From positions 1 to 64,000 of the forward strand of contig NZ_JAUYRO010000117.1 in assembly GCF_030696805.1 (NCBI RefSeq): a stretch of DNA of 64,000 nt, given 5' to 3'. Of the stretch, positions 1 through 64,000 are shown piece after piece. The position numbers and the translations under genes are program-made. The notes beneath the pieces were generated by a model, which worked only from the letters and a program-made list of their open reading frames with translations, had not been told where the DNA came from and searched no databases. Numbering within the stretch: the stretch's first letter is position 1; each line of letters opens with the position of its first letter. This DNA is from Methyloversatilis sp. (GTDB lineage Bacteria; Pseudomonadota; Gammaproteobacteria; Burkholderiales; Rhodocyclaceae).

Positions 1-101
1 AGCTGATTGCGCCGATCGCGATGGAAGAAGGTCTGCGCTTTGCGATCCGCGAAGGCGGTCGTACGGTGGGTGCGGGCGTGGTTGCCAAGATCATCGCTTA
101 A
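1..101 (+). CDS. tuf: Elongation factor Tu, C-terminal end (partial)
   Basis: Only the last 32 codons are present, cut by the window edge, ending in TAA. The translation ([19 protein letters not shown], then [11 protein letters not shown]) is the domain 3 C-terminus of EF-Tu, the GTPase that delivers aminoacyl-tRNA to the ribosome. It lies directly upstream of rpsJ, the usual end of the str operon in betaproteobacteria. Reading frame and stop are seen directly. Confidence 0.95.
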
Positions 102-167
102 GCAGGTTGATGTTCCCCGGTCTGCGCGAGCAGGTCGGGTCAGCTCTTTCGCTCTTTAGGAAATATA

Positions 168-479
168 ATGGCAAGCCAAAAAATCCGTATCCGCCTCAAA
201 GCGTTCGACTACCGCTTGATCGATCAGTCGGCTCTTGAAATCGTGGATACCGCAAAGCGCACCGGAGCAGTTGTCCGTGGTCCGGTTCCGTTGCCCACGC
301 GCATTGAGCGCTTCAACATCCTGCGCTCGCCGCACGTCAACAAGACGTCGCGCGACCAATTTGAAATTCGTACCCATGTCCGCCTGATGGACATCATTGA
401 TCCGACCGACAAGACTGTCGATGCATTGATGAAGCTCGATCTGCCGGCTGGCGTTGACGTGGAAATCAAGCTTCAGTAG
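168..479 (+). CDS. rpsJ: 30S ribosomal protein S10
   Basis: 103 residues, the usual length. The N-terminus [19 protein letters not shown] and the internal [19 protein letters not shown] are diagnostic for S10, a component of the 30S head that also acts as NusE in transcription antitermination. First gene of the S10 operon, 66 nt downstream of tuf, so it may be transcribed from within or through the str operon; no clear promoter is visible in the gap. A TTAGGA-type ribosome binding site precedes the ATG. Confidence 0.98.
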
Positions 480-496
480 GAGCAGCGCAGTTTTTT

Positions 497-540
497 CCGG
501 CGTTCTTTTTGCCGGGCAAGGGTCACCGGATGTTCCGGTG
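497..540 (+). promoter_or_regulatory. Two hairpins in the rpsJ-rplC spacer
   Basis: The 111-nt gap between rpsJ and rplC contains two consecutive inverted repeats: CCGGC (497-501) with GCCGG (511-515), and a perfect 7-bp stem CACCGGA (524-530) with TCCGGTG (534-540) closing a TGT loop. Neither is followed by a clean T-run, so they look like RNA structure, processing or attenuation elements rather than terminators. Function is inferred. Confidence 0.45.
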
Positions 541-590
541 GCAGTTGAAACGAATCCTGGTCAATCGCAACCGGGATGAGGAGAATAAAC

Positions 591-1232
591 ATGACTTTAG
601 GCCTTGTGGGGCGCAAGGTCGGCATGACGCGCATTTTCACCGATGACGGACAGACCGTTCCGGTGACAGTGGTCGATGTGTCGAACAATCGCGTCACCCA
701 GATCAAGACAGCAGAAACCGACGGGTACTCGTCGGTGCAGGTCGCTTTCGGCAAGCGTCGCGCTACTCGCGTGAACAAGGCCGCAGCAGGTCACTTCGCC
801 AAAGCAGGTGTCGAGGCAGGGCAGGTGTTGCGCGAGTTCCGCGTCGATGCCGCTCAGCTTGAACAGTTCAAGGCGGGTGACACTATCAGCCCGGCTTCAG
901 TGTTCGCTGTGGGCCAGAAGGTGGACGTGACGGGGACGACGATTGGTAAAGGCTATGCCGGTGCCATCAAGCGTCACCACTTTTCGTCCAACCGCGCATC
1001 GCACGGGAATTCGGTTTCGCACAACTCTGCCGGCTCGATCGGTATGGCGCAAGATCCGGGTCGCGTGTTCCCAGGCAAGCGCATGGCAGGCCATCTAGGT
1101 GACGTCAAGCGCACCCAGCAGGGCCTCGAAGTCGTGCGCATCGACGAAGCCCGTCAGTTGCTGCTCATCAAGGGCGCAGTTCCGGGTTCCAAGGGCGGCG
1201 ACGTAATCGTCCTGCCCGCGGTCAAGGGCTGA
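591..1232 (+). CDS. rplC: 50S ribosomal protein L3
   Basis: 213 residues starting [20 protein letters not shown], typical of L3, which helps nucleate 50S assembly near the peptidyl transferase centre. The internal segment [12 protein letters not shown], then [14 protein letters not shown], is the conserved glycine/basic loop of L3. An in-frame ATG lies at 576, but the start at 591 is chosen because GAGGAG at 578-583 is correctly spaced from it and the protein then begins at the conserved L3 N-terminus. Second gene of the S10 operon. Confidence 0.97.
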
Positions 1233-1242
1233 GGAGAGCGCG

Positions 1243-1866
1243 ATGGCTGAATTAAAAGTTCTGAATGATGCAGGTCAGCAATCGTCGACGGTGCAAGCAT
1301 CCGACGCGTTGTTTGCTCGCGAATACAACGAAGCACTCGTGCATCAGGTGGTGGTGGCCTATCAGGCCAACGCGCGCCAGGGTACGCGTGCCCAGAAGGA
1401 CCGCACTCTGGTCAAGCACACGACCCGCAAGCCGTGGCGCCAGAAGGGCACTGGCCGCGCGCGCGCCGGTATGTCCTCAAGCCCGCTGTGGCGTGGCGGC
1501 GGTCGTATTTTCCCGAATTCGCCTGACGAGAATTTCTCGCAGAAGGTGAACCGCAAGATGTATCGCGCAGGCATCGCCGCGATTCTTTCCCAGCTGGCCC
1601 GCGAAGATCGCGTTGCAGTGGTCGAAAGCTTCAGCATTGAGGCGCCGAAAACAAAGCTCCTGTCGAGCAAGCTTAAGGATATGGGGCTCGATTCGGTTCT
1701 GGTGATCACGGACGAACTGGATGAGAACCTGTTCCTGTCGTCGCGCAACCTGCACAACGTGCTGGTGCTCGAAGCGCATGAGGCAGACCCGGTGTCGCTC
1801 ATCCGTTTCGGCAAGGTGCTGATCACGCGCAACGCGATGAGCAAATTCGAGGAGATGTGGGCATGA
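1243..1866 (+). CDS. rplD: 50S ribosomal protein L4
   Basis: 207 residues with the L4 signature [19 protein letters not shown] and downstream [20 protein letters not shown]4 binds 23S rRNA near the exit tunnel; in enterobacteria it also represses its own S10 operon, but whether that applies here cannot be read from this sequence. Ten nt after rplC; its TGA overlaps the ATG of rplW (ATGA), so the two are translationally coupled. Confidence 0.97.
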
Positions 1867-2189
1867 GCAACTTTTCGCAGGAAAGGCTGATGCAGGTTCT
1901 GCTCGCGCCGCAGATTTCCGAGAAAGCAACCTTCATTGCCGACCGCAACAATCAGGTTGTGTTCAAGGTGGCATCCGATGCGACCAAGCCGGAAATCAAA
2001 GCGGCCGTTGAACTGTTGTTCAGCAAGGGCGACAACAAGATCGAGGTGTTGTCGGTCCAGGTTCTGAACGTCAAAGGCAAGGTCAAGCGCTTCGGCCGTA
2101 GTTTCGGCCGTCGCAGTGACTGGAAGAAGGCATTCGTGTGCATCAAGCGCGGCCAGGACATCCAGTTTGCTGAAGGAGGAGCTGTCTGA
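1863..2189 (+). CDS. rplW: 50S ribosomal protein L23
   Basis: 108 residues. L23 sits at the polypeptide exit and docks trigger factor and the signal recognition particle. Motifs [19 protein letters not shown] and [15 protein letters not shown] are characteristic. The ATG at 1863 overlaps the rplD stop; an upstream in-frame GTG at 1857 has no supporting ribosome binding site. The stop overlaps the rplB start by one base. Confidence 0.96.
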
Positions 2190-3016
2190 TGGCACTCGTC
2201 AAAGTCAAGCCGACGTCGGCCGGCCGCCGTGCCGTCGTCAAGGTCGTGAATGCGAGCCTGTACAAGGGTCGCCCGCTGGATTCGCTGACCGAAAGTCAGA
2301 GCAAGACCGCTGGTCGCAACAATCACGGCCACATCACGACCCGTCACAAGGGTGGCGGTCATCGCCAGCAATATCGAGTGATCGACTTCCGCCGCAACAA
2401 GGACGGCATCCCGGCCAAGGTCGAGCGGATCGAATACGACCCGAATCGTTCGGCGCATATCGCGCTGTTGTGTTACGCAGACGGCGAACGTCGATACATT
2501 ATTGCGCCGAAGGGCCTGGTGGTGGGGCAACAGTTGCTCAGCGGTTCCGAAGCGCCGATCAAGTCGGGCAACACTTTGCCGCTGCGCAACATTCCGGTCG
2601 GCTCGACGGTGCATTGCATCGAATTGATGCCGGGCAAGGGCGCGCAGATTGCGCGTGCTGCAGGCACCTCGGTTCAGCTGCTGGCACGGGAAGGCAGTTA
2701 TGCCCAGTTGCGGCTGCGCTCCGGTGAAATACGGCGTGTGCATGTGGAATGCCGTGCAACGGTCGGTGAAGTCGGAAACGAAGAGAACAATCTTCGCAAG
2801 CTCGGCAAGGCAGGCGCAACCCGTTGGCGCGGCGTGCGCCCGACGGTCCGCGGTACCGCGATGAATCCGATCGACCACCCGCATGGTGGTGGTGAAGGCC
2901 GTACCGGCGAAGGCCGAGTGCCGGTCAGTCCGTGGGGGCAGCCGACCAAGGGCTACCGTACCCGCAGCAACAAGCGCACGAGCAACATGATCGTGCAGCG
3001 CCGTTACAAGCGATAA
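2189..3016 (+). CDS. rplB: 50S ribosomal protein L2
   Basis: 275 residues, the normal size for L2, needed for subunit association and peptidyl transfer. Contains the L2 signature in the region [17 protein letters not shown] near residue 222-238, including the highly conserved HPHGGGEG loop. The ATG shares one base with the rplW stop, implying coupled translation. Confidence 0.98.
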
Positions 3017-3026
3017 GAGGTAGGCA

Positions 3027-3302
3027 ATGGCACGTTCAATCAAGAAGGGCCCGTTCGTCGATGCCCACCTGCTGGCAAAGGTGGACACGGCTCGCTCCTC
3101 CAACGACAAGCGCCCGATCAAGACCTGGTCGCGTCGTTCGACGGTACTGCCGGATTTCATCGGCCTGACCATCGCGGTACACAACGGTCGTCAGCACATT
3201 CCGGTCTATGTTTCGGAAAACATGGTCGGTCACAAGCTCGGCGAATTTGCGCTGACCCGGACATTCAAGGGTCACACCGCCGGCAAGAAAGCCAAGAAGT
3301 AA
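3027..3302 (+). CDS. rpsS: 30S ribosomal protein S19
   Basis: 91 residues with the S19 core [31 protein letters not shown] and [20 protein letters not shown]19 forms the S13-S19 pair in the 30S head that contacts the A-site tRNA and the 50S subunit. Preceded by AAGAGGTAGGC ten nt after rplB. Confidence 0.98.
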
Positions 3303-3314
3303 GGAGCGATGACT

Positions 3315-3644
3315 ATGGAAACCCGTGCAAATCTTCGCGGCGTGCGCCTGTCGGCGCAGAAGGGTAGGCTCGTTGCCGACCTCGTCCGCGGCAAACCGGT
3401 TGGTCAGGCTCTCAACATTCTGGCTTTCAGCCCGAAAAAGGGTGCCAAGATCATCAAGAAGGTCGTCGAATCCGCGATCGCCAATGCTGAGCATAACGAT
3501 GGCGCGGACATCGACAGCCTGAAGGTGAAGACCATCTACGTGGAAAAGGGTGCGGTGCTGAAGCGATTCACCGCTCGTGCAAAGGGTCGCGGCAATCAGA
3601 TCGTGAAGCAGACCTGCCACGTGTTCGTCACGGTTGGAGACTGA
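3315..3644 (+). CDS. rplV: 50S ribosomal protein L22
   Basis: 109 residues beginning [19 protein letters not shown], as in other betaproteobacteria. L22 lines the exit tunnel with L4. There is a second in-frame ATG at 3309, but AGGAG at 3302-3306 would then be only two bases away; with the start at 3315 the spacing is about eight, so 3315 is preferred. The tail [18 protein letters not shown] is conserved. Confidence 0.95.
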
Positions 3645-3649
3645 AGGTT

Positions 3650-4507
3650 ATGGGACAGAAGATTCATCCGACCGGCTTCCGTTTGGCGGTCACGCACAAC
3701 TGGACGTCACGCTGGTTCGCATCGAGCAAGGACTTCAGTCGAATGCTGAACCAGGACCTCGAGGTTCGCGCGTTTCTCAAGAAGAAGCTCGCGCACGCTT
3801 CGGTGGGGCGCGTGATTATTGAACGCCCGGCGAAGAATGCCCGTATCACCGTGTTCTCGGCTCGGCCTGGAGTCGTGATCGGCAAGAAGGGTGAAGAGAT
3901 CGAACTGATCAAGGCCCAACTCGCCAAGATGATGGGTGTACCGGTACATGTGAACATCGAGGAAATCCGCAAGCCCGAGATTGATGCGCAACTGATTGCG
4001 GACTCGATCGCCCAACAGCTTGAAAAGCGGATCATGTTCCGCCGCGCAATGAAGCGGGCGATGCAGAACGCCATGCGCCTGGGTGCGCAGGGCATCAAGA
4101 TCATGTCGTCGGGTCGGCTGAACGGCATCGAGATCGCGCGCCGTGAGTGGTACCGCGAAGGTCGCGTGCCTTTGCATACCCTGCGCGCAGACATCGATTA
4201 CGGTACGTCGGAAGCGAAGACGACCTACGGTGTCATCGGTATCAAGGTCTGGGTATTCAAGGGCGAAATGCTTGCCCGTGGCGAAGCCCCGGCGGTTGCC
4301 GAAGAGAACGACAATGCACGCCGTCCGCGTCGTGATGGTCGCCGTCCGGAAGGCGATAACCGCCCGCCGGCAGGCCGTCGCCCGGCCCGCGATGCCAAGC
4401 CCGAAGGTGCTGCAGCGCCGGCAGATGCCGACGTGAAGGGCACTTCGAAACGAGTCAGAAAGTCAGGAGCTAATAATGCTGCAGCCGGCGAGAAGGAAGT
4501 ATCGTAA
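3650..4507 (+). CDS. rpsC: 30S ribosomal protein S3 with long C-terminal tail
   Basis: 285 residues; E. coli S3 has 233. The conserved part includes [18 protein letters not shown], the KH domain core [17 protein letters not shown], and [20 protein letters not shown]. After about residue 215 the protein continues as a low-complexity tail rich in Arg, Pro, Ala and Asp. Betaproteobacterial S3 proteins often carry such tails. Its last 32 nt overlap the start of rplP. S3 forms the mRNA entry tunnel with S4 and S5. Confidence 0.97.
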
Positions 4508-4889
4508 GGAGCAAAAGGGCCGCAACAAGGGCCTCGCCACCCGCGGCACCAAGGTTTCGTTTGGCGAGTATGGTCTCAAGGCAACTGCGCGCGGCCGTTT
4601 GACGGCTCGCCAGATCGAGGCTGCGCGTCGTGCGATGACCCGTCACATCAAGCGGGGTGGTCGCATCTGGATCCGGATTTTCCCGGACAAGCCGATTTCG
4701 CAAAAGCCCGCTGAAGTTCGCATGGGTAACGGCAAGGGTAATCCGGAGTACTGGGTGGCCGAAATCCAGCCAGGCAAGGTGCTGTACGAGATGGATGGCG
4801 TCGACGAAGCACTGGCGCGCGAGGCGTTCCGCCTTGCTGCGGCCAAGCTTCCGCTTGAAACCACCTTTGTCATACGACAACTGGGGTAA
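4476..4889 (+). CDS. rplP: 50S ribosomal protein L16
   Basis: 137 residues starting [19 protein letters not shown], full length for L16, which organises the A-site finger and tRNA binding on the 50S subunit. Conserved segments include [19 protein letters not shown] and [15 protein letters not shown]. It starts inside the rpsC tail (32-nt overlap) with AGGAGCT upstream, so translation is coupled to rpsC. Confidence 0.97.
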
Positions 4890-4892
4890 GTG

Positions 4893-5087
4893 ATGAAAGC
4901 TAAGGATCTGCGGGTCAAAGACACCGCCGAATTGAATACGGAGCTGATCGAACTCCTGAAGGCGCAGTTTTCCATGCGCATGCAGAAGGCGACCCAGCAG
5001 TTGACCAATACCAACCAGCTGAAGAACGTTCGCCGCGATATCGCTCGTGTGCGCACGCTGCTGCAGGAAAAGGCGAACGCGAAATGA
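4893..5087 (+). CDS. rpmC: 50S ribosomal protein L29
   Basis: 64 residues: [19 protein letters not shown], then a helical hairpin ending [12 protein letters not shown]29 lies beside the exit site near L23. The ATG at 4893 is preferred to the GTG at 4890 because it matches the family N-terminus. The stop overlaps the rpsQ start (ATGA). Confidence 0.95.
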
Positions 5088-5353
5088 GCGAGACCAATCA
5101 AAAGGTCAATCGCACGCTGGTCGGGCGTGTGGTCAGTGACAAGATGGATAAGACTGTAACGGTCCTGGTCGAGCGCCGCGTCAAGCACCCGCTCTACGGC
5201 AAGGTCATCATGCGTTCGAAGAAATACCACGCACATGTCGAAGGTCTCGAGGCGCACGAAGGCGATCTGGTTCAGATTGTCGAGTGTCGTCCGATCAGCC
5301 GTACCAAGGCGTGGAAGGTGACACAGGTAATGGAAGTGGCACGAATCATCTGA
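5084..5353 (+). CDS. rpsQ: 30S ribosomal protein S17
   Basis: 89 residues with the S17 OB-fold signature [20 protein letters not shown] and [21 protein letters not shown]17 is an early-binding 16S rRNA protein. Last gene of the S10 operon, coupled to rpmC by a four-base overlap; a 148-nt structured spacer follows. Confidence 0.97.
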
Positions 5354-5501
5354 TTTGGCACGGGAGGGGCTTGCTCGCCTCCTCCCGGCATGCTATTGTT
5401 GCGTGCTGTGCTTTACGAGCCTTGAATCTGTTGGGCTCGTCCTAAACCCTGACGGGTCCAAGACTGACCGCTTGCTGAGCGGGATAAGTTGGAGAAATTA
5501 A
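5354..5501 (+). promoter_or_regulatory. Structured leader between the S10 and spc blocks
   Basis: This 148-nt spacer, the largest gap inside the ribosomal cluster before the alpha operon, holds three separate hairpins: CGGGAGG with CCTCCCG around 5360-5387, ACGAGCC (5415-5421) with GGCTCGT (5434-5440), and CCGCT (5468-5472) with AGCGG (5478-5482). No T-run follows the first, so it is at most a weak terminator. A loose -35/-10 pair (TTGCTC near 5369, TATTGT near 5393) may start spc transcription. Promoter and leader functions are inferred. Confidence 0.4.
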
Positions 5502-5870
5502 ATGATCCAGATGCAATCCATCCTGAACGTGGCCGATAACACGGGCGCGCGTTCAGTGATGTGTATCAAGGTGCTTGGTGGTTCTAAGCGCCGTTATGCG
5601 GGCATCGGCGACGTGATCAAGGTCACGATCAAGGATGCGGCGCCCCGTGGTCGCGTCAAGAAGGGCGAAGTCTACAATGCCGTCGTCGTGCGCACCGCAA
5701 AGGGTGTCCGGCGTCCGGACGGTTCGCTTGTGAAGTTCGACAACAATGCCGCTGTGTTGTTGAACAACAAGCTGGAGCCGATCGGCACGCGCATTTTTGG
5801 GCCCGTTACGCGCGAGTTGCGTGGCGAGCGGTTCATGAAGATCGTGTCGCTGGCGCCAGAAGTCCTCTGA
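5502..5870 (+). CDS. rplN: 50S ribosomal protein L14
   Basis: 122 residues, exactly the usual length: [20 protein letters not shown], then [20 protein letters not shown]14 forms intersubunit bridges and is the target of the silencing factor RsfS. First gene of the spc block, preceded by GGAGAAATTAA. Confidence 0.98.
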
Positions 5871-5889
5871 GGCCCGCGGGAGAATATTG

Positions 5890-6207
5890 ATGGAAAAGAT
5901 TCGCAAGGGCGACGAAGTGGTCGTGCTGGCCGGCAAGGACCGCGGTCGCCGCGGAACCGTGCTGCGTCGCGTCGATGAGCGTGCCGTGCTCGTTGAAGGC
6001 ATCAATCGCGTCAAGAAACATCAGCGGCCGAACCCGATGAAGGGGCAGCAGGGTGGCATCGTCGAAAAGGAAATGCCGATCGACATTTCCAATGTGGCGT
6101 TGTTCAACCCGGCCACCAGCAAGGGTGATCGAGTCGGTATCAAAACTCTTGAAGATGGTACGAAAGTGCGTTTCTTCAAGTCGAACGGCGAGTTGGTGAA
6201 GGCTTAA
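5890..6207 (+). CDS. rplX: 50S ribosomal protein L24
   Basis: 105 residues with a KOW motif near the N-terminus ([20 protein letters not shown]) and the L24 segment [14 protein letters not shown]24 initiates 50S assembly. The ATG at 5890 is preferred to the TTG at 5887, being spaced properly from GGGAG. Confidence 0.96.
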
Positions 6208-6244
6208 AGGCTTCTCCTCCGGCAGTCTGGGATAAGGAATGACG

Positions 6245-6784
6245 ATGGCGCGCTTGCAGCAGTATTACAAAGAGGCCGTGGTGGGCGAATTGACGACCCG
6301 CTTTGGTTACAAGTCGGTGATGGAAGTGCCGCGTATCACCAAGATCACCCTCAATATGGGTGTTGGTGAGGCGATCGGTGACAAGAAGGTGCTTGAGCAC
6401 GCAGTGGGCGACATGGTCAAGATCGCCGGTCAGAAGCCGGTCATCACCAAGGCGCGCAAGGCGATCGCTGGTTTCAAGATCCGCCAGGGCTACCCGATCG
6501 GCTGCATGGTTACGCTGCGTGGTCCGCGCATGTTTGAATTTCTCGACCGGTTGATCACCGTTGCAATGCCGCGCGTTCGTGACTTCCGAGGTGTGTCAGG
6601 CAAGGGTTTTGACGGTAGGGGCAACTACAACGTGGGCGTCAAGGAACAGATTATTTTCCCGGAAATCGAGTACGACAAGATCGACGTGCTCCGCGGGATG
6701 AATATCAGTATTACGACCACCGCCAAGACCGACGAAGAAGCTAAAGCTCTTCTCGCCGCATTCAAATTCCCGTTCAAGAATTGA
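6245..6784 (+). CDS. rplE: 50S ribosomal protein L5
   Basis: 179 residues, same as E. coli L5, which binds 5S rRNA and contacts the P-site tRNA. Conserved: [38 protein letters not shown] and [17 protein letters not shown]. Another ATG at 6239 is too close to the AAGGA at 6234-6238, so 6245 is taken as the start. Confidence 0.96.
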
Positions 6785-6791
6785 GGTTGCC

Positions 6792-7097
6792 ATGGCCAAG
6801 TTGTCATTGATTAACCGCGAGAAAAAGCGCGAAAAATTGGTCGCCAAGTTCGCCTCCAAGCGTGCAACTCTCGAAGCTGTTATTGCCGACATGTCGGCGA
6901 GTGATTCGGAGCACGCGTCCGCCCGACTCAAGTTGCAGGCGCTTCCGCGTAATGCGAACCCGACGCGTCTGCGCAATCGTTGCGAACAGACCGGTCGCCC
7001 GCGTGGCGTGTTTCGCAAGTTTGGTCTGTGCCGCATGAAGGTGCGTGAAGCGGCCTTCCGGGGTGAAGTGCCCGGGATGGTCAAGGCTAGTTGGTAA
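6792..7097 (+). CDS. rpsN: 30S ribosomal protein S14, zinc-free form
   Basis: 101 residues, the long form of S14 ([20 protein letters not shown] and [19 protein letters not shown]). The short form carries two CxxC pairs; here only single cysteines remain at the corresponding places, so this is the zinc-independent version found in most Proteobacteria. It packs in the 30S head next to S3 and S10. Confidence 0.97.
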
Positions 7098-7109
7098 CAG
7101 GGGTACAAG

Positions 7110-7505
7110 ATGAGCATGAGTGATCCGATTGCGGACATGCTGACCCGCATCCGCAATGCACAAATGGCGCAGAAAGGCTCTGTTGTCATGCCTTCCTCGA
7201 AGATCAAGGTTGCGATCGCCGGGGTGCTGCAATCCGAAGGCTATATTGAGGGTTTCTCTGTCCGTGCGAATGGTCAGAAATCCGATCTTGAGCTTGTTCT
7301 CAAGTATTACTCGGGGCGTCCGGTCATCGAACGCATCGAAAGAATAAGTCGCCCGGGGCTTCGCGTCTATCGCGGCTCGGATGATCTTCCGCGCGTCATG
7401 AATGGTCTCGGTGTTGCTATCGTATCGACGCCGCGTGGTGTCATGACGGATCGCAAGGCACGCGCCGAGAAGGTCGGCGGCGAAGTGCTGTGCATCGTGG
7501 CTTGA
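7110..7505 (+). CDS. rpsH: 30S ribosomal protein S8
   Basis: 131 residues: [18 protein letters not shown] and the C-terminal [19 protein letters not shown] with [11 protein letters not shown]8 binds the 16S central domain; in E. coli it represses the spc operon by binding mRNA near rplE. Start 7110 matches other betaproteobacterial S8 proteins; 7116 is an alternative ATG. Confidence 0.96.
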
Positions 7506-7515
7506 GGAAACTGAC

Positions 7516-8049
7516 ATGTCACGAATAGCGAAAAATCCGGTTGTCGTTCCCAAGGGTGTGACTGTTGCGCTGAACAACGGCGAACTTTCGGTCAAGGGGC
7601 CGCTAGGGGAAATCAGTAGATTCATCAATCCGGCTGTTTCGGTGTCAGTTGATGCTGCCGAAGTCCGCTTTGCGCAGATCGATGGCAAGGAAAACACAAA
7701 GGCGTTGTCCGGCACCATGCGCGCACTCGTTGCAAACATGGTTCAGGGCGTCACGCAGGGTTTCGAGCGCAAGCTCATGCTCGTCGGTGTTGGCTATAAG
7801 GCACAGGCTCAGGGCGACAAGCTCAATTTGTCGCTTGGCTTCTCACATCCGGTTGTGCACGAGATGCCGGCCGGTATCAAGGTCGAGACGCCTGTTCAGA
7901 CGGAAATTCGCATCAAGGGTATCGACAAGCAGCTGGTGGGTCAGGTTGCTGCCGAAATCAGGGCTTACCGCCAGCCCGAGCCTTACAAAGGCAAGGGTGT
8001 CCGTTATTCGGATGAGGTGGTAGTGATCAAAGAGACGAAGAAGAAGTAG
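7516..8049 (+). CDS. rplF: 50S ribosomal protein L6
   Basis: 177 residues containing two L6 folds: [20 protein letters not shown] at the N-terminus and the signature [20 protein letters not shown] near the C-terminus. L6 lies near the sarcin-ricin loop where GTPase factors bind. Ten nt downstream of rpsH. Confidence 0.97.
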
Positions 8050-8060
8050 GGGTGACGAAC

Positions 8061-8414
8061 ATGGACAAGAATCAATCCCGTTTGCGTCGTTCCCGTCAGA
8101 CTCGCGCACGGATCGCGCAACTGAAGGCAGTTCGGCTGTCGGTGCACCGCAGCAACAGCCATATTTACGCTCAGGTGTATTCGGGCTGCGGTACGCGTGT
8201 TATTGCAGCAGCATCGACTGTAGAAGAGTCGGTGCGCAAAGAGTTGAGCAATGGCGGGAACGTACAGGCAGCTACGCTGGTGGGAAAGCTCATCGCCGAG
8301 CGCGCACGCGCTCAGGGTGTCGAGCAGGTTGCCTTCGACCGTGGCGGATTCAAGTATCACGGCCGTATCAAGGCGCTCGCTGAGGCCGCCCGCGAAGGCG
8401 GTCTTAAGTTCTAA
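8061..8414 (+). CDS. rplR: 50S ribosomal protein L18
   Basis: 117 residues, identical in length to E. coli L18, a 5S rRNA-binding protein. Contains [17 protein letters not shown] and the conserved C-terminus [20 protein letters not shown]. The ATG at 8061 is used instead of the GTG at 8052 because of the family N-terminus ([10 protein letters not shown]) and the upstream AGGGGTG. Confidence 0.96.
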
Positions 8415-8434
8415 CTGTTCAGGCGACTAAAGCG

Positions 8435-8959
8435 ATGGCTAAACCACAACGGAAGCAACACCAGGCCCAGGAAGAGCGCGACGATGGCCTGCGTGAAAAA
8501 ATGGTGTCGATCAACCGTGTCACGAAGGTCGTGAAGGGCGGTCGTATTCTCGGTTTCGCTGCTCTGACCGTAGTTGGCGACGGAGACGGCGGCATCGGCA
8601 TGGGCAAGGGCAAGGCGCGTGAAGTGCCTGTTGCTGTCCAGAAGGCGATGGAAGAGGCGCGTCGCAAGATGTCGCGCGTCAGTCTACGTAATGGAAGTTT
8701 TCACCACCAGATCATCGGGCACCATGGCGCTTCGACAGTGCTTATCCAACCTGCTGCGCCCGGTACCGGCATCATCGCGGGCGGTCCAATGCGCGCCGTG
8801 TTTGAAGTCATGGGCGTTACGGATGTGGTGGCAAAGTCGCTCGGTTCGTCCAATCCCTACAACCTTGTGCGTGCGACGCTGAACGGCCTTTCGCGCATGA
8901 GCACTCCGTCCGAAATTGCCGCCAAGCGCGGCAAGTCCGTTGCGGAAATTCTCGGCTGA
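8435..8959 (+). CDS. rpsE: 30S ribosomal protein S5
   Basis: 174 residues with the S5 double-stranded RNA-binding segment [20 protein letters not shown] and [18 protein letters not shown], and the C-terminal core [20 protein letters not shown]5 shapes the decoding site with S4. Located between L18 and L30 as in all spc operons. Confidence 0.97.
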
Positions 8960-8967
8960 GGTCGCAC

Positions 8968-9150
8968 ATGGCTGAAAAAACTTTGAAGGTCACGCTGATC
9001 AAGAGCCTGATCGGTCGCAAGCAGGACCACCGCGCAACGGTACGCGGATTGGGTCTGCGTCGAATCAACCACACTGTCGTCCTTGAAGATACGCCTGCGG
9101 TTCGCGGCATGATCAACAAGGTGGTCTATCTGCTGAAGCTCGAGGCGTAA
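8968..9150 (+). CDS. rpmD: 50S ribosomal protein L30
   Basis: 60 residues: [20 protein letters not shown], then [19 protein letters not shown]. The length and sequence are standard for bacterial L30. Its stop codon is directly followed by the rplO ATG, with no gap. Confidence 0.96.
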
Positions 9151-9585
9151 ATGGAACTGAATGATATCAAGCCCGCTGAGGGCTCCAAGCACGCTCGTCG
9201 CCGTGTTGGCCGCGGCATCGGCAGTGGTTTGGGCAAGACGTGCGGACGTGGTCACAAAGGCCAGAAATCGCGCTCGGGTGGTTGGAAGAGCGTCGGTTTT
9301 GAAGGCGGTCAGATGCCGCTCCAGCGCCGTCTCCCGAAGCGTGGGTTCAAGTCACTGACCCGGGCCCGAAATGCAGAAGTGAATTTGTCTTCTCTGTCGC
9401 GCCTGCCGGTTGAAGAGATCGATCTGCTCGTGCTCAAGCAGTTCAATCTCGTGCCGCGCGATGCGCTGGCTGCCAAGGTTGTTCTGTCTGGCGAGATCAC
9501 CCGCAAGGTTGCGCTGCGTGGAATCGGTGCGACGAAGGGTGCGCGGGCTGCTATTGAAGCAGCTGGCGGCCAGGTCGGGGAGTAA
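9151..9585 (+). CDS. rplO: 50S ribosomal protein L15
   Basis: 144 residues beginning [20 protein letters not shown] and continuing with the glycine-rich [20 protein letters not shown] that inserts into 23S rRNA. Late-assembly 50S protein. The GGGGAG within its 3' end serves as the ribosome binding site for secY. Confidence 0.97.
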
Positions 9586-9588
9586 GTT

Positions 9589-10914
9589 TTGGTCACTGCC
9601 GCCCAGCAGCCTGGTCGTAGCGCAAAATTCGGAGATCTTTGGCGCCGCCTGTGGTTTCTTGCAGGTGCGCTGATTGTTTATCGATTAGGCGCGCACATAC
9701 CTGTGCCCGGCATCGACCCTGCGCGTCTTGCGGAGTTGTTCCAGGGGCAGCAGGGCGGCATTCTTGGAGTGTTCAACCTATTCTCAGGTGGCGCTCTTTC
9801 GAGATTCACGATCTTTGCCTTGGGGATCATGCCGTACATTTCGGCGTCGATCATCATGCAGCTGCTGACGGTTGCGGTTCCGACGCTTGAAGCGCTCAAG
9901 AAGGAAGGCGAAGCCGGCCGCAGGAAAATCACGCAGTACACCCGTTATGGAACGCTGGTACTCGCGTTGTTTCAGGCGATCGGAATTTCGATTGCACTTG
10001 AGTCACAGCCAGGGTTGGTACTTGATCCTGGCATGATGTTCCGATTCGTGACGATCTCGACACTTGTAACCGGCACGATGTTTCTGATGTGGTTGGGCGA
10101 ACAGATCACCGAGCGCGGTGTAGGTAACGGTATTTCGATAATCATTTTTGCAGGAATCGCAGCGGGTCTGCCCGGTGCGATAGGCGGCTTGCTTGAACTG
10201 GTCAACACTGGGGCGATGCATGAACTGACTGCGTTGTTCATTGTGGCGCTCGTCATTGCCGTGACAGCTGTTGTTGTCTTTGTTGAGCGTGGCCAGCGCA
10301 AGATCCTGGTCAATTACGCAAAACGCCAGGTGGGCAACAAGGTGTACGGCGGCCAGAGTTCGCATTTGCCTTTGAAGCTCAATATGGCAGGCGTTATTCC
10401 GCCGATTTTCGCCTCGTCGATCATCTTGTTTCCAGCGACGCTGGCTGGTTGGTTTGCCACGACTGAAAGTACGCGTTGGCTCAAGGATCTCGCGGCAACG
10501 CTCTCTCCTGGGCAGCCGGTGTACGTGTTGCTGTATGCGGCTGCGATCGTGTTTTTCTGCTTTTTTTACACTGCGCTGGTGTTCAACGCGAAAGAGACCG
10601 CAGACAACCTGAAGAAGAGCGGCGCCTTTGTGCCTGGCATTCGTCCTGGTGAGCAGACTGCGCGCTACATCGACAAGATTCTGACGCGCCTCACGCTGGT
10701 GGGCGCGGTGTACATCACGCTCGTGTGTCTGCTTCCGGAGTTTCTGATCCTTAAATGGAATGTGCCGTTTTATTTCGGCGGTACGTCGTTGCTGATCATC
10801 GTTGTCGTGACGATGGACTTCATGTCACAGGTGCAGGCCTATGTCATGTCGCATCAGTACGAAAGTTTGTTGAAGAAAGCAAATTTCCGCGGGACTGGAT
10901 TCCCGACGCGCTAG
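9589..10914 (+). CDS. secY: Protein translocase subunit SecY
   Basis: 441 residues with ten predicted membrane segments; core of the SecYEG channel for protein export and membrane insertion. Seen: [17 protein letters not shown] (TM1 to plug region), [56 protein letters not shown] and the C-terminal motif region [19 protein letters not shown]. The start is a TTG at 9589, three nt after rplO, preceded by GGGGAG; no in-frame ATG lies close enough to serve. Embedding in the spc operon is universal. Confidence 0.95.
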
Positions 10915-10920
10915 GTACTT

Positions 10921-11139
10921 ATGTCCAAGGAAGATGTCATTGAAATGCAGGGGGAAGTTGTTGAAACCCTGCCTAATGCGACGTTTCGCGTGAAGCTCGA
11001 AAATGGACACGTGGTTCTCGGGCATATTTCCGGAAAGATGAGGATGCATTACATCCGGATTCTTCCCGGAGACAAGGTAACGGTGCAGCTCACGCCTTAT
11101 GACCTCACAAAAGGTCGCATCGTGTTTCGCGCCAAGTAA
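10921..11139 (+). CDS. infA: Translation initiation factor IF-1
   Basis: 72 residues, an S1-like OB fold: [40 protein letters not shown] and [18 protein letters not shown]-1 occupies the A site during initiation. The position between secY and rpmJ is typical of betaproteobacteria. Six nt after secY. Confidence 0.97.
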
Positions 11140-11169
11140 GTCGGCGTTTGGTTCAGCTGGAGAAATAGG

Positions 11170-11283
11170 ATGAAAGTCCAAGCTTCTGTAAAGCGCGTTT
11201 GCCGCAAGTGCAAGGTGATTCGTCGCCACGGGGTTGTGCGTGTCATTTGCGCGGATCCACGTCACAAGCAGCGTCAAGGTTGA
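11170..11283 (+). CDS. rpmJ: 50S ribosomal protein L36
   Basis: A 37-codon ORF found by reading the infA-rpsM gap. It begins [20 protein letters not shown] and contains the L36 zinc-ribbon ligands Cys11, Cys14, Cys27 and His32, so it is the zinc-binding form. ATAGG precedes the ATG. It ends TTGA, and this end overlaps the -35 box proposed for the alpha operon. L36 is the smallest 50S protein, near the peptidyl transferase base. Confidence 0.96.
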
Positions 11284-11309
11284 CGCTTGCTAGTGGTTTT
11301 TGATAAAAT
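11280..11309 (+). promoter_or_regulatory. Putative sigma-70 promoter of the alpha operon
   Basis: TTGACG at 11280-11285 and TAAAAT at 11304-11309 are separated by 18 bases, a good match to the sigma-70 consensus, 28 nt before the rpsM start. The -35 box overlaps the last codons of rpmJ. This suggests the rpsM-rpsK-rpsD-rpoA-rplQ genes can be transcribed separately from spc. Confidence 0.6.
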
Positions 11310-11337
11310 TTAAGGTTTCGCTTTTCGGGGTGACTGC

Positions 11338-11703
11338 ATGGCCCGTATCGCCGGCGTAAACATTCCTAACCACCAGCACACCGAGATCGCTCTCACCGCG
11401 ATCTTCGGCGTCGGTCGGTCCCGCTCACAAAAGATCTGTGACGCTGCCGGGGTAACCCGCACCGCCAAGATCAAAGACCTCTCGGAGGCCGAAATGGATC
11501 GGCTGCGGGAAGAGGTCGGCAAGTTCACGATTGAAGGTGACCTTCGTCGCGAAGTGACGATGAACATCAAGCGCCTGATGGATCTCGGGTGCTACCGCGG
11601 TGTTCGTCATCGTCGCGGCCTTCCGCTTCGTGGTCAGCGTACCCGCACGAACGCACGTACCCGCAAGGGACCGCGCAAGTCGATCTCCGGCGGCAAGAAG
11701 TAA
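11338..11703 (+). CDS. rpsM: 30S ribosomal protein S13
   Basis: 121 residues: [40 protein letters not shown] and the basic tail [14 protein letters not shown] that reaches the P-site tRNA. First gene of the alpha block behind its own likely promoter. Confidence 0.98.
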
Positions 11704-11725
11704 GCGCCGCTAACAGGACACGATC

Positions 11726-12115
11726 ATGGTCAAGAGTGCTGCAAAAGTAAGGAAGAAAGTCAAGAAGAACGTCGCGGAAGGCATCGCGCACATTCACGCT
11801 TCTTTCAATAACACGATCATCACGATCACCGATCGCCAGGGCAATGCTCTGTCGTGGGCCACTTCCGGTGGCGCCGGCTTCAAAGGCTCGCGCAAAAGCA
11901 CACCTTTTGCCGCGCAGGTTGCTGCCGAAGCTGCCGGCAAGGTGGCAGTCGAGTGTGGCGTGAAGAATCTGGAAGTGCGCATCAAGGGCCCCGGTCCGGG
12001 CCGAGAGTCGGCTGTGCGTGCGCTCAATGCGCTCGGTATCAAGATTTCGTCGATCACCGATATCACGCCGATCCCGCACAACGGCTGCCGTCCGCCCAAG
12101 CGCCGGCGTATCTGA
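11726..12115 (+). CDS. rpsK: 30S ribosomal protein S11
   Basis: 129 residues with [40 protein letters not shown] and the C-terminal [16 protein letters not shown]11 lies on the 30S platform by the mRNA exit. Twenty-two nt after rpsM. Confidence 0.98.
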
Positions 12116-12128
12116 GAGGAAGTAGAGA

Positions 12129-12758
12129 ATGGCTCGTAATCTCGACCCGAAATGTCGTCAGTGCCGTCGCGAAGGCGAAAAGCTCTTCCTGAAGGGCGAA
12201 AAGTGCTTCACAGACAAGTGCGCGATCGAACGTCGGTCCTATGCGCCTGGACAGCACGGACAGAAATCCGGTCAGCGTCTGTCTGGCTTCGGTCAGCAGT
12301 TGCGTGAAAAGCAGAAGATTCGCCGCATCTACGGCGTTCTCGAGCGCCAGTTCCGCCGCGTGTACGCTGAAGCTGTGCGCCGCAAGGGCCAGACAGGCGA
12401 AAACATGCTGCAGCTGCTGGAAAGCCGTCTCGACACGGTTGCGTATCGCATGGGTTTCGGCGCATCGCGTGCCGAGTCACGTCAGGTGGTGCGTCACAAC
12501 GGCGTTTTGGTCAATGGCAAGCGTGTGAATATTCCTTCGTACGAAGTGCGTCCGGGCGATGTGGTCGAACTGACCGAACGCGCCAAGGCACATCTGCGTT
12601 CGAAAGGTGCGCTTGAAGCCCAGGCATCGCGTGGCTTCCCGGACTGGATCGACGTCGATTCCAAGGCGGCTCGCGGTGTGTTCAAGGCTCTGCCGGCACG
12701 CACCGACCTTCCGTCGACGATCAACGAAAGTTTGGTTGTCGAACTGTATTCCCGCTGA
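12129..12758 (+). CDS. rpsD: 30S ribosomal protein S4
   Basis: 209 residues with the N-terminal [20 protein letters not shown], containing a C-x2-C pair, and the S4 RNA-binding domain around residues 95-160 ([20 protein letters not shown]). S4 nucleates 16S assembly and in E. coli represses the alpha operon. Its stop codon (12756-12758) lies inside a perfect 10-bp hairpin described separately. Confidence 0.97.
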
Positions 12759-12776
12759 TCGCGTGTGCGATCAGCG
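12753..12776 (+). promoter_or_regulatory. 10-bp hairpin spanning the rpsD stop codon
   Basis: CGCTGATCGC (12753-12762) pairs perfectly with GCGATCAGCG (12767-12776) around a GTGT loop. The rpsD TGA is in the left arm. No T-run follows, so it is not a standard terminator; it could tune readthrough, protect RNA ends or modulate the rpsD/rpoA ratio. Structure seen, role inferred. Confidence 0.6.
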
Positions 12777-12798
12777 CTGACGTCACTGAGGACTGCAG

Positions 12799-13776
12799 AT
12801 GCAAAGCAATGCTCTCTTGAAACCGCGCATCATTGACGTACAAAATCTTTCACCGGCTCACGCACGTGTTGTGATGGAGCCGTTCGAGCGCGGATTCGGG
12901 CACACGCTGGGCAACGCGCTCCGCCGCATTCTCCTGTCGTCCATGCCCGGCTTCGCGCCGACTGAAGTGCAGATCGAAGGCGTACTCCACGAGTATTCGA
13001 CGCTCGATGGTGTTCGCGAGGACGTGGTCGATATCCTGCTGAACCTGAAGGGTGTCGTACTCAAGCTGCACAACCGCTCGGAAGCCTACCTGCGCCTGTC
13101 GAAAACCGGCGAGGGTGTCGTGACCGCTGGCGATATCGAAGTCACGCACGACGTCGAAATCGTTAATCCGGAACACGTCATCGCCCACGTTGCACCTGGT
13201 GGCAAGCTTGAGCTTCAGTTCAAGATTGAGCAGGGTCGCGGTTATGTTCCGGGTACGTTGCGTCAGCACACGTCGGAAAGCAAGGCGATTGGCCACATCC
13301 TGCTGGACGCTAGTTTCAGCCCGGTTCGCCGCGTGAGCTATTCGGTCGAGTCGGCGCGCGTCGAACAGCGTACCGATCTTGACCGTCTGGTGATGGACGT
13401 CGAAACCAACGGCGCTGTTGAACCTGAAGAAGCGGTCCGTTACGCGGCCCGCGTGTTGGTGGATCAGCTGTCGATCTTCGCTGAGCTGGAAGGTACGGCG
13501 CCGGCCGTCGAAGCGCGTCGTCCGGCGCAGATCGATCCGATCCTGCTGCGTCCGGTAGATGATCTCGAATTGACGGTTCGCTCTGCCAACTGTCTGAAGG
13601 CCGAGAACATCTATTACATCGGCGATCTGATCCAGCGCACCGAGACTGAGTTGCTCAAGACCCCGAATCTGGGTCGCAAGTCGCTCAACGAAATCAAGGA
13701 AGTACTCGCTTCACGCGGCTTGACGCTGGGTATGAAGCTCGAGAACTGGCCGCCGGCTGGTCTCGATCGGGGTTAA
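12799..13776 (+). CDS. rpoA: RNA polymerase alpha subunit
   Basis: 325 residues. The N-terminal assembly domain includes [20 protein letters not shown] and [20 protein letters not shown]; the C-terminal domain (about 250-325) contains [20 protein letters not shown] and [20 protein letters not shown], which contact UP elements and activators. Alpha dimerises to scaffold polymerase assembly. Between rpsD and rplQ as expected. Confidence 0.98.
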
Positions 13777-13858
13777 GCCCCAGCCGGGTCCGCCCGGTCA
13801 CAATATGAACCGGCCACTTGCCTGACCCGCGGTGGCCGCATAATTTTACGGAGTCATC

Positions 13859-14251
13859 ATGCGTCATCGTAACGGTCTCAGAAAACTCAATCGCACCAGC
13901 TCGCATCGCGAAGCGATGTTCCGCAACATGGCGGTTTCTCTGCTTCGTCACGAAGCGATCAAGACCACCGTGCCGAAAGCCAAGGAACTGCGTCGCGTCG
14001 TCGAACCGCTGATCAATCTTGGCAAGACGCCCAACCTGTCGAATCGCCGCCTTGCTTTCTCGCGTCTGCGTGATCGTGAAGTCGTGTGCAAGATTTTCGA
14101 CGTGCTCGGCCCGCGCTACGCGACCCGCAACGGTGGCTACCTCAGCATTCTGAAGATGGGCTTCCGGCAGGGCGACAACGCGCCGATGGCGTTTGTGCAG
14201 CTCATGGATCGCCCTGATGACAGCGCCGAAGCGGTCGAAGTCGCCGAATAA
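13859..14251 (+). CDS. rplQ: 50S ribosomal protein L17
   Basis: 130 residues: [20 protein letters not shown] and [21 protein letters not shown]17 is close to the exit tunnel surface. Last gene of the alpha operon; the 82-nt rpoA-rplQ spacer contains a 7-bp inverted repeat (CGGCCAC 13811-13817, GTGGCCG 13832-13838). Followed by a strong terminator. Confidence 0.98.
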
Positions 14252-14265
14252 TGTCGCGCCTTCCA

Positions 14266-14302
14266 CAATGAAAAAGCCTCGCATCGCGAGGCTTTTTCAT
14301 TG
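14266..14302. terminator. Bidirectional Rho-independent terminator
   Basis: A 17-bp perfect inverted repeat with an ATC loop (14283-14285): the arms contain GCCTCGC and GCGAGGC flanked by AAAAA and TTTTT. It gives a T-run after a GC stem on both strands, so it can end both the ribosomal transcript and the convergent cobA transcript. Confidence 0.92.
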
Positions 14303-14327
14303 TCCGTCGCTAGCAATTGAAACGCGA

Positions 14328-15140
14328 TCAGGCTGCGTGCGGAGCGTGCTGCGCAAGCGGCTCGAATTGATCGATCCGTTGCGCCAGCATTTCGCGGAAC
14401 ACTTCTCCCAGCATGACCAGTACGGCGCCTTCCGGGGGGCCTTCCGTACCGAGCAGTTCCGAAACCGGCCGTGCCGCAAGGACGGACAAGGTTGTCAAAC
14501 ATTCGCGTGAAGACGGAAGGCTGGCGTTTTCGATGATCGCGACCGGGGTGTCGGGAGCGCGTCCGTATTCCATCAGTTCGTGCGCAATGGCCATCGATTC
14601 GTGCGAAGCCATATACAGCGCCAATGTAGGCACATCGGCATTTGTACGCAGCGCCTGCGACGGGTTTTCGCCTGCGCCCGCGCGCGGTGTAAGCAAGGCA
14701 ACGCTGCGTGAAAGGCCACGCCGCGTCAACGAAACGCGCAGTTGAGCGCAGGCGGCACTTGCTGCTGTGATGCCGGACACCACTTCGTAATCGATGCCGG
14801 CTTCGGCGAGTGCATCCATTTCTTCCTGCGCCCGGCCGAACAACATCGGATCGCCCCCTTTGAGGCGAACCACCACTGCGTGCGAGCGTGCTGCATGCAC
14901 CAGTTGCTGGTTGATGAAGCGCTGGGCCGTCGAATGCCGGCCGCAGCGTTTGCCAACTGGTATGCGCTTCGCCCGGGTAGCGAGCGCCAGCACCTCTTCA
15001 CCAATCAGCGCGTCGTGCAATACGACATCGGCCTCGGCAAGCAGTTTTGCGGCGCGCAGGGTCAGCAGATCCACCGCGCCCGGGCCGGCGCCGACCAGCC
15101 ACACCTTGCCGGGCAGATGCGCGTCAGTCGCCTTTGACAT
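14328..15140 (-). CDS. cobA: Uroporphyrinogen-III C-methyltransferase
   Basis: 270 residues; makes precorrin-2 by two SAM-dependent methylations, the first step towards siroheme (cofactor of the sulfite reductase encoded upstream) and cobalamin. Motifs: VWLVGAGPGAVDLLTLRAAK at the N-terminus, VVVRLKGGDPMLFGRAQEE and VVSGITAASAACAQLRVSLT. It is the stand-alone enzyme, without the dehydrogenase/ferrochelatase part of CysG. The start at 15140 overlaps the 3' end of cysH by 17 nt; longer N-terminal extensions in frame lie within cysH and are not family-like. Confidence 0.93.
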   Translation of the reverse strand: MSKATDAHLPGKVWLVGAGPGAVDLLTLRAAKLLAEADVVLHDALIGEEVLALATRAKRIPVGKRCGRHSTAQRFINQQLVHAARSHAVVVRLKGGDPMLFGRAQEEMDALAEAGIDYEVVSGITAASAACAQLRVSLTRRGLSRSVALLTPRAGAGENPSQALRTNADVPTLALYMASHESMAIAHELMEYGRAPDTPVAIIENASLPSSRECLTTLSVLAARPVSELLGTEGPPEGAVLVMLGEVFREMLAQRIDQFEPLAQHAPHAA

Positions 15141-15852
15141 GCAGGCCGCACTCCTTGCTCTCCGGGTTTTCCCACCACCAGCGCCCTGCGCGGATGTCTT
15201 CGCCGGGGGAAATCGCACGCGTACAGGGCTGGCAGCCGATGCTGGGGAAGAACTGTTCGTGCAGCGCGTTGTACGGCACGCCCTCGGTCTGGATATAAAC
15301 CCATACCTCGCGCTCGGTCCAGTCGGAAAGCGGATTGAATTTCTCTATACCGTGCGACTCGTCGAACTCGCGCAGCGGCAGATCGGCGCGCGTGGTCGAC
15401 TGTTGCGCACGCATGCCGGTGATCCAGGCCTTCTTACCGGCCAGAGCACGCTTCAGCGGCTCGACTTTGCGCATGCCACAGCAGGCCTTGCGCAGTTCGA
15501 CCGAGTGATAGAAGGCATTGATGCCGTGCTTGCGTACATATTCCTCAACGGCTTCATGGCGCGGAAACCACGTGACCGGCCGCGCTCCGTAGTGTGAATC
15601 GGCCTTTGCCATCAAGTCGTAGGTCTCGGCGGGCAGGCGGCCGGTGTCGAGCGTGAAGATTTCGATTTCGATGTCGTGCCGCTGGATGAGGTCGGTCAGC
15701 AGCATGTCCTCTGCGCCCATGCTGCTCGCAAAGCCGATCGGCTGAAAATCAGCTGCAGCCTGACGCAGGCGGTCGATGGTAGCCACCGTTTTCTCGGCCA
15801 CCTTCGCGCGCAGTGCGTCGCTCACGTTCGGATGGATCATCGGGTTGCTCAC
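15124..15852 (-). CDS. cysH: Phosphoadenylyl/adenylyl-sulfate reductase (APS type)
   Basis: 242 residues. Reduces activated sulfate to sulfite using thioredoxin. Contains the nucleotide-binding segment ASSMGAEDMLLTDLIQ near residue 42, the Cys pair Cys124-Cys125 (KACCGMRKVEPLKRAL) and Cys207/Cys210 (GCQPCTRAI), which bind a 4Fe-4S cluster in APS reductases, and the catalytic Cys235 in ECGLH. The cluster cysteines point to adenylyl-sulfate rather than PAPS as substrate. Start overlaps the DUF934 gene by four nt. Confidence 0.93.
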   Translation of the reverse strand: MSNPMIHPNVSDALRAKVAEKTVATIDRLRQAAADFQPIGFASSMGAEDMLLTDLIQRHDIEIEIFTLDTGRLPAETYDLMAKADSHYGARPVTWFPRHEAVEEYVRKHGINAFYHSVELRKACCGMRKVEPLKRALAGKKAWITGMRAQQSTTRADLPLREFDESHGIEKFNPLSDWTEREVWVYIQTEGVPYNALHEQFFPSIGCQPCTRAISPGEDIRAGRWWWENPESKECGLHVKGD

Positions 15853-16463
15853 GGACGGTCTCCCGCTGCGGAACGACGGCGAAAGATCGGCGGCTGGCCG
15901 TCTGTCGAAGTCTGATACGGTGTCGTGAAGTCCTTCAGCGCACCAATGCAGCGGTCTGCCTTTTGATCGGCACGCAGCAGATAGGCGTCGAAGCCGCAGC
16001 GGTGGAAGAAAAACATCTGGTCGCGCAGCACGTCGCCCAGCGCCCGCAGCTCGTTCCGGTAGCCGTAGCGAGTGCGCAGGATGAAGGCGATCGAGTAACC
16101 GCGGCCGTCGATGAATTTCGGAAAGTTAACGCCGATCAACGGCAGTCGGTTCAAATTCCCGCCAAGGCTTTCAGCCAGCACGGCTGGCTCTTCATGGCTG
16201 TCCAGCCAGACGCCGATCTCGCCTTTGTCGGCGCGGGTCGCCAGTTCGTCGCGACGGCGGAGCCACACCGACAGCGGCAGCAATACCTTGCCCGCCGGAA
16301 AATCGCAGGCGGCAATGACGTCTTCCGACGCAGCCGGTTCGCCGGTGAGCTTGAACAGCACCACCTTGCCCGCCGACTTGCGCACCGGTTCATTCGTCTC
16401 GGGCAGCCGCACCCAGGTCCAGTCGTCGACAACCACTTCGGTGCCGCGGATCAGTTCAGCCAT
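15849..16463 (-). CDS. DUF934 protein of the sulfite-reduction operon
   Basis: 204 residues belonging to the DUF934 family, which in many Proteobacteria sits beside cysI and cysH; its biochemical role is not established to my knowledge. Visible: GTEVVVDDWTWVRL near the N-terminus, GEIGVWLDSHEEP, and the conserved middle NFPKFIDGRGYSIAFILRTR with YRNELRALGDVLRDQMFFFH. No signal peptide or membrane segment, so it is likely cytosolic. It overlaps cysI by 8 nt and cysH by 4 nt, so all three are translated as a unit; an accessory role in sulfite reductase function is inferred. Confidence 0.88.
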   Translation of the reverse strand: MAELIRGTEVVVDDWTWVRLPETNEPVRKSAGKVVLFKLTGEPAASEDVIAACDFPAGKVLLPLSVWLRRRDELATRADKGEIGVWLDSHEEPAVLAESLGGNLNRLPLIGVNFPKFIDGRGYSIAFILRTRYGYRNELRALGDVLRDQMFFFHRCGFDAYLLRADQKADRCIGALKDFTTPYQTSTDGQPPIFRRRSAAGDRP

Positions 16464-18138
16464 GAATCACCTCGGTCTTCTTCGTGGATTCGCCATAGAC
16501 GCCCGCCTTGAACGGCGCCATGCCGAGGCGGCGTACGGTATCGATGAATCGCTCTTCCGGGGTGCGTTGCTCGACGTAGGTCTCGACCAGTTTGGTGATG
16601 ACGGCCGGCACCTCTTCGGCCGCGAACGACGGGCCGATAACGTCGCCGAGCGATGTCAGGTTGCCCTGCGAGCCGCCGATCGACACCTGGTACCACTCGG
16701 AGCCGGTCTTGTCGACGCCCAGAATGCCGATGTGACCAACGTGGTGATGACCACAGGAATTCATGCAGCCAGAAATGTTGAGCTCAAGATCACCCACGTC
16801 GTACAGGTAGTCGAGATTTTCGAAAGCCTCCTGGATCGCCTGTGCGATCGGGATCGACTTCGCATTGGCCAGCGAGCAGAAATCGCCACCCGGGCAGCAG
16901 ATGATGTCCGTCAGCAGCCCGATGTTCGGCGTCGCCAGTCCGTGCGCGCGGGCGCCCAGCCACAGTTCGTACAGGTCGGCCAGTGCGACGTCGGCCAGAA
17001 CCACATTCTGCTCGTGCGACACCCGCAGTTCGCAGAAGCTGTAACGGTCCGCCAGATCGGCCAGCGCGTCCATCTGCTTACAGGAAATGTCGCCCGGCGC
17101 GACACCGGTCGGCTTCAGCGACAGCGTCACCGCGCGGTAGCCCGGCCGCTTGTGCCCGCGCACGCAGCGCGACACCCAGCGGGCGAACGCCGGATCGGAT
17201 GCAAGTTTTGCGTCGAAGCCTTCGTCGCTTGCCGGGCGGAGCGGTGCGTCCGGGTCGGTGAATGCGGCGCTCGCGCGGTCCAGTTCGGCCTGCGTCACGG
17301 TAGCGATGCCGTCACGTTCCAGTTGCCACTCGTCGTCCACCTGTCGGGCGAACGTCTCGGCGCCAATGGCCTTCACCAGAATCTTGATGCGCGCCTTGTA
17401 GGCGTTGTCACGACGACCGTAGCGGTTATACACGCGCAGCACGGCGTCGAGATAGGTCGGCAGGTGCTGCCATGGCAGAGCGTCATGGATGACGCTGCCC
17501 AGTATCGGCGTGCGGCCCATGCCGCCACCGACGATGACTCGGGCGAGCACCTCGCCCTTCTCGTCGCGATACAGCTGCAGGCCAACATCGTGCGCGTAGG
17601 TCACGGCACGGTCTTCAAGCGTGCCGCTGACGGCGATCTTGAACTTGCGCGGCAGGAAGGCGAACTCCGGGTGGAAGGTTGACCATTGGCGCAGCATCTC
17701 GCAGTACGGCCGCGGGTCGACGATCTCATCCGGCGCGACGCCAGCGAACGGGTCGGTCGTGATGTTGCGGATGCAGTTGCCCGAGGTCTGGATGGCGTGC
17801 ATTTCCACCGTGGCCAGTTCGGCGAGGATGTCACCCGTGTCTTCCAGCCTCGGCCAGTTGAACTGCATGTTCTGCCGGGTCGAGAAGTGGCCGTAGCCGC
17901 GGTCGTAGCGCCGACCGATGTCGGACAGTTTGCGCAGCTGGGTGCTCGACAGCATGCCGTACGGAATGGCGACGCGCAGCATCGGCGCGTGGCGCTGGAT
18001 GTACAGGCCGTTCTGCAGCCGCAGCGGCCGGAACTCGTCGTCCGACAACTCACCCGCGAGGTTGCGCTGCAACTGGTCCCGGTACTGCGCGACACGCTCG
18101 AGCACCAGCGTGTGGTCGTATTCGTCGTAGCGATACAT
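16456..18138 (-). CDS. cysI: Sulfite reductase hemoprotein (nitrite/sulfite reductase family)
   Basis: 560 residues. Reduces sulfite to sulfide with six electrons using siroheme and a 4Fe-4S cluster. Cluster cysteines are visible at Cys415 and Cys421 (CPGGDFCSLANAKS) and Cys458 and Cys462 (NISGCMNSCGHHHVGHIG). Two tandem half-domains occur, with GHFSTRQNMQFNWPRL in the first. The family also contains ferredoxin-nitrite reductases; linkage to cysH, cobA and DUF934 favours sulfite. The start is the ATG of MYRYDEYD at 18138; an extension to 18192 lacks family similarity. Confidence 0.92.
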   Translation of the reverse strand: MYRYDEYDHTLVLERVAQYRDQLQRNLAGELSDDEFRPLRLQNGLYIQRHAPMLRVAIPYGMLSSTQLRKLSDIGRRYDRGYGHFSTRQNMQFNWPRLEDTGDILAELATVEMHAIQTSGNCIRNITTDPFAGVAPDEIVDPRPYCEMLRQWSTFHPEFAFLPRKFKIAVSGTLEDRAVTYAHDVGLQLYRDEKGEVLARVIVGGGMGRTPILGSVIHDALPWQHLPTYLDAVLRVYNRYGRRDNAYKARIKILVKAIGAETFARQVDDEWQLERDGIATVTQAELDRASAAFTDPDAPLRPASDEGFDAKLASDPAFARWVSRCVRGHKRPGYRAVTLSLKPTGVAPGDISCKQMDALADLADRYSFCELRVSHEQNVVLADVALADLYELWLGARAHGLATPNIGLLTDIICCPGGDFCSLANAKSIPIAQAIQEAFENLDYLYDVGDLELNISGCMNSCGHHHVGHIGILGVDKTGSEWYQVSIGGSQGNLTSLGDVIGPSFAAEEVPAVITKLVETYVEQRTPEERFIDTVRRLGMAPFKAGVYGESTKKTEVIHG

Positions 18139-18196
18139 GGATGTATTCTTCCGTTCGTCGGCGCCCGCCCGCAGGCCGGGTCGCCATATCAAAAAG

Positions 18197-18982
18197 TCAG
18201 CCTAGAAGATTCAGGCTCAGCTTGCCGCCGACGCCGAACAGCATGGTCGCCAGCAGCGGGCGAAGAAAACGCTCCGGCAGACGCGCCGCGACCTGGCTGC
18301 CGATCGCGATGCCGGGCAGCGAACCGATCAGCAGCGCGCCCAGCAGCGCCCAGTCGACGTTGCCGAGCCACCAGTGACCGAGACCGGCTACCAGAGTAAG
18401 CGGCACGGCGTGGGCGATGTCGCTGCCGACAATGCGCACCGCCGACAGGCGTGGGTATAGAAATACCAGTGCCGCTGTCCCCAGTGCGCCGGCACCGACC
18501 GAAGAGATCGTAACGAGTGCGCCGAGTATCGCGCCCGTACCCATCGTCAGTGCGCGCAGATTGCGTTCCCGCCACCCACGGATGCCCGGCCGTTCGGCCA
18601 CTGCCTGCAGCCGCTTGCGAAAAAGCAATGCACAGGCCGTCATCACCAACGCGATGCCGAGGGTACCGCTGATGACCGACGCACTGCCATAAGCTGAGCG
18701 GGAATGCGTCGATAACCACCATAACGTCAATGCCGCCGCCGGCACGCTGCCGGCGCCCAGACCGGTCACGATGCGCCAGTCAACGGTCTGGTTGCGCCCA
18801 TGCACCAGTGCTCCACCGGCCTTGGTCAATGCGGCGTACAGCAGGTCGGTGCCGACGGCTACTGCAGGGTGGATGCCGAACAGCAACACCAGCAGCGGCG
18901 TCATCAGCGAGCCGCCGCCCACACCGGTCAGTCCGACGATGGCGCCGACGAAGAAACCAGCGATGGAATAGCCGAATTCCAT
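18197..18982 (-). CDS. TauE/SafE family sulfite exporter-type permease
   Basis: 261 residues with about eight hydrophobic segments. The N-terminal GFFVGAIVGLTGVGGGSLMT, then LLYAALTKAGGALVHGRNQT, is typical of the TauE/SafE family, which moves sulfite, sulfonates or other organosulfur anions across the inner membrane. It is the first gene of the sulfur operon, 58 nt before cysI, and is divergent from the LysR regulator, so a role in sulfur-anion transport or sulfite relief is a reasonable inference. Confidence 0.85.
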   Translation of the reverse strand: MEFGYSIAGFFVGAIVGLTGVGGGSLMTPLLVLLFGIHPAVAVGTDLLYAALTKAGGALVHGRNQTVDWRIVTGLGAGSVPAAALTLWWLSTHSRSAYGSASVISGTLGIALVMTACALLFRKRLQAVAERPGIRGWRERNLRALTMGTGAILGALVTISSVGAGALGTAALVFLYPRLSAVRIVGSDIAHAVPLTLVAGLGHWWLGNVDWALLGALLIGSLPGIAIGSQVAARLPERFLRPLLATMLFGVGGKLSLNLLG

Positions 18983-19045
18983 GTGTATGTGCGAACAAGC
19001 GCGCGGAAAGGGCGCAGCTTAGTGGGACAGCAAGATAATCGGAAA

Positions 19046-19080
19046 TGCTTTGAAGTAAGATTAAAAGCACTTCTAGTGCT
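19046..19080. promoter_or_regulatory. Divergent control region with inverted repeats
   Basis: In the 111-nt gap between the permease and the LysR gene there are two nested dyads: TGCTTT (19046-19051) with AAAGCA (19064-19069), and AGCACT (19066-19071) with AGTGCT (19075-19080). LysR-type proteins bind such dyads upstream of divergent targets. Binding by the adjacent CysB-like protein is inferred. Confidence 0.45.
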
Positions 19081-19093
19081 AAAGGCCACCCCC

Positions 19094-20017
19094 ATGAACC
19101 TGCAACAGCTGCGCTACGTCGCGGAAGTCGCCCAGCGCAACCTGAATGTGTCCGAGGCGGCGCGGGCGCTCCATACTTCGCAGTCCGGCGTGTCGCGGCA
19201 GATCAGCCTGCTGGAAGCCGAGCTGGGCGTCGACGTGTTCATCCGGCAGGGCAAGCGACTGGTGGCAATGACGCGCCCGGGCGAAGAAGTGGTGGCGATC
19301 GCGCGGCGCATGCTGCGCGACATTGGGGCGCTCAGGCAGGTGGGCGAAGAATACGCGGTCGGCGAACGCGGCCGGCTGACCATCGCCATGACGCACACGC
19401 AGGCGCGCTACGTGCTGCCGAGCATCCTGCCCGAGTTCATGCGTGCCCACCCCGAGGTGAAAGTCGCGCTGCATCAGGGCAATCCGACGCAGTGCTGCGA
19501 ATACGTGTTGTCAGGCGAGGCCGATCTGGCGATTGCGACCGAAGCGATCGACGAGTACGAACAACTCATCAGCCTGCCCTGCTACCAGTGGAACCGCTGC
19601 CTGATTACCCCGCCCGGCCATCCGCTGCTCAGTGAGAGGCCGCTGACGCTGGCGGCCATCGCCGAGTGGCCGCTGATCACCTACGACTTCGCCTTCACCG
19701 GTGGTTCCACCGTCAATCGCGCGTTCGCCGCGCAGTCGTTGTCGCCCAACATCATGCTGAGTGCCATCGACGCCGACATCATCAAGACCTATGTCGCGTT
19801 GGGGCTCGGTGTCGGCATCGTCGCGCAGATGGCGTTCGACCCTGAGCAGGACCGCGCCCTGCGCGCGCTTGACTGTGCTCACCTGTTCGAGCCGAGCACC
19901 ACCCGCATCGGCCTGCACCGCAACGCATGGCTGCGTGGCTACACCTACGACTTCATCGAGCAGTTTGCGTCCGCGCTCAACCGTGATGTGGTCGATCAGG
20001 CGCTTGGCCGTGGCTGA
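19094..20017 (+). CDS. cysB: CysB/Cbl-like LysR-family regulator
   Basis: 307 residues. The N-terminal winged helix MNLQQLRYVAEVAQRNLNVS, then EAARALHTSQSGVSRQISLL, is of the CysB subfamily; the sensor domain carries LTIAMTHTQARYVLPSILPE and HQGNPTQCCEYVLSGEADLA. CysB activates cysteine biosynthesis genes in response to acetylserine or thiosulfate. The ATG at 19094 is used because the upstream in-frame extension crosses the control region and does not look like protein. Divergent from the sulfur operon, which fits its role. Confidence 0.9.
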   Translation: MNLQQLRYVAEVAQRNLNVSEAARALHTSQSGVSRQISLLEAELGVDVFIRQGKRLVAMTRPGEEVVAIARRMLRDIGALRQVGEEYAVGERGRLTIAMTHTQARYVLPSILPEFMRAHPEVKVALHQGNPTQCCEYVLSGEADLAIATEAIDEYEQLISLPCYQWNRCLITPPGHPLLSERPLTLAAIAEWPLITYDFAFTGGSTVNRAFAAQSLSPNIMLSAIDADIIKTYVALGLGVGIVAQMAFDPEQDRALRALDCAHLFEPSTTRIGLHRNAWLRGYTYDFIEQFASALNRDVVDQALGRG

Positions 20018-20083
20018 GCACCTTCACGAGGCGGTAACCTCCGGCGGCGACAGTGCAGGCAACGACCTTCCGGGCTTGCCGCC

Positions 20084-20671
20084 ATGACCGAATTGCACGC
20101 TGATCCGCTTCATCCACTGATGCTCGACCCCGACACCGGCGTTGCCGAGCTCGCGGGGGTGCGCTATCTCGCCAGTCAGCCGGTGCAGGCCAAGGACGGT
20201 CGCACGGTGCTCTACCTGACCGAAGCCTCGCGGCCGATGCACCTGTTCAAGTTCGTCGGTCCGGCAGCTTCCAGCGGCGCGCTGCCACACGGCACACTGT
20301 ATGTCGCCAGCCTGGGCGCCGACGGCTCGGGCGAAGGTCATGGCCGATGGCTGCCACTGGTGCTGGCGCGCCATGGTCTGTCAGTGCGCGACGGCTATGA
20401 AAGTCTCCAGGCCATCCTGGCCGACCCGGCCGACGCAGCCTGCCGTGCCGGCGCGTCGCGCATCGAAGGGCTGTTTGCGCCACAGGCACGCAGCGAGGGC
20501 GGCGCCCTGTTGCTGTGCGATCGCGCAACACCGGCGCTCAACTGGCGTGAGGCCCTTGGTGACGCGGCGAGCCTGAGCTTCGCCTGGCATGGGCGCGCGT
20601 TGGTGGAAGTCATCGATACAAAACTTCACCATCAGCGCATCGGCAGCGCTGCCGCGCGCTTGCGCGGCTAG
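20084..20671 (+). CDS. PhoX-like (DUF839) C-terminal fragment
   Basis: 195 residues. Segments such as GRTVLYLTEASRPMHLFKFV and GTLYVASLGADGSGEGHGRW resemble the distal half of PhoX/DUF839 proteins, which are usually over 500 residues long. The N-terminal Tat signal, most of the propeller and the metal-binding parts are missing. It could be a degraded remnant or a small stand-alone protein. No upstream fragment of the missing part is visible in the 66-nt gap after the LysR gene. Similarity is by eye and moderate. Confidence 0.5.
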   Translation: MTELHADPLHPLMLDPDTGVAELAGVRYLASQPVQAKDGRTVLYLTEASRPMHLFKFVGPAASSGALPHGTLYVASLGADGSGEGHGRWLPLVLARHGLSVRDGYESLQAILADPADAACRAGASRIEGLFAPQARSEGGALLLCDRATPALNWREALGDAASLSFAWHGRALVEVIDTKLHHQRIGSAAARLRG

Positions 20672-20732
20672 GCAGTCGGCAGGCGCTGCTCACCCAGCGC
20701 CACCGTGACATGGTCACGGTATCGACAGCGGG

Positions 20733-20756
20733 ACGACTTCTATAATCCGAAGTCGT
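20733..20756 (+). promoter_or_regulatory. prsT promoter with dyad around the -10 box
   Basis: A consensus TATAAT (20741-20746) lies 29 nt before the prsT ATG. It is bracketed by a perfect 8-bp inverted repeat, ACGACTTC (20733-20740) and GAAGTCGT (20749-20756). The -35 region is weak. The dyad could be a repressor operator or, if transcription begins further upstream, an RNA hairpin. Confidence 0.55.
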
Positions 20757-20774
20757 TCCGCATCTTCGCATTCC

Positions 20775-23573
20775 ATGAAACGTTCCCACTGGTCGCTGAT
20801 CGCAATCATCCTGTTCGCAGGTGTGCTGGCCTCTTTCTCGGCCCGCGCGGCCGATGAGGCCGGCCGTTACTATGAAGACGCACTGCTGCGCTACGAGCGC
20901 AAGGACGACGCTGGCGCGATCATCCAGCTCAAGAACGCGCTGAAGGCCGACCCGGGCATGCTGGCGGCCCATCTGCTCATGGGGCGAGCCGGACTCCGCA
21001 AGGGCGATTTCGCCGCCGCTGAGGTGGCCTTGCGCGAGGCGCAGCGCCGAGGTGCATCGCGCGCCGAGTACATCGTTCCGCTGGCCAATGTCCTGCTGGC
21101 CATCGGCCAGCAGAAAGAGCTGCTTGAAACACTGCAGCCGACCGATCTGCCTCCTGGAATCCGGTATGACTTGCTGCTGCTGCGAGCCCGTGCGCATCAG
21201 GAGTCGAGCCAGTACGCCCAGGCGATTGCGGTCATCAATGAGGCTCGCGCACTCAACCCGAATGCGCCGTCCGCGCTTGCACTCCACGCCCGCTTCGCGC
21301 TCGGTGCGGGACGCGCCGAAGAAGCCGCGACGCTGGCCGAGCAGGCGACCGGCCTCGGCCCCGCGGATACCGATGCCTGGACGGCACGTGCGGCGGTTGC
21401 CTATGCCTCTGGCAATTTGGCGGTGGCGCTTGAATACTATGATCAGGCGCTGAAATTCGCGGCCGACAATAGCGAGGCCCTGCTCGGAAGAAGCTCGGTA
21501 ATGATGGATCTCGGACGCATGGCCGAGGCGAAAGTGTCACTGCTGCAGCTGGCGAAGGTCGACAAGACCGAACCGCGCGCCGCTTATCTGCGCGCCGTGA
21601 TTGCCGACCTCGAAGGGGATCGCGACGGTGCCAGGAAACTGCTCGGCGAAGTCGTCAACATCATCGATCCGTTGCCGCGCGGCGCACTGACCAGTCGCTC
21701 CCATCTCGCGCTGATTGCCGGTCTGGCGCATCTGAGCCTTGGTGGACCAGCAAAGGCGAAAGAGTATTTTGAACTGCACGTGCGGTTTTTCCCGTCACAG
21801 CCGGCCGCGCGAAAGCCGCTTGCCTCGCTGCAGATCGCGGGCGGAGATCCGGCGTCCGGCATCGTAACGCTCGAACCTTTGATGCGCAGCGGTACCCGTG
21901 ATCCCGAAGTACTGTCGCTGATGGCGACAGCCTACGGCAAGCTCAAGCGACATGAGCGCGCCACTGAACTGCTTGAACAAGCCTCCAGGCTGGGCAAGTC
22001 TCCGGAGATACAGACTTCGCTCGGCCTCAGCCTGCTCGGGTCGAAGCAGACGCAGGAAGGCCTTGCGCAGTTGCGCGAGGTGGTCAAGGACGATCCCGGT
22101 CAGGGCCGGGCAAGCATGGCGCTCGCACTCACCGCGCTGCGCGAGCAGCAACCCCGGCGCGCAGCGGAGCTGATGGAAGAGGTGATCAAGCGCGAGCCGG
22201 ACAATCTTCCGGCGCTGAATGTGCTCGGCGTCGCGCGTGCAGCCGCGGGCGATTTTGCGGGTGCGCGCAAGGCGTACGACAAGGCGCTTTCGAAAGACAA
22301 GAATTTCGACAGCGTCAAGCTCAATCTGGTCAAGCTGGAACTCGCCGAAGGCAAACCGGCCGAGGCGCGGACCCGGCTCCTTGCGCTGCTCAAGGAAAAG
22401 CCTGACCACCCTTCCGCACTTTTCGAACTGGCGCAGCTCGACGTACGCGAGAAGCGGACGGCCGAGGCGTTGCGCGGCCTGGAGATTCTGCGCGACAAGC
22501 ATCGCAGGCACGTCGACGGCCAGATCGCGCTGATCGAGCTATACCTCCAGACGGGAGCGCTGGACAAGGCGCTTGAAGTGGCCAAGGACAGCAGTCCAAG
22601 TCAACCGGGCTACCTTGCCGTGCAGGCGGCGCTGGTCCGGGTTCAGCTTGCCCGCAGCGACGCAGCAGGCGCGCGCGCGACACTCACGTCGATGACGCGT
22701 GCGGCAGATTTCGACGCCGTTGCGCAGTACCGGATCGCGCGCCTGCAAATGCAGGCAGGCAACCCGTCCGGTGCCGCCTACAGCCTTGAAAAGGCGTTGC
22801 AGGGCGCGCCGGATTTCGTGCCGGCCAAGGTCATGCAAGGCGAACTTCTGCTTGGCGAAGGCGCACTGGACAAGGCCGATGCGCGCGCCCAGCAGCTCCT
22901 CAGAGCCGCGAAGCCGCCTCCGGAAGCATTCAAGCTGGCGGGGGACGTTGCGTTCGCACGCAGCAGGTGGGCTGAAGCGATCGACCACTACGGGGTGGCG
23001 CTTTCGAAGGGTGCAGGGGTCGATGTCGCCGGACGCCTGTACGAAACGCACCGGCGGGCCGGCAACGCGTCGCAGGCGAGGGCGTCGGTCGAAGCGTTGG
23101 TCAAATCGAGACCACGCGACATGGCGATGAAGCTCCTGCTGTCCCAGGCACAGACCGATGCCGGCCATTTGCGCGAAGCCAAGGCGACACTCGAAACCGT
23201 GCTGAAGGCCGGGGAATCGGCGCCAGTGTTGAACAATCTCGCCAATCTGCAGTGGCAGCTCAAGGACCCCGCGGCGCAGCAGACCGCCGAGCGCGCCTTC
23301 AAGCTGGCGCCAGGCGACGCCTTGATCCTGGATACGCTCGGATGGATCCTGGTGCAGAAGGCCCAACTCGATGCGGGATTGCGTCATCTGCGCGAGGCGC
23401 GCCTGCGAGACCCGGCCAATCCGGAAATCCGCTACCACCTGGCCTGGGCCCTGGCCAAGTCGGGACGAAAGGGTGAAGCGTTTCAGGAACTGGAGGCCGC
23501 GCTGCAGTCAGGCAGGTCGTTTCCGGGGATTGACAGCGCTCGCTCGCTCAGAGCCGAACTTGGAGCCGACTGA
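20775..23573 (+). CDS. prsT: PEP-CTERM/exosortase system TPR protein PrsT
   Basis: 932 residues made almost wholly of tetratricopeptide repeats after an N-terminal signal segment (LIAIILFAGVLASFSARA). This length and composition match the PEP-CTERM system TPR protein family (PrsT), which accompanies XrtA-type exosortase and exopolysaccharide loci; family members are often lipoproteins, but no lipobox cysteine is present here, so signal peptidase I cleavage near ARA-ADEA is more likely. Helical pairs such as AGRYYEDALLRYERKDDAGA recur throughout. A PEP-CTERM substrate gene follows; exosortase and polysaccharide genes are not in this window. Confidence 0.88.
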   Translation: MKRSHWSLIAIILFAGVLASFSARAADEAGRYYEDALLRYERKDDAGAIIQLKNALKADPGMLAAHLLMGRAGLRKGDFAAAEVALREAQRRGASRAEYIVPLANVLLAIGQQKELLETLQPTDLPPGIRYDLLLLRARAHQESSQYAQAIAVINEARALNPNAPSALALHARFALGAGRAEEAATLAEQATGLGPADTDAWTARAAVAYASGNLAVALEYYDQALKFAADNSEALLGRSSVMMDLGRMAEAKVSLLQLAKVDKTEPRAAYLRAVIADLEGDRDGARKLLGEVVNIIDPLPRGALTSRSHLALIAGLAHLSLGGPAKAKEYFELHVRFFPSQPAARKPLASLQIAGGDPASGIVTLEPLMRSGTRDPEVLSLMATAYGKLKRHERATELLEQASRLGKSPEIQTSLGLSLLGSKQTQEGLAQLREVVKDDPGQGRASMALALTALREQQPRRAAELMEEVIKREPDNLPALNVLGVARAAAGDFAGARKAYDKALSKDKNFDSVKLNLVKLELAEGKPAEARTRLLALLKEKPDHPSALFELAQLDVREKRTAEALRGLEILRDKHRRHVDGQIALIELYLQTGALDKALEVAKDSSPSQPGYLAVQAALVRVQLARSDAAGARATLTSMTRAADFDAVAQYRIARLQMQAGNPSGAAYSLEKALQGAPDFVPAKVMQGELLLGEGALDKADARAQQLLRAAKPPPEAFKLAGDVAFARSRWAEAIDHYGVALSKGAGVDVAGRLYETHRRAGNASQARASVEALVKSRPRDMAMKLLLSQAQTDAGHLREAKATLETVLKAGESAPVLNNLANLQWQLKDPAAQQTAERAFKLAPGDALILDTLGWILVQKAQLDAGLRHLREARLRDPANPEIRYHLAWALAKSGRKGEAFQELEAALQSGRSFPGIDSARSLRAELGAD

Positions 23574-23577
23574 GTGT

Positions 23578-23594
23578 TGTCGGATATCTTTACA
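23578..23594 (+). promoter_or_regulatory. Candidate activator site for sigma-54 promoter (copy A)
   Basis: TGTCGGATATCTTTACA. The same 17-bp pattern (TGTCG, A at position 9, T at 13, ACA at 15-17) occurs upstream of the other two sigma-54 PEP-CTERM promoters at 29793 and 57140. Its centre is 61 bp upstream of the -24 GG. A TGT...ACA dyad is typical of enhancer sites for sigma-54 activators. Role inferred. Confidence 0.6.
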
Positions 23595-23645
23595 ACACAC
23601 ATTTTTGCAGTTATCAAGTATTTGATTTCATTTGATATTCAAAAC

Positions 23646-23661
23646 TGGCCTCAATTTTGCT
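23646..23661 (+). promoter_or_regulatory. Sigma-54 (-24/-12) promoter of the first PEP-CTERM gene
   Basis: TGGCCTCAATTTTGCT matches the consensus TGGCAC-N5-TTGCW, with GG at 23647-23648 and GC at 23659-23660 exactly ten bases apart. It lies 47 nt before the start codon. Known PEP-CTERM regulons depend on RpoN and the PrsK/PrsR two-component system, which agrees with this site. Confidence 0.78.
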
Positions 23662-23707
23662 AATGATTTGCTGACAGTCAGTCTAGTCAATGACTTCCAA
23701 GGATCAA

Positions 23708-24487
23708 ATGATGAAAAAGAAAAGCCTGAAAATTCTGAGTATCGCTCTGCTGATCGGTTTGAGCGGTGCCGTATCGGCTGCGTCGACGAGCTGGTCATTC
23801 ACCTCCACTGCAACCTCGTCGGTCGGCGCCCCCGGCTTTGCGTCGCAGGTCGCCGAGTTTTCGTCGATGACCTACACAAACGGCGCGGGCAATTCGGTCA
23901 CGATGAACGCGTTCGCGAACACTGCGACGAACGCGAAGATCGAAGCTGCTTACCTGAACTATCAAGGTTCAAGCGGTCTGGGCGTGACCAGTCGTGACAG
24001 CAGCACGAACGACGAAGTGAATACGAATGGTACTTTGAACGGAACGCAGCACTCGTTCGATAACCAGGGTGCGGTCGAATCGATCCTGTTTTCGTTCTCG
24101 TCGGCTTTCACGATGGAACAGCTCGATTTCGGATGGACGACAAACGACTCCGATATCCAGCTCTATGCCTACACCAGCAATACGGCCTTCACGACCGGCA
24201 CGATCCTGACGAAGGACTATTCGACGCTGACCGGCTGGACCAAGATCGGCGACTTCACGGGCCCGACGGATCCGCGCCTTACGACCAACAGCACCTATTC
24301 GCGCTATTGGCTCGTCACGCCGGGGCCGGCGTCGGATAAGCTCGATTACGTGAAGCTCGCAGGCATCACCGGTTCGTACAAGCCGACGCAGCCGCCCTCG
24401 ACGGGCGTACCTGAGCCAGAATCGCTGGCTCTGGTGGGTGTTGCCCTTGCCGGTATGATCCTGACTCGTCGCCGCAAGTCGGCTTGA
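23708..24487 (+). CDS. PEP-CTERM sorting domain surface protein
   Basis: 259 residues. A signal peptide (KKKSLKILSIALLIGLSGAV, then SAAS) is followed by a Ser/Thr/Asn-rich secreted domain of unknown function and a C-terminal sorting signal: VPEPESLALVGVALAGMILT, then RRRKSA. That PEP motif, hydrophobic helix and Arg cluster are recognised by exosortase. The body is low in cysteine and resembles exosortase-dependent surface proteins. ATG 23708 (or 23711) follows AAGGA at 23698-23702; the longer reading from 23690 is unlikely. Behind a sigma-54 promoter. Confidence 0.88.
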   Translation: MMKKKSLKILSIALLIGLSGAVSAASTSWSFTSTATSSVGAPGFASQVAEFSSMTYTNGAGNSVTMNAFANTATNAKIEAAYLNYQGSSGLGVTSRDSSTNDEVNTNGTLNGTQHSFDNQGAVESILFSFSSAFTMEQLDFGWTTNDSDIQLYAYTSNTAFTTGTILTKDYSTLTGWTKIGDFTGPTDPRLTTNSTYSRYWLVTPGPASDKLDYVKLAGITGSYKPTQPPSTGVPEPESLALVGVALAGMILTRRRKSA

Positions 24488-24502
24488 TCGGTTCGGGGAC
24501 AG

Positions 24503-24531
24503 AAAAAACCGCGCAGCGCGCGGTTTTTTTT
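24503..24531. terminator. Bidirectional Rho-independent terminator
   Basis: AAAAAACCGCGC (24503-24514), loop AGC, GCGCGGTTTTTT and further T. The A-run and T-run make it usable from both sides, separating the PEP-CTERM gene from the convergent ABC exporter gene. Confidence 0.92.
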
Positions 24532-24565
24532 CGTCCATTGCAGGCCCCATCGGAGGGTGATGTTG

Positions 24566-26404
24566 TCAGGTTCCTTCTTCTTCCTGTGCCTGCAGCGCCC
24601 ACATCTGCGCATAGGCGCCATCCAGCGCCAGCAACTCGGCATGCGAGCCGCGCTCCACGATGCGGCCGGCGTCCATCACCAGGATCTGGTCGGCGTCCAT
24701 GATGGTGGATAGCCGGTGCGCGATGATCAGCGTGGTGTGGCCGCGCGCCACCTGTTCAAGCTGCGACTGGATGGCCTGTTCGGTTTTCGAGTCGAGGGCC
24801 GACGTGGCTTCGTCGAAGATCAGTACCGGTGGATCTTTCAGCAGCGCGCGGGCAATCGCGACGCGTTGTTTCTCGCCGCCGGACAATTTCAGCCCCCGTT
24901 CCCCGACCTTGGTGGCGTAGCCGTCAGGCAGGCGGGTGACGAAGTCATGCAGTTGCGCCGCGCGGCTGGCGGCTTCGACGTCTTCTGCCGAGGCGGTGAC
25001 CCGGCCGTACTGGATGTTGTAGTGGATGCTGTCGTTGAACAGTACGGTGTCCTGCGGGACGATCCCGATCGCGGTGCGCAGGCTGTCCTGAGTGAGTTTG
25101 CGGATGTCGGTGCCATTGATCGTGATGCGCCCGCCACCGCTGTCCACTTCATAGAAGCGGTACAGCAGCCGCGCCAGGGTCGATTTGCCGGAGCCTGACT
25201 GGCCGACTACTGCGACCCGGCCACCGGCCGGTATCGTGAAATCGACGTCGTGCAGGATCTGGCGCGCCGGCTCATAGCTGAAATTCACCTGCTGGAAACG
25301 CACTTCGCATGGCCCTGGCGGCAGGGCCTTCGCGTCCGGGTCGTCGGCGATTTCACGATGGGTGTCCATCAGGCCGAACATGCGCTCGATATCGGTCAGC
25401 GACTGGCGGATCTCGCGGTACAGCACGCCGAGGAAATTCAGCGGAATGTAGAGCTGGATCATGAAGGCATTGACCAGCACGATGTCGCCCAGCGTCATGC
25501 GGCCTTCGGCGACGCCGACCGTCGCGCGCCACATCATCAGCGTGACGCCGATGGCGATGATGAAGGCCTGGCCGATGTTCAGGTAGGACAGCGAAATCTG
25601 GCTGCGCTCCTGCGCCCGCTGCCAGCGCGCCATCTGTTCGTCGTAGCGGCGCGCCTCGAAGCTTTCATTGTTGAAATACTTCACCGTTTCGTAGTTCAGC
25701 AGGCTGTCGATCGCGCGCGTGTTGGCGGCCGAATCCAGCTCATTCACTTCGCGCCGAAGCTTGGTGCGCCAGTTGGTGACGACCACGGTGAACGTGATGT
25801 AGATCGCCAGCGTGATTGCGGTGATCAGCGCGAACGCCGCTTCGTACTTCACTGCGAGGATGCTCAGCACGAGGCCCATCTCGACCAGCGTCGGCAGGAT
25901 GGAATAGAGCGTGTAGCTGATCAAGGAGCCGATGGCGCGGGTGCCGCGCTCGATGTCGCGTGTCAGTCCGCCGGTCTGGCGCTCCAGATGAAAGCGCAAA
26001 GACAGCGCATGCAGATGCTGGAACACCTGCATCGAAATGCGCCGCACGGCCTGCTGCGTCACGCGCGAAAACACGATTTCGCGCAGCTCGGTCAACAGCG
26101 AAGTTGAAAAGCGCAGCGCGCCGTAGGCCGCCAGCAGACCCAGCGGCACCAGCAGCGGTGCGGCTTCGAGCGCGCTCTTCTGCATGGCGGCGGCCGGCGT
26201 CAGCGCGTCGATCAGCTGCTTGAAGATGAGCGGCACCGTCACGTTGGCACCTTTGGCGCCGATCAGGAAGGTGAGCGCAATCAGCACGCGCCACTTGTAA
26301 GCCCAGAGGTAGGGGAAAAGGCTCTTGAGGGTATCGAGGTCCCGGCGGCGGGTGCCGGGCGGGGCTTCGGGTGCGGGCAGGGGCGCAGCAGCGGAGTTTC
26401 TCAT
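24566..26404 (-). CDS. Atm1/HMT1-type ABC exporter (fused membrane and ATPase domains)
   Basis: 612 residues: six membrane helices over about residues 30-320, then an ATPase domain with Walker A (GQSGSGKSTLARLLYRF), the signature LSGGEKQRVAIARALL, Walker B (VLIFDEATSALDSKTE) and the switch His in IIAHRLSTIMDAD. The membrane part (TRAIDSLLNYETVKYFNNES and FHLERQTGGLTRDIERGTRA) is typical of the mitochondrial Atm1/ABCB7 and bacterial heavy-metal exporter group, which export glutathione-bound metal or sulfur species. Start 26404 is used; an upstream extension to 26551 overlaps non-conserved sequence. Confidence 0.9.
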   Translation of the reverse strand: MRNSAAAPLPAPEAPPGTRRRDLDTLKSLFPYLWAYKWRVLIALTFLIGAKGANVTVPLIFKQLIDALTPAAAMQKSALEAAPLLVPLGLLAAYGALRFSTSLLTELREIVFSRVTQQAVRRISMQVFQHLHALSLRFHLERQTGGLTRDIERGTRAIGSLISYTLYSILPTLVEMGLVLSILAVKYEAAFALITAITLAIYITFTVVVTNWRTKLRREVNELDSAANTRAIDSLLNYETVKYFNNESFEARRYDEQMARWQRAQERSQISLSYLNIGQAFIIAIGVTLMMWRATVGVAEGRMTLGDIVLVNAFMIQLYIPLNFLGVLYREIRQSLTDIERMFGLMDTHREIADDPDAKALPPGPCEVRFQQVNFSYEPARQILHDVDFTIPAGGRVAVVGQSGSGKSTLARLLYRFYEVDSGGGRITINGTDIRKLTQDSLRTAIGIVPQDTVLFNDSIHYNIQYGRVTASAEDVEAASRAAQLHDFVTRLPDGYATKVGERGLKLSGGEKQRVAIARALLKDPPVLIFDEATSALDSKTEQAIQSQLEQVARGHTTLIIAHRLSTIMDADQILVMDAGRIVERGSHAELLALDGAYAQMWALQAQEEEGT

Positions 26405-26469
26405 GGCGCAATTGTAAGGTACGGTGCGGGCGCCATACGAGCTGTCGGCACCAGTTTCGCGAGGATGGC

Positions 26470-27663
26470 CTACAGGTAAAGCAGCAGCGCTGACATGCCG
26501 ATTGCAAGCGTCACGGCACCCAGCAGGCGCCTGCGATCTTGCGTCGACCACGATGCGACCGGCAGGACATCCTTTTCAGGCACCGGACGCGGCCCGGCCG
26601 CCTTCAATGCGGCGTCGACCGCCTCCCGCGACACACCGACGGTGGCAGCGAGGCGATCCGGGTCATCGATGGCAGCGGATCGTGCCGCAAGCCGGATGGT
26701 GGCTTCGGTGGAGTCGAATTCCCGTGCCAGCCCGCGCGACACGGTCGCAGCACCCGACGCGGAGGAGGATTCGGTGACAGCGCCTGTTGCGCCGGACGAT
26801 GACCGGACTCGCGCCGGCAGCTTGAAATCAGTGTCCGGCGCACATTGCCGACGGCAGGTGCGCAGGTCGTCCGCCATGTCCGCGGCGTTCTGGTACCGCG
26901 CATCCGGTAATTTGGCCAGCGCTCTTGCCGCAATGAGATCGACCAGCGCCGGCAGCGCCGGATTCAGCACACCCGGTGCTGCCGGCGTGTGGTGGATGAC
27001 CTGATACATCACCGACTGCACATCGCTGCCGCTGAAGGGCGACCGGCCGGTCATCATTTCGTACAGGATGACACCGAGCGCGAACAGGTCGACCCGCGCG
27101 TCCGCCGTGTGGCCGAGCACCTGTTCCGGCGACAGGTAACGCGGCGACCCGAGCAGCAGGCCGGTCTGGGTGCGTGCGTCGGCACCGTGCAGGCGCGCGA
27201 TGCCGAAGTCGGTGATTTTCACGCGCCCATCGGCCAGCACCATGATGTTGCCCGGCTTCACATCGCGGTGGATGACGCCCCGCTCATGCGCATAAGCCAG
27301 GCCGTCGGCGATCTGTGCAGTCAGCTCGAGCGCACGATCAAAGCCCAGTTCGCCGCGATTGATCAGGTCCTTCAGTTCGCGCCCGTCGAGGTATTCCATG
27401 GCCATGTAGGCCAATTCGCCGCAGCGACCGATATCGTGAATGGTGACGATATTGGGGTGATTCAACCCGCCGGCCGCGCGCGCCTCGATCATGAAGCGCC
27501 GTTCGTAGAATTCGATGTCGTCCGGATCGAGCGCCATGTTGATGGTCTTGATCGCCACCGTGCGGTCGAGCAGCGGATCGAAGGCACGATAGACCACGCC
27601 CATTGCGCCACGCCCGATCTCGGCGAGCACGTCATAGCGTCCGATATTCACGGGAAGACTCAT
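26470..27663 (-). CDS. Membrane-anchored Ser/Thr protein kinase (PknB-like)
   Basis: 397 residues. An intact eukaryotic-type kinase domain occupies residues 10-275: Gly loop GRGAMG (17-22), Lys39, catalytic HRDVKPGN (132-139), DFG (152-154) and SPE (178-180). A variable Ser/Ala-rich linker follows and the protein ends in a single hydrophobic segment (LLGAVTLAIGMSALLLYL), suggesting a tail anchor with the kinase in the cytoplasm. Next to a TPR lipoprotein and a cyclase-like protein in the same direction, ten nt downstream of the lipoprotein gene. Confidence 0.92.
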   Translation of the reverse strand: MSLPVNIGRYDVLAEIGRGAMGVVYRAFDPLLDRTVAIKTINMALDPDDIEFYERRFMIEARAAGGLNHPNIVTIHDIGRCGELAYMAMEYLDGRELKDLINRGELGFDRALELTAQIADGLAYAHERGVIHRDVKPGNIMVLADGRVKITDFGIARLHGADARTQTGLLLGSPRYLSPEQVLGHTADARVDLFALGVILYEMMTGRSPFSGSDVQSVMYQVIHHTPAAPGVLNPALPALVDLIAARALAKLPDARYQNAADMADDLRTCRRQCAPDTDFKLPARVRSSSGATGAVTESSSASGAATVSRGLAREFDSTEATIRLAARSAAIDDPDRLAATVGVSREAVDAALKAAGPRPVPEKDVLPVASWSTQDRRRLLGAVTLAIGMSALLLYL

Positions 27664-27673
27664 GGCAACCCGA

Positions 27674-28207
27674 TCAGCGTGCGTCGGCAACGCTGCGATA
27701 GACCGGACCCCACTGCGGGTGTCCCGCTTCAGCCGGCGTCAATGCAAATGCCGGGTCGGCGGCAAACGCGCGCTCGAATGACTGCCGGCAGGCCGCTTCG
27801 CGCTTGCTGATGCAGTGGATGAAGGCCAGGTACTTGTGTGCTCTCGCATGACTGGCGCGGCTGCGCAGCCCCGGACCCAGGCTCGACTTGAGCAGTTCGG
27901 CCGCTTCCGGGTAGCGAGCATCCTCATACTTTTTGATGCCCTCAGCCAGCAGTTCCTCTGCCGACGTCGCCCGTGCGGGGGCGGCGCTCGGGGAGGCCGC
28001 CGGTTTCGACGATGTTCTGGGCGTGTCACCTGTCGGCACCTTCGTTGCTGGTGGCTGACCCGACTTCGGTGCCGGCTTCGCCGTGTCCTGATCGAATACG
28101 GACACGATGCCGTCGACGCCCTTTTGCACCGTCGCACAGGCGGACAGCATGGATATGACCGCGACGAGCGCCCAGCAACGTGGCGCTCGCTTACTGACGA
28201 AAATCAT
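27674..28207 (-). CDS. TPR-like lipoprotein (TssQ-like)
   Basis: 177 residues. A lipoprotein signal with lipobox LSAC near residue 22-25 precedes a Pro/Ala/Thr linker and a C-terminal domain of TPR-like helices (EGIKKYEDARYPEAAELLKS and RAHKYLAFIHCISKREAACR) ending AEAGHPQWGPVYRSV. The last part resembles TssQ-type lipoproteins that accompany type VI secretion loci, but no T6SS gene is present here, so the resemblance should be treated as family-level only. Overlaps the upstream cyclase-like gene by 17 nt. Confidence 0.72.
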   Translation of the reverse strand: MIFVSKRAPRCWALVAVISMLSACATVQKGVDGIVSVFDQDTAKPAPKSGQPPATKVPTGDTPRTSSKPAASPSAAPARATSAEELLAEGIKKYEDARYPEAAELLKSSLGPGLRSRASHARAHKYLAFIHCISKREAACRQSFERAFAADPAFALTPAEAGHPQWGPVYRSVADAR

Positions 28208-29210
28208 GTCTGATCCTGGTTTCCTCGCCGGCTCTGACTTCGACCTGCTGTTTATGTGGCGCAAACGCCGGATTGCGGATTTCGAGTACGTGCTGGCCGG
28301 GTGCCAGCATGAGGTGGCGCTCAGGCGGTGCCGCACCATGATGCACACCGGCCACGCCCACCTCGCCCCAGGGCAGCACATTCACCCGCAGGGTACCGAG
28401 TCGCTCCGCATCTGTCGGCGCGCCGTTCTCGCGATCAGAAACGGTGCGCTGCGGTGCCGTTACGGGCGCTTGTACCACGCCCCCATGCCTGTCGTTCGCA
28501 GCCCGGCTGTCTTGCTCCGGCAGCGCTGCACGGATGACCATCGCGACGAGCAGGATGGCTCCCATGGTCAGCACCGTCACCAACGGCGGGCGCGAAAGGA
28601 GCCCCGCCAGCAGTGCCATCGACCGCGCGCCGGACTCGCCGCCAGCGTGCGGCTCGCTGTCCGGTCGCTCGGGCAGCGGGCTGTCGGTCAGGATGAACAC
28701 CTCGTGTTCGCGCAGCTGCGCGTCGGTGCGCACCCCCGCTGGTTCAAACAGATGCCTGCACGCATCCTGCCGGTTCGCCAGTGCCTCGACGAAGGCTCGT
28801 GTCGCGAAAACCCTGCCGACGCTGGCAAAGCCCGCGACGCGTTGTGCCACCCCGAGACCGTCACCGACGAGGTTGGGCGGCATCCCCGGTTCGCCGATCA
28901 GCATGACCGGTCCGTGGTGGATGCCTCCGCGCAGCGCGAGCGCCAGAGTGCCCGCGGTCGCGACCGCGTCGCGCACCCGGGCTGCACAGCGAAGCGCGTC
29001 GTCCGGGTCTTCGATGAACGTGACGGCCGCGCCGTCTGCGGTATCCAGGACGATGCGCGCCTGCGGGCTCACACCAGTCAATGCAGAGCCCAAGATCTGG
29101 TGGAAGCGCGCTCGCATCTGCGCCTGTTCGGCTACCGCTTTGTCCGGATAGCCGATGATGTCGATCACGACGATGCTGCATACCGCTGCGCTTGAGCCTT
29201 CGTGAGTCAT
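28191..29210 (-). CDS. Degenerate class III cyclase with membrane segment and PEGA-like tail
   Basis: 339 residues. Residues 10-175 resemble class III adenylate/guanylate cyclases (CSIVVIDIIGYPDKAV with metal Asp17; DTADGAAVTF with Asp59). In the VGDGLGVAQRV motif the catalytic Asn position is Gly120, while Arg124 remains, so activity is doubtful. A membrane helix follows (VTVLTMGAILLVAMVIRAAL), then a periplasmic C-terminal module resembling a PEGA domain (LRVNVLPWGEVGVAGVHHG). First gene of the lipoprotein-kinase set; a ligand-sensing scaffold is possible. Confidence 0.72.
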   Translation of the reverse strand: MTHEGSSAAVCSIVVIDIIGYPDKAVAEQAQMRARFHQILGSALTGVSPQARIVLDTADGAAVTFIEDPDDALRCAARVRDAVATAGTLALALRGGIHHGPVMLIGEPGMPPNLVGDGLGVAQRVAGFASVGRVFATRAFVEALANRQDACRHLFEPAGVRTDAQLREHEVFILTDSPLPERPDSEPHAGGESGARSMALLAGLLSRPPLVTVLTMGAILLVAMVIRAALPEQDSRAANDRHGGVVQAPVTAPQRTVSDRENGAPTDAERLGTLRVNVLPWGEVGVAGVHHGAAPPERHLMLAPGQHVLEIRNPAFAPHKQQVEVRAGEETRIRHDFRQ

Positions 29211-29443
29211 GTCCGGAGAAGCTGGAGATATCGTGTTCTTGGGGGCGGCGGAGAGCGTTCGTCCGGTTGGCCCGAAGCGGGCAGGGCGCGCGCCTGCCGC
29301 AGCCAAGACGCAGCAGTCACGATGGGCGCGCGATCGACCGTGTCTGATGGCATGCCTGCGCCGTATGTTCCCGGATCGGCCCCATTATTGCCGTAGGGCT
29401 GCAGCCCGTCGCCGGATCACAGGAGCCCGGGTGTGCGATCCGG
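29211..29443. other. Intergenic region without a clear gene
   Basis: 233 nt between the cyclase-like gene and the small HMA-domain gene. The only notable element is a 12-bp palindrome GGGCTGCAGCCC at 29396-29407. I see no convincing ORF or promoter. Confidence 0.5.
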
Positions 29444-29650
29444 TCAGCGCTGCACCGGAAAACCGCTGTCCTCGAGCGCGCGGCAGATATCGTCTTCCGA
29501 CACAAGAGGACTGTGCTCAACGCTGACCGTGCCGGTTTCCGGCGATACGTCGACGCTGTCTATCCCCGGGAGCTCATGGACGATGTTGACGATGTCGGCG
29601 GCACAGTCGGGACCTTCAACGCCTGACTCGATGATGACAGTGGTGTGCAT
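29444..29650 (-). CDS. Small heavy-metal-associated (HMA) domain protein with altered metal site
   Basis: 68 residues with the ferredoxin-like HMA pattern: MHTTVIIESGVEGPDCAADI, HELPGIDSVDVSPETGTVSV and a C-terminal ALEDSGFPV as in CopZ-type chaperones. The usual GMTCxxC is GVEGPDC, so the first metal-binding cysteine is replaced by Gly13 and only Cys16 remains. The fold is probably kept while Cu(I) binding may be weakened or lost. Start at 29650 is chosen because the family begins there. Confidence 0.72.
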   Translation of the reverse strand: MHTTVIIESGVEGPDCAADIVNIVHELPGIDSVDVSPETGTVSVEHSPLVSEDDICRALEDSGFPVQR

Positions 29651-29792
29651 GGTGTGGTCTCCAGCCAGTATCCGGTCTTCACAGGGACCCTGAGGCATCG
29701 TAGCTGCCCGGTGCATGGGGCGGGTCCGGGGGCATCAGGATCGCCGGCGAAACAGAACTTCACGCGCAAGGTTCAGGAAATTGTTCACAAGG

Positions 29793-29809
29793 TGTCGGTA
29801 AATCTTACA
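29793..29809 (+). promoter_or_regulatory. Candidate activator site for sigma-54 promoter (copy B)
   Basis: TGTCGGTAAATCTTACA, matching the motif at 23578 in 11 of 17 positions, including TGTCGG and TTACA. Its centre is 82 bp upstream of the -24 GG, about two helical turns further than in the other two loci. Role inferred. Confidence 0.6.
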
Positions 29810-29881
29810 CGGCACTGTGTGCTTCAATTTCGTCGATTCTCAACAGCCTGAAAAAAAAGAGTTTTTCAATAAAAAAATCGC

Positions 29882-29897
29882 TGGCACAGAACTTGCT
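29882..29897 (+). promoter_or_regulatory. Sigma-54 (-24/-12) promoter of the second PEP-CTERM gene
   Basis: TGGCACAGAACTTGCT is a full match to TGGCAC-N5-TTGCW, with GG at 29883-29884 and GC at 29895-29896. It ends 39 nt before the start codon and is the best of the sigma-54 sites in the window. Confidence 0.87.
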
Positions 29898-29936
29898 GCA
29901 GTTGATTCACGAAAACCCACAGCGTCAGGAGCTTCC

Positions 29937-30659
29937 ATGAAGTACGCCCTCAACTCAGTTGCTGCGCTCGTTGCACTCGCCAGCACTGCAGCTTTCGCTG
30001 CGCCGATCACGCCGTCAAGTACCGCTCTGCAAACCCTGTCGGCTGCCACCTTTGGCGGATCGGGCATTCCGAATACCGCAGTACAGGCGCTTGCAGTGGA
30101 TCCGACGATGGCAGATGTAACCATCGGTCTGACCGCACATCAGCGTTTCACCGGCCCGAATCTGGTCAATAACGGTACCAGCACTTTCGAAGCCTCGACC
30201 GGTGTGTCCGCTAACCCGCCGTCGTCGCCTGCCGATCCCTACGCATTGTGGAACTTCGCGTTCTATGTGGGTGGTGACGACATTTCGAATTACGTGTTCC
30301 GGTTGTACTACGACTTCGATCCGGCCAGCGGCACGGACGAAGCAAATCACGGCGTGATCGAGTTTCTCGGTTCGGCGTTGCAGGGTGCGGCGATCCAGAA
30401 TTCCTTTAATCTCGGCATGGACTTCCTCGCCACGAGCATCCCCGGCGTCATCACCGCACCTCTCGGGTCGTTCTCGCCGACGGTCGAAGGCGAATACACC
30501 TTCGCGCTGACCGCCATACTCGAGCGGGTTGAGGTGGGTCGCGTGGCCATTCTGGTCGACGTCAATAACCCCGGCACGGCGATTCCGGAACCTGGCACGC
30601 TTGCACTCGCCAGCCTCGCACTGCTCGGCCTCGCCGGCCTGCGCCGTCGCTTCAGCTGA
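29937..30659 (+). CDS. PEP-CTERM sorting domain protein
   Basis: 240 residues: signal peptide (MKYALNSVAALVALASTAAF, then AAP), a secreted beta-rich domain with no recognised fold (containing YALWNFAFYVGGDDISNYVF), and the exosortase signal IPEPGTLALASLALLGLAGL followed by RRRFS. The start at 29937 is set by CAGGAG upstream and the signal peptide; the longer frame from 29817 would cross the sigma-54 promoter. Monocistronic, closed by a terminator. Confidence 0.9.
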   Translation: MKYALNSVAALVALASTAAFAAPITPSSTALQTLSAATFGGSGIPNTAVQALAVDPTMADVTIGLTAHQRFTGPNLVNNGTSTFEASTGVSANPPSSPADPYALWNFAFYVGGDDISNYVFRLYYDFDPASGTDEANHGVIEFLGSALQGAAIQNSFNLGMDFLATSIPGVITAPLGSFSPTVEGEYTFALTAILERVEVGRVAILVDVNNPGTAIPEPGTLALASLALLGLAGLRRRFS

Positions 30660-30696
30660 CAGTCGCCTCCGCGCCCGAGCGCGGATGGTGGCCAAA

Positions 30697-30728
30697 CAAA
30701 AAGCCCGACCTCCAGGTCGGGCTTTTTG
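30697..30728. terminator. Bidirectional Rho-independent terminator
   Basis: A long perfect inverted repeat: AAAAAGCCCGACCT with AGGTCGGGCTTTTT. The flanking A and T runs allow termination of both the PEP-CTERM gene and the convergent ten-gene minus-strand operon. Confidence 0.92.
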
Positions 30729-30806
30729 TTTTTGCGGTGTCTCGTCGTGCCGCGCGCAGGGGTTCCCGCATGTCGCTTGCCGCCTGGCGTTGGCCGTGCG
30801 GGTACC

Positions 30807-32198
30807 TTACATCACCGTCGAATGCGGCTGGAGCGGATGTTCGAGCGTGTCGGAGATCAGGCGCAGCGCGATGTCGCAGTCGTCACGCGACATCGGGCCG
30901 CCGAGGCACACGCGTACCGCGTCCGGCGGCGTGCCATCGGTGCTGAAGGCGGCGCTGGCGACGACGCCAACGCCTTGCGCACGCAGGTAGGACGCAAATT
31001 CCACCATCGACCAGTCAGACGACAGGGGTAGCCACAGGTGAAAGCCTTCCGCTTGCGCCCGCATCGCGTGGCGGCCCAGATGACGTACGGCCAGTGACTG
31101 GCGGAAGACGGATTCGCTGCGGATGGCGTCCAGCATGGCGTCGGCCGTGCCGTCGTTGATCCAGCGCGTGGCCAGCGCATTGGTGACCGGCGAGCACATG
31201 ACCGTGGTGGCGCGCAGCGCGCCGGCCAGACGTTCCGCCTGGCGCGGGCCGGGTGCGTGCACGAAGGCCGAGCGCAAGCCGGCGCCGAAGCACTTCGACA
31301 GACCGGTGATGTAATAGGTGAGTGCCGGCGCCAGCGTGGCCAGCGGTGGTGGTGGGTCGCGCGGCAGCATGGCGTAGGCGTCGTCCTCGATGATGGGCAC
31401 GGCGTAGCGCAGCGCCACATCGGCCAGCGCTTCGCGGCGGGCACGGGTGACTGTCGCGGTGGTCGGGTTCAGCAGCGTCGGGTTGCAGTAAAGCGCGCGT
31501 GGCTTCAATGTCCGGCAGGCGTGTTCGAAAGCGTCGGCGCTGGGGCCGTCGTCGTCCAGCGACAGCGCATGCAGTTGCACGCCGAGCTGGGCAGCGATGG
31601 CCTTGATGCCCGGATAGGTCAGCGACTCGACGCAGATCAACTCGCCCGGTCGTGCCAGCAGCGACACCAGCGCAGTCAGCGCGGCATGGATGCCCGGGCA
31701 CACCAGCACACGTTCGACCGCGCACAGTGGCAGCCTGCGACGCAGCCACTGCACGCCGGCTGCGCGGTCGTCACGCGTGCCGCCGAAGTCCTGATAGCGC
31801 AGCAGGTCGTACCAGTCGGACTGCACCATCACCTGCGCCGCACTGTCGCGCAGGCGCGCAATGAGCGCCGGGTCGTGCGGTTCGGGCGGCAGGTTCATCG
31901 TCATTTCGGCGCCGCTGCCGCCGCGCAGCGTCAGGCCGGGCGTGGCCCCGCGCACGAAGGTGCCCATGCCGGCGCGCGAATCGATCAGGCCGCGCTTGCG
32001 CGCCTCGGCATAGCCGCGCGCCACCGTCGTGTAATTCAGTTCCAGGTAGTCGGCCAGTTCGCGCAGCGTGGGCAGACGGTCGCGTGCGGCGAGCCGGCCG
32101 CTGCGCACGTCTTCGGCGATCAGGTCGGCGATCAGCAGATAGGCCGGCTTGTTGCTCGACCGGATACGCTTGAGCCAGATCTGCGCGGTCTTGTCCAT
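30807..32198 (-). CDS. MocR-type GntR/aminotransferase regulator
   Basis: 463 residues. An N-terminal GntR winged helix (RLPTLRELADYLELNYTTVA) is fused to a fold type I aminotransferase domain. The PLP lysine lies in YYITGLSKCFGAGLRSAFVH, and PIIEDDAYAMLPRDP carries the cofactor aspartate. MocR proteins regulate PLP, amino-acid or other nitrogen metabolism genes. It is the last gene of the nitrilase operon, sharing one base with the preceding stop, which suggests it controls or responds to this pathway. Confidence 0.88.
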   Translation of the reverse strand: MDKTAQIWLKRIRSSNKPAYLLIADLIAEDVRSGRLAARDRLPTLRELADYLELNYTTVARGYAEARKRGLIDSRAGMGTFVRGATPGLTLRGGSGAEMTMNLPPEPHDPALIARLRDSAAQVMVQSDWYDLLRYQDFGGTRDDRAAGVQWLRRRLPLCAVERVLVCPGIHAALTALVSLLARPGELICVESLTYPGIKAIAAQLGVQLHALSLDDDGPSADAFEHACRTLKPRALYCNPTLLNPTTATVTRARREALADVALRYAVPIIEDDAYAMLPRDPPPPLATLAPALTYYITGLSKCFGAGLRSAFVHAPGPRQAERLAGALRATTVMCSPVTNALATRWINDGTADAMLDAIRSESVFRQSLAVRHLGRHAMRAQAEGFHLWLPLSSDWSMVEFASYLRAQGVGVVASAAFSTDGTPPDAVRVCLGGPMSRDDCDIALRLISDTLEHPLQPHSTVM

Positions 32199-33058
32199 CA
32201 GTCGGCTCGTCGGGTGAAGCGCTTGCGGGTGATCACGTCGGCGATGCAGAGGCCGTCGGTGCGGCGCACGATGCGGCAGCGATGATGAAAGCCGTCCGGC
32301 TCAGCACCGGCGGACAGCAGTTCCACACGCACTGCTTCGCCCGGGTCGATGTTGCCGTGGAAATACAGCGCCCGCTCGGCGGTGACCGACGCGCGCAGGC
32401 CATACCAGGCGAACTCCGCACGGTCGACCAGGGCCTGGAAGGTGGCGAAGTACAGGAAGCCGGCGCCGTTGAAATCGCTGTTGGGGCAGGGCGTGAAGTC
32501 GAAGCTCCGAAGTACTTCACCTTCGTGGGTCGCGGTGCGGTGCGCCCGCCCGAGTGACTTCAGTTCGGCTGCGGCCGCCATCAGCGTGGTGTCGCCCGAC
32601 ATCGGGTCTTCGCTGCCCGGCAGCATCTGTGCCTTCGCGACGCTGCGGTTGCCGCCGCCCGGTTCGCGGCGCACCAGCGCGGACAGCAGCTCGATGCGCG
32701 CCACGCGCGTGCTGCCCATGCGCACCGTCTGCGCGCTGTAATGCTGCGCGCGGCCATGCGGCACCAGCCGCGCAAGCAGCGCGAAGGGTGCATGTTCGGC
32801 CACTGCATCGAGCTGCGCCTCGTGCAGTCGCACCGCGGTCAGCGCGGCATAGCTGCGGCGGCCTTCGATGTCGGAGAAGGCCGCCTCGTCCAGCCCCTGC
32901 GCGCGGGCGATGGCTATCCAGTGCAGGTGAGCGCATTCCTTCAGCAGCCAGTTCTCCGACAGGCCATACAGCGCGAGCTGAGGCATGCCGGCCTGATAGT
33001 GCTGCAGCAGCGCCAGCGTGGCGCGCGGCTGCAGATGAGCGGCGCCCTGCATCAGCAT
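32198..33058 (-). CDS. Pnap_2097/LnmK-type biosynthesis cluster protein
   Basis: 286 residues with hotdog-type segments ([20 protein letters not shown] and [20 protein letters not shown]). This matches the Pnap_2097/LnmK group, in which LnmK is a bifunctional acyltransferase/decarboxylase; the role of the group in nitrilase clusters is not known to me. Start 33058 overlaps the flavoprotein stop by seven nt; the upstream extension of this frame to 33361 is antisense to nothing recognisable and lies inside the flavoprotein gene. Confidence 0.7.
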
Positions 33059-34326
33059 GTGATGGCCTCTTCCGGATGAGGATGCCGGACCGGGAAGGCT
33101 GCCACCTTCTCGGCCAGCCAGGCCGCGTCGCGCGCCACGCCGGAAAAGCGGCCCGAGCCCCAGGTGTGCAGCCAGGGCAGACCGAGGAAGTACAGGCCCG
33201 GTTGCTGTGTCACGCCGCGCACGTGCACCGGGTCGCCGCGGCCATTGAATACCGGTGCGTCCACCCAGCGGAAGTCGGGGCTGAAGCCGATGCACCAGAT
33301 GACGCTGGTGATGCGGCTGGCCGCGAGATCGAGCGTGCCGCGTTCGGCCGCCGGCTGCCACACCGGCTCGTACACCGACGGCGGCGGCGCGTCGATGCCG
33401 GCACCGGCGATGTATATGTCGATTGCAGCATTGATGCCGTTGTAGACGCGGTCCGCATTGTCGAGCGCGGCGCGCAGGCCGGGTTCGAAGTTGAGCGTCG
33501 TGCCGTTGAGGTCCTGCAGCAGGCCGTACAGTTCCATGCCGTCGAGCGCGAAGCGACGCAGATCGATATCGCGCCCGCCGTCGCGGCCGGTCACGTAGTG
33601 GTTGGTGTTGTCGCGCACGCCTTCGCGCAGCGGATGTTCGGTCACCGGCATGTCGTAGTAATTCATGTCAGCCAGCCAGTCGACCACGTCGCGCCCGCGG
33701 TAGAAGCGCGCGCAGCGCGGCGCATCGCCCACCGCCAGATGCACCTTGCGCCCCGCCAGATGCAGGTCTTCGGCAATCTGCGCGCCGGACTGCCCCGACC
33801 CGACGACCAGCACTTCGCCCGCGGGCAGCGCGGCCGCGCTGCGGTACTGCCCGGAATGCAGCTGCACGATGCCGGTCGGCAGGCGCTCGGCCAGCCGCGG
33901 CACGATGGGCTGGTGATAGCCGCCGCTGGCCACGACCACCTGGTCGGCCGTCCACTCGCCGTCCGACGTGATCACGTCGAAACCGTACTGCGCGAGCGGG
34001 CTGACGCGGCGCACCGCCACGCCTTCGCGGATCGGCGGCGCGACCTTGCGCCGGAAGGCGGCCAGGTACGCGTTGATTTCGTCCTTCCTCATGAAGCCGT
34101 GCGGCTCCGCGCCGTCGTACGGATGACCGGGCAGCGCGCACTGCCAGTTCGGCGTCACGAGGCAGAAGTTGTCCCAGCGCTGGGTGCGCCACACATGCAT
34201 CGCGCTGTGCTTTTCCAGCACCAGATGGTCGATGCCGACCTGCTGCAGGCAGTGGCTCATCGACAGGCCGGCCTGGCCGCCGCCGACGATGATGACGGGC
34301 AGGTGAGAAGGGGAGGAAGGGGACAT
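33052..34326 (-). CDS. MSMEG_0569-family flavin-dependent oxidoreductase
   Basis: 424 residues of the flavin-containing monooxygenase type. FAD-binding [20 protein letters not shown] lies at the N-terminus (residues 16-35), and the NADPH site [20 protein letters not shown] near 177-196. The segment [15 protein letters not shown] is conserved in this group. It is a fixed member of Nit1C clusters; Nit1C was linked to growth on cyanide as a nitrogen source in Pseudomonas fluorescens NCIMB 11764. ATG 34326 has GGAG upstream; GTG 34347, overlapping the previous stop, is an alternative. Confidence 0.85.
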
Positions 34327-34343
34327 GGCTGTGACTCCGTGTT

Positions 34344-34631
34344 TCACTCGTCGAAGGCGAGCACTTCGATCTGTGCATCGGGCTGGGCGGCCCAGTGCGC
34401 AGCGCGTTGTTCGATGTCGGCCAGCTGGTCCAGCGCGGCCGAACAGGCGAATCCGTACTTCGCGCGCACCCGCTCGGACGCGATGTGCAGTGCCTCGCGC
34501 ACCGAAGGCATGAATTCGGCCAGCGGGTAACGGGTGCCCGGGGCGAAATAATCCTTGATCACCAGCGAGGGCGAATAGCAGCGGCTTTCGGTCTGATCGG
34601 GCCAGCGGACCCGGAAGTGCATGGCGGGCAT
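34344..34631 (-). CDS. MSMEG_0570-family nitrogen starvation response protein
   Basis: 95 residues: [20 protein letters not shown], then [19 protein letters not shown]. The small protein family is found only with Nit1C-type clusters and is annotated as nitrogen starvation response; the biochemical role is unknown. No signal peptide or membrane helix. It sits 13 nt after the glycosyltransferase gene. Confidence 0.82.
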
Positions 34632-34644
34632 GGCGCAGATCTTT

Positions 34645-35829
34645 CTATATGGATGAAGGCAGAAGCCGTGACGCGCGGTACACGTCAGCATGACGCCGGG
34701 CGCTGGCCGGCCAGCTGAAGCGCCGGCACACCTCGGGCAGTTCGTAGCGCAGCGCGTCGGCGCGGCGCGGGTCGCAGGCGCGGCGCATGGCGCGGGCGAT
34801 CGACAGTGCGTCTTGCGGGTCGGCCCAGCTGGCATCGGTATCGCCCAGATATTCGGTGAAGGGCGCGATCGACGACACGACGACCGGCGTCCCGCTGGCC
34901 AGCGCTTCGAGCACCACCAGGCCGAAGCCTTCGCAGGTCGAGGCCATGACCAGCACGTCGGCGAGGCGGAACAGCGCGGGCATGTCGGCGTCGGCCAGCG
35001 TGCCGGCGATGACCACGTCGCGCGCATAGCCAACGGTCAGGCCGCTGTCGCGCAGGTCGGCCTGGAAGGCACGCGCATAGCCGTCGTGGTCGAGCAGGCT
35101 GGCGCCACCGGCGATCACCAGCTGCGCGCCGGGCAGTTCGGCCTTGAGCAGAGCGAAGGCTTCGAGCACGCGCCGCGTGTTCTTGCGCTCCTCCACGCCG
35201 CCGACGGCGAGGAATACCGGGCCGCGCCCGGCGGCTTCAGTGATGCCCAGCCGGTGCGCAAGGATGAGGTCGCCGTTGCCGGGCTGTGCCGAGTAGCGTT
35301 CGGTGTCGACGCCGTTGCTTACGCGATGCGCGTCGATACCGAAATCGTCAGCCAGTCGGTCGCGCCACAGATCGCTGACGCACAGCACGGTGCGCGCGCA
35401 CTGCACGCCGCGTGCCTGCCAGGCGGCGAGCCGGCTGTCGTCGAAATCGTCGAGGTGATGCACGGTGCGCACGAAGCCGTCGATCAGACCCTGATCTTCG
35501 AGTGCGGCCAGGGCATTGGCGCTGATGCTGTCCTGCGCATGCAGGATGTCGAACGGTTGGGCCGCCAGACGCGGCGCGAGGTGACCGACATAGGCGCCGA
35601 TGCGTTCGCTGACCATATCCACCACGCCGCCGGCGGTGCCGGCCACCGGCACCGCTTCGAAGCGGCAGGTCGGCGAGCGGAACAGGCGCTGCCCGGGGGC
35701 GGCCGGCGCGAACATCGTCACGTCGTGCCCGGCGCGTTGCAGCGCCTGCGCCAGTTCCAGCGTGTGCACGACGCCACCGCGCGGATTGACCGAATGGGTC
35801 AGCAGGGCTATGCGCAGCGCGTCAGACAT
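34645..35829 (-). CDS. MSMEG_0565-family glycosyltransferase
   Basis: 394 residues, GT-B fold of the family 4 type. N-terminal ALLTHSVNPRGGVVHTLELA and C-terminal donor site STCEGFGLVVLEALASGTPV with the E-x7-E pattern are visible; RTVLCVSDLWRDRLADDFG lies between. It presumably glycosylates an intermediate or product of the Nit1C pathway; substrate unknown. Start at 35829 overlaps the previous gene by eight nt. Confidence 0.86.
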   Translation of the reverse strand: MSDALRIALLTHSVNPRGGVVHTLELAQALQRAGHDVTMFAPAAPGQRLFRSPTCRFEAVPVAGTAGGVVDMVSERIGAYVGHLAPRLAAQPFDILHAQDSISANALAALEDQGLIDGFVRTVHHLDDFDDSRLAAWQARGVQCARTVLCVSDLWRDRLADDFGIDAHRVSNGVDTERYSAQPGNGDLILAHRLGITEAAGRGPVFLAVGGVEERKNTRRVLEAFALLKAELPGAQLVIAGGASLLDHDGYARAFQADLRDSGLTVGYARDVVIAGTLADADMPALFRLADVLVMASTCEGFGLVVLEALASGTPVVVSSIAPFTEYLGDTDASWADPQDALSIARAMRRACDPRRADALRYELPEVCRRFSWPASARRHADVYRASRLLPSSI

Positions 35830-36835
35830 GCTCGGCCTCCGCATTGGACCGGTCGTGCCGCGCCGCGAGAATGAAAGGCTGTTCGGCGACGTTCCAAAGC
35901 AGCGCGCGCTCATGCTGCTGCGTCAGCCAAACCTCGGGCGAGACGGTCACGCGGCCGATGCGCGCCGCGGCAATGTCCCGTTCGCCGAAGCGAGCGATGA
36001 CGCTGTCGGCATCGGCCGGACGCACCGCCAGCAGATAACCGAAGCTGGGGAAAGACAGCAGCCAGCGCAGCAGCGGCACGCCATCGGGACGCGGCACGGC
36101 ATCCAGATCGATGATCGCGCCGGCTTTCGAACACTCGAGCAGCATCAGCGCGGTGCCGATCAGCCCGGCCATGCTGACGTCCTTGCCGGCGTCGCACAGG
36201 CCTGCCTCTGCCAGCAGCGGCAGCAATTCGATGTCGCCGCGCAGGCGCTCGGCCGGTGCGCCGGTCGAGGCATTCCAGTACGGGTAAGGTTCTTCGTACG
36301 CGCCGCGCAGGTCGACCGCCAGGATCAGTTGGTCGCCCGGCTGCGCATCAAAACTGGTGATGAGTTTCTTCGCGCGGCCGAGGATGGCGACCGCCAGCTG
36401 GCCGTGCGCGGCGCGGTGATTGCTGTGGCCGCCGACGATGGGCACGCCGTAGCGCGCCGATGCCGCGGCCATGCCGTCGAGCACCGGTGACGAGGTGCGC
36501 GCGCCGTCGCTCCACAGCGCGTCCACCACCGCGATCGGTCGCCCGCCCATGGCGCAGATGTCGCTCACATTCACCATGACGCCGCAGTAGCCGGCGAACC
36601 AGGGCATGCGCGCGACGAACGCCTCGACCAGCCCTTCGATGGCGAACAGCAGCCAGCCCTCGCCCGATGGGTCGGCGATGGCCGCACAGTCGTCGCCGAC
36701 GGCCACGGCCTGCGCCATGTCCTGCATGCCGCCAGGCAGCGCGCGGCCGAGTGCCTGCATCACGTCGCCGATGTCGCGCTTGTGCGCGAAGCCGGGGCTG
36801 CCGCGCAGCGCGTCGACGAGGGCGTGCAGATTCAC
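35822..36835 (-). CDS. AIR-synthase-related protein (sll0787 family)
   Basis: 337 residues with the PurM/SelD/ThiL ATP-binding fold: VGDDCAAIADPSGEGWLLFA, then MVNVSDICAMGGRPIAVVDA, and a later GKDVSMAGLIGTALMLLECS. Such enzymes use ATP to activate an amide or acid. It is the C-terminal half of what is a single gene in some Nit1C clusters. The start is a GTG at 36835 overlapping the GNAT stop (GTGA). The long frame extension to 37366 lies in the GNAT gene and is not real. Confidence 0.85.
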   Translation of the reverse strand: MNLHALVDALRGSPGFAHKRDIGDVMQALGRALPGGMQDMAQAVAVGDDCAAIADPSGEGWLLFAIEGLVEAFVARMPWFAGYCGVMVNVSDICAMGGRPIAVVDALWSDGARTSSPVLDGMAAASARYGVPIVGGHSNHRAAHGQLAVAILGRAKKLITSFDAQPGDQLILAVDLRGAYEEPYPYWNASTGAPAERLRGDIELLPLLAEAGLCDAGKDVSMAGLIGTALMLLECSKAGAIIDLDAVPRPDGVPLLRWLLSFPSFGYLLAVRPADADSVIARFGERDIAAARIGRVTVSPEVWLTQQHERALLWNVAEQPFILAARHDRSNAEAEHV

Positions 36836-37419
36836 GCGGCGACTCCGCTGCGCGCAGTCGAGCGCGTGACAAAGCCGCTGAACACGTCGAAACACGGCGG
36901 GTAGTGATCGAGTGCGGCCTGCATCAGCCAGTGCGCCCGGCCGTGCAGGGTTTCCGGCTGCAGCGGCTTCCAGTGCAGGCGGCGGAACAGCGACAGGTTC
37001 TGCGCCTGCACGTGGGCGAGGAAGGTGTGGCAGCCGCGCGCATGCGCACTGGTCACCGCGAGCCGGATCAGCGTCGCGCCGAGCTTGCCGTGGCTGCGGA
37101 AGTCCGGCGCCACCGCGAGGCGCGAGCCCCACCACAGGCCGGGTTCGCCGGAGCGCCGGTCTTCGTGGATACGCACCGTGCCGACCACCTGATCCGGCAT
37201 GCCACCGATCTGGGTCACCGCGACGATGAGCTGGGCATAAGCATCGATGGCGTCGATGTCGTCGCCGGCGAACACGCCCTGTTCCTCGCAGAACACTTCG
37301 CGCCGCAGGCGTTGCGCTTCGCCGCGCTCCCACGCGCTGTCCGCCCACTTGATGCGGAATTCGCACGGCGCGAAGTTCGCCGGCAGTTCGCAGTACCCGG
37401 CCGGGTCAGCGCGCAGCAT
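36832..37419 (-). CDS. MSMEG_0567-type GNAT N-acetyltransferase
   Basis: 195 residues with a GNAT core; the acetyl-CoA loop is SRLAVAPDFRSHGKLGATLI. The N-terminal FRIKWADSAWERGEAQRLRR, then EVFCEEQGVF, is typical of the Nit1C acetyltransferase. It is predicted to acylate the small-molecule product or intermediate. It overlaps the radical SAM gene by 14 nt and the AIR-synthase-like gene by four. Confidence 0.85.
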   Translation of the reverse strand: MLRADPAGYCELPANFAPCEFRIKWADSAWERGEAQRLRREVFCEEQGVFAGDDIDAIDAYAQLIVAVTQIGGMPDQVVGTVRIHEDRRSGEPGLWWGSRLAVAPDFRSHGKLGATLIRLAVTSAHARGCHTFLAHVQAQNLSLFRRLHWKPLQPETLHGRAHWLMQAALDHYPPCFDVFSGFVTRSTARSGVAA

Positions 37420-38575
37420 GTCGAGCGTCCTGTTTCTCGTACGAGGACAGCGACGAACAGGCGCCGCATTTGCCGCAGCCCGCCTTGATGTCGGTCGAGC
37501 GCAGACCGGCGGCCGACAGCATGGCGCCGAGCGGTTCGAGGATGGACCGCATGAATTCGGGGCTGGGCGCCGGATGATCTTCGAGCGGCGTGCCGCTGAT
37601 CGGCACGAAGGGCACGACGAAGGGATACACGCCCAGGCCGATGAGCTTCGCGCTGATGTCGAGGATGGCGTCCGTCGTGTCGCCCAGCCCGGCCAGGATG
37701 TAGGTGCTCACCTGGCCGCGGCCGAATACGGCGACCGCTGCTTCGAACGCCTCCATGTAGCGCTCGATCGAGACCGTCGCCTTGCCCGGCATGATCTGTT
37801 CGCGCAGCGCCGGCGTGACCACTTCGAGGTGCATGCCCAGACTGTCGATGCCGGCCGCCTTCATGCGCGCGAACCAGCGGTCACCGTCGTCACCCCCGGG
37901 CGGCTCGCACTGTGCCTGGATCGGCAGATCGACCGCGGCGCGCACGGCGAAGGCGGAATCGCACAGCACCTGTGCGCCGCGATCCGGCGTGGCCGGCGTG
38001 CCGGTGGTCATGACCATGTGCTTCACGCCGTCGAGCAGCACGGCGGCGCGGGCGACTTCCGCCAGCTGTTCCGGCGTCTTGTGCGCGATGGTGCGCCCGG
38101 CGGCGAGTGACTGGCCGATCGAGCAGAACTTGCACGACTTGCGGCGGCTTTCATACCGGATGCAGGTCTGCAATACCGTGGTCGCCAGCACGTCGACGCC
38201 GTGCAGCGTTGCGATGTGCGAGTAGGGCACGCCGTCCAGTGTCTGCATGGCGTAGAAACGCGGCTGCTTCGGAAAGCTGATCTGCGCGATCGGAATGCTG
38301 CCGCGCTTCAGCTGCACGCGACCATCGGCGTCCGGCGCCTCCGCGATGAAAGGCGAGTTGAAGGCGCTGCCGGTATGCACCGGTACCATGATGGTCGTGC
38401 CGGCAACCGTCACCGCCTTGTGGTCGGAAGGCCCGGCGCCGCCGCGCCGGCTCGGTGCGCCGGCGCCCGGATCAGCCAGCCGCAAGCCGAACGACTGCAG
38501 TTCCGTCATCAGCGCCGTCGTCTGCTGACGGTCGGTCGATTCGCGGTTCGCTTCGAAGATCGGTGAGGTGCTCAT
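37406..38575 (-). CDS. MSMEG_0568-family radical SAM protein
   Basis: 389 residues. The candidate cluster motif is Cys138-x9-Cys148-x2-Cys151 ([18 protein letters not shown]), wider than the usual CX3CX2[14 protein letters not shown] and the barrel strand IQAQCEPPG follow. Three more cysteines at 367, 370 and 373 (GCGKCGACS) may hold an auxiliary iron-sulfur cluster. It is a fixed Nit1C member, reaction unknown. The start at 38575 has GGAG nine nt upstream and overlaps the nitrilase gene by 104 nt; the shorter start at 38509 lacks a binding site. Confidence 0.87.
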
Positions 38576-39536
38576 CGACGGTGCTCCGGACAGGTTCTGA
38601 AAGGGATGCCATCGACACGACCGGGCTGGCCGGGCGGTCGTTGATGGCGAGGCTGAGCAGTTCGGGCCGCGCGTAGTGGCCGACCGAATCCATCATGCGT
38701 TTGCGCTTGGTGATCAGCGCCATGTCCAGATCGGCGATCACCATGCCTTCGCCTTCGGTCAGTGGCGGCGCCAGATGCACGCCTTCGGGCGACACGATGG
38801 CGGTGCAGCAACCGCCGCGCAGCGCCTTCTGCAGGCTGGCGTCGGGCGTGATGGACTGGATCTGCGCGTCGCTCAGCCAGCCGGTGGAATTGATGACGAA
38901 ACAGCCGGATTCGAGCGCGTGGTGGCGGATGGTCACTTCCATCTGGTCGGCGAAAATCTGGCCGACCATCGAGCCGGGAAACTGCGCGCAGTGGATTTCT
39001 TCGTGCTGGGTCATCAGCGCGTAGCGCGCCAGCGGGTTGTAGTGCTCCCAGCAGGCCAGCGCGCCGACGCGACCGACGGCGGTGTCGACCACCTTCAGGC
39101 CGCTGGCGTCGCCCTGCCCCCACACCATGCGTTCGTGATAGGTCGGCGTGATCTTGCGGCGCTTCAGCGCCAGCGTGCCGTCGGCGTCGAACACCATCTG
39201 CGTGTTGTACAGGCTGCCGTGGTCGCGCTCGTTCACGCCGAGCACCACCACGACGCCGCGCGAGCGCGCCCGTTCTGCGACCGCCTGCGTCACCGGCCCG
39301 GGCACCGCCACCGCCCGTTCGTACAGCTTCAGGTGCGCCGCGCCCATCAGCACCGGCGGTTGCACGAAGGAAAAGTAGGGGTAGTAGGGCAGGAAGGTTT
39401 CCGGGAACACCGCAATCCGCGCGCCGCGGTCCGCCGCCTCGTCGATCGCCGCCAGCACGCGCGCCAGCGTGCCGTCGGCCGATTCGAGGTCGGGCGCGAT
39501 CTGGATCGCCGCGGCACGGATTACTCGTGCATTCAT
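38472..39536 (-). CDS. Nitrilase (Nit1C type)
   Basis: 354 residues of the carbon-nitrogen hydrolase superfamily with the catalytic triad Glu46 ([13 protein letters not shown]), Lys128 ([16 protein letters not shown]) and Cys162 ([17 protein letters not shown]). The [10 protein letters not shown] and ACWEHYNPL context is that of true nitrilases, which convert R-CN to R-COOH and ammonia. It corresponds to the nitrilase of the Nit1C cluster, required for cyanide assimilation in P. fluorescens NCIMB 11764. The C-terminal 40 residues are acidic and unconserved and overlap the next gene. Confidence 0.92.
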
Positions 39537-39598
39537 GCGCTTCTCCGTAATGCAGGCAGCCGGGGCGCCCGCGCGTCCGCCGGGCCGCCCCAAGGGTG

Positions 39599-39763
39599 AG
39601 ACCGGGACTTCGCAGCGCGTTGCGCTGCGCCGGTCGAACGGGATGCCTGTGCAAAGGCATCCCCGGACCGTGTGCAGCCCCCTCGGCGGGGGCGAGGCAG
39701 GGATTTCGCGGCGCATGCGACGCGCCTGCCGAGCGGGGCGGCTGTGCAAAGCCGACCCCGCGC
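39599..39763. repeat. Two imperfect ~66-bp intergenic dyad repeats
   Basis: Units at about 39599-39665 and 39695-39763 are similar and spaced about 96 bp. Each contains a hairpin around the shared loop TGTGCAAA (39648-39655 and 39743-39750): the first has a perfect 8-bp stem GGGATGCC/GGCATCCC, the second CGGC/GCCG within a longer GC arm. A GCCCCC/GGGGGC hairpin (39676-39692) lies between. They look like REP-type elements placed between the first and second gene of the operon. Confidence 0.7.
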
Positions 39764-39792
39764 GAACGAAGTGAGCGTGGGGGCCAACACTT

Positions 39793-40275
39793 TCAGAGGG
39801 TCCAGGTGTCGAGGATGAAGGCGTTGTCCTTGCGGTGCAGCAGGATGATGTCGAGCACGTCGAGCGGGTTGATCGGCGTGATGCCCTCGATCAGCGACCC
39901 TTCTCCGTGGCCGTACAGCGCCTGCAGTGCAAATCGGCACGCATAGACCTTGCCGCCTTCGGCGATGAACTTGGTGATCTGGTTGTTGAAGTTCTGGTGG
40001 CCGGGGAAGGCTTCGTCGCCCAGCGTCGGGAAGCCGCGCTTGACGCCGAGTGTGACGCCCGGGCCGTACAGCAGGATGGAGGTGTCGAAGCCCTTGCGCT
40101 TCAGGCGGGTCGCCTGCAGCAGATTGACGAAGCCGATCGAGCCTTCGAAGGCGACCGTGTGGAAGGTGACCAGCGCCTTCTCGCCCGGCTCGGCTTTCAC
40201 GTCCTCGAACACTTTCTCTTCGTAATCGACGAGGAATTCACCTTTCTGGTTGGCGGGCTTGGTAACTTTCGGCAT
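39793..40275 (-). CDS. MSMEG_0572/Sll0783-family nitrogen starvation response protein
   Basis: 160 residues, first gene of the operon. [20 protein letters not shown] and [20 protein letters not shown] suggest a DsrE-like fold. The cyanobacterial homologue Sll0783 is induced by nitrogen starvation and needed for polyhydroxybutyrate accumulation. An AGGAGAG ribosome binding site precedes the ATG. It is separated from the nitrilase by 256 nt of repeats, more than any other gap in the operon. Confidence 0.88.
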
Positions 40276-40336
40276 GAGAACTCTCCTGTGGGGTGGTCGT
40301 CCGGGTCAGTGCGCTCTGGCGGCGCTCCCTGTCCTT

Positions 40337-40352
40337 TGCACGCTGCGTGCCA
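40337..40352 (-). promoter_or_regulatory. Sigma-54 promoter of the Nit1C operon
   Basis: On the minus strand this reads TGGCACGCAGCGTGCA: the -24 element is perfect and the -12 is GTGCA instead of TTGCA, with the GG and GC exactly ten bases apart. It lies 62 nt before the first start codon. In P. fluorescens the cluster has a sigma-54-dependent activator gene, which supports this reading; no activator gene is present here. Confidence 0.68.
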
Positions 40353-40369
40353 TGCCGGCGTCACTGCCT

Positions 40370-40402
40370 GCGATCAACATGCGATCAACATGCGATCAAT
40401 GA
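40370..40402. repeat. Three tandem 11-bp repeats upstream of the sigma-54 promoter
   Basis: GCGATCAACAT at 40370-40380 and 40381-40391, then a variant GCGATCAATGA at 40392-40402. The 11-bp period places all copies on one face of the helix, 18-50 bp upstream of the -24 box. They may be protein-binding sites. Confidence 0.65.
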
Positions 40403-40587
40403 ACACACGCGCCCGCCGTGGCCGTTGACAGATATTCACGATCGCTGAAATGTCCTTTCCGGATTGGGGTTTAGGGGTGGCTTCACGCACCGCGATGGAG
40501 CATCCGCCATGCAATCAATGCACCCGATCATTCATCCGGATCGCACCGGATGAGCGTCGGTGCCGCCTACCCGCGTATCGTTGAGGC
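40403..40587. other. Spacer between the Nit1C operon and the DUF4010 gene
   Basis: The region contains an 8-bp inverted repeat TCATCCGG (40532-40539) and CCGGATGA (40546-40553), and a TTGACA at 40425-40430 with a poor -10 (AAATGT) 17 bases later that might serve the DUF4010 gene. No further gene is visible. Confidence 0.4.
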
Positions 40588-41838
40588 ATGTCCGAATCCG
40601 TTGATCCCAGATTGATCGGCCTGGCTGCCGCGCTCGGCATCGGCCTGCTGATCGGCATGGAGCGCGAGCGGCGCAAGGGCGAAGGTCCGGCGCGCGCGGC
40701 AGCCGGTCTGCGCACCTTCACGCTGGCTGCATTGCTTGGCGCGCTCGCCATGCTGCTCGGCGGCGGCCTGACACTGGCGGTGCTGGCGGCAGCCGTGGGG
40801 CTGCTGACGGTGGTGTCGTACCGCAAGTCATCCGTCACCGACCCTGGCCTGACGACGGAAATCGCGCTGCTGCTGACCTTCATGCTCGGTGCGCTGGCAC
40901 AGATCGATGCGCCGCTGGCGACCGGCATCGGCGTGCTGGTGGCCATCATGCTGGCCGCACGCAGCCATCTGCACCGTTTCGTCGTGCGGGTCATGTCGGA
41001 GCAGGAACTGCACGACGCCCTTCTGCTGGCGGCTGCGGCGCTGGTCATCCTGCCGCTGACGCCCGATCGCACGGTCGATCCGTTCGACGCGATCAATCCG
41101 CGGACCTTGTGGACGCTGGCCGTGCTGATGATGGCGATCAACGCGTGCGGCCACATCGCACTGCGCGCCGCGGGGCCGGCGCTCGGCCTGTCGTTCGCCG
41201 GCTTCGCCTCGGGCTTCGTGTCGAGCACCGCCACCATCGCGGCGATGGGCGCACAGGCAGTACGCACGCCTGCGTTGCGTGCCGGCGCGGTGTCGGGGGC
41301 CGTGCTGTCGTCGCTGGCGACCGTGCTGCAACTGGTGCTGCTGCTTGCCGTGACCAGTATCGCCGTGCTGCGCGAAATGGCGCTGCCACTGCTGGCGGCC
41401 GGCGTCGCTGCACTGGCGTACGGTCTGCTGGTCGCGTGGCGCAGCGTGCATGCGATGGAGGGCGAGACCGTGCCGCCCGGCCGCGCCTTCAATCCGCGCA
41501 TCGCCGTGCTGTTCGCCGTCACGATGGGCGGCATGCTGCTGTTGACTTCACTGCTGCGTGAATACTTCGGCAATGCCGGGCTGAATCTGGCCGTGGGTCT
41601 GGCCGGTTTCGCCGACGCACATTCGTCTGCGGCAGCGGTCGCCGCCCTCCATGCCTCGGGCAAGATCGAGGCGACTCAGGCGGTGCTCCCCATCCTGATC
41701 GGCTTCACCACCAATGCGATCAGCAAGACCGTCGTCGCCGCCACAGCCGGCGACCGGGCGTTCGCCGTTCAGGTTGTGCCCGGTGTGCTGCTGTCGGTGG
41801 GCGCGGCGTGGGCAGTCTGGCTGCTGCACGGCGGCTGA
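40588..41838 (+). CDS. MgtC/SapB-DUF4010 family membrane protein
   Basis: 416 residues with about eleven hydrophobic segments. N-terminal LIGLAAALGIGLLIGMERER with RRKGEGPARAAAGLRTFTLA is the MgtC/SapB motif; the C-terminal part (GFASGFVSSTATIAAMGAQA and GFTTNAISKTVVAATAGDRA) is DUF4010. The molecular function of such large MgtC-DUF4010 proteins is unknown; the MgtC domain is associated with magnesium stress. It stands alone between two transcription units. Confidence 0.88.
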   Translation: MSESVDPRLIGLAAALGIGLLIGMERERRKGEGPARAAAGLRTFTLAALLGALAMLLGGGLTLAVLAAAVGLLTVVSYRKSSVTDPGLTTEIALLLTFMLGALAQIDAPLATGIGVLVAIMLAARSHLHRFVVRVMSEQELHDALLLAAAALVILPLTPDRTVDPFDAINPRTLWTLAVLMMAINACGHIALRAAGPALGLSFAGFASGFVSSTATIAAMGAQAVRTPALRAGAVSGAVLSSLATVLQLVLLLAVTSIAVLREMALPLLAAGVAALAYGLLVAWRSVHAMEGETVPPGRAFNPRIAVLFAVTMGGMLLLTSLLREYFGNAGLNLAVGLAGFADAHSSAAAVAALHASGKIEATQAVLPILIGFTTNAISKTVVAATAGDRAFAVQVVPGVLLSVGAAWAVWLLHGG

Positions 41839-41868
41839 AGCCCGCGCGCGCAATGGTCGTCAACACGC

Positions 41869-41914
41869 TTGACAGCGACGCTTTACCGGCTAGAATTAAA
41901 ACGAACGTTTGAAT
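41869..41914 (+). promoter_or_regulatory. Sigma-70 promoter with PsrA-like operator
   Basis: TTGACA (41869-41874) and TAGAAT (41891-41896), 16 bases apart, form a near-consensus promoter. Overlapping the -10 is ATTAAAAC GAAC GTTTGAAT (41895-41914), an 8-bp inverted repeat with one mismatch that matches the PsrA operator pattern (GAAAC-N2-4-GTTTC). A repressor there would block transcription of the regulator and the fad genes behind it. Confidence 0.75.
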
Positions 41915-41929
41915 GAAGGTTGTGCAGGC

Positions 41930-42613
41930 ATGGATGTCCGTCGCACTTCGCTGACCGCGCACGAAACCCGCAACCGCATTCTCGATGCGGCGCAGGCGCT
42001 GTTCGTGGCGCACGGTTTCGAGGCGACGTCGATGCGCATGATCACTGGCGACGCCGGCGTCAATCTCGCAGCGGTGAATTACCACTTCGGCTCGAAGGAC
42101 GTGCTGGTGCGCGAGGTGCTGAAGCGCCACCTGCAGCCGTTGAACGCACAACGCATGCAGGCACTCGATGCGGCCGAGGCCGCGGCCGGCGATCAGCCGG
42201 TGAAGCCCCACCGCATCGTCGATGCGTTCTTCGGCAGTTCGCTCGAGCTGGCGGCCGGCAGTGCGGCCGGGCGTGAATTCATGCAGCTGCTCGGCCGCAC
42301 CTTCACCGAACCGTCACCGACGGTGCGCGAATATCTCGCTACCGAGTACGCGCCGGTGATCGGCCGTTACCGCGATGCGTTCTGCCGCGCGCTGCCGACG
42401 GTGCCGGTCGAGGAAATCCTGTGGCGCCTGCATTTCATGCTGGGTGCCATGTCGTATGCCGTGTCGGGCATCGATTCGCTGCAGGTGCTGACCGGCGTGC
42501 GTATCGATGAACCTGACGCCATGCAGCGCATGCGGCCGCGCCTGATGAGTTTCCTGCTCGGCGGTTTGCGGGCGCCACTTCCTGCCGGCGACGGCGCGGA
42601 CGAAACAACGTAG
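41930..42613 (+). CDS. TetR-family regulator of beta-oxidation (PsrA-like)
   Basis: 227 residues. The helix-turn-helix region is RNRILDAAQALFVAHGFEAT with MITGDAGVNLAAVNYHFGSK. PsrA in Pseudomonas responds to long-chain fatty acids and controls fadBA and others. It sits directly behind an operator of the PsrA type and just upstream of fadE, so autoregulation and control of the fatty-acid genes are likely. ATG 41930 is used; TTG 41909 is upstream in frame and overlaps the operator. Confidence 0.82.
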   Translation: MDVRRTSLTAHETRNRILDAAQALFVAHGFEATSMRMITGDAGVNLAAVNYHFGSKDVLVREVLKRHLQPLNAQRMQALDAAEAAAGDQPVKPHRIVDAFFGSSLELAAGSAAGREFMQLLGRTFTEPSPTVREYLATEYAPVIGRYRDAFCRALPTVPVEEILWRLHFMLGAMSYAVSGIDSLQVLTGVRIDEPDAMQRMRPRLMSFLLGGLRAPLPAGDGADETT

Positions 42614-42679
42614 CGGAACAGGGTGCAACGGCCGACGATGGCCTGCACACCGGAGCGAAGCACCGAGGAGGGAGACGTC

Positions 42680-45160
42680 ATGACCTGGATATTGTTGCTG
42701 CTGGTGCCTGTGGGCATCGTACTGCTGGGCTACCTGCGCGCGCCGCTGCTCGTGAGCACGGCGGCGGCTGCCGCGTGGCTGGTGGCGGCCAGCCTGCATT
42801 TCGACTGGCCGACGGCGGTGAATGTCGCGGTTGCGCTGCTGGCTGGCGTGCCGGCACTGCTGCTGAACGTGCCGGCGCTGCGTCGCGCGCTCATATCGAA
42901 ACCGTTGCTGAAGGTGTATCGCAACATCCTGCCGCCGATGTCCGACACCGAACGCATCGCGCTCGAAGCCGGCACCGTGTGGTGGGAGGGCGAACTGTTC
43001 CGCGGCCACCCGGACTGGAAGGTGCTGCACGCCTATCCGGAACCGACGATGAGCGCGGAAGAACAGGCCTTTCTCGACAACGAAGTCGAACAACTGTGCC
43101 GCCTGTCCGACGACTGGACCATTTCGCACGAATTGAAGGACCTGCCGCCCGAGGCCTGGCAGTACATCAAGGATGCCGGCTTCCTCGGCCTCATCATTCC
43201 GAAGCACTATGGCGGCAAGCAGTTTTCGGCCTGGGCGCATTCGCAGATCGTGACCAAGCTGTCGACCCGTTGCTCCGCCTCGGCCGTCACCGTGATGGTG
43301 CCCAATTCGCTCGGCCCGGCCGAACTGCTGCTGCATTACGGCACCGACGCGCAGAAGGACCACTACCTGCCGCGCCTGGCAAAGGGTCTGGAAATTCCGT
43401 GTTTCGCACTGACCAGCCCGCAGGCCGGGTCGGACGCGGCGTCGATTCCGGACTTCGGCATCGTCTGCAAGGGGGAGTATCAGGGCCGCGAGGTGTTGGG
43501 CATGCGCGTCACCTGGGACAAGCGCTACATCACGCTGGGCCCGGTCGCCACCCTGTTGGGTCTGGCGTTCCGGCTGTACGACCCGGACCACCTGCTGGGC
43601 GACACCGAAGATATCGGCATCACCTGCGCGCTGATTCCGACCGACCACCCGGGCGTCGAAATCGGCCGCCGCCACTACCCGCTGAACGCGGTGTTCCAGA
43701 ATGGACCGAACTGGGGCAAGGATGTGTTCATGCCGCTGGACTGGATCATCGGCGGCCCGGCGATGGCCGGACAGGGCTGGCGCATGCTGATGGAGTGCCT
43801 CGCCGCTGGCCGCTCGATTTCGCTGCCGGCGTCGAACACCGGCATGGCCAAGCTCACCGCGCGCACTGTCGGCGGCTACTCGCGCGTGCGCAGCCAGTTC
43901 AAGACGGCGATCGGACGCTTCGAAGGCATCCAGGAACCGCTGGCCCGCATCGGTGGCCACCTGTACATGATGGACGCCGCGCGCCGCATGACCGCCGGCG
44001 CCATCGACCTGGGCGAAAAGCCCTCGGTCGTGTCGGCCATCGTGAAGTACCACATCACCGAGCGCGCGCGCATCGTCGTCAATGACGGCATGGACATCCT
44101 CGGCGGCAAGGGCATCTGTCTGGGCCCGTCGAATTTCCTCGGCCGCGCCTATCAGCAGATTCCGATCGGCATCACGGTCGAGGGCGCGAACATCCTGACG
44201 CGCAGCCTGATCATCTTCGGTCAGGGCGCCATACGCTGCCATCCGTACGTGCTGCGGGAAATGCGCGCCGCGCTGGCCGACGACACGCCGGCGGCGCTGG
44301 CCGAATTCGACGATGCGCTGTTCTCGCACATCGGTTACACCGCCAGCAATGCGATACGCGCGCTGGTGACCGGCCTGACCGGTTCGCACTGGGTCGGCGT
44401 GCCGAGCGGCGTGGCGCCTGAAACGCGCCGCTATTACCAGCAGCTCACGCGCTTTTCGACCGCCTTCGCCTTCATTTCGGACGCCGCGATGCTGACGATG
44501 GGCGGCGATCTGAAGCGCAAGGAAAAACTGTCGGCGCGGCTGGGCGACATCCTTTCGCAGATGTATCTGTGCTCGGCGACTTTGAAGCGCTACGAGGCCG
44601 ATGGCCGGCAGGCGGCCGACGCGCCGCTGATGCACTGGGCCATGTGGGACGCGATGTTCCACGCCCAGACCGCCTTCGAAGGCGTGATGTCGAACTTTCC
44701 GAATCGCGCCGTCGCCGTCTTGCTGCGACGGCTCATCTTTCCGCTCGGCCGGCCGTATGTGGTGCCGTCGGACCGGCTCGGCGGCGAGGTGGCGAAGCTG
44801 CTGATCGAGCCGTCAGCGACGCGCGACCGGCTGACCGCCGGCATGTACATCCCCGACGACGAACACGACCCGGTCGGCGTCATCGAACACGCGCTGAACG
44901 CAACCATCGCCGCCGAAGCCATCGAAGCGCGTGTGCGCGCGGCGCAGAAGAAGGGTGTGCTGAAGGCGCACGGGGCCGGCCTGATGCAGGCCGCGTTCGA
45001 TGCCGGCCTGATTGAGGCCGCCGAATTCGCGCTGATCCGCCGGCGCGACGAACTGCGTGACCGGGTCGTCCGGGTGGACGACTTCCCGCAGGATTTCGGT
45101 GCCGATGCGGTGAGCACACCGCTGGCTGATTCGCACAACGTCACCGCGATCGCCGCCTGA
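42680..45160 (+). CDS. fadE: Acyl-CoA dehydrogenase, FadE type
   Basis: 826 residues. The large FadE class, first oxidation step of long-chain acyl-CoA. N-terminal membrane segments (WILLLLVPVGIVLLGYL), then the acyl-CoA dehydrogenase core with ALTSPQAGSDAASIPDFGIV, TWDKRYITLGPVATLLGLAF and DGMDILGGKGICLGPSNFLG. The GEGEGL substrate region differs from the short mitochondrial type, as usual for FadE. GAGGGAG precedes the ATG. Stop overlaps the thiolase start by one base. Longer frame from 42623 is unsupported. Confidence 0.93.
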   Translation: MTWILLLLVPVGIVLLGYLRAPLLVSTAAAAAWLVAASLHFDWPTAVNVAVALLAGVPALLLNVPALRRALISKPLLKVYRNILPPMSDTERIALEAGTVWWEGELFRGHPDWKVLHAYPEPTMSAEEQAFLDNEVEQLCRLSDDWTISHELKDLPPEAWQYIKDAGFLGLIIPKHYGGKQFSAWAHSQIVTKLSTRCSASAVTVMVPNSLGPAELLLHYGTDAQKDHYLPRLAKGLEIPCFALTSPQAGSDAASIPDFGIVCKGEYQGREVLGMRVTWDKRYITLGPVATLLGLAFRLYDPDHLLGDTEDIGITCALIPTDHPGVEIGRRHYPLNAVFQNGPNWGKDVFMPLDWIIGGPAMAGQGWRMLMECLAAGRSISLPASNTGMAKLTARTVGGYSRVRSQFKTAIGRFEGIQEPLARIGGHLYMMDAARRMTAGAIDLGEKPSVVSAIVKYHITERARIVVNDGMDILGGKGICLGPSNFLGRAYQQIPIGITVEGANILTRSLIIFGQGAIRCHPYVLREMRAALADDTPAALAEFDDALFSHIGYTASNAIRALVTGLTGSHWVGVPSGVAPETRRYYQQLTRFSTAFAFISDAAMLTMGGDLKRKEKLSARLGDILSQMYLCSATLKRYEADGRQAADAPLMHWAMWDAMFHAQTAFEGVMSNFPNRAVAVLLRRLIFPLGRPYVVPSDRLGGEVAKLLIEPSATRDRLTAGMYIPDDEHDPVGVIEHALNATIAAEAIEARVRAAQKKGVLKAHGAGLMQAAFDAGLIEAAEFALIRRRDELRDRVVRVDDFPQDFGADAVSTPLADSHNVTAIAA

Positions 45161-46443
45161 TGACCTTATCCGACGTTTTCGTGGTCGATGGCGCGCGCAC
45201 CCCCTTCCTGAAGGCGCGCAACGCGCCCGGCCCGTTCGCCGCCGCCGACCTCGCAGTGGCGGCCGGCAGTGCGCTGCTGTCGCGCCAGCGCTTCCGGCCG
45301 GATCAGCTCGATGAAGTCATCCTCGGCTGCGCGGCGCCGTCGGCCGACGAAGCGAACATCGGCCGCATTGCCGCGCTGCGCCTGGGTTGTGGCGACCGTG
45401 TGCCGGGCTGGACGGTGATGCGCAACTGCGCCAGCGGCATGCAGGCACTCGATTCGGGCATCGCCAACATCCAGCGCGGCCGCGCCGATCTGGTGCTGGC
45501 TGGCGGCGTCGATGCGCTGTCGCGCGCCCACCTGCTTTTTTCCGACGCCATGGTGCGCTGGCTGTCGCAGTGGTACGCGGCCAAAGGCATCGGCGCGCGC
45601 GCGCAGCTGCTGACGAAATTGCGCCCCGGCATGCTGGCGCCGGTCGTCGGTCTGCTGAAAGGCCTGACCGATCCGGTGATCGGCATCAATATGGGCCAGA
45701 CGGCCGAAAATCTCGCTGCGCGCTTCGGCATCAGCCGCACGCAGATGGATTTCCACGCCATGCGTTCGCACCAGCGCACCGCCGCCGCGCTCGATGCCGG
45801 TCATTTCGGCGAAGTCGTCCCGATCGCCGACGCCGGTGGACGTATCTATATGGAGGACGACGGCGTACGACGCGATTCGTCGGTGCCGCGGCTGGCAAAG
45901 CTGCGCCCGGTGTTCGACCGCGCGCACGGCCACATCACTGCCGGCAACAGTTCGCAGGTGACCGACGGTGCAGCCTGGCTGCTGCTGGCGTCGCGCAAGG
46001 CGGTGGACGAACACGGCCTGACGCCGCTCGGCCGCATTGTCGACACCGAGTGGGCCGGGCTGGACCCGGCGCAGATGGGGCTGGGGCCGGTGCATGCCGC
46101 CACGCCACTGCTGCAGCGCCACGGACTCGGGCTGAACGATCTGGATGCCTGGGAAATCAACGAAGCCTTCGCCGCTCAGGTCATCGGCTGCATCGAGGCG
46201 TGGAAAAGCGATGATTACTGCCGCACCGAGCTGGGCCTGCCCGGCGCGCTCGGCACGCTCGATGAGTGCCGGCTGAATGTCGACGGCGGCGCCATTGCGA
46301 TCGGTCACCCGGTCGGCGCCAGCGGCGCACGCATCGTGCTCCATCTGCTGCATGTGCTGCGCCGGCAGGGCGGCGGCCGCGGCATCGCGGCCATCTGCAT
46401 CGGCGGCGGGCAGGGCGGTGCCATGCTGGTGGAAACGACATGA
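45160..46443 (+). CDS. Acetyl-CoA C-acyltransferase (FadI-like thiolase)
   Basis: 427 residues; cleaves 3-ketoacyl-CoA to acetyl-CoA and a shortened acyl-CoA. Active-site cysteine is Cys90 (VMRNCASGMQALDSGIA), the histidine region is DAWEINEAFAAQVIGC, and GGAIAIGHPVGASGARI with CIGGGQGGAML completes the site. The length and DRVPGW region resemble FadI. It overlaps fadE by one base and the following gene by four. Confidence 0.9.
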   Translation: MTLSDVFVVDGARTPFLKARNAPGPFAAADLAVAAGSALLSRQRFRPDQLDEVILGCAAPSADEANIGRIAALRLGCGDRVPGWTVMRNCASGMQALDSGIANIQRGRADLVLAGGVDALSRAHLLFSDAMVRWLSQWYAAKGIGARAQLLTKLRPGMLAPVVGLLKGLTDPVIGINMGQTAENLAARFGISRTQMDFHAMRSHQRTAAALDAGHFGEVVPIADAGGRIYMEDDGVRRDSSVPRLAKLRPVFDRAHGHITAGNSSQVTDGAAWLLLASRKAVDEHGLTPLGRIVDTEWAGLDPAQMGLGPVHAATPLLQRHGLGLNDLDAWEINEAFAAQVIGCIEAWKSDDYCRTELGLPGALGTLDECRLNVDGGAIAIGHPVGASGARIVLHLLHVLRRQGGGRGIAAICIGGGQGGAMLVETT

Positions 46444-48392
46444 GTGCCGCAATGACGGAAGGGCTCAAGCACTGGCGCCTCGAGCGCGACGCGGAGGGCA
46501 TCGCCTGGCTCACTTTCGACCGAGCCGAAGAGAGCGTGAATACGCTGTCCGGTGAGGTCATGCGCGAACTGGCTAGCGTGCTCGACGCGCTCGACGCAGC
46601 GCCGCCGCGCGGGCTGGTCATTCTGTCCGGCAAGGCGAGCGGCTTCATTGCCGGCGCCGACATTGCCGAATTCGGACAGGTGATCGATCTGGCCGGCGCG
46701 CGTGCGTTGATCGAACGCGGCTGGAACCTGTTCAACCGGCTGGCGGCCGTGCGCTACCCGACCTGTGCGCTGGTGCGCGGTTTCTGCGTTGGCGGTGGCA
46801 CCGAACTGGCGCTGGCCTGCAACCGCATCGTCGCAGTCGATGACCCCGGTACCCGCTTTTCGCTGCCCGAAGTGATGCTGGGCATCGTGCCCGGCTGGGG
46901 CGGCATGCTCCGCCTGCCGGCCCGCATCGGCGCGCCGGCCGCACTCGACATGATGCTGACCGGTCGCGCGCTCGACGTGCGGCGTGCGAAGACGCTTGGC
47001 CTGGTCGACGACATCGCCCCGGCGCGCCTGATGCGCGAGCATGCCGCTGCCGCCGTGCTGTCGGGCGCGCCGCGCAAGCCACTTTCACTGCTGCAGCGCC
47101 TGCTGTCCGGGCCGCTGCGCAGCGTGGTGGCGAAGAAGGCCATGGCCGGCGTGGCCAAGCGCGCCAGTCGCCGGCACTACCCGGCGCCGTACGCCATCAT
47201 CGACATGTGGCGCGATTTCGGCGGCAATGCGCTGGCCGTGCCGGAGGGGCATGCTTCATCGATGGGCGCGCTGGTCGCCCATCCGACCACCGCCAACCTG
47301 CAGCGCGTGTACCACCTGCGCGAGCGCTTGCGCGGCTTCGGCAAGCCGGAAGGCGTCGAACTGCCGGTGGTCCGGCACGTGCATGTGGTGGGTGCCGGCG
47401 TCATGGGTGGCGACATCGCGGCCTGGTGCGCACTGCGCGGTTTCCGCGTGACGCTGCAGGACAGCAGTGCCGAGCGCATCGCCCCGGCGCTGCAGCGCGC
47501 CGCGAAGGCCTGGGGCCGCAAGTTCCGGCGCGACCGGCGCGGCCTGCGCGCCGCGCTAGACCGGCTGGTGCCGGACGTGACCGGCGACGGCGTAGCGGGG
47601 GCTGACGTCATCATTGAAGCGATCTACGAAAACCTCGAGGCGAAGCAGGCGCTGTTCCGTGACATCGAACGGCGCGCGAAGCCCGACGCGCTGATCGCCA
47701 CCAACACGTCCAGCCTGCGCGTCGAAGACATCGCCGCCGGCCTGCGCACGCCATCCCGCCTGGTCGGCATCCATTTCTTCAATCCGGTGGCGCAGATGCC
47801 GTTGGTCGAAGTGGTGAGCGGCGCTGCCAGCGATCCGCTGGCCGTGCAACGCGCCGCAGCCTTCGTCGGCGCGCTCGACAAGCTTCCGCTGCCGGTGGCC
47901 AGTCACCCCGGTTTCCTCGTCAATGCGGTGCTCGGCCCCTACATGCTGGAAGCGATGAAGTGCGTCGACGAGGGCATCGCACCCGAGGTGGTGGACCGCG
48001 CGGCACTGGATTTCGGCATGGCCATGGGGCCGGTCGAACTGATCGATACCGTCGGGCTCGACATCGCCCTGGCCGCGGGGGCGCGGTTGACCGGCGTCGC
48101 GCAGGCGCCGGCCTGCCTGCAGCGGCATGTCGATGCCGGGCGGCTCGGGCGCAAGACCGGCAGCGGGTTTTACGAATGGACCGACGGCAAGCCACAGCGC
48201 GGTGAGGTATCGTCCGTGCCCGACGGCCTGACCGAAAGGTTGCTGGCACCGCTGGTCGCCGTCACGCGCCGCTGCGTCGAACAGCAGGTGGTCGCCGATG
48301 CCGATCTGGCCGATGCCGGCCTGATCTTCGGCGCCGGCTTCGCGCCCTGGACCGGCGGCCCGCTGCATCACGAACGCCTGAAACCTCACTGA
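46440..48392 (+). CDS. Enoyl-CoA hydratase / 3-hydroxyacyl-CoA dehydrogenase (FadJ/FadB order)
   Basis: 650 residues. Enoyl-CoA hydratase/isomerase domain at residues about 1-200 (GKASGFIAGADIAEFGQVID and CVGGGTELALACNRIVAVD) followed by the NAD-dependent dehydrogenase (VHVVGAGVMGGDIAAWCALR and NTSSLRVEDIAAGLRTPSRL with HFFNPVAQMPLVEVV). Middle two steps of beta-oxidation. ATG 46440 overlaps the thiolase stop; 46452 is an alternative start. Confidence 0.9.
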   Translation: MSAAMTEGLKHWRLERDAEGIAWLTFDRAEESVNTLSGEVMRELASVLDALDAAPPRGLVILSGKASGFIAGADIAEFGQVIDLAGARALIERGWNLFNRLAAVRYPTCALVRGFCVGGGTELALACNRIVAVDDPGTRFSLPEVMLGIVPGWGGMLRLPARIGAPAALDMMLTGRALDVRRAKTLGLVDDIAPARLMREHAAAAVLSGAPRKPLSLLQRLLSGPLRSVVAKKAMAGVAKRASRRHYPAPYAIIDMWRDFGGNALAVPEGHASSMGALVAHPTTANLQRVYHLRERLRGFGKPEGVELPVVRHVHVVGAGVMGGDIAAWCALRGFRVTLQDSSAERIAPALQRAAKAWGRKFRRDRRGLRAALDRLVPDVTGDGVAGADVIIEAIYENLEAKQALFRDIERRAKPDALIATNTSSLRVEDIAAGLRTPSRLVGIHFFNPVAQMPLVEVVSGAASDPLAVQRAAAFVGALDKLPLPVASHPGFLVNAVLGPYMLEAMKCVDEGIAPEVVDRAALDFGMAMGPVELIDTVGLDIALAAGARLTGVAQAPACLQRHVDAGRLGRKTGSGFYEWTDGKPQRGEVSSVPDGLTERLLAPLVAVTRRCVEQQVVADADLADAGLIFGAGFAPWTGGPLHHERLKPH

Positions 48393-48413
48393 CCCCTTTT
48401 CGAGCATCGAACC

Positions 48414-48809
48414 ATGAATGATTCCGTACAGACCCTGCCCGACGACCAACCGGCGCTGCGCCTGCTGCCGATGCCGCGTGACCTCAATGCCGCGGGCGAC
48501 ATATTCGGCGGCTGGGTCATGTCGCAGGTGGATGTGGCCGGTTCGATCGCGGCGATGCGCCGCACCCGCTCGCGTGTGGTGACGGTGGCGGTCAATTCCT
48601 TCGTGTTCCTGCAGCCGATCACCACCCAGTACCTCGTGTCTTTCTATGCGTCGGTGGCGCGGGTCGGCAACACTTCGATCACCGTCGATGTGACGGTCTA
48701 TGCGGAAACGGGTTACGAAAACATACAGATAAAGAAGGTGGCGGAGGCGACGTTGACCTATGTTGCAGTGGGCGAAGAAGGGCAGAAGCTGAATATTCCG
48801 AAAGATTGA
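48414..48809 (+). CDS. yciA: Acyl-CoA thioesterase, YciA type
   Basis: 131 residues, single hotdog domain: LLPMPRDLNAAGDIFGGWVM with the catalytic Asp in NAAGDIFGG, and VTVAVNSFVFLQPITTQY. YciA hydrolyses a broad range of acyl-CoAs. The gene is 21 nt after the dehydrogenase, in the fad operon. Confidence 0.9.
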   Translation: MNDSVQTLPDDQPALRLLPMPRDLNAAGDIFGGWVMSQVDVAGSIAAMRRTRSRVVTVAVNSFVFLQPITTQYLVSFYASVARVGNTSITVDVTVYAETGYENIQIKKVAEATLTYVAVGEEGQKLNIPKD

Positions 48810-48833
48810 CCGTTACAGCGCTGTACGGTCACT

Positions 48834-48865
48834 CCAGCCCCACTTCAGCGGTGAAGCGGGGCTGG
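48834..48865 (+). terminator. Strong hairpin between yciA and fadL
   Basis: CCAGCCCC (48834-48841) pairs with GGGGCTGG (48858-48865), with an inner CTTCA/TGAAG pair. A second bulged hairpin (ACCG...CGGT) precedes it at 48810-48829. There is no T-run, so this may be a partial terminator, attenuator or RNA stabiliser. Confidence 0.5.
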
Positions 48866-48893
48866 GCAACGCATAACCAGGCGAGGAGCTGAA

Positions 48894-50183
48894 ATGTCAT
48901 CACACAACAAATTTGCAGGTTCCGATCTGCCGTTTGCACGTCTGGCCGTGCTGATCGGACTGACGGTGTCCGGTCAGGCCATGGCGGCCGGCTTTGCGGT
49001 ACAGAACCAGAACGGGGCCGGTACGGCTACCGCATTTGCCGGTGCCGCCGCTGTCGCGGACGACGCCAGCACGATCTACTTCAACCCGGCAGGCATGACC
49101 TATCTGCCGATGGGGCACAGCATTTCGGTCGCTGGCACCCTGCTGCACCGGTCGCTGAAGTTCGACGACCGTGGTTCGAATGCGCTGGGCCCGTTCCCGC
49201 TTGGCGATGATGGCGGCGAGGGCGGTGGCCTGTCGCTGATACCGGCCGGCTACTACAGCTACGCGATCAACGACCGTTTCCGCATCGGTGTCGGCGTGTC
49301 CGCCACCTTCGGCAACAAGACCGACTACAGCACCACTTTTCTCGGTCGCTTCCAGGGCAATTATGTCGATCTGAAGGCGCTGAACATCAATCCGTCGGTC
49401 GCGTGGCGCGTCAATGACCAGTTGTCGATCGGCGCCGGCATCAGTTTCGTCAAGCTCGAAGGCGATATCCAGCAGCAGCTCCCGGTAGGCGGCTTCCCGA
49501 ATGCGCGCAACCGGCTCGAAGCCGACGACACGGCGATGGGATTCAATGTCGGCCTGATGTATCAGGTGACGCCGGCGATGCGCGTCGGCCTGTCCTACCG
49601 CTCGAAGATCGACTTCCGGCTCAAAGGCGAAGCAAGCGCGACCGAAGCCGGACTGGCGACCGGCGTGACCCCGGCGTTCGCGAGAATCGAACTGCCCGAT
49701 ACCTTTTCGGTGGCGGTGCATCACCAGATCACCGACCGCTGGGAAGCCATGGGCGACTACACCTGGACTGGCTGGTCGTCCTTCAAGTCGCTCGACGTGC
49801 GCAATGACACGACCGGTGCGCGCCTGACCAATCCGGAATATGACTTCCGCGACAGCTGGCGCATCGGCTACGGCGCGGCCTACAAATACACCGAAGCGCT
49901 GAAGCTGCGCTTCGGCGTTGCGTTCGACAAGTCGCCGGTGCATGACGAAACGACACGCACGCTGACGCTGCCCGACAGCGACCGCTACTGGGTGGCGATC
50001 GGTGCGCGTTATGCGCTGACGCCGAAATCGACGATCGATGTCGGCTACGCGCACATTTTCTTCGACCGCGAAGGCATCGACCGGCGCACCATCGTCGGCA
50101 CCACGCCGACCGGCCAGATCATCCGCGGCAAGTTCGACGCCAGCGCCGACCTGCTGTCGGTGCAGTACAACCAGACCTTCTGA
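48894..50183 (+). CDS. fadL: Long-chain fatty acid outer-membrane transporter FadL
   Basis: 429 residues of the OmpP1/FadL/TodX family. Signal peptide ends about residue 32 (SGQAMAAGFAVQNQNGAGTA), followed by the FadL hatch region ASTIYFNPAGMTYLPMG and beta-barrel strands to the terminal aromatic residue (VQYNQTF). It imports fatty acids across the outer membrane. Located between two beta-oxidation modules. Confidence 0.92.
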   Translation: MSSHNKFAGSDLPFARLAVLIGLTVSGQAMAAGFAVQNQNGAGTATAFAGAAAVADDASTIYFNPAGMTYLPMGHSISVAGTLLHRSLKFDDRGSNALGPFPLGDDGGEGGGLSLIPAGYYSYAINDRFRIGVGVSATFGNKTDYSTTFLGRFQGNYVDLKALNINPSVAWRVNDQLSIGAGISFVKLEGDIQQQLPVGGFPNARNRLEADDTAMGFNVGLMYQVTPAMRVGLSYRSKIDFRLKGEASATEAGLATGVTPAFARIELPDTFSVAVHHQITDRWEAMGDYTWTGWSSFKSLDVRNDTTGARLTNPEYDFRDSWRIGYGAAYKYTEALKLRFGVAFDKSPVHDETTRTLTLPDSDRYWVAIGARYALTPKSTIDVGYAHIFFDREGIDRRTIVGTTPTGQIIRGKFDASADLLSVQYNQTF

Positions 50184-50289
50184 TGCCTCACCGGCCGGCG
50201 TCCGCAAGGCGCTGGCCGATGCGCCGCTTCTGTTTTTACGGTGACCCGGCTGCACTCGGCGGTCGGAATTCCGCTTCCGGGAGACCGCC

Positions 50290-52689
50290 ATGTCCCGTCC
50301 CATCCCCCTTCAGTTCCGAATCCGTCGTGTGGCTGTGCTCGGTGCCGGCGTCATGGGTGCGCAGATCGCTGCGCACTGCGCCAACGCCAATGTGTCGGTC
50401 GTGTTGTTCGATCTTGCCGCGAAGGAGGGCGACCCGGACGGCATCGTCAAGCGTGCACTCGACGGCCTGAAGAAGCTCGAACCGGCGCCGCTGGCGACTG
50501 CCGACCGGCTGGCGCTGATCGAGGTCGGGAACTACGACCGCGACCTCGCGCGGCTGGGCGAGTGCGATCTCGTGATCGAAGCCATCGCCGAACGCATGGA
50601 CTGGAAGCACGGTCTTTACGAGAAGGTCGCGCCGCACCTGCGCGCCGACGCCATCTTCGCCAGCAACACCTCCGGCCTGTCGATCAACGCACTGGCCGAC
50701 GGCTGCCCGGACAGCCTGCGCAGCCGCTTCTGCGGTGTGCATTTCTTCAACCCGCCGCGCTACATGTCGCTGGTCGAGCTGATTCCGTCGCGCTCGACCG
50801 ACGCGGCGCTGCTCGATGCGCTGGAAACCTTCCTGACGACGACGCTGGGCAAGAACGTGGTGCGCGCGCTCGACACGCCGAACTTCGTCGCCAACCGGGT
50901 CGGCGTGTTTTCGATGCTGGCGGCGATGCACCACACCGAGCGCCTCGGTCTGGGCTTCGACGAGGTCGATGCGCTGACCGGCCCGGCGATCGGCCGGCCG
51001 AAGTCGGCCACCTACCGCACCGCCGACGTGGTCGGGCTGGACACCTTGCTGCACGTCGTGAAAACCATGACCGACAACCTGCCGGCCGACCCTTGGCATC
51101 GCTACTACACCGCGCCGGCCTGGCTCGCCGCGCTGGTCGGCCAGGGCGCGCTGGGCCAGAAGACGAAGCTTGGCGTGTATCGCAAGGACGGCCGGCAGAT
51201 CAAGGTGCTGGATCTGGCGACGCAGGACTACCGCGATTCGGCCGGCGCCATCGCAGACGAAGTGCAGGCCATCCTCGCCGAGCGCGACCCGCAGATGAAA
51301 CTGGCAGCGCTGCGCGCGTCGGCGCATCCGCAGGCGCAGTTCCTGTGGTCCGTCTTTCGCGACGTATTCCATTACGTGGCCGTGCATCTTGCAGACATCG
51401 CACACACCGCGCGCGACGTCGATTTCGCCATGCGCTGGGGCTTCGGCTGGCAGACCGGGCCGTTCGAAACCTGGCAGGCCGCCGGCTGGCAGCAGGTTGC
51501 CGGCTGGCTGCGCGACGACATCGCCGCCGGCCGCACGATGAGCGACGCACCGCTGCCGGCCTGGGTATTCGAACGGCACAGTGCGCACGAAGCCGGTGCA
51601 TCGTGGTCGGCGTCGGCCGCCATGGTGCAGCCGCGTGCATCGCTGCCAGCCCATGCACGCCAGCTGTTTCCCGAACTCGTGCTCGGCGAAACCCGGCGTG
51701 CCACGCACACGATCTGGGAAGGCGACGAGGTCCGGCTATGGACGCTGGACGACGCCGACGGCGAACGCGCACCGGTGCTGTCGTTCAGGAGCCGTATGTC
51801 GGCCATCGGCCCGAAGGTGCTCGAAGGCGTGCGCGAAGCCATCGCCCGCGCCGAGCGCGACTTCGATGCACTGGTCATCTGGCAGCCGCAGGGGCCGTTT
51901 TCGGTCGGCGCCAACCTGAAGCAGATCCGACCGGTGCTCGAAGCGGGTGACTTCAAGGCGCTGGATGGCGTCATCAACGACTTCCAGCAGGCGTCGCAGG
52001 CGATCAAGCACGCCCGGATTCCGGTCATCACCGCAGTGCAGAACATGGCGCTGGGCGGCGGCTGCGAATTCGTCATGCACTCGCCGCGCGCCGTGGTGGC
52101 GCTGGAAAGCTATATCGGCCTGGTCGAAGCGGGCGTCGGCCTGATTCCGGCCGGCGGCGGCTGCAAGGAATTTGCACTGCGCGCCTCACGGGCGGCCGAA
52201 GCATCGGCGACCAAGGACCCGATGAATTTCCTGCAGTCGGTGTTCCAGACCATCGCCATGGCGAATGTGTCGAAAAGCGCGCGCCACGCGCAGGAACTCG
52301 GTCTGCTGAAACCGGACGACGTGGTCGTGATGCATGCCGGCGAATTGCTGCATGTGGCGCGACGCAACGCGATCGCCATGGCCGACAGCGCCTGGCGGCC
52401 GGCGCTGCAGGCGTCGAACATCATGGTGGCCGGACGCAGCGGCATCGCCACGCTTGAAATGATGCTGGTGAACATGCGCGAGGGCGGCCTGATTTCAGCG
52501 CACGACTATCGCGTGGCGCGCGCGGCGGCTGTGGCGCTGTGCGGCGGCGAGATCGAAACCGGCTCGCGGGTGAGCGAGCAGTGGTTGCTCGAAGTCGAGC
52601 GCGCGGAGTTCGTCGCGCTGCTGCGAACGCCCGAAACGCAGGCGCGCATCGCGCACATGATGGACACCGGCAAGCCCTTGCGGAACTGA
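50290..52689 (+). CDS. 3-hydroxyacyl-CoA dehydrogenase / enoyl-CoA hydratase (dehydrogenase first)
   Basis: 799 residues with reversed domain order: dehydrogenase at the N-terminus (RRVAVLGAGVMGAQIAAHCA and NTSGLSINALADGCPD, HFFNPPRYMSLVELIPS), hydratase towards the C-terminus (QNMALGGGCEFVMHSPRAVV). This type is common in Betaproteobacteria and Pseudomonas, paired with its own thiolase, as here. About 106 nt after fadL; GGAG-type site before ATG. Confidence 0.9.
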   Translation: MSRPIPLQFRIRRVAVLGAGVMGAQIAAHCANANVSVVLFDLAAKEGDPDGIVKRALDGLKKLEPAPLATADRLALIEVGNYDRDLARLGECDLVIEAIAERMDWKHGLYEKVAPHLRADAIFASNTSGLSINALADGCPDSLRSRFCGVHFFNPPRYMSLVELIPSRSTDAALLDALETFLTTTLGKNVVRALDTPNFVANRVGVFSMLAAMHHTERLGLGFDEVDALTGPAIGRPKSATYRTADVVGLDTLLHVVKTMTDNLPADPWHRYYTAPAWLAALVGQGALGQKTKLGVYRKDGRQIKVLDLATQDYRDSAGAIADEVQAILAERDPQMKLAALRASAHPQAQFLWSVFRDVFHYVAVHLADIAHTARDVDFAMRWGFGWQTGPFETWQAAGWQQVAGWLRDDIAAGRTMSDAPLPAWVFERHSAHEAGASWSASAAMVQPRASLPAHARQLFPELVLGETRRATHTIWEGDEVRLWTLDDADGERAPVLSFRSRMSAIGPKVLEGVREAIARAERDFDALVIWQPQGPFSVGANLKQIRPVLEAGDFKALDGVINDFQQASQAIKHARIPVITAVQNMALGGGCEFVMHSPRAVVALESYIGLVEAGVGLIPAGGGCKEFALRASRAAEASATKDPMNFLQSVFQTIAMANVSKSARHAQELGLLKPDDVVVMHAGELLHVARRNAIAMADSAWRPALQASNIMVAGRSGIATLEMMLVNMREGGLISAHDYRVARAAAVALCGGEIETGSRVSEQWLLEVERAEFVALLRTPETQARIAHMMDTGKPLRN

Positions 52690-52699
52690 GGAGACAGTC

Positions 52700-53899
52700 A
52701 TGACACGACAGATCCAGGATGCCTACATCGTCGCCGCAAAACGCACGGCCGTGGCGCGCAAGAACGGTGCCTTCCGCCATGTGCGGCCGGACGACATGCT
52801 GGCGCACGTGCTGCGCGGCACGGTCGCCGCCGTGCCGGCTTTCGACCTGAACGAGATCGGCGATGTGGTCGTCGGCTGCGCGATGCCGGAAGGCGAACAA
52901 GGCATGAATGTGGCGCGCATCGGCGTGCTGCTGGCCGGCTTTCCGGTGTCGGTGCCGGGCATCACGGTGAACCGCTTCTGCGCCAGCGGACTCAACGCCG
53001 TGGCCGATGCGGCGATGAAAATCATGACCGGCCAGTGCGACATCGCCATCGGCGCCGGTACCGAATCGATGACCGTCATGCCGACCATGATGGGCAACAA
53101 GGTGAGCGTGAATCCGCGCGCCTTCGAATCTGATGAACACGTCGCCATCGCCTATGGCATGGGTCTGACCGCGGAGAAGGTGGTGCAGCGATACGGGGTG
53201 TCGCGCGAGGATCAGGACGCCTTCGCGCTGGCGTCGCACCACAAGGCGCTGGCCGCGATCGCCGCCGGCCGCTTCCGCGACGAGGTGCTGCCCTACACGG
53301 TGCGCAGCCATCTGCCCGATCTGGCGAGCAATACGGTACGCATGACCGAGCGCGTTTTCGACACCGACGAAGGCCCGCGCGCCGATTCGAGCGCGCAAGC
53401 GCTGGCGAAGCTGCGTCCGGCCTTTTCGGCGCGCGGCTCCGTCACCGCCGGCAACAGTTCGCAGATGTCGGATGGCGCAGCCGCCGTGCTGCTGATGTCG
53501 GAAGCCGCGATGAAGCGCATCGGCGCCGTGCCGATTGCCCGCTTTCGTGGTTTTTCGATCGCTGGCGTGCCGCCGGAAATCATGGGCATCGGACCGGTCG
53601 AGGCTATTCCGAAGGCGCTGAAACTGGCCGGTCTGGCGCAGGACGACATCGACTGGATCGAGCTCAACGAAGCCTTCGCCGCGCAGGCGCTGGCGGTGAT
53701 ACGCACGCTGGGGCTGGACCCGGCGAAGGTGAATCCGCTCGGCGGCGCGATCGCGCTCGGTCACCCGCTGGGTGCCACCGGCGCCATCAGAACTGCCACC
53801 GTCATCGCTGCGATGCAGCGCAACGAGGCGCGCATCGGCTTGGTGACGATGTGCATCGGCACCGGCATGGGCGCCGCAGGGATATTCGAGAAGGTGTGA
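52700..53899 (+). CDS. Acetyl-CoA C-acyltransferase (FadA-like thiolase)
   Basis: 399 residues. Active-site Cys94 (TVNRFCASGLNAVADAA), His region WIELNEAFAAQALAVIRTLG, GGAIALGHPLGATGAIRT and final Cys in MCIGTGMGAAG are all present. It begins 10 nt after the second dehydrogenase/hydratase, with which it forms the second beta-oxidation module. Confidence 0.92.
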   Translation: MTRQIQDAYIVAAKRTAVARKNGAFRHVRPDDMLAHVLRGTVAAVPAFDLNEIGDVVVGCAMPEGEQGMNVARIGVLLAGFPVSVPGITVNRFCASGLNAVADAAMKIMTGQCDIAIGAGTESMTVMPTMMGNKVSVNPRAFESDEHVAIAYGMGLTAEKVVQRYGVSREDQDAFALASHHKALAAIAAGRFRDEVLPYTVRSHLPDLASNTVRMTERVFDTDEGPRADSSAQALAKLRPAFSARGSVTAGNSSQMSDGAAAVLLMSEAAMKRIGAVPIARFRGFSIAGVPPEIMGIGPVEAIPKALKLAGLAQDDIDWIELNEAFAAQALAVIRTLGLDPAKVNPLGGAIALGHPLGATGAIRTATVIAAMQRNEARIGLVTMCIGTGMGAAGIFEKV

Positions 53900-53922
53900 G
53901 CGCGTGTCAGCGCCGACGGTCG

Positions 53923-53943
53923 GAACCGGCGATATGCCGGTCC
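53923..53943. terminator. Hairpin between thiolase and dsbC
   Basis: ACCGGC (53925-53930), GATAT loop, GCCGGT (53936-53941). The two genes converge here. Lacking a T-run, it is a weak terminator candidate. Confidence 0.4.
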
Positions 53944-53953
53944 CGGATCAGCC

Positions 53954-54673
53954 TTACTTGATGGCGGAAAGACGCTTTTCGAGTTGCGCCACCGGCACGT
54001 AGCCCGGAATGCGCTCGCCCGTGCTCAGGAATATGGTCGGCGTACCGCGCACCCGGTACTTTTCGCCCAGCGCCGCTGCCTTCTGGAAGCCGGCCATGTC
54101 GCACGACGCGGCGGCAGACGCCGGCGCGACATTGCCAGTCATCCAGTCATTCCAGGCCTTCAGCCGGTCGGGCGAGCACCAGATTGCTTCCGACTTCTTC
54201 ACCGAATCGGGGCCCAGCACCGGTGTCAGGAAGGTGTAGACGGTCACGTTGTCCATCGTCAGCAGTTCCTTCGCCAGCTTCTTGCAGTAACCGCAATTCG
54301 GATCTTCGAAGGTCGCGAACACCCGCTTGCCGGTTCCGCGCACCTGCTTGATCGCGAGCTCAAGCGGCAATTCGGCGAAGTTGATGCCTGACAGCTGATT
54401 CACCCGCTGCTGCGTGATGTTCTGGCGCGACTTCGCATCGAGGATTTCGCCCAGGATGAGGTAATTCGCCTTCTCGTCGGTGTACAGGATTTCTCCGCCA
54501 ATGCGGACTTCATACAGGCCGAGGTAGGGCGTCTTGGTGACGCCCTCGACCTTGGAGCCGTTGCCGATGGCGGTTTCGACGGCGGTCTTGATCGAATCTT
54601 CAACCGGACCCGCGAAGGCAACCGATGCGGCGGCGAGCGCGCACAGCAGTGCGGCGGTGTGCTTGATGGACAT
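53954..54673 (-). CDS. dsbC: Periplasmic thiol-disulfide isomerase DsbC
   Basis: 239 residues. A signal peptide (HTAALLCALAAASVAFAGPV) precedes the DsbC dimerisation domain and a thioredoxin-fold domain with CGYC active site at 127-130 (FEDPNCGYCKKLAKELL) and the cis-Pro in RGTPTIFLSTGERIPGY. DsbC corrects wrong disulfide bonds and is kept reduced by DsbD. Two further cysteines (WCSPDR and SCDMAG) form the structural disulfide. Start set by signal peptide and upstream AGGAG. Confidence 0.93.
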   Translation of the reverse strand: MSIKHTAALLCALAAASVAFAGPVEDSIKTAVETAIGNGSKVEGVTKTPYLGLYEVRIGGEILYTDEKANYLILGEILDAKSRQNITQQRVNQLSGINFAELPLELAIKQVRGTGKRVFATFEDPNCGYCKKLAKELLTMDNVTVYTFLTPVLGPDSVKKSEAIWCSPDRLKAWNDWMTGNVAPASAAASCDMAGFQKAAALGEKYRVRGTPTIFLSTGERIPGYVPVAQLEKRLSAIK

Positions 54674-54760
54674 TGAAACTCCTGTTGGGGCGCTGTGTTG
54701 GCGGCCCCGATGGGCCGGATTTCTTTCGTGCGATCGTTCGTGCAATATTTCGTGCGCCAA

Positions 54761-55927
54761 TTAACCGAGCGCGTAGCGTACCAGCGCATTGCGTAAGACA
54801 GGCATGCCCTGTGTCAGGTTCAGCCCGGTATTCCTGAGCCAGGCCAGCGCCGGCCAGGTTGGGCGGAACAGCTCGTGCAGCGCGTGCGTCGTGAGCTGCA
54901 GTGCCTGCACCTCTTCGGCACGCTTGCGCTCGTAGCGACGCAGCACGCGCAGGTCACCCAGCACGCTGCGATCCGTGTCGGCCAGCACACCGGCCAGCAC
55001 GCGCACGTCGGCAAAACCCAGATTCACGCCATGGCCCGACAGCGGATGGATGGCATGCGCCGCATCGCCGACCAGCGCCACGCCCGGTGCGATCACCTTC
55101 GGTACCTGCATCAGCCGCAGCGGGAAACCGGCTGCCGGCGTCACCAGTTCGAGTGCGCCGAGCACGTGATCGCCCGCTGCGGCAACCTCGATCGCCAGTG
55201 TAGCCGCGTCATGTTGCAGCAGTTCGCGACCCCTGGCTTCCGGCGCCGACCACACCATGGACATGTGCTGATCGGGCAGCGGCAGGAAAGCCAGCACGCC
55301 ATCCGGCCGGAACCATTGCCAGGCGCACCCCAGATGCGGCTTTTCGCAGCGGAAGTTCGCGATCACGCCCAGTTCGTTGTAATCGGTGAAGCGCGCGTCC
55401 AGCCCGACCTGCGTGCGCACCCATGAATTGACCCCGTCGGCGCCGACCACCAGCGCGGCGTCAAGCGTGCGACCATCTTCCAGCGTCAGCCGCGACCGGC
55501 CGCGCTCATGCGCCAGCTTCGCCGGCCGCGCCGGGCACAGCAATGTGGCATTGGCCTGCCGCTTCACGCCCTCCCACAGCTCGCGCGCGATCAGGCTCGA
55601 TTCGGCAATCCAGGCCAGCTCACCCACGCCGACGTCGAACGCCGAAAAGTCGAGACGCGCGCCGCGATCGCCGAACACCTCGATGCGGGCAAGCGGCTGC
55701 ATCCGCGCATGATCGAGGTGCGCCCAGGCGCCAACCGATTCGAGAAAGGCCGCGCTCGACGGACTGACCGCATACACCCGCGCATCCCAGCTGCCGACCG
55801 GCCACTCCGGCATCCGTCCCTCTACCAGCGCCACCGACAACTGCGCCCGGCGCAGCGCCGCACACAGCGCCAGCCCGGGCAAGCCGGCGCCAACGATGAC
55901 CACGTCGAACTGAAGATCCTGCTGCAT
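54761..55927 (-). CDS. UbiH/UbiF/COQ6-family FAD hydroxylase
   Basis: 388 residues. The FAD-binding GXGXXG (DVVIVGAGLPGLALCAALRR) is at residue 8-27 and the second FAD motif at the C-terminal half (GVALVGDAAHAIHPLSGHGV with NLGFADVRVL) is intact; ADGVNSWVRTQVGLD is the conserved DG motif. The family hydroxylates the ubiquinone ring; which position cannot be told here. Start at MQQDLQFD (55927) since no conserved sequence lies upstream. It ends 87 nt before the dsbC start and is oriented the same way. Confidence 0.88.
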   Translation of the reverse strand: MQQDLQFDVVIVGAGLPGLALCAALRRAQLSVALVEGRMPEWPVGSWDARVYAVSPSSAAFLESVGAWAHLDHARMQPLARIEVFGDRGARLDFSAFDVGVGELAWIAESSLIARELWEGVKRQANATLLCPARPAKLAHERGRSRLTLEDGRTLDAALVVGADGVNSWVRTQVGLDARFTDYNELGVIANFRCEKPHLGCAWQWFRPDGVLAFLPLPDQHMSMVWSAPEARGRELLQHDAATLAIEVAAAGDHVLGALELVTPAAGFPLRLMQVPKVIAPGVALVGDAAHAIHPLSGHGVNLGFADVRVLAGVLADTDRSVLGDLRVLRRYERKRAEEVQALQLTTHALHELFRPTWPALAWLRNTGLNLTQGMPVLRNALVRYALG

Positions 55928-56028
55928 CGCAAAAGTGACCGCATGGATAAAAGACCCGTGATTGTCCGGCCGGGTCGCCATTCTTGACAAGACCCGGTCC
56001 CTCCACGACAATCCACGGCCTTTCAAAG

Positions 56029-56105
56029 GGTGATGTAGCTCAGCTGGTTAGAGCGACGGATTCATAATCCGTAGGTCGAGGGTTCAAGTCCCCCCATCAC
56101 CACCA
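56029..56105 (+). tRNA. tRNA with CAU anticodon (probably tRNA-Met)
   Basis: A 77-nt cloverleaf with encoded CCA. The acceptor stem is GGTGATG with CATCACC; the anticodon stem/loop is ACGGA-TTCATAA-TCCGT, putting the anticodon CAT at 56063-56065; the T arm is AGGGTTCAAGTCCCC. Elongator tRNA-Met is most likely, but a CAU tRNA-Ile matured by lysidine would look similar. Confidence 0.92.
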
Positions 56106-56114
56106 GCATTCAAG

Positions 56115-56140
56115 CGGCTCCCAGCGATGGGGGCCGTTTT
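56115..56140 (+). terminator. Terminator behind the tRNA
   Basis: CGGCTCCC (56115-56122) pairs with GGGGGCCG (56129-56136) including one G-T pair, followed by TTTT. It lies ten nt after the CCA end and is placed to end the tRNA transcript. Confidence 0.75.
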
Positions 56141-56209
56141 CGTTCCCGGGCGCTTCGTTCCGGACTGACTTCAGCGCCCCTTCTGGTGACAAGACGCACA
56201 CCCCTGAAT

Positions 56210-56872
56210 TCACGGTCGCGCCGTCAGGTATAGCCAGATTTCGTTGCGCCGCATGAACCAGGGTGTGAACGGGGCGTTGTAGCGCGAGAACACCGGCTCA
56301 CCGGTCCACGTCATGTCGGCGGCGCGCAGTGCCGACTGCAGCTTGCCCAGATGCTCGTCGTAGTTGGACGCGGACCAGAAGCCCGAATAGCGGATCACGG
56401 CCACCTGGAAGGCCGGCATGTCGCGCAGCTGAACGCGCGCATCGAGGGGCTCCGGCGCATTGGCCGTCGTCACGCCTTCGGGCAGCACGAACTGCACGAG
56501 GAAACCGCCGGGCGACGCGGTCTGGGTGACCGGCGCCGTCATCGGCATCTTCACCGGCGCCGCGGCCTGCGTGACCGGGGCGGTCATCGCAAACTTCTTC
56601 TCGCCGCGGTTCTTGCCGAATATGTATCCCGACAAGATCGGAAACGCCTGGCTCCCGGCCTCATCGGCGGGGCCGGGCACGACGACCTCGGCCACCGTGT
56701 AGGCCTTGTATTGCCGCACCTCGAACTCGGCCAGTGTGCGGACCACCTGATATTCCGGTTCTTCCGTGGCGTGCAGGGGCATGGAAAGGCCAATCAGCAT
56801 GAGTGTCGAGACCAGCAGCTTGCCCCACGCGGGCACGAGCCGGGTTGGCACGAAGGGGGAAACAGGATGCAT
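56210..56872 (-). CDS. SOUL family heme-binding-like protein
   Basis: 220 residues. After a likely signal segment (LLVSTLMLIGLSMPLHA) it carries the SOUL fold: PEYQVVRTLAEFEVRQYKAY, MTAPVTQ repeated twice with KMPMTAPVTQTASPGGFLVQ, and SRYNAPFTPWFMRRNEIWL. SOUL proteins bind heme or other tetrapyrroles; bacterial members are of unknown role and this one is likely periplasmic. The start is uncertain: 56872 is chosen, with longer options upstream to 56920. Confidence 0.82.
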   Translation of the reverse strand: MHPVSPFVPTRLVPAWGKLLVSTLMLIGLSMPLHATEEPEYQVVRTLAEFEVRQYKAYTVAEVVVPGPADEAGSQAFPILSGYIFGKNRGEKKFAMTAPVTQAAAPVKMPMTAPVTQTASPGGFLVQFVLPEGVTTANAPEPLDARVQLRDMPAFQVAVIRYSGFWSASNYDEHLGKLQSALRAADMTWTGEPVFSRYNAPFTPWFMRRNEIWLYLTARP

Positions 56873-57139
56873 CGGTACGGGCCTCATCATGATCACGACA
56901 CTGAGGCCGATTTGCTGCACCGGGAGTTCAACAACCCGGCATCAAACAGAAGCTTTCATTTTCTTGGCGCCACCTCCGAAAGTGTTCCGACGCATTCGAT
57001 GACGGGGTGCTTCGCATCGGCGAGCCGCATGCCCTGAGGCGGGTTCAGCTGACAAGCATTGCCCGGTGCGAGCGATGGTGGCGAGACCCCGCACGGCAGG
57101 CGCACCGCGGTCCCCCACCCGTGTCCGCTTCGCCTTGGG

Positions 57140-57156
57140 TGTCGAACAATTTGACA
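57140..57156 (+). promoter_or_regulatory. Candidate activator site for sigma-54 promoter (copy C)
   Basis: TGTCGAACAATTTGACA, the third occurrence of the TGTCG-N8-T-N-ACA pattern. Its centre is 62 bp upstream of the -24 GG. The adjoining TGACA-GTACT-TGTCA dyad could add a second binding site. Confidence 0.55.
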
Positions 57157-57208
57157 GTACTTGTCACCGTGGTCGTTCAACCCGTTGTTCGAACAGACCT
57201 TGGCCTGA

Positions 57209-57224
57209 TGGCTCGAATCTTGCG
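57209..57224 (+). promoter_or_regulatory. Sigma-54 (-24/-12) promoter of the tandem PEP-CTERM genes
   Basis: TGGCTCGAATCTTGCG has the GG (57210-57211) and GC (57222-57223) at the right spacing and differs from the consensus TGGCAC-N5-TTGCW only at two less critical positions. It is 122 nt upstream of the first gene, leaving a long leader. Confidence 0.72.
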
Positions 57225-57345
57225 TGCCCCACGCACGTTCGCCGGTGCGCGACGGCGCGTGGCAAGGCCCGGCGCCGCCTCAAATCGCCGTGACCGTCCG
57301 CTGCAGTCGTGACATCGCAGAATTCAACCCCTACCTAAGCCAATA

Positions 57346-58572
57346 ATGAAAACAAAGAGAGTGCGCTCCACGTTGGCGCTGGCCAGCGCCCTGCTGAGTT
57401 TCAGCGGAGCATCCGGTGCGATCGATATTTCGGTCAATTTCGAAGCTGTCACGGTGGTTCCCTACACCGTCAATTACGGCCGGGAGTTGATGTCCATCCA
57501 GCTTACGGAAGACACGAGTTTCGGCCGCTTCTTGAAGTCGACTGTCATGATAGACGGCGTTTTCCGGAAGACCGGCGGCAATATTGCCGCCCCCGAACCG
57601 ACCGTCAACTACGTGCACAACCTTTACCTGCACATGAAGGTGTCGCCCGACTACGGTGGCGTCTACGGCGAGCCGCAGGTGTTTTCCGCCGGTAACCTGA
57701 TCGCCGAGCAGCAAGGCGACGGCACTGTCAGGTACTACGATGGGCGCCCCTCGCAGCCTTACCGGATCTATCTCGGCTCCGTCGCGAAGATACCGGGGGA
57801 AATCGTGGTGACCGAGGCACCGCAGGCCCGCATCGATACCGTGACCGTCGCCGACCCGTTGGCGATCCGCGGTGACGTCGAAGGAGCCGTGGTCCTGCGC
57901 ACGAACTACAGCGTCGTGTACGCCGTCGATACCTTCTTCGACACATCCCTCGGCTGGCTCCAGAACGTATCGGACACCACTGCCTTGAACGCCGCGAGAA
58001 CCCTTCGCGAATACGTCGAGGGCAACTCCCTGCACGTCGCACCGAGTGAAAACAAGCTGTACATCAACGTAAGGGGGCCTCGGACTCCCGACAACATCCG
58101 GAACGACGGCACCTTCACGGGTTTCACGGTGCATACCGCATCGCCGGGCGTCCTGGCCTACAACGTCACGCTGCCGGACGCCGCCACCATCGACGTTCCG
58201 ATCGCCTTCATCAAGAACAATATGGAAGCCACGCTGGATGTCGCGTTCGAAGGTGAATCGCTGATGACCTTCCATGGCCGCGATTACCTTACCGACGAGA
58301 TCCAGATGCTCAGCATCGGCATCGCCGGCCTCGAAGGCAGGCAGGGTCTGCTGACCTTCACGGTCAATACCGACGGCCCGGAAAGCGCGGAAATCTTCGT
58401 GGCCGACAATCTCAGCCTGCGGGGTTTCCAGGTCACCGCGCTGGCGGCGCCCGTGCCGGAACCCGGCTCGTGGGCGTTGATGACGGGCGGGTTGGCGCTG
58501 GTCGGTGTCATGGCGCGTCGCCGGTTTACGCAGCCGCGACGCAGCCCCGTGTCAGCACAAGGTACCGCCTGA
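57346..58572 (+). CDS. PEP-CTERM protein, first tandem copy
   Basis: 408 residues: signal peptide (STLALASALLSFSGASGAID), a secreted domain of unknown function with beta-strand character, and a C-terminal sorting signal VPEPGSWALMTGGLALVGVM followed by ARRRF and a 16-residue tail. It is paralogous to the next gene, 46 nt downstream; the C-terminal third is almost identical, the middle diverged. Expressed from the sigma-54 promoter upstream. Confidence 0.88.
   Translation: MKTKRVRSTLALASALLSFSGASGAIDISVNFEAVTVVPYTVNYGRELMSIQLTEDTSFGRFLKSTVMIDGVFRKTGGNIAAPEPTVNYVHNLYLHMKVSPDYGGVYGEPQVFSAGNLIAEQQGDGTVRYYDGRPSQPYRIYLGSVAKIPGEIVVTEAPQARIDTVTVADPLAIRGDVEGAVVLRTNYSVVYAVDTFFDTSLGWLQNVSDTTALNAARTLREYVEGNSLHVAPSENKLYINVRGPRTPDNIRNDGTFTGFTVHTASPGVLAYNVTLPDAATIDVPIAFIKNNMEATLDVAFEGESLMTFHGRDYLTDEIQMLSIGIAGLEGRQGLLTFTVNTDGPESAEIFVADNLSLRGFQVTALAAPVPEPGSWALMTGGLALVGVMARRRFTQPRRSPVSAQGTA
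58188..58278 (+). repeat. 91-bp block identical in both PEP-CTERM paralogues (copy 1)
   Basis: Read base by base, 58188-58278 is identical to 59443-59533. Together with a second identical 90-bp block (58378-58467 and 59633-59722) it marks recent duplication or gene conversion of the 3' ends. Confidence 0.85.
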
Positions 58573-58618
58573 AATCACCTTGAACGTACGCAGAGCCCAA
58601 CTCCTACCAAAGCAAATG

Positions 58619-59797
58619 ATGAATACAAAAAGAGTGCGTTCCACGTTGGCGCTGGCAAGCGCCCTGCTGACAGTCAGCGGTGCATCCGGTGCAGTCGATA
58701 TTTCGGTCAATCACACGGTCACCACGACGGTTCCCTACACATTCGATTCCGGCAAGGCGTTGCTGTCCATACATCTGCAGCCGGACACCAATTTCGGACG
58801 AGTCCTGTCCTCGACCGTTACGATGGACGGCGCGTTCCTGAAGGCCCCCGGCGACATCGTTGCCCCCTTGCTGGATGTGAATTATCGCCACGAGCTGATC
58901 ATCGGGATGAATGTCTCGCCCGGTTATGGCAGCCAGACATTTTCGGCGGGCAGCCTGTTTTCCGAGCAGATGACCCACGGCGTGTACAACATCGCGGTCA
59001 AGGGATCCGAACCCTACGTGATACACGTTGACCCCGATTCATCGAGGTACAACACCATTGTGGTGTCAGAGGCGCCGCAGGCGCGCATCGACGACTACAT
59101 CGTCGCCAATCCGCTGGCGATCAAGGGTGACGCCAGAGGTGTTGTCATGCTGAGGGCGAACTACAGCGTTGCCTACCGGACCGACACCTTCTTCGACACG
59201 GCCCTCGGCTGGCTGCAGAATGTGTCGGAATTCAATGCGCAAGACTACGTGGTCAAGATGCTTCGCGAGTACGTTCAGGAAAAGTCCGAACATGCGGAGC
59301 GCAGTACGAACAGCCTGTACATCAGACCACCCCGTAACGGCGGCCCCGGTATCCGCGGCGATGCCACCTTCACCGGCTTCAAAGTGCACACCGCATCGCC
59401 GGGCATTCTGGCCTACGACGTCACGCTGCCAGACACCGCGTTCATCGACGTTCCGATCGCCTTCATCAAGAACAATATGGAAGCCACGCTGGATGTCGCG
59501 TTCGAAGGTGAATCGCTGATGACCTTCCATGGCAGCGATTACCTGACCGACGAGATCCAGATGCTCAACATCGACATCAGCGGCTTCGAAGGCAGGCAGG
59601 GTCTGCTGACGTTCACGATCAACACCGACGGTCCGGAAAGCGCGGAAATCTTCGTGGCCGACAATCTCAGCCTGCGGGGTTTCCAGGTCACCGCGCTGGC
59701 GGCGCCCGTGCCGGAACCCGGCAGCTACGCGTTGATGCTCGCCGGCCTTGCGGTGCTGGGTGTGAGTGCGCGTCACCGCAGGCACCTCGACGGCTGA
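58619..59797 (+). CDS. PEP-CTERM protein, second tandem copy
   Basis: 392 residues, paralogue of the preceding gene: signal peptide (STLALASALLTVSGASGAVD), same domain, sorting signal VPEPGSYALMLAGLAVLGVS followed by ARHRRHLDG. The middle third differs clearly between the copies while signal peptide and 3' end are conserved. ATG 58619 aligns with the first paralogue's start; 58616 is an ATG directly before it. No separate promoter is seen, so it is probably co-transcribed. Confidence 0.88.
   Translation: MNTKRVRSTLALASALLTVSGASGAVDISVNHTVTTTVPYTFDSGKALLSIHLQPDTNFGRVLSSTVTMDGAFLKAPGDIVAPLLDVNYRHELIIGMNVSPGYGSQTFSAGSLFSEQMTHGVYNIAVKGSEPYVIHVDPDSSRYNTIVVSEAPQARIDDYIVANPLAIKGDARGVVMLRANYSVAYRTDTFFDTALGWLQNVSEFNAQDYVVKMLREYVQEKSEHAERSTNSLYIRPPRNGGPGIRGDATFTGFKVHTASPGILAYDVTLPDTAFIDVPIAFIKNNMEATLDVAFEGESLMTFHGSDYLTDEIQMLNIDISGFEGRQGLLTFTINTDGPESAEIFVADNLSLRGFQVTALAAPVPEPGSYALMLAGLAVLGVSARHRRHLDG
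59443..59533 (+). repeat. 91-bp block identical in both PEP-CTERM paralogues (copy 2)
   Basis: Identical to 58188-58278. The offset between copies is 1255 bp, so recombination between them would delete one gene length. Confidence 0.85.
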
Positions 59798-59818
59798 GTT
59801 TCGGATCGGGCGCACACG

Positions 59819-59846
59819 ACGGGGGCTGCGGCCCCCGTTTCGTTTT
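59819..59846 (+). terminator. Rho-independent terminator after the PEP-CTERM pair
   Basis: ACGGGGGC (59819-59826), TGCG loop, GCCCCCGT (59831-59838), then TTCGTTTTC. It closes the tandem PEP-CTERM unit. Confidence 0.82.
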
Positions 59847-60180
59847 CGGCGCCGGGCTACCACGCCCACTTTCAATGATGCACTTGCTGTCATGCGTCTG
59901 CCGGGGACGACGAACACGGCGGATCGGGTCGGCGCGATCCGGCTGGCCGGGTGTGCGCGGCGCGCGCGTCCCGAAGCACTGCGCCGCACGCAAGCCAGCC
60001 GATGGTTCGCCGGAACGAGGGCCAGGCTCCCGGTGTAGCGCACGCACCCGGGGGCACAAGTCCCCTGTGTGGCCTGGGTGCGTTACCGCACGGACGGTGG
60101 ACGACAGCTTGCGCAGCATCGCGTCATGTTCCGCGTCAGCCCCCAGCACTTCCCTCCGACCCACCGGTAAGGCCTCGTTC
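59847..60180. other. Intergenic region upstream of the nor locus
   Basis: 334 nt with no credible gene of its own. I looked for FNR/DNR boxes (TTGAT-N4-ATCAA) and found none. A sigma-54-like element lies at 60098-60113, and GTGCG/CGCAC and GGGG/CCCC short dyads occur at 60040-60090. Confidence 0.45.
60098..60113 (+). promoter_or_regulatory. Possible sigma-54 promoter of the nor genes
   Basis: TGGACGACAGCTTGCG has GG (60099-60100) and GC (60111-60112) at the canonical ten-base spacing with a TTGC -12 core; the -24 side is TGGAC rather than TGGCA. NorR-dependent sigma-54 control of nor genes is known in other betaproteobacteria (Ralstonia eutropha), making this plausible. 67 nt before the first start codon. 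Confidence 0.45.
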
Positions 60181-60297
60181 ATGACTGCGTACCAGGGCAT
60201 CAGGATCTTCAGCCATGTCGTACTCGGCCTCATGGCGACAGGCATCGCCTATGCCGCCTGGATCGCCGTCACCTACTGGACCGGCATCAGTGTCTGA
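60181..60297 (+). CDS. 38-residue single-span membrane protein upstream of norC
   Basis: A short ORF whose product (MTAYQGIRIFSHVVLGLMAT, then GIAYAAWIAVTYWTGISV) consists of a short polar N-terminus and one or two hydrophobic stretches. AAGG lies nine nt before the ATG, and norC starts 15 nt after the stop, so it is probably translated as part of the nor operon. I do not recognise a family; small subunits of heme-copper oxidases have similar size and shape, so a small NOR subunit is an inference. Confidence 0.55.
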   Translation: MTAYQGIRIFSHVVLGLMATGIAYAAWIAVTYWTGISV

Positions 60298-60312
60298 CAC
60301 TGCAGCCAACCC

Positions 60313-61158
60313 ATGAACAAACGACAGGCACGACTTTTCGCAATCGGTTCAACGGTGATCGCGACCCTGGCGTTCCTGGGGCTGACCATTGATAGTCACA
60401 GGCAATTCCCGAAGCTGACGAACGCACAGAACATCACGCCGGCCGTCACGCATGGCAAGGATGTGTGGCACAAGTACAACTGCATCAACTGCCATACCCT
60501 GTTCGGCGAGGGCGCCTACTACGCGCCTGATCTGACGAAGATTGCGCAGCACCGCGGTGCCGAGTACCTGAAGGCCTACATGAAAGACCCGTCGAAGTTC
60601 TACGACGAGCAGCGCCACCGGCGGCTCATGCCCAAGCAGGACCTGACCGACGTCGAGATTGCCGATCTGGTGTCCTTCCTCGACTGGGTGAGCAAGGTGG
60701 ATAACCAGGGCTGGCCGCCGCGGCCGATCCTGGTAACCGGCGCGGGCGTCGGCCCCATGGGTGTCCTGCAAGCGGCGGCCGGGTCTGCACCGCCACCTGG
60801 CGCGCCGCCCGCCGGCGCGGACAAAAGTCCGATTGCGCTGGGCGAGGTCGTGTTCCGTGAAGCGATGCCCGCCTGCGCCGCCTGTCACTCGCTGCTGCCC
60901 GGCGCGCAGATGGCCGGGCCCTCACTGGCGGGCGTGGCCACCCGCGCACAGGAGACTGTCGGCTCGGCCGACTACACGGGCGACGCGAAAGACGCAGCCG
61001 CTTACCTTCGCGAATCGATCGTGCAGCCCAGTGCACACATGATCACGGGCGCCATGTATTCGGCGAGCGGGGTGTCGTTCATGCCGGCCACCTACGGCAA
61101 GGACCTGACGCCCGACAAGATCGACCACCTGGTGGCTTACCTGATGACTTTCAAATAG
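60313..61158 (+). CDS. norC: Nitric oxide reductase cytochrome c subunit, diheme variant
   Basis: 281 residues; ordinary NorC has about 150. Residues 1-140 are NorC: N-terminal anchor (LFAIGSTVIATLAFLGLTI), heme motif CINCH (57-61) and axial Met106. After an Ala/Pro/Gly linker (155-170) a second cytochrome c domain follows with CAACH (188-192) and likely axial Met257 (FMPATYGK). It passes electrons to NorB; the extra heme may let it accept electrons directly from another donor. Confidence 0.9.
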   Translation: MNKRQARLFAIGSTVIATLAFLGLTIDSHRQFPKLTNAQNITPAVTHGKDVWHKYNCINCHTLFGEGAYYAPDLTKIAQHRGAEYLKAYMKDPSKFYDEQRHRRLMPKQDLTDVEIADLVSFLDWVSKVDNQGWPPRPILVTGAGVGPMGVLQAAAGSAPPPGAPPAGADKSPIALGEVVFREAMPACAACHSLLPGAQMAGPSLAGVATRAQETVGSADYTGDAKDAAAYLRESIVQPSAHMITGAMYSASGVSFMPATYGKDLTPDKIDHLVAYLMTFK

Positions 61159-61183
61159 TTCGCACCTGTCTCGAGGAACCCTC

Positions 61184-62569
61184 ATGCGCTACAGGTCTCA
61201 ATCGGTTGCCTACTGGTACTTCGCGGTCGCGATGGTGCTGTTCGGGCTGCAGCTGGTGTTCGGTCTGTTGTCGGCCGCCAAGTACCTTGGGCCCGACCCG
61301 CTGCTCTACATCCTGCCCTTCGATGTCACGAAGGTCATCCACACCAATCTGTTGATCGTGTGGGTGCTGACGGGCTTCATGGGCGCCACCTACTGGATGG
61401 TGCCCGACGAATCGCGTACCGAGCTGTACAGCGTCAAGCTCGCCTACCTGCAACTGGTGCTGTGGACGCTGATGGGCGTGACCGCGGTGGTGGGCTACCT
61501 GTTCCGCTACGGCACCGGCAACAAGCTGCTCGAACAGCCGTTGCCGCACAAGATCGTCATCGTCATCTGCATGTTGCTCTTCCTCTTCAACATCGGCATG
61601 ACGATCTGGAAGTCGAAACGCTTTACCACCACGGAAGGCGTACTGGTGCTCGGCCTGGGCCTGGCGGCGGTGCTGTACCTGCCGGCACTGCTGGAATACG
61701 AGAACTACACGGTGGCCATCTTCTATCGCTGGTGGACCATCCACCTGTGGGTCGAGGGCGTATGGGAAATGATCCAGGGCGGCTTCCTGGCCTACTTGCT
61801 GATCCGCCTGTCGGGCGCCGACCGGGAGGTGATGGAAAAGTGGCTGTACGTCATCGTCGGCCTGGTCTTCATCGCCGGCATTCTGGGTACCGCGCACCAC
61901 TACTACTGGGTGGGCGTGCCGGCTTACTGGCTGCCCATCGGTGGCATTTTCAGCGCACTGGAGCCTGTGGCGCTGGTGGGCATGGCGATTTACGCCTACT
62001 CAGCGATGCGCCGCTCGGGCATGTCGCATCCGAACACGCTGGCGCTGCACTGGACACTGGGCAGTGCCGTGTTCACGCTGTTCGGCGCCGGACTGCTGGG
62101 GCTGGCCCACACCTTCCCGGACGTCAACAAGTGGACCCACGGCACGCTGATCACCGCGATGCATGGCCACGCCGCCTTCTATGGTGCCTACGCGATGATC
62201 ACGCTGGCGATGATCAGCTTTGCCATGCCATCGATGACGCCCGGGCGTTCGGAGCAGGGCAGCAGCATCGGTTACTGGTCCTTCTGGCTGCAGCTCGGCG
62301 GCATGTTCGGCATGACGCTTTCGTTCGCGACGGCCGGCATCGGGCAGGTCTATCTGGAGCGCATCCTCGGCATGGGTTACCTCGACGCGCAGTTGAAGAT
62401 CCAGGTGCACTTCGTGATGCTGGTGGTCACCGGTTCGATCTTCGCCATCGGCGTGGGACTGTTCATCTACGATTTCTTCCGCTATGCGCCACGCTTCGAG
62501 GTAGACGATGGCCAGACTGCGGGGCCGCGCCCAGCAACAAAACCCGTCGTGACCGCGGCGCACGCGTGA
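61184..62569 (+). CDS. norB: Nitric oxide reductase large subunit (cNOR)
   Basis: 461 residues, about twelve membrane helices. Reduces 2 NO to N2O. The expected metal ligands are visible: His53 and the HGHAAFYG histidines (327, 329) for hemes, His187 with Glu191 (RWWTIHLWVEGVWE) and His238-His239 (AHHYYWVG) for the non-heme iron site. No quinol-oxidase extension, so it is the cytochrome c-dependent type, matching norC upstream. Its stop overlaps the norQ GTG. Confidence 0.96.
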   Translation: MRYRSQSVAYWYFAVAMVLFGLQLVFGLLSAAKYLGPDPLLYILPFDVTKVIHTNLLIVWVLTGFMGATYWMVPDESRTELYSVKLAYLQLVLWTLMGVTAVVGYLFRYGTGNKLLEQPLPHKIVIVICMLLFLFNIGMTIWKSKRFTTTEGVLVLGLGLAAVLYLPALLEYENYTVAIFYRWWTIHLWVEGVWEMIQGGFLAYLLIRLSGADREVMEKWLYVIVGLVFIAGILGTAHHYYWVGVPAYWLPIGGIFSALEPVALVGMAIYAYSAMRRSGMSHPNTLALHWTLGSAVFTLFGAGLLGLAHTFPDVNKWTHGTLITAMHGHAAFYGAYAMITLAMISFAMPSMTPGRSEQGSSIGYWSFWLQLGGMFGMTLSFATAGIGQVYLERILGMGYLDAQLKIQVHFVMLVVTGSIFAIGVGLFIYDFFRYAPRFEVDDGQTAGPRPATKPVVTAAHA

Positions 62570-63363
62570 GCGCCGGCACTCTGCCGGATCTGGAGCCCTA
62601 TTACCTGCCGGCTGGAGACGAACTCGCGATTTTCGAGCAATGCCATCACCGCGGCCTCGCGGTGATGCTGAAGGGCCCCACCGGGTGCGGCAAGACACGC
62701 TTCGTCGAGCACATGGCCTGGCGGCTGCAACGTCCGCTGGTGACGATCTCGTGCCACGACGACCTGACGGCGAGTGACCTGATCGGCCGATTCCTGCTGC
62801 GCCATGACGGCACGGCCTGGCAGGACGGTCCGCTCACGCGCGCCGTGCGTGAGGGTGCCCTGTGCTATCTGGACGAGGTTGTCGAAGCACGTCAGGACAC
62901 GATGGTCGTCTTGCACGCGCTCACCGACCACCGGCGTTTTCTGCCGATAGACAAGACTGGGGAAACGATCCAGGCCGCACCGGGCTTCCAGCTTGTCGTG
63001 TCCTACAACCCGGGCTACCAGCGCATGCTGAAGGACCTGAAGCCCAGCACGCGCCAGCGCTTCGTGGCGCTGGATTTCGACTTTCCACCGGCGCCGCAGG
63101 AAGCGGCGATCATCGAACGCGAGGCTGCCGCCGACCATGCAACCGCGGTGGCGCTGGTGTCGCTGGGGCGCCGCCTGCGCGGCCTGCGCGACCGGGGTCT
63201 GGCGGAAGTGCCGAGCACGCGTCTGCTGATCGCCGCGGCCGGCCTGGTGGTCAGTGGCATCGGCGTGCGCCAGGCCTGCTACAGCGCCATCGTTTCGCCC
63301 TTGTCCGACGATGAATCGCTGGTCGGTGCGATGCGCGACCTGGTCGACGCCACCTTCGTCTGA
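62566..63363 (+). CDS. norQ: NorQ, MoxR-type AAA+ ATPase
   Basis: 265 residues. Walker A GPTGCGKT (37-44), Walker B ALCYLDEVVEAR (98-109) and the later SYNPGYQRMLKDLKPSTRQR are typical of NorQ/CbbQ, which works with NorD to insert the non-heme iron or mature the NOR complex. The start is a GTG at 62566 overlapping the norB stop (GTGA); the long frame extension through norB is not a gene. Confidence 0.93.
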   Translation: MSAGTLPDLEPYYLPAGDELAIFEQCHHRGLAVMLKGPTGCGKTRFVEHMAWRLQRPLVTISCHDDLTASDLIGRFLLRHDGTAWQDGPLTRAVREGALCYLDEVVEARQDTMVVLHALTDHRRFLPIDKTGETIQAAPGFQLVVSYNPGYQRMLKDLKPSTRQRFVALDFDFPPAPQEAAIIEREAAADHATAVALVSLGRRLRGLRDRGLAEVPSTRLLIAAAGLVVSGIGVRQACYSAIVSPLSDDESLVGAMRDLVDATFV

Positions 63364-63390
63364 AGGCGGGCAGGCGCAGAGAGCAGGGAC

Positions 63391-64000
63391 ATGGCCGAAG
63401 CCGAAGACGTCATCACCGATGCGGCGCTTCATGCAACACGATTCGTGCAGGGCCTGTGGCGTCGGCACCGCGCGAACACTGCAGCAGCGCCGGTATCGCC
63501 CATCCTGGCGCTGACCGACGTCGCGCCGCGTCTGGACCTGTTGATCGTGGCCGTATTCGGCCGCGCCTGTCCGCTGCGCACAGCCCAGGCGCCAGCTCGT
63601 ACCACCCTCCTCGCGCGAATCTTTCAGCGACAGGACCGCCCCCGCTCGCACTCTGCAATTCCGGCAACGGACGGCCAGTGCATCTGGCTACCGGCCGTGA
63701 GCGGACTGACCGATGCGTCGCTGGCACTGGAACGGTTCCGCACCGTGGCGCTGCAGCAGGCGATGCGTGTGGCCCGGGGCAGCGCGGCCGGCGCGGGCGA
63801 GGACGCCACGGCGCTGGTGCGTGATCTCTACTTGCTGATCGAAGCGCATGCCGCCGACGCGGCACTGGCCCACCTGCTGCCGGGCATGCGCGCGCCCCTG
63901 ATCGACTTGCGCACCGCTGCGCTGGGCGCGCGGCCCGCGATATCGAGTTTCCCGGCAGCGCGCCAGCCGCTCGAAGCCTGGGCACGTCGGCTGATGGCCA
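63391..64000 (+). CDS. norD: NorD, N-terminal part (truncated by window edge)
   Basis: An open frame runs from ATG 63391 to the end of the window without a stop (about 203 codons). It begins MAEAEDVITDAALHATRFVQ and is rich in Ala, Leu and Arg. Position directly behind norQ and the acidic start fit NorD, the von Willebrand factor A protein that partners NorQ; the VWA domain itself would lie beyond the window. CAGGGAC precedes the ATG. Confidence 0.78.
   Translation, partial: MAEAEDVITDAALHATRFVQGLWRRHRANTAAAPVSPILALTDVAPRLDLLIVAVFGRACPLRTAQAPARTTLLARIFQRQDRPRSHSAIPATDGQCIWLPAVSGLTDASLALERFRTVALQQAMRVARGSAAGAGEDATALVRDLYLLIEAHAADAALAHLLPGMRAPLIDLRTAALGARPAISSFPAARQPLEAWARRLMA

Follow-up and report, generated by a model that had tools for sequence, protein, structure and literature searches.

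Analysis of the window, by which we mean the whole 64,000-nucleotide stretch of Methyloversatilis sp. DNA studied here, revealed three sigma-54 promoters, each preceded by a 17-bp box and each followed by a sequence encoding a PEP-CTERM C-terminus, as established by profile search. We interpret these sites, with a probability of roughly 0.85, as PrsR-class sigma-54 promoters, in which the contact made by the activator PrsR would be phase-locked to a grid of spacer lengths, and helped by a bend at an IHF-like site. What is new here is that the spacers between box and promoter are resolved into registers near 52, 63, 74, 85 and 96 bp, neighbouring registers differing by a single turn of the helix (10.8-11.15 bp), which suggests that the box sits whole helical turns from its promoter. 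The features concerned are the following, with TGTCG-N6-TTTACA as the working consensus of the box:

20775 to 23573, plus strand: prsT-type TPR gene (NCBIfam TIGR02917, 520 bits, cut-off 312).
23578 to 23594, plus strand: putative PrsR box 1, TGTCGGATATCTTTACA, an exact TGTCG-N6-TTTACA.
23612 to 23627, no strand assigned: IHF-like site of site 1, CAAGTATTTGATT at 23615-23627, also readable on the other strand from 23612.
23646 to 23660, plus strand: sigma-54 -24/-12 promoter of site 1, TGGCCTCAATTTTGC, an exact TGGC-N7-TTGC.
23690 to 24487, plus strand: PEP-CTERM gene 1, exosortase-dependent surface protein XDP1 (NF041927, 157.5 bits, cut-off 125).
29793 to 29809, plus strand: putative PrsR box 2, TGTCGGTAAATCTTACA, one mismatch to TGTCG-N6-TTTACA.
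29882 to 29896, plus strand: sigma-54 promoter of site 2, TGGCACAGAACTTGC, an exact TGGC-N7-TTGC.
29937 to 30659, plus strand: PEP-CTERM gene 2 (TIGR02595 above cut-off at 30582-30653).
57140 to 57156, plus strand: putative PrsR box 3, TGTCGAACAATTTGACA, one mismatch to TGTCG-N6-TTTACA.
57178 to 57190, no strand assigned: weak IHF-like site of site 3, CAACCCGTTGTTC, 7 of 9 positions.
57209 to 57223, plus strand: sigma-54 promoter of site 3, TGGCTCGAATCTTGC, an exact TGGC-N7-TTGC.
57346 to 58572, plus strand: PEP-CTERM gene 3a (TIGR02595 above cut-off in the genome search).
58616 to 59797, plus strand: PEP-CTERM gene 3b (TIGR02595 above cut-off), directly 3' of gene 3a.

The first-pass annotation of this DNA had described an activator box together with a -24/-12 element before PEP-CTERM gene 1, and both are indeed present, at 23578-23594 and 23646-23660. 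It had also reported that TGTCG-N3-A-N3-T-N-ACA recurs before two further sigma-54 PEP-CTERM promoters, which agrees with the copies at 29793 and 57140; counting both strands, this pattern occurs three times in the window, against a shuffle mean of 0.04, and none of 100 shuffles reached three. Taken alone, the sigma-54 pattern TGGC-N7-TTGC is unremarkable in the window (five matches, 4.57 expected), and the looser dyad TGT-N11-ACA shows a mild excess only (14, with 8.2 expected). Two details of the earlier description had to be corrected. First, the A at box position 9, taken as fixed, is common to the three window copies, yet it is found in only 4 of the 14 boxes before PEP-CTERM genes of the same genome. 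Second, the scan patterns that were proposed carry one N too many, as TGTCG-N8-T-N-ACA has no match in the window and TGGC-N8-TTGC has none at 23646. The spacers from box to promoter are 51, 72 and 52 bp at sites 1, 2 and 3, respectively.

Box 1 lies four bases after the stop codon of the prsT-type gene, whose protein has close relatives in Methyloversatilis genomes at 96 and 85% identity. Box 1 is conserved, with a 51-bp spacer in each case, in three near-orthologous loci (L051, L052 and L053), and box 2, with an identical 72-bp spacer, is also found in L051. PEP-CTERM gene 1, with its likely start at the ATG at 23711, also exceeds the cut-off of TIGR02595 (24.7 bits, cut-off 16), while the other PEP-CTERM family matches of gene 2, and the subfamily matches of gene 3a, are all below their cut-offs. 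Genes 3a and 3b (57346-59797) form a similar-looking PEP-CTERM pair with a single box, upstream of 3a, and may constitute a two-gene operon; a box of its own was not found for gene 3b, as the best pair upstream of it scores 14.46 and shuffles of that region reach 15.85. Elsewhere in the window, positions 42623-53899 hold a fatty-acid oxidation cluster with FadE-, FadB-, FadA- and FadL-like products, and a prophage considered for the left end was unsupported, as eight ORFs scanned there gave one weak match of unknown function.

The same arrangement recurs elsewhere in the genome to which the window belongs (G000). A profile search of this genome returned one PrsR protein above cut-off (TIGR02915, 726.5 bits, contig C98), which is encoded beside PrsK (TIGR02916, 777 bits), PrsT (TIGR02917, 801 bits) and exosortase-A-associated genes. 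There are two prsT-type genes in this genome, one in the window (20775-23573) and one adjoining prsR and prsK (L114:6153-8948). PEP-CTERM places above the TIGR02595 cut-off numbered 78, of 83 found, and we scored the upstream regions of 80 of the 83, namely, these 78 and the next two. Box-promoter pairs with a score of at least 17 occur in 11 of the 80 regions, with none on the reverse strand and a shuffle expectation of 0.05; at a score of at least 16 they occur in 14, with one on the reverse strand and an expectation of 0.75. Within these regions, 12 boxes are oriented forward and none in reverse. The enrichment of 11 of 80 over 0.05 in shuffles provides good support for the earlier proposal of an activator site and sigma-54 promoter common to the PEP-CTERM regulon.

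Exact copies of TGTCG-N6-TTTACA number 12 genome-wide, and 10 of them precede PEP-CTERM genes, nine beside TIGR02595 places and the tenth, on contig C47, before a PEP-CTERM protein missed by this profile. This boxed gene, unreported by TIGR02595, lies in L129 (G000:C47:927-1056), and the figure of about 80 PEP-CTERM genes is therefore a lower bound. The remaining exact copies are one on C3, before a kinase-like gene as read by eye and with a poor promoter match, and one at C113:32085, which lacks both a sigma-54 site and a convincing downstream gene. We consider 14 boxed PEP-CTERM promoters credible, namely, the 11 with a score of at least 17 plus C29:9220, C27:62366 and C47. In the boxed PEP-CTERM gene behind L127 (G000:C27:61054-61159), the signal-peptide frame, as read by eye, seems to open at ATA after GGAG, with no usual start; the start codon may be atypical, or the sequence may have been altered by mutation or misassembly. 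The earlier expectation was that the motif could allow the whole regulon to be predicted, but it does not predict the PEP-CTERM set as a whole: only a minority of these genes can be called from the box, about 14 of about 80 having a credible one.

Pattern searches of the genome gave a comparable picture. A relaxed search, GTCG-N7-T-N-ACA followed by N49-79 and GG-N9-TGC, returned 20 matches, against four for the reversed pattern, and the 12 that were assigned comprise 11 preceding PEP-CTERM genes and one preceding the C113 gene. A strict one, TGT-N9-T-N-ACA followed by N30-60 and TGGC-N7-TTGC, returned only two matches genome-wide, both of them window sites. The wrong-spacing control, GG-N8-TGC, gave six and five matches in two genome scans (reversed, six and two), and no window site.

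We extended the analysis to 150 genomes of the family, searching TGTCG-N6-TTTACA followed by GG-N9-TGC in three gap ranges, with the following results. First, at gaps of 47-77 the search returned 243 matches, spread over 62 genomes, and three with the reversed pattern. Second, gaps of 78-108 gave 77 matches, and one reversed. Third, gaps of 16-46 gave 23 matches, five reversed, and no clear register. We judged the spacers of 15-45 bp to be mostly chance matches beside real boxes, with the exception of L250, where a chance match had been taken for the promoter and the real spacer is 41 bp, and of a recurring 45-bp match. An exact box before a kinase-like gene was seen in L001 (G000:C3:2583-2659), at G005:C1:1512142-1512218 and at G070:C14:43983-44059, in three genomes of the genus; the only promoter candidate in all three is a poor GG-N9-TGC match. 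It stands at 45 bp, away from the grid, and is perhaps no promoter at all.

Between box and promoter, we scored matches to the IHF consensus, YAANNNNTTGATW, at nine positions. In site 1 all nine positions match, in both orientations, and the forward match opens 31 bp before the T of TGGC. Site 3 has a match at the same distance of 31 bp, with 7 of 9 positions, a level that is common by chance, and in site 2 the best match is also 7 of 9, with none at the usual offsets. For the family, 121 of 150 listed sites were hand-picked without a written rule, with G005 excluded, and limited to four per genome, leaving 95 from 32 genomes, of which the first 80 in shuffled order were used. Matches of at least 8 of 9 lie in the spacer of 44 of these 80 promoters, against a mean of 8.0 and a maximum of 15 in dinucleotide shuffles; outside the spacer, the 63-bp stretch ahead of the box holds such a match in none of the 80 promoters, and the 63-bp stretch following the promoter in five.

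It is possible, but we think doubtful, that this conserved element is plain A/T-rich DNA or intrinsic curvature rather than an IHF site. Part of the signal, at positions -21 to -19 before the promoter, is simply A/T-rich, 36 of the 80 spacers have no match of at least 8 of 9, and site 2 of the window has weak matches only. However, 11 of the 80 spacers hold a complete 9 of 9 match, dinucleotide shuffles yielding 0.5, and the good matches of the family sample cluster at fixed offsets from the promoter, -32/-31 in forward and -20/-19 in reverse orientation. A bend in the spacer would be in keeping with the layout reported at other RpoN promoters (PMC7962754).

The distribution of the box follows that of PrsR. 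Above the profile cut-off, PrsR is present in 69 of the 150 genomes; box (mid range) and PrsR are both found in 59 genomes, the box only in three, PrsR only in 10 and neither in 78, so that 59 of 62 genomes with the box have PrsR and 59 of 69 genomes with PrsR have the box (Fisher p 3e-27, a statistic that ignores kinship). Three of the 10 genomes with PrsR only have a box at longer spacing. At the threshold used, PrsR is absent from the three box-only genomes, G004, G036 and G089, and from two with a long-spacing box, G035 and G036. Genome G036 is complete and has seven box-promoter matches, with no PrsR at E 1e-140 among ten candidates scored; its PrsR may be broken, diverged, or missed since only ten candidates were scored.

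These genomes without a PrsR match at the threshold used are what would be expected if another NtrC-type activator, encoded in the same genome, bound the box instead of PrsR. Such activators seem to be available, as 17 further TIGR02915 matches of 240-366 bits, below the cut-off of 502.6, come from frames of 457-770 amino acids, as expected of other sigma-54 activators. We nevertheless find this alternative improbable, given that the box tracks PrsR over the 150 genomes, with 13 discordant, kinship being ignored, and that the same link was obtained by phylogenetic profile in 2006 (PMC1569441).

To describe the spacers we used 150 listed sites of the 243 mid-range matches and the 77 long-range matches, that is, 227 sites from 53 genomes. 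Among these listed sites the spacers peak at means of 52.3, 63.0, 73.9, 84.7 and 96.1 bp, with none at 55-60 or 68-70 bp. For a period of 11.05 bp the Rayleigh length reaches 0.73, the maximum of 500 uniform simulations being 0.21. With genomes resampled, fitting spacer on register gave a step with a 95% bootstrap interval of 10.78-11.15 bp (median 10.91), and the Rayleigh optimum fell at 10.90-11.15 bp (median 11.05). Within 2.5 bp of the grid lie 209 of the 227 listed sites, against 103 by chance, with period and phase taken from the same data, and 18 lie beyond it, of which at least one (L250) is the chance match mentioned above. Decoys of wrong spacing or reversed, taken from the same stretches, showed no phase (R 0.15-0.34), in small samples of 5, 18 and 8. 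That the grid merely reflects the shared ancestry of a few promoters, and not selection for helical phase, is very improbable: near orthologues do share their spacing, as with the 51 bp of the window, L051, L052 and L053, but when one random site per genome was taken (36 genomes, mid range only) the median R was 0.79, and at least 0.64 in 1000 draws, the 88 downstream proteins include only five cross-genome orthologue-like pairs, with spacer differences of 0, 0, 2, 10 and 11 bp, and copying of a single promoter would hardly have produced spacers in five registers.

The genome of the window shows the same phase, as none of its 14 spacers departs from the grid by more than 2.2 bp, some of them being also among the 227. 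It uses the registers of about 51, 74 and 95 bp, and none near 63 bp, the commonest in the family. Steps of two turns (21 bp), which this genome alone had suggested, were ruled out by the family, where 63 bp is the commonest spacer. As for the size of the step, in vivo helical repeat fits to three lac-loop data sets gave 11.60, 11.08 and 10.95 bp per turn (PMC1762422), and therefore a step near 11 rather than 10.5 bp is plausible for cellular DNA; the grid step is near 11.08 and 10.95, not 11.60 (PMC1762422).

The genes behind these promoters are for the most part of the expected class. Of the 80 family promoters, 51 have a PEP-CTERM-like tail at the end of their longest downstream ORF, whereas on the other strand this holds for 1 of 54; a looser rule, giving 57 of 80, was set aside because it admitted one or more false cases (L224). 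Some of the 29 misses are ORFs truncated where the stretch or contig ends (in L186 and L240 within such a tail), three carry the PEP-CTERM-like tail in a different ORF, and others have variant tails, such as that of L197. They also include a FeeM-like N-acyl amino acid synthase (L182:239-1537, Pfam 153 bits) with a box spacer of 62 bp, and a title in a reference list links N-acyl amino acid synthases to the PEP-CTERM system.

In addition, the box precedes an unnamed protein family without PEP-CTERM, found in L177, L185, L219, L224 and L247, which are five of the 29 misses, and as the C113 product of the window's own genome (L169, G000:C113:30157-30258), whose box has a spacer of 71 bp, 3 bp off the grid. 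All members have two arginines near the N-terminus and YL near the C-terminus, with TTW after the YL in three of six, and an alignment of four members with the C113 product has 13 invariant columns; L224 and L219 are 61% identical. Neither Pfam nor NCBIfam gave a match at 0.01 for the four of five family members that were scanned.

From these sequence data we infer binding of PrsR and IHF, a DNA loop, and phosphorylation of PrsR by PrsK, as follows. PrsK would phosphorylate PrsR, and phosphorylated PrsR would bind the 17-bp box and contact the RNA polymerase-sigma-54 complex waiting at -24/-12. This contact would need box and promoter on the same helical face, and the spacer would therefore be held at about 52, 63, 74, 85 or 96 bp. 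The IHF-like site, whose centre lies some 14 or 26 bp before the promoter, may bend the DNA and help to close the short loop. PrsR thus probably acts from a single box, in one orientation and on the helical phase of the promoter, and is probably aided by an IHF bend; a search for tandem boxes gave 41 extra box-like sites against 38 in shuffles, which is not above chance.

It is tempting to go further, and we think it likely, though less firmly than the mechanism itself, that selection has kept the PrsR box in whole-turn registers (about 52-96 bp, step 10.8-11.15 bp), that the regulon can be taken as an evolutionary reading of the in vivo helical repeat, that the mean spacer published in 2006 hides an integer rule, and that PrsR also controls the unnamed, secreted-looking family without PEP-CTERM. 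In practical terms, the box allows part of the PEP-CTERM regulon to be called from sequence, and the spacer rule tightens such calls, as a box at 57 or 69 bp becomes doubtful. Should experiments confirm the phase lock, nature would have left here a clear record of how a sigma-54 enhancer is helically phased, and the lock could serve to sort real from chance sites in biofilm and floc-forming bacteria.

The box itself is not new. Of 167 proteobacterial PEP-CTERM genes, 99 were described by Haft et al. (2006) as preceded by a 17-nucleotide motif 1 ending in TTTACA, a spacer of mean 62.8 nucleotides (SD 10.6, range 32-92) and a motif 2 of sigma-54 type; they predicted that PrsR binds motif 1, and proposed it as the activator (PMC1569441). 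The first-pass annotation had supposed that no defined operator is commonly cited, and since the box class, with PrsR as its predicted activator, was published in 2006, this claim of novelty falls (PMC1569441). The name given to PrsR by NCBI is PEP-CTERM-box response regulator. The window boxes are members of this published cis-regulatory class: motif 1 has its TTTACA 3' end (box 1 exact, boxes 2 and 3 with one mismatch); the spacers of 51, 72 and 52 bp fall within 32-92 nucleotides; a sigma-54 type motif 2 (-24 GG, -12 GC) is found at all three sites; their position is noncoding and before a PEP-CTERM gene, with TIGR02595 matches 3' of all three; and PrsR, PrsK and PrsT are encoded in the genome, as with the element of 2006. 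Three other sites of this genome, with spacers of 94, 95 and 98, exceed the published 92. The difference lies in the spacer, which was given as a mean and range in 2006, whereas here it is resolved into one-turn registers with an IHF-like site in between. The main text of Haft et al. contains neither "IHF" nor "integration host", and "helical" once, in the title of a reference (PMC1569441).

Later work on single systems points in the same direction. The pepA gene of Aquincola tertiaricarbonis RN12, reported in 2023, is RpoN1-dependent, with a predicted enhancer upstream (PMC9850573). As in the window, a PEP-CTERM gene with a -24/-12 promoter, mapped in that case, adjoins prsT, but the genus is another one and prsT follows pepA there, whereas it precedes the PEP-CTERM gene here (PMC9850573). 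In another bacterium, DVUA0057, a predicted PEP-CTERM regulator, bound five of five predicted PEP-CTERM targets in a DNA-affinity assay published in 2011; according to a figure legend of that article, there were no validated binding-site motifs for its group (PMC3333781). Targeted searches of the open-licence PubMed Central literature returned no report of phasing or of IHF at PEP-CTERM promoters; where integration host factor and PEP-CTERM are named in the same paper, the passages concerned are unrelated.

Among better known sigma-54 enhancers, the NifA-type upstream activator sequence, TGT-N10-ACA, is not matched, as the dyad here is TGT-N11-ACA. The nifH promoter is an example of the IHF-assisted type. 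Promoters of this type and the sites described here share the order of enhancer, IHF-like site and -24/-12 promoter (PMC7962754), and here there is one 17-bp box per promoter, unlike that type. A precedent for the spacing comes from the Vibrio qrr enhancers, where tolerance to insertions or deletions of 10-11 bp was tested on 61 qrr genes (PMC4740811); these are other genes in another genus, whereas here five discrete registers extend over 53 genomes. Because the helical tolerance of sigma-54 enhancers had been tested earlier on Vibrio qrr (PMC4740811), and other enhancers of the sigma-54 type are already known to involve phasing and IHF, the grid is a clear new case of helical phasing, and not a new principle.
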